From IMG/VR virus record IMGVR_UViG_3300036792_000332, positions 1 through 21,344 of that record: a stretch of 21,344 bases of DNA; one strand, given 5' to 3'. Shown piece after piece: positions 1-21,344 of the stretch. Both the position numbers and the translations under genes were made by a program. Positions within the stretch are counted from its first letter, which is position 1. Each line of letters starts with the position of its first letter. This DNA comes from a virus. The notes under the pieces are model-generated. The model was not told where the DNA came from, did not search any database, and was given only the letters and a program-made list of their open reading frames with translations.

Positions 1-656
1 TTGAGGGCCGCCCCCGCCCCCCCCGCCACCAGCAGCAGGTTCGCCAGGTGCCCGAAGATCTGCTCGGTGTAGCTGCTCGCCTGCGCCTTCTGGACGAAGC
101 TCGTGTTCTCCAGGCCCTGCCCCGTGGCGGCGTGGTAGGCGAGCTGGCCGAGGTCGTGCGCCGTCCCCCAGATGCCGGTCGCCACGTTGGCGGCGATGTT
201 GTGCGTGAGGGGGTTCTGCCCCGGCTGGCCGAAGATGCCGGGCTCGACCTGCTGGGCGAAGGCGACCGGGTGCGCCAGCTCGCCGGGGTGGCGGATCGCC
301 TCGTAGGCCGACAGCTCCGGCCCGGCGATGATCTGGAACAGCCCCTTGGCGACCCCCGAGACGACGTGGCCGAGGCCCTTGCTCTCCCGTTCGTAGGCCG
401 TGACGGGGGCCGTCGGCAGGTTCGGCGTCGTCGCCGCTGCCGTGGGCGTGGCGAACAGGCTCGGGAAGGCGCTGGGGGCGGTGGTGGTCGACGTCGCTCC
501 AGGCACGCTGGCCCCCTGCAGCGCCTGGAGCTGGAACGGCGCCAGCGGAGGGCCGCCCCCGATCGGGTTGAACGGGCTGCTGGCGAGCAGGAAGGAGCTG
601 GCCCCCGTGTCCCCCGCCGTGGGGTCGGCCGTGAGCGGGGCGAAGATGTTCGCCAC
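1..656 (-). CDS. putative internal virion / ejection protein, C-terminus beyond the left edge
   Basis: A minus-strand frame stays open from a GTG at 654-656 to the left edge, giving about 218 residues with no stop, so the gene continues outside the window. GTG is the only sensible start: the codon just upstream is the TAG of the previous gene, in the same frame, and no Met follows in the visible part. The first 90 residues are rich in Ala, Pro, Thr and Ser. After them come amphipathic stretches (near VVSGVAKGLFQIIAGPE) and a hydrophobic, glycine-rich segment at the edge (LANLLLVAGGAGAAL). I do not recognise a family. Its place after the neck genes and two Gln-rich genes resembles the ejection-protein cluster of P22-like phages, where the last protein is the largest, so an ejection role is an inference. 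Confidence 0.7.
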   Translation of the reverse strand, partial: MANIFAPLTADPTAGDTGASSFLLASSPFNPIGGGPPLAPFQLQALQGASVPGATSTTTAPSAFPSLFATPTAAATTPNLPTAPVTAYERESKGLGHVVSGVAKGLFQIIAGPELSAYEAIRHPGELAHPVAFAQQVEPGIFGQPGQNPLTHNIAANVATGIWGTAHDLGQLAYHAATGQGLENTSFVQKAQASSYTEQIFGHLANLLLVAGGAGAAL

Positions 657-1766
657 CTATTTCTTCTTGGCCGGGTACGCCTGCTGCGCCCGGGTCCGCA
701 CCTGGTTGGCGATGTCCGGCCCGTACTGCAGGGTGATGTCCTGCATGGTGGAGGCGTGGGCGCCGTGCTGCTGCCAGTACTTGAGGGCGTTGGCGAAGGC
801 GTTCGGGTCCTGGGCGGGCGGGGGCGGGGCAGCGAGGCCAGTCTGCTGTGCCCCCTGGAGGGCCTGGAGCGACTCGATCGGGCTCGGCATCGTCGGCGTG
901 GCGGGCCGCATCTGGCCGTAGATCGAGTTCCACGCCCCGAGCTGGGCGCCGAGCTGCTGTCCCTGGACCGTCTCCTGCTGGGCCTGGAGCTGGGCCTGCA
1001 CCTGCGCCTGGGCGGCCGCCTGCTGGAGCGCCGCCTGCTGGGCCTGCTGCTGGAGGGCCTGCTGGCCCCGGAACTGGGCCTCCTGCGCGGCGACGTTCTG
1101 CAGCGCCTGGCTCTGAAGGGTCTGCATCTGGCCCCCCTGCCGGGCCGCCAGCTCGTGGACCCCCAGGCCGAGGTTCCCCACGTCGACCTGATTGGCCGCG
1201 TCCGTCATCGTCTGGGCCTGCATGAACGGGTTGATCGCGGGGATGGCCCCCCGCCCGGGGGTCGCGGGCATGCCGGCCGCCGCCTGAGCGTCCTGGGCGG
1301 CCTGGGCGTAGTTCTGAATCGCCCCCGCCGTCTGCTGGCCGATCTGGGACACCTGGCCCCCCTGCTGCGCGACGAGCTGGTTGCCGACCTGCTCCCGGCC
1401 CGCGACGTCCTGCATTGCCCGGGTGAACTCATCGGTGATCGACTGGCGCTGCCCGGTGAGGGCCTGCTCGTAGGCGCTGTTGTAGTCCTGGCCCTCGATC
1501 GGGGCGACGGGCATGTTGGTGAACATTTTTGAGGTGTCGATCGGCGACACGCCCGGGATGCTCGGGATGGAGAACTGCCCGGCCCCCTGCTGGCCCGATG
1601 CGGCGTACTGGGCGTACTGCTGGTTGAGCTGGTTCAGGAAGTCCTGGGGAGAGAGTTGCCCGCTGCCCGTAGGCACGGGGCCGGGCGTCGAGGGCCGCGC
1701 GGTGCTGGCCCCGGTCGTGGGCCGGGGGAGCCGGACCGGGGTGATCGGGTTGGGGACCGAGGGCAT
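657..1766 (-). CDS. Gln/Ala-rich putative virion (ejection-type) protein, 369 aa
   Basis: This 369-residue protein starts at an ATG that directly abuts the TAG of the upstream gene in the same frame. Its N-terminus is Pro/Thr-rich and disordered. Residues about 85-160 look helical, and residues about 210-275 are an extreme Gln/Ala helix (runs such as QQALQQQAQQAALQQ), typical of coiled coil. The C-terminus ends in basic AKKK. No enzyme motif is visible. P22 ejection proteins gp7 and gp20 are likewise Ala/Gln-rich and helical, and they follow the neck genes. The composition and position match that picture, but composition is weak evidence for homology. A tail-needle or core protein is an alternative. 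Confidence 0.8.
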   Translation of the reverse strand: MPSVPNPITPVRLPRPTTGASTARPSTPGPVPTGSGQLSPQDFLNQLNQQYAQYAASGQQGAGQFSIPSIPGVSPIDTSKMFTNMPVAPIEGQDYNSAYEQALTGQRQSITDEFTRAMQDVAGREQVGNQLVAQQGGQVSQIGQQTAGAIQNYAQAAQDAQAAAGMPATPGRGAIPAINPFMQAQTMTDAANQVDVGNLGLGVHELAARQGGQMQTLQSQALQNVAAQEAQFRGQQALQQQAQQAALQQAAAQAQVQAQLQAQQETVQGQQLGAQLGAWNSIYGQMRPATPTMPSPIESLQALQGAQQTGLAAPPPPAQDPNAFANALKYWQQHGAHASTMQDITLQYGPDIANQVRTRAQQAYPAKKK

Positions 1767-2120
1767 CTAGAACGCCACCCCAAGGTTCGTCATAAAAGCC
1801 TGCCGGCGGAGGTCGTTCAACTGCTGGTTGAGGGTGAGCTGCACCTGGGCGTTGGCGTTCGAGCTGTCCTCGGCGATGTTGGAGGCCCGCTGGCCGGTCA
1901 TGCCCGAGAAGAACCGGCCCATCGAGGCATCTTGGTTCGCCTGGGCCGGCAGGCCCCGCTGCTGGAACTGCGTGAAAAGGAGCTGGCTCTGGAGCGCGGC
2001 CTGGCTCTGCGCCTGGGCCCGCTGGCGCTCGATGTCGCCCAGCCCGAACGCCTGGATCTGGGAGTTGGGCTGGTAGAAAGAGAGAAGGCTCCCGTAGTCC
2101 TGCCCGGTCACGTCGGGCAT
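1767..2120 (-). CDS. small Gln-rich putative virion protein, 117 aa
   Basis: A 117-residue reading frame whose ATG overlaps the upstream TGA by one base (TGATG), consistent with translational coupling. The protein is helical in character, with a Gln/Ala-rich middle (RQRAQAQSQAALQSQ), then a patch with Met, Phe and Gly, then another Gln/Asn-rich helix near the C-terminus. It ends at a TAG immediately followed by the ATG of the next gene in the same frame. I recognise no family. It is the middle member of a run of low-complexity genes following the neck genes, so an internal virion or ejection role is plausible but unproven. Confidence 0.75.
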   Translation of the reverse strand: MPDVTGQDYGSLLSFYQPNSQIQAFGLGDIERQRAQAQSQAALQSQLLFTQFQQRGLPAQANQDASMGRFFSGMTGQRASNIAEDSSNANAQVQLTLNQQLNDLRRQAFMTNLGVAF

Positions 2121-2635
2121 CAGTACCCCCTCTGCTGCAGGAATTGCTGGATGGCCGCCGAGTTGGGGGCCACCGCCTGGGGGGCCATCCGGGCGATCGC
2201 TGCCTGCTGCTGGGCCTGGAGGGCGGCGATCGCCGACTGCGGCAGCATCGTGGGCATCTGGGCCTGCTGATGGACCTGCATCGCTGGCGGTGCGGCCGGC
2301 AGGGCGGTCTGGGGAGCTGCCGCGGGCTGGCCCATCATCTGCCGCAGAGCCTGCTGCTGGCCGACCTGGGCCGAGACCTGCCCCGGCGTGTAGCCCCCCA
2401 TCTGGGCTCCCTGCTGCGCGCCCATCTGCCCGGGCGTGTAGCCGCTCTGGCCCCCGGCCCCGTAGCCGATCGGCAGCACCCCGTTCGCCTGGTACTGGGG
2501 CGCCTGCGGGGACGGCGCCGGGGTCGCCGCGCCCGGCTGCACGGCCGTGCGCACCTGCCCGGGCTGGCCCATGCCCCAGTTGAGCCGGGACGATCCCGGG
2601 GCGATCCCGTTGTAGAGGTCAGCTAGGGTAGCCAT
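2120..2635 (-). CDS. Pro/Gln/Gly-rich putative virion protein with GYTPGQ repeats, 171 aa
   Basis: A 171-residue protein starting at an ATG that overlaps the upstream stop as TGATG. Residues about 20-60 are Pro/Ala/Gln-rich and look unstructured. The hexapeptide GYTPGQ occurs at residues 65-70 and 81-86, with similar Gln/Gly filler between. The C-terminal half is Gln/Ala-rich and helical (AIAALQAQQQAAIARM) and ends in QQFLQQRGY. It opens the low-complexity block just after the neck genes. No catalytic motif and no recognised family. The gene is supported by its fit in the operon; the function is unknown, with ejection or core protein the leading inference. Confidence 0.75.
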   Translation of the reverse strand: MATLADLYNGIAPGSSRLNWGMGQPGQVRTAVQPGAATPAPSPQAPQYQANGVLPIGYGAGGQSGYTPGQMGAQQGAQMGGYTPGQVSAQVGQQQALRQMMGQPAAAPQTALPAAPPAMQVHQQAQMPTMLPQSAIAALQAQQQAAIARMAPQAVAPNSAAIQQFLQQRGY

Positions 2636-3276
2636 CAGATCGTCTCGTAGAAGTTGTCACGTATGCCCGGGTAGATTTCGGTGCGGGCCTCGTTGAGGTC
2701 GTCCTTGGCGATCTTCAGGGCGTCGTCGTATTTCGCCTGGTGCAGGCGCGCCCGGTCGGCCTGCCCGTCGTCGGTGTAGGCGAGAGCGAGGGCCCCCTCG
2801 CAGAGGGCAGGGTGGTACCGGGAGGGGAGGTCGATGGGTATGTCGGCGTCGAGGACGAGGGCAGCCGGGTCCCCCCAGTACGACACCTCGACGATCGTGT
2901 TGGCCTGCGGCACCGGGAAGAGGTAGATGAGCGCGCCGTCCACGAGGTAGTAGTAGGTGTTGCCCTGGATTGTCGGGTCCGTGAAGCGGTCGATGACCTG
3001 CTGCCACGAGGTGAGCGGGAGCATGTTGAACGGCGTGGAGACGCTCGTGTTGCGGACCATGAGCAGGCCCGTCGCCCCCGTGGGCAGCGGCTGGGAGCGG
3101 GTGGCGGCCGGGAACGTGATGGTGGCGAGCTTGTTCTTGCCCGAGCCGATCTGGGAGACGAACTCGCCGTAGCGCTCGTTGAGGTCGTCGGTCCACATGG
3201 ACTTGCTCCGTAGCCCCGAGCCCGTGGGCTCCCGGTAGCGGTCCATGCAGCGCTGGCGCATCACGCCGAGGTTCAC
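2635..3276 (-). CDS. putative head-tail adaptor/neck protein, second paralogue, 213 aa
   Basis: The start chosen is the GTG at 3274-3276, which overlaps the upstream TGA as GTGA. An in-frame ATG lies five codons later (3261). The frame stays open far upstream, but that part only shadows the neighbouring gene. The protein is alpha/beta, with RYREPTG near residue 14, WTDDLNERYGEF near residue 28, and an acidic helical C-terminal third containing RYHPALCEGALALAY and DDGQADRA. The same motifs in the same order occur in the upstream gene (RFRDPAN, WTDHLNAAYDEY, RYHEALVEGALGRAY, DDGNAEAS), so the two are paralogues. The fold is most like phage adaptor proteins that sit below the portal; that assignment comes from context and resemblance. 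Confidence 0.8.
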   Translation of the reverse strand: MNLGVMRQRCMDRYREPTGSGLRSKSMWTDDLNERYGEFVSQIGSGKNKLATITFPAATRSQPLPTGATGLLMVRNTSVSTPFNMLPLTSWQQVIDRFTDPTIQGNTYYYLVDGALIYLFPVPQANTIVEVSYWGDPAALVLDADIPIDLPSRYHPALCEGALALAYTDDGQADRARLHQAKYDDALKIAKDDLNEARTEIYPGIRDNFYETI

Positions 3277-3962
3277 TGACCCGCCTCCTGCTGGGGGGTG
3301 GCCGAGGGTGCCATCTGCGCCGACTCCTGCAGCGTCCCCTTGGTCGAGAGGACCTGGCCCACGGTCTCCAGCTCGGCCATCGCCTGCTTGACGAGCCGGG
3401 AGAACTGGCCGTAGGCGAGCTTGGAGGCCTCGGCGTTGCCGTCGTCCTGGTAGGCCCGCCCGAGTGCCCCCTCGACGAGGGCCTCGTGGTAGCGGGCAGG
3501 GAACACGGGCACGTCGGTGCCGGCCGCCAGCGGCGTCACGTCCGTGTAGTAGTTCACTTCCAGGGTCGTGTTCACGGTGACGGCCGGCAGCACGTAGAGG
3601 TTCGCCCCCTGGATCTCCCAGAACAGCGGCACCCCGCTCACCCGCCACTCCAGGAAGACCCGCTCCTTCCAGGGCATGCCGTCGGGCACCGGCAGCAGCA
3701 TCCGGGGCTCGTCGCCGCCGCTCACGAGGTCGTAAACATCCTTGATCCCGCTGGCAACGTTGGAGCCCACGGAGATGCGGTGGCCCCCGGGCGGGACAGC
3801 GAAGCTGCCCGTGGTCAGCAGGAACGGCCAGCGGGTAGCGCCGGAGTACTCGTCGTAGGCGGCGTTCAGGTGGTCGGTCCACGTCGCCGCGGTGATGAGG
3901 GCGTTGGCCGGATCGCGGAAGCGGAGGGCCGCCCGGGTCTGCATCTGCAGCAGCGTCGCCAC
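3273..3962 (-). CDS. putative head-tail adaptor/neck protein, first paralogue, 229 aa
   Basis: This 229-residue protein starts with GTG directly after the TGA of the upstream gene, in the same frame. Its N-terminus (MATLLQMQTRAALRFRDPAN, then ATWTDHLNAAYDEYSG) is typical of a small phage family encoded next to tail or stopper genes. The middle is beta-rich (LEWRVSGVPLFWEIQG, LYVLPAV, LEVNYYTDV), and the C-terminal third is helical with RYHEALVEGALGRAY. A Gln/Pro-rich tail of about 25 residues has no counterpart in the paralogue downstream. The likely role is a ring protein joining portal and tail, like P22 gp4; this rests on context, not a proven match. Confidence 0.8.
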   Translation of the reverse strand: MATLLQMQTRAALRFRDPANALITAATWTDHLNAAYDEYSGATRWPFLLTTGSFAVPPGGHRISVGSNVASGIKDVYDLVSGGDEPRMLLPVPDGMPWKERVFLEWRVSGVPLFWEIQGANLYVLPAVTVNTTLEVNYYTDVTPLAAGTDVPVFPARYHEALVEGALGRAYQDDGNAEASKLAYGQFSRLVKQAMAELETVGQVLSTKGTLQESAQMAPSATPQQEAGQ

Positions 3963-5555
3963 TCAGCTCACCCCCAGCCGGTAGCGGGGGATGCAGCCCA
4001 TCCGCAGCTTCTTGCACGTGGGGGCCTCCCCGGCGTTGGACGTGGCGAAGGTGATCTGAACGGTGAACGCCTGCGCCGGCAGGAGGCCCACGATCTTGCG
4101 GATGACCTGCTCGCCGCCGGCGTTCACGACGTAGGAGGCGGTGACGGTGACCGGCGTCCCTGTCGGCACGGGCGTGGCCGTCACGGTGAGCGTGCCCTGG
4201 GCCCCCGACGAGCCCGCTCCCAGAATCAGCTCCACCTCGCGCAGCTCCACATAGCGGGCGTCGATCGACTGCGGGTGCGTCTTGAAGGTGTAGGTCCCCA
4301 CCGCCGTCGTCCCGAGCGAGGGGTCGCTGGCGAGGTCCATGCTCCGGTAGTCGAAGGCGGGCGAGAGGTAATTCATCCCGAACCCGTAGAGCTTGTAGTT
4401 GAGCCCCGGCACCGCCTTGTAGAAGAGCGTGTTCGCCCACTGCGTCTGCCGGTGCCAGCTCTTCGTCCACGTGTCGTAGACGTAAGCGGCCGGGCTGGCG
4501 GCCCTCGCCCCCTGGCCGGGCAGGAAGATGAACCGCCCGGCGTAGCCGATGCTGCCGAGCTGGGAGCTGTTCGGGGGGCTCACCTGGAGCATGTTGCCGG
4601 GATTGATCTGGCGGGACAGGTGGTCGACCCGGCTCCCGCCGGCCCAGACCATGAGCCCCCGGTTGCGGGAGAAGTAGACGAGGCCCTCGTCGGTGATGAC
4701 CGGGGCGTAGTGGAACGGGATCGGGATCTGCGAGCTCCCGCTGGTTGCCCCGGACGAGGGGTACTGCTGGGTCACGTCGCGCACGATGGGGGCGGTGATG
4801 TCGCCCTGGACGTCGAGCAGACCCCGGCCGTCGAGCATGACCACCAGCTCGCTCGGCGCGTAGACGACGCCCCACGCCGCGATCGCGCTCTGCGGCGAGG
4901 TCTGGAGGTCGAGGAAGTTGACCAACACGTTCCACGCCGTGTCGCTGCCGGGATCGGTGTAGGCGAGGACGGGGGCACCGCTGCGAGTGGTGTTGTTGCC
5001 GGACTGGAGTGCCACGAGGCGGGCCTGGTGGTAGGCGAGGGCGGTGATGCCGGAATAGCTAAGGACCTGAGCGCAGGACCCCGGGATCAGGCTGTTGGAG
5101 TTCACGACCCATACCCCGTTGTCCCCCGAAGAGCCGAAGTCGACGTTCCAGGCGATGTTGCGGTGCCCCGGCGTCCCCGCCGGCCCGGAGTCGACGAACA
5201 TCACCTGTGCGGCGCCCTTGGTCGGGTCGATCCCGCTGGGGGTGGAGATGACGGCCGTGCTCGTGAACTGCGAGACGATGAAGCTGAACGGGGCCTTCGA
5301 GTAGGCGCAGAGGGTGATCTGCCCGTCGGCCGACTGGTAGTAGCCGAGCATCTGGGTAACGGACGCGGCAGCGTCTGGGTGCGTGCTGGCGATGGGGACC
5401 GTGGCGACGACGGGGACGACTCCCCCGGCGACGTAGGGATGGCAGTCGTCCATGACCGCGAGGGCGTTGTCGGGGAAGAGGGCCGCCGTCCCGCGCTCCC
5501 ACAGCCCGCCCGAGAAGTCGGCCATCTCCTTCCAGACCATGTAGTGGTGGGTCAC
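3963..5555 (-). CDS. putative tail stopper / DNA-stabilisation-like neck protein, 530 aa
   Basis: The start chosen is the GTG at 5553-5555, overlapping the upstream TGA as GTGA; an ATG five codons later (5540) is the alternative. The 530-residue protein is almost all beta structure. It has recurring blade-like stretches (ITALAYHQARLVALQ, SELVVMLDGRGLLDVQGD, DEGLVYFSRNRGLMVWAGG, YVYDTWTKSWHRQTQW) that suggest a beta-propeller, then a C-terminal beta domain from about residue 425 ending PRYRLGVS. P22 gp10 (472 aa), the portal-vertex plug, is a beta-propeller and neighbours the gp4 adaptor, as this gene neighbours the adaptor-like pair. T7 gp12-type tail tube proteins are an alternative. It is clearly structural; the exact role is inferred. 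Confidence 0.8.
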   Translation of the reverse strand: MTHHYMVWKEMADFSGGLWERGTAALFPDNALAVMDDCHPYVAGGVVPVVATVPIASTHPDAAASVTQMLGYYQSADGQITLCAYSKAPFSFIVSQFTSTAVISTPSGIDPTKGAAQVMFVDSGPAGTPGHRNIAWNVDFGSSGDNGVWVVNSNSLIPGSCAQVLSYSGITALAYHQARLVALQSGNNTTRSGAPVLAYTDPGSDTAWNVLVNFLDLQTSPQSAIAAWGVVYAPSELVVMLDGRGLLDVQGDITAPIVRDVTQQYPSSGATSGSSQIPIPFHYAPVITDEGLVYFSRNRGLMVWAGGSRVDHLSRQINPGNMLQVSPPNSSQLGSIGYAGRFIFLPGQGARAASPAAYVYDTWTKSWHRQTQWANTLFYKAVPGLNYKLYGFGMNYLSPAFDYRSMDLASDPSLGTTAVGTYTFKTHPQSIDARYVELREVELILGAGSSGAQGTLTVTATPVPTGTPVTVTASYVVNAGGEQVIRKIVGLLPAQAFTVQITFATSNAGEAPTCKKLRMGCIPRYRLGVS

Positions 5556-6001
5556 TGCTCGGCCAGGAAGGTGATGCCGCTGAGGGTGTGGAACCCGTTG
5601 GTGTTGGTGAGCCCCGTGCCGGCCCCCTGGCGGACCGTGCCGTCCTGCTGCACGACCCCCTGTCCCGGCCCGGTGTCGTTGATGACCCCGAACATGAGGT
5701 CGCCGATCGGCCGGAAACCCACGGGCAGGACGAAGATCGCCACGTTGACGGTGCCCGACTTCACGAGGCCGCGGAGGTGGACGAAGCCCATGGCGTCCTT
5801 GCGGTAGGCAGCGGGGGCCCAGGTCGAGCCGAAGTTGACCCACGAGTTGGCGAAAGCGGGGGCCCCCGCTGCGCCGATGACGACCCAGTCCCTGCCCTTC
5901 AACGCCCGTTCGAGGTCGATGAGGGCGGTGCGGACCTGCTGGCCGAAGCGCGGGGTTCCCACCTCGACGAGCGGAAGCCGGGTCGGGGGGGCGAGGGTCA
6001 T
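5552..6001 (-). CDS. small virion protein with receptor-binding-like beta domain, 149 aa
   Basis: The ATG at 5999-6001 overlaps the upstream TGA as ATGA. A longer in-frame start exists, but it would overlap the upstream gene by 70 bases. After a short helix (RFGQQVRTALIDLERALKG) comes a beta domain with the pattern WVNFGSTWAPAAYRKDAMG, FVHLRGLVKSGTVNVAIFVL, PVGFRPIGD. This W...LRG.v..G...f.LP.gfRP signature is common in phage fibre, head-fibre and lower-tail proteins that form trimeric beta-sandwich appendages. The protein is short for a whole fibre, so it may be a standalone appendage or the distal part of a composite. The domain call is firm as a pattern; its location on the virion is inferred. 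Confidence 0.8.
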   Translation of the reverse strand: MTLAPPTRLPLVEVGTPRFGQQVRTALIDLERALKGRDWVVIGAAGAPAFANSWVNFGSTWAPAAYRKDAMGFVHLRGLVKSGTVNVAIFVLPVGFRPIGDLMFGVINDTGPGQGVVQQDGTVRQGAGTGLTNTNGFHTLSGITFLAEQ

Positions 6002-6462
6002 GGCGGGGGGGACCGGCCCCCACCCCCCCGGTTGGCGGACTCGGGTGCGAGGCTCGCCGAGCGCCACGGCCGGTCGGGCCCCCGGACGAAGTGGAGGTGG
6101 TCCTGGATCGCCGCCAGCACCTCCTCCTCCCAGGCTGCCTTTGCGGCCTCCGTGCGGGCGTTGTGGGCCTCGATGCGGTCCACGGCGCTACCCGTCCGCC
6201 CCGTGGCCCCCGCCCGCATCACAGCGACGTCAGCGACGATGGAGCTCACCTCGTCAGACCGCCACGAGCCGATGCGGCGGTCCTGGCCGTCCTCGCAGTG
6301 CCGCCATACCTCGAAGCGCCGGTCGACCTCCCGGCCCCCCTCGTCGGCGATGACGCCTATCCGCACTTCCAGGTCGGGGTCCTGCCGACGGAGCACGGCG
6401 GCGACGTCCTCCAGCGCAGCGGGCACCCACCCGACGGCCGAGGGCACCAGGAGGGAGCGCAC
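5998..6462 (-). CDS. hypothetical protein in the capsid-to-neck interval, 154 aa
   Basis: This 154-residue protein starts with GTG one base after the TGA of the previous gene and ends by ATGA overlap with the next. The N-terminal half is mixed alpha/beta (LEDVAAVLRRQDPDLEVRIG, RRFEVWRHCEDG, IGSWRSDEVSSIVADVAVM), followed by an alpha-helical segment rich in Ala, Glu and Arg and a Gly/Pro-rich tail (GGGGRSPPP). I do not recognise the family. Position between the capsid-proximal gene and the neck genes suggests a head-completion or virion-assembly role. No active-site pattern is visible. Confidence 0.75.
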   Translation of the reverse strand: MRSLLVPSAVGWVPAALEDVAAVLRRQDPDLEVRIGVIADEGGREVDRRFEVWRHCEDGQDRRIGSWRSDEVSSIVADVAVMRAGATGRTGSAVDRIEAHNARTEAAKAAWEEEVLAAIQDHLHFVRGPDRPWRSASLAPESANRGGGGRSPPP

Positions 6463-6463
6463 C

Positions 6464-6742
6464 TCAGTCGCCCCAGACCTTCACGCAGATGAGGCGGGCG
6501 GTGCCGGCCACGACGAAGTTCACGATGGCGGCCGCCGTCGCTGTCCCCTGCGTGAAGGTGAAGCTCACCATGTCGGTGCCCGCCGTCGGCGTCGCCAGGT
6601 AGGCCCAGTCGATGGAGTCGATGGTGCGCATGTACGTGGTCCACGTGTCGCCGTTGTTCGGGGTGAACTGGGCGAGCTGGACCCGCTTGGTCCCCAGGTA
6701 CTCGACCCGGTCCGTGCCCGCTACGGGGGTGACGGCGGCCAT
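6464..6742 (-). CDS. small putative capsid-associated protein, 92 aa
   Basis: The ATG at 6740-6742 overlaps the capsid gene stop by one base (TGATG). The larger open frame upstream is only a shadow of the capsid gene. The 92-residue product is beta-rich: VEYLGTKRVQLAQFT, WTTYMRTIDSIDWAYLATP, DMVSFTFTQGTA, AIVNFVVAGTARLICVKVWGD. Small beta proteins encoded directly after the major capsid gene are often decoration proteins or head-tail joining components. That positional argument is the only functional evidence, and no family is recognised. Confidence 0.8.
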   Translation of the reverse strand: MAAVTPVAGTDRVEYLGTKRVQLAQFTPNNGDTWTTYMRTIDSIDWAYLATPTAGTDMVSFTFTQGTATAAAIVNFVVAGTARLICVKVWGD

Positions 6743-7995
6743 CAGACGGTCTGCACGAGCGCGAGCCCGTGGCTGTTGCGGTTGGTCACGGCGAGGGTCA
6801 CGTAGGCCTTGATCCGGGCCTCCCAGGCGTCGGTGCCGTCGAGGGCTTGAAAGAGCGACTGGCCGCCGACGACGTCGACGCCGAAGTCCCGCCCGACGAA
6901 CCAGCACATCTCCTGGCGGTTGACCGCCATGACCCGGTCCTCGGGGGCGTACTTGTCGGTGCCCATGATGCCGTGGCTGATCTGAAGGCCCCGCCAGCCG
7001 GCCCGCAGCGTGATCTCCCTGCCGTCGTAGCGCTTCTGGGCCTGCAGCTTGTTGGCGAGCGTGCGGCGCTGCTCGAAAGCGGTGACGAAGAGCATGTCCT
7101 CGTCGTTGTCGCCGGCCCCGTCGGTGCCGATGGCGTCCCAGAGCTGCTCGAGGAGGTCCTCGGAGATGGGCGTCGTGGACGACCCGACCTTGACCGAGGC
7201 CCACGCGGGCGAGGTGGCGTTGGAGAGCCCGTGGACCGAGGCGAAGGTGGTCCCGTCGTCGATCATCGTCCGCATGCCCACCATCTCGGAGCCGAAGCTC
7301 CCGGCCCTCGTGACGAAGTGCGACGAGGAGGTGGTCACGACGCCCGAGCCCGCGCCGGAGACGTCGGGGACGGCGTTGGTGTCGATCGTGATGGTCGAGT
7401 TCGTCCGGCTTATCGAGGTGATCTTGCGGGCCTTGCCCTGGGAGATCAGGTTGCCGGCGTTGTCGGTGATGTCGACGTACATCCCGGCAAAGAACATCCG
7501 CATGTCGGCCCGCAGCGTCGTGGTCTGGAGCTGCACGGTGAGCGAGGCCGTAGTAGTCCCGCAGTTCACGATCACCCCGTCGTTCGAGTTCGTCTGGCTG
7601 TTGTAGAGCTCGCGGGCGACGTCGTTCTTCAGGTCCCGCTCGGCACCGTCCATCTCGGCCTCCATGACCCGGCGGAAGGCTCCCCGCTCGTTCTGGGTCA
7701 GCTCGGTCGCCGGCCCGGAGACCTTGATCGTGTGGTAGACGAAGCGCAGCTTCTGCTTGGGCGGGTCGTAGCCCTGGGCGCCCGCGGGGGGCAGGGCGGC
7801 GAGCTCGGCCCTCGCACCCGTGGAGGTGGAACGCTTGGTGTGGACCGACCAGACGGCCTGGCGGCCCACGATGTCCTTGTCGTTGCGCTGGATCTCCGGC
7901 AGTAGCACGTTGCCGTCGTTGACGGCGTTGCGCAGCCCGGGTGAGTAGTCGTCCTTCAGTGCGGCGTCGAAGATGGTCAGGCTCTGGGAGCCCAT
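6742..7995 (-). CDS. major capsid protein, 417 aa
   Basis: A 417-residue protein, within the usual size for HK97-fold capsid proteins. It follows the scaffold gene by three bases and starts with ATG after a purine-rich AGGAGAGGA. Features include an N-terminal helix with PEIQRNDKDIVGRQAVWSVH, a long helix (ERDLKNDVARELYNSQT) like the spine helix, a beta-rich insertion (residues about 150-235) and an A-domain-like region (EDLLEQLWDAIG, FVTAFEQRRTLANKL). The C-terminal part (GGQSLFQALDGTDAWEARIK, AVTNRNSHGLALVQTV) is typical of phage capsids that lack an N-terminal delta domain and use a separate scaffold. It should form the icosahedral shell. The capsid call is strong; the subfamily is not determined. 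Confidence 0.92.
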   Translation of the reverse strand: MGSQSLTIFDAALKDDYSPGLRNAVNDGNVLLPEIQRNDKDIVGRQAVWSVHTKRSTSTGARAELAALPPAGAQGYDPPKQKLRFVYHTIKVSGPATELTQNERGAFRRVMEAEMDGAERDLKNDVARELYNSQTNSNDGVIVNCGTTTASLTVQLQTTTLRADMRMFFAGMYVDITDNAGNLISQGKARKITSISRTNSTITIDTNAVPDVSGAGSGVVTTSSSHFVTRAGSFGSEMVGMRTMIDDGTTFASVHGLSNATSPAWASVKVGSSTTPISEDLLEQLWDAIGTDGAGDNDEDMLFVTAFEQRRTLANKLQAQKRYDGREITLRAGWRGLQISHGIMGTDKYAPEDRVMAVNRQEMCWFVGRDFGVDVVGGQSLFQALDGTDAWEARIKAYVTLAVTNRNSHGLALVQTV

Positions 7996-7998
7996 TGC

Positions 7999-8817
7999 TC
8001 AGTCCTCTCCTGCGGCCTCCAACCTCATCCGGAGGCGCTCGTGGGCAGATTTCACGTTCTTGGGGGCCGGGAGGGCCTCAAGCCCGGAGGGCGAGGCACC
8101 GCCGGTTAGCGGTGTGGGGAGGTTGCGGTTGGCCTGCGCCTTCGCCTGCAGGGCGGCGCCGGTGGCCCCCTGGAGATGGGCCTCGTAGTCGCCGTAGCCT
8201 CGGCGCACGGCCTCGGCGAGCACGTAGGGGTCACGCTCGTCCTCGTCGACGTAGCGGTCCGCCAGCTCGAGCACGATGGTGCGGGTGACCGGGTCGGCGA
8301 CGCCCACCTCGGCAAGCGCGCTCTCCAGGCCCCCGATGGCGACCTGCTGGGCCTGCGCCATGGTCATCTGCTGGATGGGGGCGTTGACCTGCTGGGCGAT
8401 CTGGCCCTGGAGCTGGGCGCCCCACTGCTGGAGCAGCTCCCAGGTGACGGGCTGGGTCGGATCCTCGACGGGGACCGGCGGTGCTGCCGGGGGAGCGGGG
8501 GCCTGAGCTCCGGTCGAGATGAACTCCTGGATCCGCTCCGGGCTGTAGCCCATGGCGGTGAGGGCCTCGACGGTGATCCGGGCGAGACCGTCCTTTGTGG
8601 CCGACATCTGCCAGAGATTGGCGGCCTGGCGGGCGGTGTCTGCGTCGCCGAAGCTCTCCTCGATCAGGCCCTCGTACTCCGCGCTCCTGGTGCGGTAGCC
8701 GGCGGCCTGGCGGCGCAGCTTCTCGACGTAGTCCCGTGGGAAAACGTCCTGGTTTTCGGGGAGGTCGCCCTCCAGGTCCAGCTCCTCGGGCTCCAGGCCC
8801 TCGGTGACTTCTGACAC
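7999..8817 (-). CDS. capsid scaffolding protein, 272 aa
   Basis: The start is GTG at 8815-8817, with a strong GGGGAGG ribosome site seven bases upstream. The protein is acidic at the N-terminus (EPEELDLEGDLPEN). It has a DYVEKLRRQAAGYRTRSAEYEG helix near residues 30-50, a Pro/Ala-rich linker near 105-120, Gln-rich helices (WELLQQWGAQLQGQIAQQV), and a basic C-terminus (KNVKSAHERLRMRLEAAGED). Acidic, helical proteins with a conserved YVEKLR.E...YR segment and a basic C-terminal helix just upstream of the capsid gene are classical internal scaffolds. It should direct procapsid assembly and then leave. No protease motif is seen. The 5' leader carries two copies of the repeated box. Confidence 0.9.
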   Translation of the reverse strand: MSEVTEGLEPEELDLEGDLPENQDVFPRDYVEKLRRQAAGYRTRSAEYEGLIEESFGDADTARQAANLWQMSATKDGLARITVEALTAMGYSPERIQEFISTGAQAPAPPAAPPVPVEDPTQPVTWELLQQWGAQLQGQIAQQVNAPIQQMTMAQAQQVAIGGLESALAEVGVADPVTRTIVLELADRYVDEDERDPYVLAEAVRRGYGDYEAHLQGATGAALQAKAQANRNLPTPLTGGASPSGLEALPAPKNVKSAHERLRMRLEAAGED

Positions 8818-8830
8818 GTGCGTACCTCCC

Positions 8831-8860
8831 CGTTATGACGCCCTCCTGGGGCGTTATGAC
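8831..8860. repeat. two GTYATRAC boxes, 21 bp apart
   Basis: CGTTATGAC occurs at 8831-8839 and again at 8852-8860, in direct orientation. The 21-bp spacing is two DNA helical turns, so a bound protein would sit on the same face. The same 9-mer occurs three more times in other gaps, and an 8-base match occurs once more. Confidence 0.75.
8838..8854 (-). other. perfect 6-bp hairpin in the scaffold leader
   Basis: In the leftward transcript, arms ACGCCC and GGGCGU enclose the loop CAGGA. The arms extend into both flanking boxes. No U-run follows, so it does not look like an intrinsic terminator. It could protect the 5' end, or be a DNA dyad for a protein rather than an RNA structure. Confidence 0.45.
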
Positions 8861-8892
8861 ACTTAGGCGTGTCGGGGAGAGTGTACGCCGGG

Positions 8893-9282
8893 TTAGTAGC
8901 CCTGGCCGGTGCCGGGTGGGGCGGCCGAGGGAGCGCCGACGGGGACCTGGCCCCCGGGCATCGCTGGCGGCATGAGGGCCCCCGCCGCGCTCGGGCCTGC
9001 ACCACCGGCGGCGTGCCAGAAGTCGCAGGTCATGGTCGGGTCGATGGGGCCGGAGACGACCTGGCAGGTGGGCGTGGGGCGGCCGGGGACGAAGTAGTTG
9101 CAGTTGCCGCAGACCGTCGCCGGGTTCTCTCCGGGGCGGTAGTTGGCGACGCCGTTAGGATCGAGCTTGCCGCCCGCTTGAGGACCTCCCGCTGCTCCGG
9201 CCGGCCCCGCGTCCTCGCGGGCGGCCACCTTGTCCCGGACGGCGGCGTTGCGGGGGCTGTCGGTGCGCTTCGGCGGGCTCAC
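8893..9282 (-). CDS. small four-cysteine (HiPIP-like) phage protein, 129 aa
   Basis: GTG start overlapping the upstream TGA (GTGA); it ends with TAA, the only TAA stop among the genes listed here. The core reads ANYRPGENPATVCGNCNYFV, then C73 and C86 before DFW, giving cysteines at 58, 61, 73 and 86 (C-x2-C-x11-C-x12-C). Small phage proteins with a YRxG...CxNCxFF...C...C pattern are common near capsid genes and are often annotated as high-potential iron-sulfur-like or metal-binding. Here the core is flanked by long Ala/Gly/Pro-rich tails that look unstructured. Metal or cluster binding is inferred from the cysteines; its role in the virion is unknown. Confidence 0.8.
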   Translation of the reverse strand: MSPPKRTDSPRNAAVRDKVAAREDAGPAGAAGGPQAGGKLDPNGVANYRPGENPATVCGNCNYFVPGRPTPTCQVVSGPIDPTMTCDFWHAAGGAGPSAAGALMPPAMPGGQVPVGAPSAAPPGTGQGY

Positions 9283-9512
9283 GAGTAGTTCGATCCTTTC
9301 CCGGCCTTCACGGCCTTCAGTTGCTTCTTGGCCTCTTTCTCGGCGATCTTATGGTCCTTGGCGTGTTCCTGGTTGTGGGCGATGGAGTCGGAGAGGTGGC
9401 GGATGGTCATCTTCCGGTCGGAGGCCGTCACAGGCATCGTTGTGTAGCCCTTGCCGCCCTTGTACTTCGCCGGCCGGCGGTACTTCGTCTCCTCGATCGC
9501 TTTGTTACTCAC
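9279..9512 (-). CDS. basic Lys-rich microprotein, 77 aa
   Basis: The start chosen is the GTG at 9510-9512, just downstream of the preceding TGA; the longer frame merely shadows the neighbour. The 77-residue product is strongly basic: KYRRPAKYKGGKGY near the N-terminus, then RKMTIRHLSDSIAHNQEHAK and a Lys-rich helix (KIAEKEAKKQLKAVKAGKG). The helical C-terminal half with regularly spaced Lys and Glu could form a coiled coil or bind nucleic acid. I recognise no family. It is one of six short genes packed between portal and scaffold. Confidence 0.7.
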   Translation of the reverse strand: MSNKAIEETKYRRPAKYKGGKGYTTMPVTASDRKMTIRHLSDSIAHNQEHAKDHKIAEKEAKKQLKAVKAGKGSNYS

Positions 9513-9514
9513 GG

Positions 9515-9712
9515 TCAACCTCGCATCTTTCCGAGGGTCTGGGCGAGGCGAGCCCGCTTTGCCGTGAGGCCATTGCCCTTCGCCGCGCGTGCGGTCCATG
9601 CCTTGTCGATCTTGCCGCCGTGCACCGCCCCGGCCTTCTTCGCCGTTGCCGTGAGGGCCCCCGGGTGTGAGATGGCCGATTGAATCCACTTGTTGCCGGC
9701 CGTGGTCAGCAC
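9515..9712 (-). CDS. conserved phage microprotein with WIQ-x-AI-x2-PGALT motif, 65 aa
   Basis: The start chosen is the GTG at 9710-9712, which gives a 7-base overlap with the upstream gene; another GTG lies five codons earlier (9727). The 65-residue protein reads NKWIQSAISHPGALTATAKK early and ARLAQTLGKMRG at the end. A short peptide of the form KWIQ.AI..PGAL...A..AG ... ARLA.TL is found in very many tailed phages and their host prophages. Its function has not been established to my knowledge. The product is basic and mostly helical. The family resemblance is from memory of the motif, not from a search. Confidence 0.78.
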   Translation of the reverse strand: MLTTAGNKWIQSAISHPGALTATAKKAGAVHGGKIDKAWTARAAKGNGLTAKRARLAQTLGKMRG

Positions 9713-9903
9713 CTCCCCAAGGCGCACGCCGGGCACGTGACCCGTCCTTGGCCCAGCGTGGTCTCTATGGAGCCCAGCGTGGTCTCTATGGAGCCCAGCG
9801 GCTCCTCGTAGCCTGCGAACATTTGCCCGCACTGGGGGCAGGGAAGCCAAAAGTAGCCTGTCAACCAGGCCCGAAAGCGTCTCAGCATTCGGGGCGCTCG
9901 CAT
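9706..9903 (-). CDS. zinc-ribbon microprotein with duplicated insert, 65 aa
   Basis: ATG start at 9901-9903, two bases after the upstream TGA. The N-terminus is basic (MRAPRMLRRFRAWLTGYF), followed by CPQC (C22, C25) and later CPAC (C57, C60), the two knuckles of a zinc ribbon. Between them lies LGSIETT repeated twice in tandem (residues 36-49), encoded by a 21-bp exact DNA duplication. The typical ribbon has a shorter loop here, so the duplication lengthens the linker without breaking the frame. Small zinc ribbons may bind nucleic acid or stabilise assembly; the partner is unknown. Confidence 0.75.
   Translation of the reverse strand: MRAPRMLRRFRAWLTGYFWLPCPQCGQMFAGYEEPLGSIETTLGSIETTLGQGRVTCPACALGRC
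9752..9800. repeat. 21-bp tandem repeat, 2.3 copies, inside a coding region
   Basis: The 21-bp unit starting CCCAGCGTGG occupies 9752-9772 and 9773-9793 without mismatch, and seven bases of a third copy follow. Because 21 is divisible by three, it adds whole LGSIETT heptapeptides to the zinc-ribbon protein. Exact identity implies recent replication slippage or selection. Confidence 0.9.
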
Positions 9904-9905
9904 GG

Positions 9906-10247
9906 TCAGTAGCCGATGGTGCCGCCGCGGCGGGGCTTGAGGGGGCCGCGCCCGACCTGGCCGTGCATCGTCTCGCCGCGCATGTGCTTGTTCAGGGGGA
10001 GCTCGCTCCCCGCCCCCTTCGTCCCCGAGAGGCCCGGCGTGCCGCCGGTCGGGTTCGCCGGGGATCCCCCGCCCCGGGTCTGGCCCATCTTGGTCATGCC
10101 CACCTGGGCGCGCCCCAGCGGAATCTTGCGGGTCCGGGAGTTCTTGCCCCCGGTGCGCTCCCCGACGACCTGGCCGAAGATCTGCGGCTTGGAGCCGAAC
10201 ATCTTCTGCCCGGTGTAGGGCATCCCGCCCGAGCGGGCGGCCTTCAT
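9906..10247 (-). CDS. basic Gly-rich hypothetical protein, 113 aa
   Basis: The start chosen is the ATG at 10245-10247, with GAGGA about eight bases upstream. A GTG at 10262 overlapping the previous TGA (GTGA) is the alternative and adds five residues. The product is basic and glycine-rich (GSKPQIFGQVVGERTGG, GRGPLKPRRGGTIGY), with few hydrophobic residues, so it is probably extended or disordered rather than globular. Such composition fits a nucleic-acid or capsid-lining peptide, but no family is recognised. It sits in the microprotein run between portal and scaffold. Confidence 0.7.
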   Translation of the reverse strand: MKAARSGGMPYTGQKMFGSKPQIFGQVVGERTGGKNSRTRKIPLGRAQVGMTKMGQTRGGGSPANPTGGTPGLSGTKGAGSELPLNKHMRGETMHGQVGRGPLKPRRGGTIGY

Positions 10248-10258
10248 GGCGCCGTTCC

Positions 10259-10435
10259 TCACTTCGCACCGCCTTTCGCCTTGACGGCCTCGATGGCCTT
10301 GTTGCCGCCGCCCTTGGATTGTCGCACGTGCATGGGGAGGTTCTTCTGGGGGCCGGTCTCGTCCGCCCAGCGCTTGGCGATCTCCGGGTGCTTCGCCCAC
10401 ATGAGGCGGCGCTGCGCCTCGGACTGGAACGGCAC
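10259..10435 (-). CDS. conserved phage microprotein with SEAQRR...HPEIAKRWADET motif, 58 aa
   Basis: The GTG at 10433-10435 begins one base after the portal stop. The protein begins PFQSEAQRRLMWAKHPEIAK and continues RWADETGPQKNLP, with a basic C-terminus (VKAKGGAK). The pattern [K/E]AQ.R.M.A..PEIA.RW...T....LP is a widespread short peptide family in tailed phages, frequently annotated only as hypothetical. Its amphipathic helix with conserved Trp and Pro suggests a protein-binding peptide. The function is unknown to me. Confidence 0.8.
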   Translation of the reverse strand: MPFQSEAQRRLMWAKHPEIAKRWADETGPQKNLPMHVRQSKGGGNKAIEAVKAKGGAK

Positions 10436-10436
10436 G

Positions 10437-12590
10437 TCAGTGGCCCATGCTGGCCGCCTGGGTGTCCGGGCTGACGCCGGGGATCGGGCCCGGCTGGCCG
10501 GCCTTGCCGCCCTGGATACCCGCCATCTGGGCGATGCGGCCCATGAGGTCGCCGGGCTGGGCACCGCCCTGGCTGCCCGCGGAGCCGGGCTGCACGGAGC
10601 CGGGGGCACCGACGGGGCCGATGGCGCCGAGCTGGCCCTGCATGAGGGCATCGTGGAGGTCGCAGTGGGCGTCGATGATGGCCTGGATATGCGGGCCGGC
10701 CTTGCGGAAGTCGTCGGACTTGCGCAACCTGTTGTGAACGTAGGAGTGGACCACCATGTTCTGCCATTTCTGGATCTGGATCAGGTTGCCCTGGAGCATC
10801 TGGTCGTTCTCCCACATGGCCTCGCGGGTGTCCTCGTCGATCTCCCGGATGAGCAGGTCGGTTCCGGGGAGGTCGATGTAGCGCAGGATCGTGGCGGGGT
10901 CGCGCACCAGGCCCGCCTTCTGCAGCTCGAGGGCGATCTGGACCCGGGCGGCCTTGGAGCGGGGGAGAGCCGACTCGGGGGTCACGTGCACGTCGAGCTG
11001 GCGGGGGAGGTCGGCTCCCCGGAACTTCTCGACGTCCATCCGGTCGGCCTCCTCGGACCAGGTCCGCACGAGGCGCTTCTCGGTCCAGAACTGGCGGATC
11101 AGCATCAGGTGCTGCCAGCCGAGGGTGGCGATGCCGTCGGACAGCTCCTTGACCGAGATGTTGCCGGGGACGTCGGCGGCCTCCTGGGCGGCCAGCAGGG
11201 CGGCGGCCGAGAGGCCCGAGAGGACCTCGCCGCGGGTGGCGGGCGAGACGGCGGCGCGCTCACCCATCTCCTTGTCCACCCGGTTCATGGTCTCCTCGAA
11301 GACCTGCGCCCAGCCGGCGTTGGGCATCTCCCAGTGGGGGGGCTGGCCAATCTGGCTGTAGCCGATCGCCTGCACGCGGGTGTTCAGCTTGCGGTCGTCG
11401 ATCGAGCCCTTGGGGTAAAGGAGCTTCGGCACGAGGTCGTTGCGGATCTCGGCCTCCCGGCAGCGGGCGTCGTTGTAGTCGGCCTGCATGCTGATGAGGT
11501 CGTCGACCCAGGTCCGGCCCTCGCGGCGGAAGATGCCGGGCATGAGGTTGAACTGGACGAACGGCAACTTCCCGTGGTCGTAGGGGTAGGGTTTGGGGTC
11601 CTCCAGGATGGTGAGGCCGCTGTACGTGACGACGAGGCCCTCGGGCCTGCTGCGGGAGCCGGGGGGCATCCAGAACTGGTGGACGACGACCTCCTCGTGC
11701 ACCTCAGGCTGGCGGGCGGCGGTGCGCTCCAGGAAGCTGCGCAGCTCGTGGATGAGCGAGATGCCGGGAGCCTGCTCCGTCGTAGCCGGGAGGCGGCCGT
11801 AGCGCTCCCAGACCTCCTCTTTGGTGAGGGTGACGGAGCGGATGGCCCAGCGGGCGCCGTCCATGGAAGTCGCCGAGGGGTCCACGACGAGCTCGAAGTG
11901 GGGCACGACGTCGACCACCACGTCGCCCTGGTGGACGTCCTTGGAGACGAGGGCCTTGCGCATCTGGGGTCCGCGGTTGCCCAGCATGCGCACGGCCATG
12001 CGGTCGGTGGGGTCGGGGACCTTGAGGAGGGCCTCCTCGGTGACGGTGCCCTGGACCTGGCCCAGCTCTGGGTTCCAGGTGCACTGCAGGTACGCCCACC
12101 CGACAGGAACGACCCAGAAGTAGAGGGCCGTTATGCGGGTGTCGATCTGGATCCGGTTTGCCTCGCTGACGAGGATCCGGGTGCCAACCTTGGCTGCCCC
12201 CACGTCGTCCTCTTCGTCGGTGACGGGGCGGCACTCCGGCGTCGGCGACGACTTGGTCAGGCGGGCCACGGCACGCTCGACGTGGCTCCCGACCTTGTTG
12301 ATCGTGATGCGGGGCCTGCTCTCCCGCCGGTACGGGTTGTCGAAGTTCTGCCGAAGGCGCCGGGAGTAGGGGTCCCAGGTCATCCAGTGCTCGCCGAGCA
12401 AGAACATGAGGTTGAGTTTGGGTCGGAACTCCGGTCTGGACTTTGCGCCTAGTTTGTACCGCCGCATGATGGAGGTGAGCATCCCCTTGGGGTCGTCGGG
12501 GATGAGGTAGGGGTTCTTGGCCTGGCCCCCTTCGAGGGCCGCACCCGGGGGCATCAGGCCCCCGCCGGTGTCCTTCCAGCCGCTTGCCAT
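10437..12590 (-). CDS. portal protein, P22-like, 717 aa
   Basis: A 717-residue protein, close to P22 gp1 (725 aa) and much longer than siphovirus portals. It begins with ATG abutting the upstream TAG in frame. The N-terminal third has FRPKLNLMFLLGEHWMTWDP and RPRITINKVGSHVERAVARL, matching the start of P22-type portals (an early helix, then W, then an R..N.i...v). The central region includes VVVDVVPHFELVVDPSATSM and KPYPYDHGKLPFVQF, both typical of this family. The C-terminal region is helical (barrel-like), with a Gly/Pro/Gln-rich tail. It should form the dodecameric DNA-entry ring and bind the terminase and neck proteins. Confidence 0.92.
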   Translation of the reverse strand: MASGWKDTGGGLMPPGAALEGGQAKNPYLIPDDPKGMLTSIMRRYKLGAKSRPEFRPKLNLMFLLGEHWMTWDPYSRRLRQNFDNPYRRESRPRITINKVGSHVERAVARLTKSSPTPECRPVTDEEDDVGAAKVGTRILVSEANRIQIDTRITALYFWVVPVGWAYLQCTWNPELGQVQGTVTEEALLKVPDPTDRMAVRMLGNRGPQMRKALVSKDVHQGDVVVDVVPHFELVVDPSATSMDGARWAIRSVTLTKEEVWERYGRLPATTEQAPGISLIHELRSFLERTAARQPEVHEEVVVHQFWMPPGSRSRPEGLVVTYSGLTILEDPKPYPYDHGKLPFVQFNLMPGIFRREGRTWVDDLISMQADYNDARCREAEIRNDLVPKLLYPKGSIDDRKLNTRVQAIGYSQIGQPPHWEMPNAGWAQVFEETMNRVDKEMGERAAVSPATRGEVLSGLSAAALLAAQEAADVPGNISVKELSDGIATLGWQHLMLIRQFWTEKRLVRTWSEEADRMDVEKFRGADLPRQLDVHVTPESALPRSKAARVQIALELQKAGLVRDPATILRYIDLPGTDLLIREIDEDTREAMWENDQMLQGNLIQIQKWQNMVVHSYVHNRLRKSDDFRKAGPHIQAIIDAHCDLHDALMQGQLGAIGPVGAPGSVQPGSAGSQGGAQPGDLMGRIAQMAGIQGGKAGQPGPIPGVSPDTQAASMGH

Positions 12591-12917
12591 CTAGGGCTCG
12601 GGGACGTAGAAGCGGGGGTCCATGTCGTTCAGCGGCACCTCTTCCTGCACGAGGCCGGTGGGGTCGCGGTAGAAGAAGGTCGACGTCGGGTCGGCGGGGG
12701 ACTCGGGGGCGCCTGCCTGCTGGGGAGCCGCGGGGTGGAACTCCCGGTACTGGCCGAGGTTGGCGGCCGCCACGCGGTCGAGGGCCTGCTCGTAGTGGTG
12801 GTGCTGGGTGTTGAGGATGGCCGCATAGATGGACTTCGCCAGCAGGAAGCCGGCGATGAAGGCGACCACCTCGCCGAGGACGAGGGCGAGGACGAGGAAG
12901 ACGTCAAGCAGGGACAT
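12591..12917 (-). CDS. small membrane-anchored protein next to the portal, 108 aa
   Basis: ATG start at 12915-12917, preceded by AAGAAGG, overlapping the upstream gene by 14 bases. Residues about 4-27 are a continuous hydrophobic segment (LLDVFLVLALVLGEVVAFIA) interrupted by one Glu, so one transmembrane helix is likely. A short helix and a Pro-rich, probably cytoplasmic or virion-exposed tail follow (HPAAPQQAGAPESP ... FYVPEP). It ends with TAG directly followed by the portal ATG. A holin-type, membrane-targeting or virion-inserted role is possible. The buried Glu and single helix do not identify a family. Confidence 0.72.
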   Translation of the reverse strand: MSLLDVFLVLALVLGEVVAFIAGFLLAKSIYAAILNTQHHHYEQALDRVAAANLGQYREFHPAAPQQAGAPESPADPTSTFFYRDPTGLVQEEVPLNDMDPRFYVPEP

Positions 12918-13236
12918 GGGCCTTCTTCCTCGTCGCCGTGGCCTTCGCCGCGAGCGCGGCCTCCAGCCCGTCGGCGACCGTCTGGAGGCGCTCGATCTCC
13001 AAGGCGTGCTCGGCGACGAGGCCCCCGACCTCCTCCAGCTTCACGAGGAGGGCCGCCATGTCCTCCGGCGAGCCCATGCCGCAGAGCCGGCCGGCGTCGA
13101 TCACGCAGGGCACGCAGAGGAAGAGGCCCCCTTCCCCTTCGATCGAGATGCCGAGGTCGATCAGGTCCGTGTTGGTCATGCACAGGTAGCAGCCGGACTT
13201 GGCCGCCTCGACGCCGACGAAGGCAACCCGCTGCAT
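12904..13236 (-). CDS. zinc-ribbon plus coiled-coil protein, 110 aa
   Basis: The ATG at 13234-13236 overlaps the upstream TGA by one base (TGATG). Four cysteines form two CxxC knuckles, C16/C19 (GCYLC) and C41/C44 (LCVPC), consistent with a zinc ribbon. After GMGSPEDMA the rest is helical with heptad-like hydrophobic spacing (LLVKLEEVGGLVAEHALEIE), then an Ala/Lys-rich basic end (KATATRKKAH). A zinc-bound dimeric or trimeric coiled coil is the simplest reading. No known phage family is recognised. It lies between two small genes just upstream of portal. Confidence 0.75.
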   Translation of the reverse strand: MQRVAFVGVEAAKSGCYLCMTNTDLIDLGISIEGEGGLFLCVPCVIDAGRLCGMGSPEDMAALLVKLEEVGGLVAEHALEIERLQTVADGLEAALAAKATATRKKAHVPA

Positions 13237-13490
13237 CAGACGTGGCCCAGCTCGTCGGGGGGAAGCGGCTCGGGCAGGGGTTCGGGGGCCGGATCGGATT
13301 CGGCTGGAATCGGCAGGGGCACGTCGAGGGCCGGGGGGGCGGCGGGGGCCGAGGGCTCGCCGACGGTTTCGAGCACGGCATGGACGGGCGCGATGGCGAG
13401 GTCTGTCTTCTCCCCGGGAACTATCTCGACGACGTGGATCTCCTTCTCGTCGCCGTGCGTGAACAGGTGCAGCAGGTGGCGGACTCCCAT
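13236..13490 (-). CDS. small Pro-rich acidic hypothetical protein, 84 aa
   Basis: ATG start at 13488-13490 with a near-ideal ribosome site, AAAGGAG, five bases upstream. The first 45 residues look folded (RHLLHLFTHGDEKEIHVVEI, PGEKTDLAIAPVHAVLETVG). The remainder is a Pro/Glu-rich, probably disordered tail (PALDVPLPIPAESDP ...). The strong ribosome site suggests a well-translated product. No family is recognised and no function can be assigned. Confidence 0.7.
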   Translation of the reverse strand: MGVRHLLHLFTHGDEKEIHVVEIVPGEKTDLAIAPVHAVLETVGEPSAPAAPPALDVPLPIPAESDPAPEPLPEPLPPDELGHV

Positions 13491-13501
13491 GGCTTCTCCT
13501 T

Positions 13502-13765
13502 TCAGTGGATGAAGTGGACGACGATGTCGCCGAGGACCAGGACGCCGCCGGCGAGCAGCAGGCGGAGGGTGCGGCGGTGGATCTCCTTCGCCCGCTCGAC
13601 CAGTACCCCGACATGGGCCTTATGGCCGTCGAGGGTGGTGACGAACTCGCGGGAGTGCTCCTCGACGCATGTCTTCGCTGCCTGGTGCAGGAGGGCCTCG
13701 TAGGTCACGGCGCGGCGAGCCGCCTCGTCCTCGGCGGGCTTGCCTACCAGGGCGGTGAACGGCAT
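13502..13765 (-). CDS. small tail-anchored membrane protein (XhlA-like topology), 87 aa
   Basis: The ATG at 13763-13765 overlaps the upstream TGA by one base. The longer open frame upstream is a shadow. Residues 1-60 are helical and charged (DEAARRAVTYEALLHQAAKT, HKAHVGVLVERAKEIHRRT). The last 21 residues are one hydrophobic segment (LRLLLAGGVLVLGDIVVHFI), so it is probably a tail-anchored membrane protein. A short coiled coil plus a C-terminal helix is the layout of XhlA-type holin accessory proteins. No endolysin gene lies in the window, so a lysis role is only a possibility. Confidence 0.72.
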   Translation of the reverse strand: MPFTALVGKPAEDEAARRAVTYEALLHQAAKTCVEEHSREFVTTLDGHKAHVGVLVERAKEIHRRTLRLLLAGGVLVLGDIVVHFIH

Positions 13766-14076
13766 CAGGCCCCCGCCACCATGTTCCAGCGTGAGGAGAT
13801 GACCCCGTCGATCTGGGCGTCGGTCGTCGTTGCGTCGCAAGTGAGGGCCTGAGCGGCGCACAGCTCAACCCAGCCCGGGGCAGCGTTGGCCGCGGCACCG
13901 GTCTGGCCGTACCTCATGGCGAGGACAGCCCGGGCGGGGTGCTGCGGGTTCAGGTTGTTGGGGTCCTCGACGTAGATGAACCCGGCGTTGACGATCAGCG
14001 CCATCTCCACCCGCTGGGCGAAGTTGGGCGTGGTCACGGTCGGGTGGCTGGCGGTGTACTCGGTTGCGTAGCTCAC
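13765..14076 (-). CDS. small phage virion-associated protein, 103 aa
   Basis: The GTG at 14074-14076 is chosen because AAGGAG sits five bases upstream. The frame is open further upstream only as a shadow of the fibre gene. The protein reads NFAQRVEMALIVNAGFIYVE, HPARAVLAMRYGQ, then ATTTDAQIDGVISSRWNMVA. This matches a small phage family (r.aR v..Alv..A....e.....H..R..lA ... tDa.I...v...WN..AG) often found next to fibre or capsid genes. Its role is not established. It follows the fibre gene closely and is probably co-translated with it. Confidence 0.78.
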   Translation of the reverse strand: MSYATEYTASHPTVTTPNFAQRVEMALIVNAGFIYVEDPNNLNPQHPARAVLAMRYGQTGAAANAAPGWVELCAAQALTCDATTTDAQIDGVISSRWNMVAGA

Positions 14077-14087
14077 GTGGACTCCTT

Positions 14088-15812
14088 CTAGGCGGCGGAC
14101 TTCCACTCGACAGTGCTGACTTTGGCGACGATGTCGTTGGTCGCTGCTCCCACCCCGGCGGCCTGGCCGGTGATCTTCAGGACGTTGGTGGAGGACAGGG
14201 TTAGGCCGGCGAGCTGGCCGGCGGCGGTGTAGGCAGCCAGGGCGGCGCCCTCGACGGTCAGGTCCATCTTGTAGCGGACAGTGGCGGCATCCACCCGCAT
14301 GATGAGGACGTCGAGCACCCACGAGGCGGCGAGCGAGATGCTGAGGGCCCCGGTGTCGAAGATGGCGGTTCCCCCGAAATACAGCCGCACCTCCCGCGTG
14401 GCAGTGCCGCTGGAGACGAAGGTTCCCCCGTACTGGGCCTGCAGCTTGTCCCCGTTGTTGGCGAGGGTCGAGGCGGCGATCGTGTCCGAGTAGAGGTCGG
14501 TCTCGACGGTGGTGGAGTTGCCGGCGTCGGCGAAGTGGTCGAAGAGGGTACCGCCCACCTTGGCCGGGGTGCCGGACGTCCCCGCCTGGGTTTGCAGGTA
14601 GCCGTTTCCCGCAGGTGTGACGTTGGCACCGATGATCTTGAGAGAGGTGTCGCCCTTCAGGACGTCGGCGATGGAGAGGTAGTTCGAGGTTCCGGCTGAG
14701 GGCGCGTTGACCTGCCCGATCATGATGTTTCCCGAGCCGGTCGTGATGTTGTTGCCGCACCCGAAGCCGATGAGGATGTTGGTGCTTCCCGTCGTGAGCC
14801 CGGTCCCGATCGCCCCGCCGAGGATCAGGTTGTTCGTTCCGGAGACGGCGTTGTTGTAGGAGTTGCCCCCGACCACGGTGTTGCCGTTGCCGACCTGAAG
14901 AGCCGACCCGGCGTTGTAGCCGATGAAGACGTCCGTGGTCCCCGCATAGAGGCTCTGGCCCGCGTTGGCCCCGACCGCGAGGCACTGGCCGAGACCTGCC
15001 GCCAGTGCAGCCAGGGCGTTGGCCCCCAGGGCGACACAGTTGCTCTGGGCCTGCGCCGAGGCCAGTGCCCTGACCCCGACCGCAAGGTCATTCGATCCCG
15101 AGAGGTTGCTGGCGAGGGCGCCGAGACCGGCCCCGTAGTTGGCGGTGCCGCCGTCACGGATCTCACCGAGCAGGGTTGCGGCCGACCCCTTGAAGCGAAC
15201 GACGGCGTTGGCCTGTGTCACCACCTTGACCGAGAGCGCCGCGATGGCACCGCTGAAACCCGTGCCGACGATCGAGAGCCCAGCCGTCGAGACCGCCGTC
15301 AGGATGACGGAGCTGCCGGCGAATCCGGAGTTGGTCGAGATGGGGTTGGAGGCCACCCCGCCGAGGTTGAGCGTGAAGCTTCCGGCGGTAACCGAGGTCG
15401 ACCGGAAGTTGATCCGGTAGACGGTGCCGATCACGGCGGCCGGGAAGTTGGCAACGGTGGCGAGGACGGTCGAGGAGGCCAGGGTCCCGGTGAGGGTGGT
15501 GGCGCTGCCCACCCACTCGGGACCGGGGAGTGTCCAGTCGGCGGGGAGGTTGAAGTTGCCGGGCGAGGCGAGCTGCTCGGTCCCGAGCGTGGCGAGGTCG
15601 TTGATGCCCCGGAAGGTCGTCTGGGCATCGGTCGTGTCCACGGTGAGCACGTCGACAGCACCGCCCGCGCGGTTGACCTTGAGGGTGGTGAGGTCGTTGG
15701 CGGCCGGGGTGACGGTGAGGTCGCCGGTCATCGTGTCGCCGGCTCGGAGGACGTGCAGGGTGTCGGTGGCGAAGCCCGGGAACGGGGGGGCGCCGAAGGG
15801 AGGGATGGCCAT
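14088..15812 (-). CDS. putative tail or head fibre with beta-roll repeats, 574 aa
   Basis: ATG start directly abutting the upstream TAG in frame. Near the N-terminus is LRAGDTMTGDLTVTP, the GDTMTG.L element typical of phage fibre proteins. A beta domain follows (residues about 85-210). Next, at about 225-375, come short repeats of the form N.xavG..al....g..N.alG (LAVGVRAL, VALGANAL, LAVGANAG, VFIGYNAG, TVVGGNSY, LILGGAIG, ILIGFGCG, IMIGQVNA), like the YadA-head/left-handed beta-roll pattern of trimeric adhesins and fibres. The C-terminal 150 residues (VETDLYSDTIAASTLANNGD, VRLYFGGTAIFDTG) are a beta-sandwich common at fibre tips. Host recognition is likely. Unusually, it lies between terminase and portal. 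Confidence 0.87.
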   Translation of the reverse strand: MAIPPFGAPPFPGFATDTLHVLRAGDTMTGDLTVTPAANDLTTLKVNRAGGAVDVLTVDTTDAQTTFRGINDLATLGTEQLASPGNFNLPADWTLPGPEWVGSATTLTGTLASSTVLATVANFPAAVIGTVYRINFRSTSVTAGSFTLNLGGVASNPISTNSGFAGSSVILTAVSTAGLSIVGTGFSGAIAALSVKVVTQANAVVRFKGSAATLLGEIRDGGTANYGAGLGALASNLSGSNDLAVGVRALASAQAQSNCVALGANALAALAAGLGQCLAVGANAGQSLYAGTTDVFIGYNAGSALQVGNGNTVVGGNSYNNAVSGTNNLILGGAIGTGLTTGSTNILIGFGCGNNITTGSGNIMIGQVNAPSAGTSNYLSIADVLKGDTSLKIIGANVTPAGNGYLQTQAGTSGTPAKVGGTLFDHFADAGNSTTVETDLYSDTIAASTLANNGDKLQAQYGGTFVSSGTATREVRLYFGGTAIFDTGALSISLAASWVLDVLIMRVDAATVRYKMDLTVEGAALAAYTAAGQLAGLTLSSTNVLKITGQAAGVGAATNDIVAKVSTVEWKSAA

Positions 15813-16289
15813 CTAGGTCCCGATCCAGCAGACGCCGTCGCCCGCGTTCCCGTTCACGTAGAGGCGGTTGAGGTTGTCGATGTTCACGCCGGTGGCCTGG
15901 CCCGCCTGGAGCTGCATTCCGTTGGCGGTTGTCACCGCTGAGTCGCCGATGACCACGGTGCCGGCGTTGGCGGCGAGGGCCTGGACGACGGCACCGGCCG
16001 CTCCGGTGAGGGCCTGGCTGGGGAGCTGCACGGCGGTACCGGTGACGGCAACAGTCTGCCGCCCGTACTGGAGGGTGGTGGGGGCTGCGGTGAGGACGAG
16101 GAGCGTGCCGTCGGTGAGCGTCTTGAGGGTCCGCAGCACCGAGCCGGCGTCCCGGCCCACGACCTCGATCGAGTCGCCACCGGCTGCGCTGATACCGCCG
16201 GAGACGATGGCGGAGATGTTGACCTTGGGGGGCGTAGCGCCGGGGTCGGCGATCCCGAGCGTGGTGAGCCAGGACCACAGCAGCTCCAT
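15813..16289 (-). CDS. virion/appendage protein with C-terminal structural motif, 158 aa
   Basis: The ATG at 16287-16289 is preferred because AGGAAG lies six bases upstream. A GTG at 16325 would add 12 residues but has no ribosome site. The N-terminus is helical (MELLWSWLTTLGIADP). A beta-rich body follows, and the C-terminus (VVQALAANAGTVVIGDSAVT, then NGMQLQAGQATGVNIDNLNR, LYVNG) matches a phage virion pattern (v.L.aN.g.v.vG...V....G..L.pG....i...nl..lyv.g). Such modules occur in small head or tail decoration proteins. It ends at a TAG joined to the fibre gene ATG, so the two are coupled. Confidence 0.8.
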   Translation of the reverse strand: MELLWSWLTTLGIADPGATPPKVNISAIVSGGISAAGGDSIEVVGRDAGSVLRTLKTLTDGTLLVLTAAPTTLQYGRQTVAVTGTAVQLPSQALTGAAGAVVQALAANAGTVVIGDSAVTTANGMQLQAGQATGVNIDNLNRLYVNGNAGDGVCWIGT

Positions 16290-16331
16290 GGCGGCTTCCT
16301 GGGACGGGCCGCCGAGCGCAACCACGAGGGC

Positions 16332-16640
16332 CTAGCCGATCTTGTAGTAGGTGACATTGAGGATCGTCGTGCCGGCGGTCTGGATCACCTTGATCTTGGA
16401 GAGGTCGCCGTAATACATCTGCTCGCCGGCGGCGGCGTTCAGCAGCAGCATCCCGACCGTGGCCGTGGGCGTGGAGCCGTCGTCGGTCCAGCGGGCGTTG
16501 CTCCCCTCGGCCTGCAGGAGGGCGATGGTGGCACCCTTCGGGATGGACGGCAGCCCCTGGGCGGGCGTGAGCGAGCCGGCGGCTACCTGGGCGTAGCCGA
16601 GGGGGGTGAGGATGCGGTCGAGGTAGACGAAGGTCGGCAC
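16332..16640 (-). CDS. small virion protein, leaderless start, 102 aa
   Basis: GTG start at 16638-16640, only six bases after the -10-like TAGACT, so the mRNA is probably leaderless. No ribosome site is visible. The 102-residue protein has LTPLGYAQVAAGSLTPAQGL, RWTDDGSTPTATVGMLLL and YYGDLSKIKVIQTAGTTILN ending VTYYK. The RW.DDG..PTAtvGm.l ... GdLskikvi ... lnv.YYk signature is recurrent in small phage virion proteins, often encoded near fibre or decoration genes. It begins the leftward fibre block and lies back to back with the rightward gene at 16740. Confidence 0.82.
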   Translation of the reverse strand: MPTFVYLDRILTPLGYAQVAAGSLTPAQGLPSIPKGATIALLQAEGSNARWTDDGSTPTATVGMLLLNAAAGEQMYYGDLSKIKVIQTAGTTILNVTYYKIG

Positions 16641-16739
16641 GCAGCGAGTCTACGCCGTCGCGGGCGTTGGCCCTGGCAGTGCAGCGTTATGACACGTTAT
16701 GACGCCCTGGGCGCTGCGTCGGGGGCGTAGACTGCCCCC
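16641..16739. promoter_or_regulatory. divergent leaderless promoter region
   Basis: This 99-bp gap separates two genes pointing away from each other. Leftward, GGCGTAGACT (TAGACT at 16647-16652) lies six bases before the GTG at 16640. Rightward, the identical GGCGTAGACT (TAGACT at 16728-16733) lies six bases before the GTG at 16740. A -10 hexamer six or seven bases upstream of a start codon is the usual arrangement for leaderless actinobacterial mRNAs. No good -35 consensus is seen on either side. Two GTYATRAC boxes lie between the promoters, where one protein could control both. Confidence 0.65.
16685..16703. repeat. two GTYATRAC boxes, 10 bp apart
   Basis: CGTTATGAC is at 16685-16693 and again at 16695-16703, a direct repeat with one helical turn between starts. 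The second copy is followed by the dyad CGCCCTGGGCG, as the box at 8831 is followed by CGCCC...GGGCG. Confidence 0.8.
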
Positions 16740-16740
16740 G
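16720..16740 (+). promoter_or_regulatory. perfect inverted repeat bracketing a -10 element and start codon
   Basis: Seven-base arms CGGGGGC (16720-16726) and GCCCCCG (16734-16740) flank GTAGACT, which contains the predicted -10 hexamer. The last base of the right arm is the G of the GTG start. The dyad could be an operator covering the promoter, or a GC-rich promoter that needs a special factor. The matching leftward promoter lacks the arms. Confidence 0.6.
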
Positions 16741-17234
16741 TGCCCGACTTCCCCGTGCCGGCCCCCGTCAGCCCCTCCGGGCTCCGCATCCCCAGCGTGG
16801 CCCTTCTCTCGACGCTGACCATCGCCGCTGTGGAGACGGTCGTCCTCGCGCTGCCGATCCCGGCCGGGCTCCTCTACGTCGGGGCCAGCCTCGACATCGA
16901 GGCGATAGCGACGCTCTCCGTGGGGGCCAACGTCACCTGGGGGGTCCGGGTCGGGACGACCGGCACCACCGCCGACTCTCTCTTCGCCACGCCGGGGGCG
17001 GGGGCAGCGACCGCGATGAGCTTCTTCAAGGCCCTGGTGGCGGTGCGGATAGCCGGAGCGAACGGCACCCTGACGGAGTCGGCCCACGCCTCCAGCGACA
17101 CGTCCAGCCAGGCGGTGGCGGGGGCCGCCAAGACCTTCCTGAACATGGGGGTCGCTTTGTTCCTCAGCCTCACCGCCTCTGTGGACGCCGGCACGCTCAC
17201 CGTCGCCAACGCCCGGATCACCCAGACCTCCTAG
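16740..17234 (+). CDS. small beta-rich protein on the opposite strand, leaderless, 164 aa
   Basis: GTG start six bases after TAGACT, with no ribosome site. This is the only rightward gene within the leftward late block. The 164-residue protein is rich in Ala, Val, Thr and Gly: SVALLSTLTIAAVETVVLAL, LLYVGASLDIEAIATLSV, WGVRVGTTGTTAD, then FLSLTASVDAGTLTVANARI. It looks like one beta-sandwich domain, similar in character to small phage decoration proteins and to the product at 19118-19516 (a general resemblance only). Its TAG shares the palindrome CTAG with the TAG of the convergent large terminase. Codon composition matches its neighbours. A separately controlled virion protein is the best guess. 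Confidence 0.75.
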   Translation: MPDFPVPAPVSPSGLRIPSVALLSTLTIAAVETVVLALPIPAGLLYVGASLDIEAIATLSVGANVTWGVRVGTTGTTADSLFATPGAGAATAMSFFKALVAVRIAGANGTLTESAHASSDTSSQAVAGAAKTFLNMGVALFLSLTASVDAGTLTVANARITQTS

Positions 17235-18784
17235 TCCTCCTCCAGGCCCGGGTAGAAGCCGTCGTCGTGGTCGGCGTCGGGGATGCCGGTCACGGGATGG
17301 ACCCGGACTCGGAGGTCCTGGCGGTCAAGCTCGGCCCCCACCCGTTTCCACAGACCTTTCTCGCTGAAGTCGGGGAGCTTGTCCCGGACGGACCAGTCGG
17401 GGGCGTCGAAGCTGAAGGCGTACATCACGACGTCGGCCCTGTCGAGGCTCTTCACCCCCCGCCGCCGGGCCTGCTCCTTGGTCTCGACGGCGATCTTGCC
17501 GTTGGGGAAGCCGTACTTGAGTGCGCCGAGCTGAGATTTCATGAGGTGGTCGTCCACCACTTCCGGACCGAAGGCCAGCTCGCCCCGCTCGAAGAGGCCG
17601 CGGAGGCGCCACCACCACATGCTGCGGAGGTTGACGTACTGCACGCCGACGTCGACGCCGCCGCGGACGACCAGGAGGCGGTGCTCGCCGCAGGCGTTGA
17701 CGGCGGACTCGTAGGCTCCAGCGCCCGGACCGTCCCCGTCGTAGACGACGTGGGCGGGGTCGAAGGCGAGGACGCGGGGCTTCACGATCGTCTTCCAGAA
17801 GATGTCCGAGCGCATGGAGGGGAAGCCTTCGAGCTTGGTCAGGCGGTTGCCCTCCCGGTAGGCGATGGTGTTCTCGTTGTCGCCGTAGGAGGCGAGGTCG
17901 ATCGCCATGACGCGGGGGCCGGCCCTCAGCCTGTTGCCGGGGGCGGCGTTGACCCACGAGGTGGAGATGAGCTTGTCCTCGCCGATCGTCCAGAACTGGG
18001 CCTCCACCTTCGTCGTCCAGACGTAGGTGCCGGGGCCCTGGCCCGCCGCGATGAGGTCTTGGAGGTACGCCTCGTCGATGAGGCTCGCCGTGGGCGGGAG
18101 CGGCTCCTTGGTAAAGTTGGGGGTCTTCACGGCCGAGATGCGGATGACGTCCGTCGAGGGGAGCTGGCAGAGGTCGTAGGCCCAGCTCGTGTCGTCGGTG
18201 GGGTTGAAGATGGCGAGGATGCGGCAGTCTCCGGAGGCCCGCAGGCCGCGCAGGCCGTCGGCGAGGGTCTGGTCGACGGAGGTCGCCTCGTCGACGACGA
18301 TCAGGATGTGGGGGGCGTGATAGCCCTGGGTGGACTCCTGGGAGTCGGGGGCCCGGCCCACGATGTAGTGGTTCGGACCACCGTCGATGCGGAGGGCGCC
18401 GGGCAGGACCCGACCCTCGATCGGCCAGGCGAGGTGCGGGAGGTGGCCGCGCAGCTCGCCCCACAGCTCGTCGCGGAGGTGCTCGAAGCTCGAGGAGAAC
18501 GTGACGACCTTGGAGTCGGGAAAGCAGTCGTAGAAGCCGAGGGCCATGAGGGGTGCCAGCCACGTCTTCCCCGATGAGTAGCACGACGGGACGGCAACGA
18601 CGGCGCGGGGGGTGCTGAGGGCCCGGGCGATCTCGGCCTGGATGCTCCACAGCTTGCGGTCGGTGAGGGCCGTCTCGGCCCAGAAGGCGAGGTCGGTGCG
18701 CCCCCGCTCGCGGGCCTCGTGGCGGGCGGCGGCCTTCTCGTACTGCTCGTAGGCGTAGGCGAGCTCGTCGCCCAGCGTGCTCAT
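17231..18784 (-). CDS. terminase large subunit (packaging ATPase-nuclease), 517 aa
   Basis: The ATG at 18782-18784 overlaps the upstream TGA (ATGA); a longer start would intrude into the upstream gene. In the N-terminal ATPase, a Walker A-like PSCYSSGKT lies at residues 66-74, Walker B ILIVVDEA at 160-167 with the Asp-Glu pair, and a coupling motif RILAIFNPTD at 188-197. In the C-terminal nuclease, RVMAIDLASYGD places a first acidic residue at D296, VVYDGDGPGAG gives D349/D351, and SLDRADVVMYAF gives D448/D451, the pattern of an RNase H-fold nuclease. The first Gly of the P-loop is replaced, as often in terminases. It should translocate DNA into the head through the portal and cut the concatemer. 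Confidence 0.94.
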   Translation of the reverse strand: MSTLGDELAYAYEQYEKAAARHEARERGRTDLAFWAETALTDRKLWSIQAEIARALSTPRAVVAVPSCYSSGKTWLAPLMALGFYDCFPDSKVVTFSSSFEHLRDELWGELRGHLPHLAWPIEGRVLPGALRIDGGPNHYIVGRAPDSQESTQGYHAPHILIVVDEATSVDQTLADGLRGLRASGDCRILAIFNPTDDTSWAYDLCQLPSTDVIRISAVKTPNFTKEPLPPTASLIDEAYLQDLIAAGQGPGTYVWTTKVEAQFWTIGEDKLISTSWVNAAPGNRLRAGPRVMAIDLASYGDNENTIAYREGNRLTKLEGFPSMRSDIFWKTIVKPRVLAFDPAHVVYDGDGPGAGAYESAVNACGEHRLLVVRGGVDVGVQYVNLRSMWWWRLRGLFERGELAFGPEVVDDHLMKSQLGALKYGFPNGKIAVETKEQARRRGVKSLDRADVVMYAFSFDAPDWSVRDKLPDFSEKGLWKRVGAELDRQDLRVRVHPVTGIPDADHDDGFYPGLEED

Positions 18785-18933
18785 GGGGTTATTGCGAGGA
18801 TCTCCAAGCGCAGCTTCCACGCGCAGCCGCACTGCTCGCAGGGTGCCCAGCCGTCGGGGTCGGGCTGCTCCAGCGGCACGAGGCAGGCGGGGCAGAGACC
18901 CTCCGAGAGAGCGGCCACGGCGGCATCAGTCAC
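18781..18933 (-). CDS. zinc-ribbon microprotein upstream of large terminase, 50 aa
   Basis: The GTG at 18931-18933 overlaps the upstream TGA (GTGA), and the gene ends in ATGA overlap with the large terminase, so it is translationally coupled on both sides. The 50-residue product has CPAC (C14, C17) and CEQC (C32, C35) knuckles around LEQPDPDGWAP, then a short hydrophobic strand (KLRLEILAITP). This is a minimal zinc ribbon, possibly binding DNA or the terminase. A longer frame starting at 18999 would run through the neighbour and is not preferred. Confidence 0.75.
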   Translation of the reverse strand: MTDAAVAALSEGLCPACLVPLEQPDPDGWAPCEQCGCAWKLRLEILAITP

Positions 18934-19112
18934 GAGTGTCGCCTGCGGCGTCGGGCGAGGGCGGCACGGCGGGCGGCACGGCAGCAGGACCTCCGGCACC
19001 CGTAGATCATGTAGCCCCGCTCGGTGCCGTGGGGGATCTCCCTCAGTCCCTGGGCCACCTCGGCGAGGACCTGGGCCTTCCAGCGGTTCACCCGGGCGGT
19101 CGAGACGGCCAT
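18930..19112 (-). CDS. small HGT-x2-GY cysteine-rich protein, 60 aa
   Basis: The ATG at 19110-19112 starts five bases after the TAG of the upstream gene. Residues 28-44 read HGTERGYMIYGCRRSCC, followed by a strongly basic Arg tail. Small actinophage proteins with HGT..GY..y.CRC..C are common and probably bind zinc. Here the usual CRC..C is CRR.CC, so one cysteine is shifted and metal binding is uncertain. The Arg-rich end suggests nucleic-acid contact. It is coupled to the zinc-ribbon gene by GTGA. Confidence 0.75.
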   Translation of the reverse strand: MAVSTARVNRWKAQVLAEVAQGLREIPHGTERGYMIYGCRRSCCRAARRAALARRRRRHS

Positions 19113-19117
19113 CGGTC

Positions 19118-19516
19118 CTAGGAGACCTGGGCGTTGTCGATGAAGACGATGAGCTTGGACTGGGCGCCGGCCACGGAGACCCCGCCGGCGCTGTTGGCCT
19201 TCACCTGGGCCTTGATCGTGTTCGTCGCCCCGGCGGCGAGAGTCCCGGAGGCGTAGCCCACGACGGTGCCCCCGCCGAGGGAGTTGTCGACTGTCTGCAG
19301 CAGCGGCGTGGAGCCGATGACGGTCGAGCCCAGCAGGATCTGGCCCGTGATGCGGTTCAGGCCTACGGCGGCCGTGGTGATCTCCGCGTGGAGGATGAAG
19401 ATCGCGAAGAAGGGCATCGGCTGGGGCGGGTTCTCGGTGATCGCCACGCCGGTGAAGTCGGCGAAGGAGGCGGTGAGGGTCAGGGCGGTGGGAGCGGGGG
19501 TCTCGAGGATCCGCAT
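19118..19516 (-). CDS. small beta-rich putative virion protein, 132 aa
   Basis: ATG start with GAGAGG seven bases upstream. The 132-residue product is all-beta in character: LTLTASFADFTGVAITEN, MPFFAIFILHAEITTAAVG, GQILLGSTVIGSTPL, TNTIKAQVKANSAGG, SKLIVFIDNAQVS. Such proteins are often single-domain virion decorations or fibre components. No family is recognised with certainty. It has its own long upstream gap with a -10-like TAGACT and a regulatory box, so it may head a transcript including the large terminase. Confidence 0.78.
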   Translation of the reverse strand: MRILETPAPTALTLTASFADFTGVAITENPPQPMPFFAIFILHAEITTAAVGLNRITGQILLGSTVIGSTPLLQTVDNSLGGGTVVGYASGTLAAGATNTIKAQVKANSAGGVSVAGAQSKLIVFIDNAQVS

Positions 19517-19540
19517 CGGGGGGCCTCTCTGCGAGCCGAA

Positions 19541-19550
19541 CGTACGTACG
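19541..19550. repeat. perfect palindrome CGTACGTACG
   Basis: A 10-bp self-complementary sequence placed at the predicted start of transcription for the gene at 19118-19516. Operator is the simplest guess; chance is possible. Confidence 0.5.
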
Positions 19551-19572
19551 GGGCGAGTCTAAGGCCTGGGGG

Positions 19573-19581
19573 CGTTATGAC
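19573..19581. repeat. single GTYATRAC box
   Basis: CGTTATGAC, read on the minus strand as GTCATAACG followed by CCCCCAGG. The box at 8852-8860 is followed on the same strand by CCCCAGG, so the two share an extended match. It lies 11 bp upstream of the TAGACT element. Confidence 0.7.
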
Positions 19582-19730
19582 ATGCGGAATGTGGGCTGAG
19601 TCGGCCGCGGGGCTCTAGCTTCAGGCAGCCGCCCGTCATCGTGGGCCTGGCCCCCGAATCCCGCCGAATCCCTCGGATCGCATCGCAGAACTTCCCACTC
19701 TCGGGTTCGTATACCAATCGAGCGTTAGGG

Positions 19731-20408
19731 CTACGCCTGAGAGGCGCCGTCAGGGGTGGGAGATGACGGGCTTGTCGGGTCTGGGGGGGTGCTCGGCTCT
19801 CGTGGTTGCGACGATTCGCCCTGAGGGGGTGGGACAGGGCTGGTGAGTGCGGCCCGTAGCTCGCCATCACCATCTCGTTCAGCCTGGATCGTCACCGCCT
19901 TCGAACGCATCCGGCGGGTGATCTCGGCCTCCAGGTCGTCGGGGCCTACGCCGAGCAGCTCGGCGAGGCGTGCCTTCGCAGCGTCCAGGCTCGGGACCTG
20001 CTGGCTGAGGCTCGTCGCCTCGCCCGCTTCGAGGCGGTACATGGAGAGCGCCGTCTGCACGCCGGCGAGGGCGTCCTTGCGGCTCTTCTCGTCGAGGTCG
20101 GGGTAGAAGCGCAGGAAGTCGTCCATGAGCAGGGACGCTGCGACCATCAGGTCCGTTCTCAGCTTCGCCCGCAGGGCCGCCGCCGGCGTGTTGCGGGCCT
20201 CCTCGACGCTCATCGGAGGCGTCCGCAGCCGGCGCTTGTCCTCCCGGCGGAGCCAGGTCTCGATGGTCGGAGCGGGGATGCCTGTGGCTGCTGAGGCCTC
20301 CTGGCAGCGCCCGACCATGCTCGGCAGGCGGGAGGCAAGGGCGAGCTCGAGGGCCTCGGCGCGCTGCTCCGGGGTGTAGGGGCTGACGAACGGCGTGCCG
20401 ACGGTCAC
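19731..20408 (-). CDS. putative terminase small subunit, 225 aa
   Basis: The GTG at 20406-20408 is preferred: a -10-like TACGAT lies seven bases upstream, which suits a leaderless start, and the protein then begins TVGTPFVSPYTPEQRAEALE. A GTG at 20483 would add 25 unconvincing residues. Residues about 34-58 form a helix-turn-helix (RCQEASAATGIPAPTIETWL), then a helical core (AALRAKLRTDLMVAASLLMD, KDALAGVQTALSMYRL) that could oligomerise, and a Pro/Ser-rich disordered tail. Small terminases have this DNA-binding-then-oligomerisation layout and come first in the packaging block, as here. A transcriptional regulator is a less likely alternative. Confidence 0.8.
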   Translation of the reverse strand: MTVGTPFVSPYTPEQRAEALELALASRLPSMVGRCQEASAATGIPAPTIETWLRREDKRRLRTPPMSVEEARNTPAAALRAKLRTDLMVAASLLMDDFLRFYPDLDEKSRKDALAGVQTALSMYRLEAGEATSLSQQVPSLDAAKARLAELLGVGPDDLEAEITRRMRSKAVTIQAERDGDGELRAALTSPVPPPQGESSQPREPSTPPDPTSPSSPTPDGASQA

Positions 20409-20415
20409 GCCTGCG

Positions 20416-20421
20416 ATCGTA
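20416..20421 (-). promoter_or_regulatory. -10-like element for a leaderless small terminase
   Basis: TACGAT on the minus strand lies seven bases before the GTG at 20408. It keeps the T, A and final T of the -10 consensus. No -35 consensus is visible at the expected distance, so confidence is modest. Confidence 0.45.
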
Positions 20422-20670
20422 GCCCGCCACGTAGTCTCAGCCGGCCAGGCTGTCAGTGAGGCTGTCGGGCTGTCCGCTCGCACGCTCGCTGGGAAGGCGT
20501 GGGGCCTTCGGCGCTCGCTCTATGCCCTCCGTCTGGTTCCCGTTGGAGCTCACCCCGGATGCACGTGCCGCCAGGCGTGCGAGCTAGCCCGGCTCTGACC
20601 CGTGGTTAGCCCAGCGGCTCAGCGCCGCGGGTAGCTCTCTTCGAGGGCGGTGCGAGCCTACGCCAAGACT

Positions 20671-20678
20671 GTCATAAC
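20671..20678. repeat. single GTYATRAC box near the rightward promoter
   Basis: GTCATAAC matches the core of the other boxes, with the flanking G changed to C. It lies 17 bp upstream of the -35 of the rightward promoter, a position suited to an activator or an auxiliary operator. Confidence 0.55.
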
Positions 20679-20695
20679 CAATCTGCCCTGAGACC

Positions 20696-20723
20696 TTGAC
20701 TTGGTATACGGGATTGGTATACG
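20696..20723 (+). promoter_or_regulatory. rightward promoter of the recombinase cluster
   Basis: TTGACT (20696-20701), a 16-bp spacer and TATACG (20718-20723), with TGG before it acting as an extended -10. Transcription would start near 20730, about 33 bases before the ATG at 20763. This is the best sigma-70-type promoter in the window. Confidence 0.65.
20701..20723. repeat. paired TTGGTATACG operators overlapping the rightward promoter
   Basis: TTGGTATACG occurs at 20701-20710 and 20714-20723, 13 bp apart, covering the spacer and -10. A third exact copy in opposite orientation is at 19709-19718. Each contains the palindrome GTATAC. A repressor bound here would block RNA polymerase. The second copy also serves as the extended -10, so part of the similarity may be promoter constraint. 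Confidence 0.65.
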
Positions 20724-20762
20724 CTACGGGTGTCAGCAGGAATCGAGCGAAGGGAGCGGACC

Positions 20763-20969
20763 ATGAGCAGCTTGTCACCACAGTCGCAGTTGACGACGAC
20801 GAAGGAGCAGATGACATCGGCACGGGACTGGGTCAAGGACTGCATGTGGGCAGACATCGAGAGCCCCGAAGAGGTTGACGACATGAGTGACCTGCAAATC
20901 CAGAAGGGCGTGATTGACCACTACGAGGGCGGCTGGAGCCAGTTCGTCGAGGACGGAGGGCTGGCATGA
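20763..20969 (+). CDS. small acidic hypothetical phage protein, 68 aa
   Basis: The ATG at 20763 is preferred over an upstream GTG at 20730, because AAGGGAG lies six bases before it and the upstream codon is at the predicted transcription start. The 68-residue product is acidic: TTTKEQMTSARDWVKDCMWA, then MSDLQIQKGVIDHYEGGWSQ and FVEDGG. The I...Y.GGW..F..D ending is a familiar feature of small actinophage proteins of unknown function. It heads the rightward operon and overlaps the next gene by ATGA. A regulatory or recombination-accessory role is possible but not shown. Confidence 0.75.
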   Translation: MSSLSPQSQLTTTKEQMTSARDWVKDCMWADIESPEEVDDMSDLQIQKGVIDHYEGGWSQFVEDGGLA

Positions 20970-21139
20970 GAGCGTGGTGGTGCGTCACCTATCGACCGAT
21001 CCCCACCGATCCCCGAGTCCTTTGGGCGTACGTGGTGTCCACCACGTCAAACCAGGCGGCGAAGACAGTGGCCCAGCGGCATCCCGGCTGCGTAATCGTT
21101 GAGGTTGAGCAGGACCACTTCGCCAAGATCCCGCTGTGA
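20966..21139 (+). CDS. microprotein upstream of recombinase, 57 aa
   Basis: A 57-residue frame starting with ATG that overlaps the previous TGA (ATGA) and ending in a TGA that overlaps the recombinase GTG (GTGA). The sequence is compact: MRAWWCVTYRPIPTDPRVLW, AYVVSTTSNQAAKTVAQRHP, GCVIVEVEQDHFAKIPL. Alternating hydrophobic strands around one helix suggest a small alpha/beta fold. The two-sided overlaps strongly support it as a real gene. No family is recognised; its position suggests an accessory to the recombinase, such as a directionality factor, but that is a guess. Confidence 0.75.
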   Translation: MRAWWCVTYRPIPTDPRVLWAYVVSTTSNQAAKTVAQRHPGCVIVEVEQDHFAKIPL

Positions 21140-21344
21140 AGGTCATCGGCTACACACGTGTCAGCACGCAGGGCCAGGCCGTCAACGGCGCTGGCCTTGC
21201 GGCGCAGCGGAGGGCGATCGAGGCGGAGTGCGAGCGGCTGGGGGCGGAGCTGGTGGACGTCGTGGCCGAGCAGGTCTCGGGCGGTGCGACCCGGATGCCG
21301 CTGCGATCGGCGGCGGTGAAGCGCATCGAGGCCGGCGAGGCAAA
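21136..21344 (+). CDS. serine recombinase (resolvase/integrase), N-terminus only
   Basis: GTG start overlapping the upstream TGA (GTGA). The frame is open to the right edge, giving 69 residues. It begins MKVIGYTRVSTQGQ, the signature of serine recombinases: Tyr6, Arg8 and the catalytic Ser10. It continues GLAAQRRAIEAECERLGAEL (helix after strand one) and VAEQVSGGATRMPL, which carries the conserved S-G....R. block that contacts the active site. The size class cannot be told from this part, so it may be a large phage integrase or a smaller resolvase or invertase. If an integrase, the phage is temperate. It should cut and rejoin DNA through a 5'-phosphoserine link. Confidence 0.92.
   Translation, partial: MKVIGYTRVSTQGQAVNGAGLAAQRRAIEAECERLGAELVDVVAEQVSGGATRMPLRSAAVKRIEAGEA

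Follow-up and report, generated by a model that had tools for sequence, protein, structure and literature searches.

The six copies of the short box GTYATRAC in this virus record are probably operators of one DNA-binding protein, placed, as far as the sequence indicates, at putative promoters of the leftward structural operons and in a divergent control gap at the right end. The window analyzed here is the entire record, a linear stretch of 21,344 bases that is probably a fragment of a larger genome. Judged on six sites and on predicted transcription starts, the box set is real, in that it appears non-random, promoter-linked and operator-type. The operator reading rests on an invariant core, placement in gaps only, a −10-like hexamer in each boxed gap, box pairs at helical spacings of 10 and 21 bp and a variable distance between core and hexamer. 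An earlier note on this DNA had suggested a phage-wide operator set, with a repressor or late activator that could control every late transcript. Operators are the best fit to these features. Control of late transcripts fared less well: the boxes are not clearly confined to them, and the box at 20671 lies in a divergent gap that also precedes rightward genes.

Structural-looking genes run mostly leftward across the window. Genes were called from codon usage and open reading frames, and their starts are predictions. Family matches are found for the portal (10437-12590; phrog_156, E 1.3e-30), the major capsid protein (6742-7995; phrog_14242, E 3.8e-44) and the large terminase (17231-18832; phrog_2). 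A putative scaffold gene (7999-8817) was assigned by its position before the capsid gene, and a putative small terminase gene (19731-20483) by position and a weak HTH match under the Pfam cut-off. Three small rightward ORFs (+) follow from 20763, the third with a resolvase N-terminal domain (PF00239). Within the leftward late cluster, one structural-looking gene lies on the opposite strand (16740-17234, +); it has a leaderless-type putative promoter of its own, and its protein gave no family match. The two comparisons made lent no support to paralogy among the small boxed genes.

Five boxes, exact matches to CGTTATGAC, are assigned to the − strand. The copy at 8831-8839 reads GTCATAACG on that strand and adjoins the Shine-Dalgarno sequence GGGGAGG of the 7999-8817 gene, and the copy at 8852-8860 lies 21 bp from it. 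A second pair, 10 bp apart, occupies a divergent gap (16685-16693 and 16695-16703), and a single copy is located upstream of the 19118-19516 gene (19573-19581). The sixth copy, at 20671-20678 on the + strand, matches the core GTCATAAC exactly and has a differing 3' flank, GTCATAACCAATC. GCCC directly follows four of the six boxes, counting either strand. Both searches return exactly these six, with no further GTYATRAC elsewhere in the window; the positions, the two spacings, the GCCC flank and the near-palindromic core are thus as the earlier note had described them.

The note's claim that the boxes are confined to gaps is borne out as well. By the gene calls, all six are located within four large non-coding gaps (8818-8892, 16641-16739, 19517-19730 and 20484-20762) that total 667 nt. 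In 100 dinucleotide shuffles of the entire window, 0.36 copies were expected and six were never reached. When only the gaps were shuffled, the mean was 0.012 boxes and the maximum 1 (n = 3,000). To allow for the post-hoc choice of motif, any repeated 8-mer or 9-mer was counted in the shuffled gaps: no 8-mer reached six copies in 3,000 shuffles, and a 9-mer reached five copies in one. The 19.1 kb of coding DNA holds no box; this absence carries little weight, because only 0.03 copies are expected there under synonymous-codon shuffling. One-mismatch copies of GTCATAAC are absent from the gaps, and the only two in the window (1789 and 4693) sit in genes. The core is therefore essentially invariant.

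A −10-like hexamer, which had escaped the earlier note, accompanies the boxes in all four gaps. The sequence GCGTASRCT, that is GCGTA(G/C)(A/G)CT, has four copies in the window, each of them in a boxed gap; 0.036 copies are expected in these gaps, and none of 2,000 shuffles reached four. The copy GCGTACACT (8880-8888, −) is 19 nt upstream of the 8852 box. In the divergent gap, GCGTAGACT is found on both strands (16647-16655, −; 16725-16733, +), each copy ending 6 nt before a GTG start (16640 and 16740, respectively) in a leaderless layout. GCGTAGGCT (20655-20663, −) faces leftward to the small-terminase-like gene. The boxed gap without GCGTASRCT contains a fifth hexamer, TAGACT (19556-19561, −), 12 nt downstream of the 19573 box; TAGACT is present just three times in the 21 kb, always in boxed gaps. 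A TANNNT −10 motif and common leaderless transcripts have been reported for actinobacteria (PMC3898074, PMC4895711). The hexamers fit this motif, on the assumption of an actinobacterial host, and a promoter role for them is putative.

The position of the boxes relative to the hexamers differs from gap to gap. We infer all start sites, taking each as 7 nt after the hexamer. On this basis the paired boxes of the divergent gap are located at about −46 to −63 for the promoter at 16652 and −37 to −54 for that at 16728, the single boxes at about −25 to −32 (19561) and −23 to −30 (20660), and the boxes of the 8885 promoter at +14 to +42, downstream of its predicted start. A core promoter element of fixed spacing is ruled out by the varying box-to-hexamer distance, and the spread from about −63 to +42 therefore points to operators. 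A repressor is more likely than an activator, and repression or a roadblock is favored because a protein bound at −23 to −32 or +14 to +42 would be in the way of RNA polymerase. The divergent-gap sites at −37 to −63 would also suit activation. That the boxes bind an activator, encoded by phage or host, to turn on the structural promoters late in infection is an unlikely explanation of the set: paired sites do precede both leaderless promoters of the divergent gap at such distances, and a scan of 8000-21344 found no full sigma-70-type promoter, so the hexamers may need help, but an activator is difficult to reconcile with the boxes close to 19561 and 20660 and with those downstream of the predicted start in the presumed scaffold/capsid leader.

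Four of the six copies flank terminase genes, and recognition by the terminase for packaging was considered. In contigs L081 (8447-8497), L082 (1933-1983) and L084 (8093-8143), three copies of CGTTATGAC, spaced 21 bp apart, immediately precede the large terminase gene. However, these repeats encode an SVMTD-type peptide repeat, formed by the last codons of the reading frame upstream of that gene, and in our record the boxes extend across 12 kb and are associated with promoters. We consider packaging sites extremely improbable.

The orientation of the boxes invites a comparison with the stoperators of cluster A mycobacteriophages (L5, TipsytheTRex), which likewise are copies of one short sequence found at promoters and between genes. 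The L5-type stoperator consensus is the 13-bp GGTGG(A/C)TGTCAAG. It has no match in the window at up to two mismatches, in agreement with the earlier note, which had called the sequences unrelated; the box set may work like stoperators, yet we do not class it with them because this 13-mer is absent. Stoperators further differ in sequence and length, belong to an unrelated phage group and number more than twenty, whereas six boxes with a near-palindromic core are known from this probable fragment of 21.3 kb. In cluster A a repressor with HTH and stoperator domains halts elongation, whereas no regulator or repressor gene was identified within the 21.3-kb window. The orientation of stoperators correlates with transcription (PMC9283540), and the boxes behave similarly: five read GTCATAACG in the leftward direction of the structural genes, and the sixth faces the rightward genes. 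Six consistent orientations out of six have a two-sided chance of about 0.03, a value to be read with the small number and the nearly palindromic core in mind. By analogy, transcription blocking of the stoperator type is possible. The full form of this model, in which a box-bound repressor also arrests transcription elongation between genes in an orientation-dependent manner, would account for the 8831 and 8852 copies downstream of their hexamer; it is of low probability given only six sites in 21 kb and a 16685/16695 pair that also precedes a rightward gene.

The start-associated sequences (SAS) of cluster K phages are also short repeats before genes, mostly in one orientation (PMC3203893), as are the boxes. 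SAS adjoin start codons, whereas most boxes do not, and the box sequence differs and is without the 17-bp inverted repeats. The 13-bp SAS sequence GGGATAGGAGCCC has one match with two mismatches, at 8890, versus 1.47 expected by chance.

Two boxes fall in the leader of the presumed scaffold/capsid operon (8818-8880, −). A single-sequence prediction folds this leader into a three-way junction, with the Shine-Dalgarno GGGGAGG base-paired to CUCCCC; the folding z is −4.44 (−4.26 on repeat) and falls to −2.2 without the CUCCCC arm. In a sliding scan of 63-nt segments (n = 1,420), z was <= −4 in just three, including one on the opposite strand with its start at 8821. Stretches with z of −4.0 and −4.7 are located at 20581-20643 in the control gap and 21151-21213 at the start of the resolvase-like gene, both on the + strand. 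An Rfam search gave no match. In this model, folding of the leader can mask the ribosome-binding site. Because CUCCCC is encoded between the −10-like hexamer and the predicted start, read-through transcripts would carry the arm and those from the local promoter would lack it. In phage T4 gene e, the late promoter forms part of the arm that sequesters the ribosome-binding site (PMC3014915). Both cases appear to share a 5' arm of the Shine-Dalgarno-hiding helix that precedes the local promoter start; T4 gene e has a single hairpin, whereas a three-way junction is predicted here from one sequence.

This fold and the consistent orientation along the leftward transcript raise the question of whether the boxes act in RNA, for instance by joining parts of structured leaders or by signalling antitermination in read-through transcripts. 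We regard this as very unlikely. The coding strands of the other boxed gaps that were folded have little or no excess structure (z −1.45 and 0.02), so the leader fold does not explain the box set overall, and in three gaps the boxes are upstream of the predicted start. It is quite unlikely, too, that one box family has both roles, as operator at the structural promoters and as linkers of a junction hiding the ribosome-binding site in read-through transcripts only. If true, such a dual DNA and RNA role would give a two-layer timing of capsid synthesis.

Other repeats were observed near the boxes and in remote phages. TTGGTATACG is present three times in the window, only in boxed gaps (20701-20710 and 20714-20723, +; 19717-19708, −), versus an expectation of 0.0015 in gap shuffles. 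Its two + strand copies overlap a possible rightward promoter, TTGACT-N18-TACGCT (20696-20725), and this pair resembles a distinct early operator. On the − strand, the 20671 box has ATTGGT in common with TTGGTATACG. A search with the doubled TTGGTATACG pattern matched one AT-rich contig, which is without boxes or homologues. The Microbacterium phage Shocker (L008, 1-33252) carries 29 copies of CTTTACAG, distributed over both strands of its 33 kb and many of them inside genes, far above the expectation from base composition. In contig L014, three tandem-like copies of the 26-nt GGTGCGGAGCCTGGTGCTCGACC, 39-40 bp apart (3195-3299), occupy the gap before the capsid gene of this remote relative.

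Relatives of the phage are distant. No match at the DNA level was found among 50,697 phage records, and the best named relatives are the actinobacterial phages Shocker, Jasmine and DS1 together with environmental Podoviridae, at about 21-30% identity. Single-sequence scans with the portal, capsid and large terminase found no relatives. A hand-made DNA pattern for a conserved capsid motif then yielded capsid homologues, all remote, in viral contigs (14) and genome contigs (one), the closest being that of L014 (39% over 171 residues); a portal-motif pattern found nothing. In 19 records, five of them complete phages, the boxes never occur as a set, and a flanked box was seen once in each of two fragments. 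With structural proteins only about 20-39% identical, this absence neither supports nor refutes the operator reading. A scan of viral contigs for box pairs at 10 bp matched one unrelated phage, and a scan at spacings of 12 to 39 bp yielded 39 matches, about the chance estimate. In the GC-rich contig L061 one pair is close to a terminase gene; with only three GTYATRAC sites in 32 kb, we judged it to be chance. A literature search with the bare octamers returned papers that looked incidental.

As operators, the boxes would act as follows. The hexamers would belong to promoters of the host sigma-70 type, of which two would be leaderless. Spacings of 10 and 21 bp place the paired sites on one face of the DNA, and the protein may bind these sites cooperatively on that face. 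Once bound, it would act mainly as a repressor or roadblock, and it is presumably encoded by the host or outside the fragment. Operators and leaderless promoters are each established, and the box set is another case of a known general kind. If the operator reading is true, this would be an independent, sequence-unrelated dispersed operator set in a deeply divergent podovirus-like lineage with probable actinobacterial hosts, in which transcriptional control has been little studied, and the box together with the GCGTASRCT hexamer would provide a ready-made putative promoter map for the phage.
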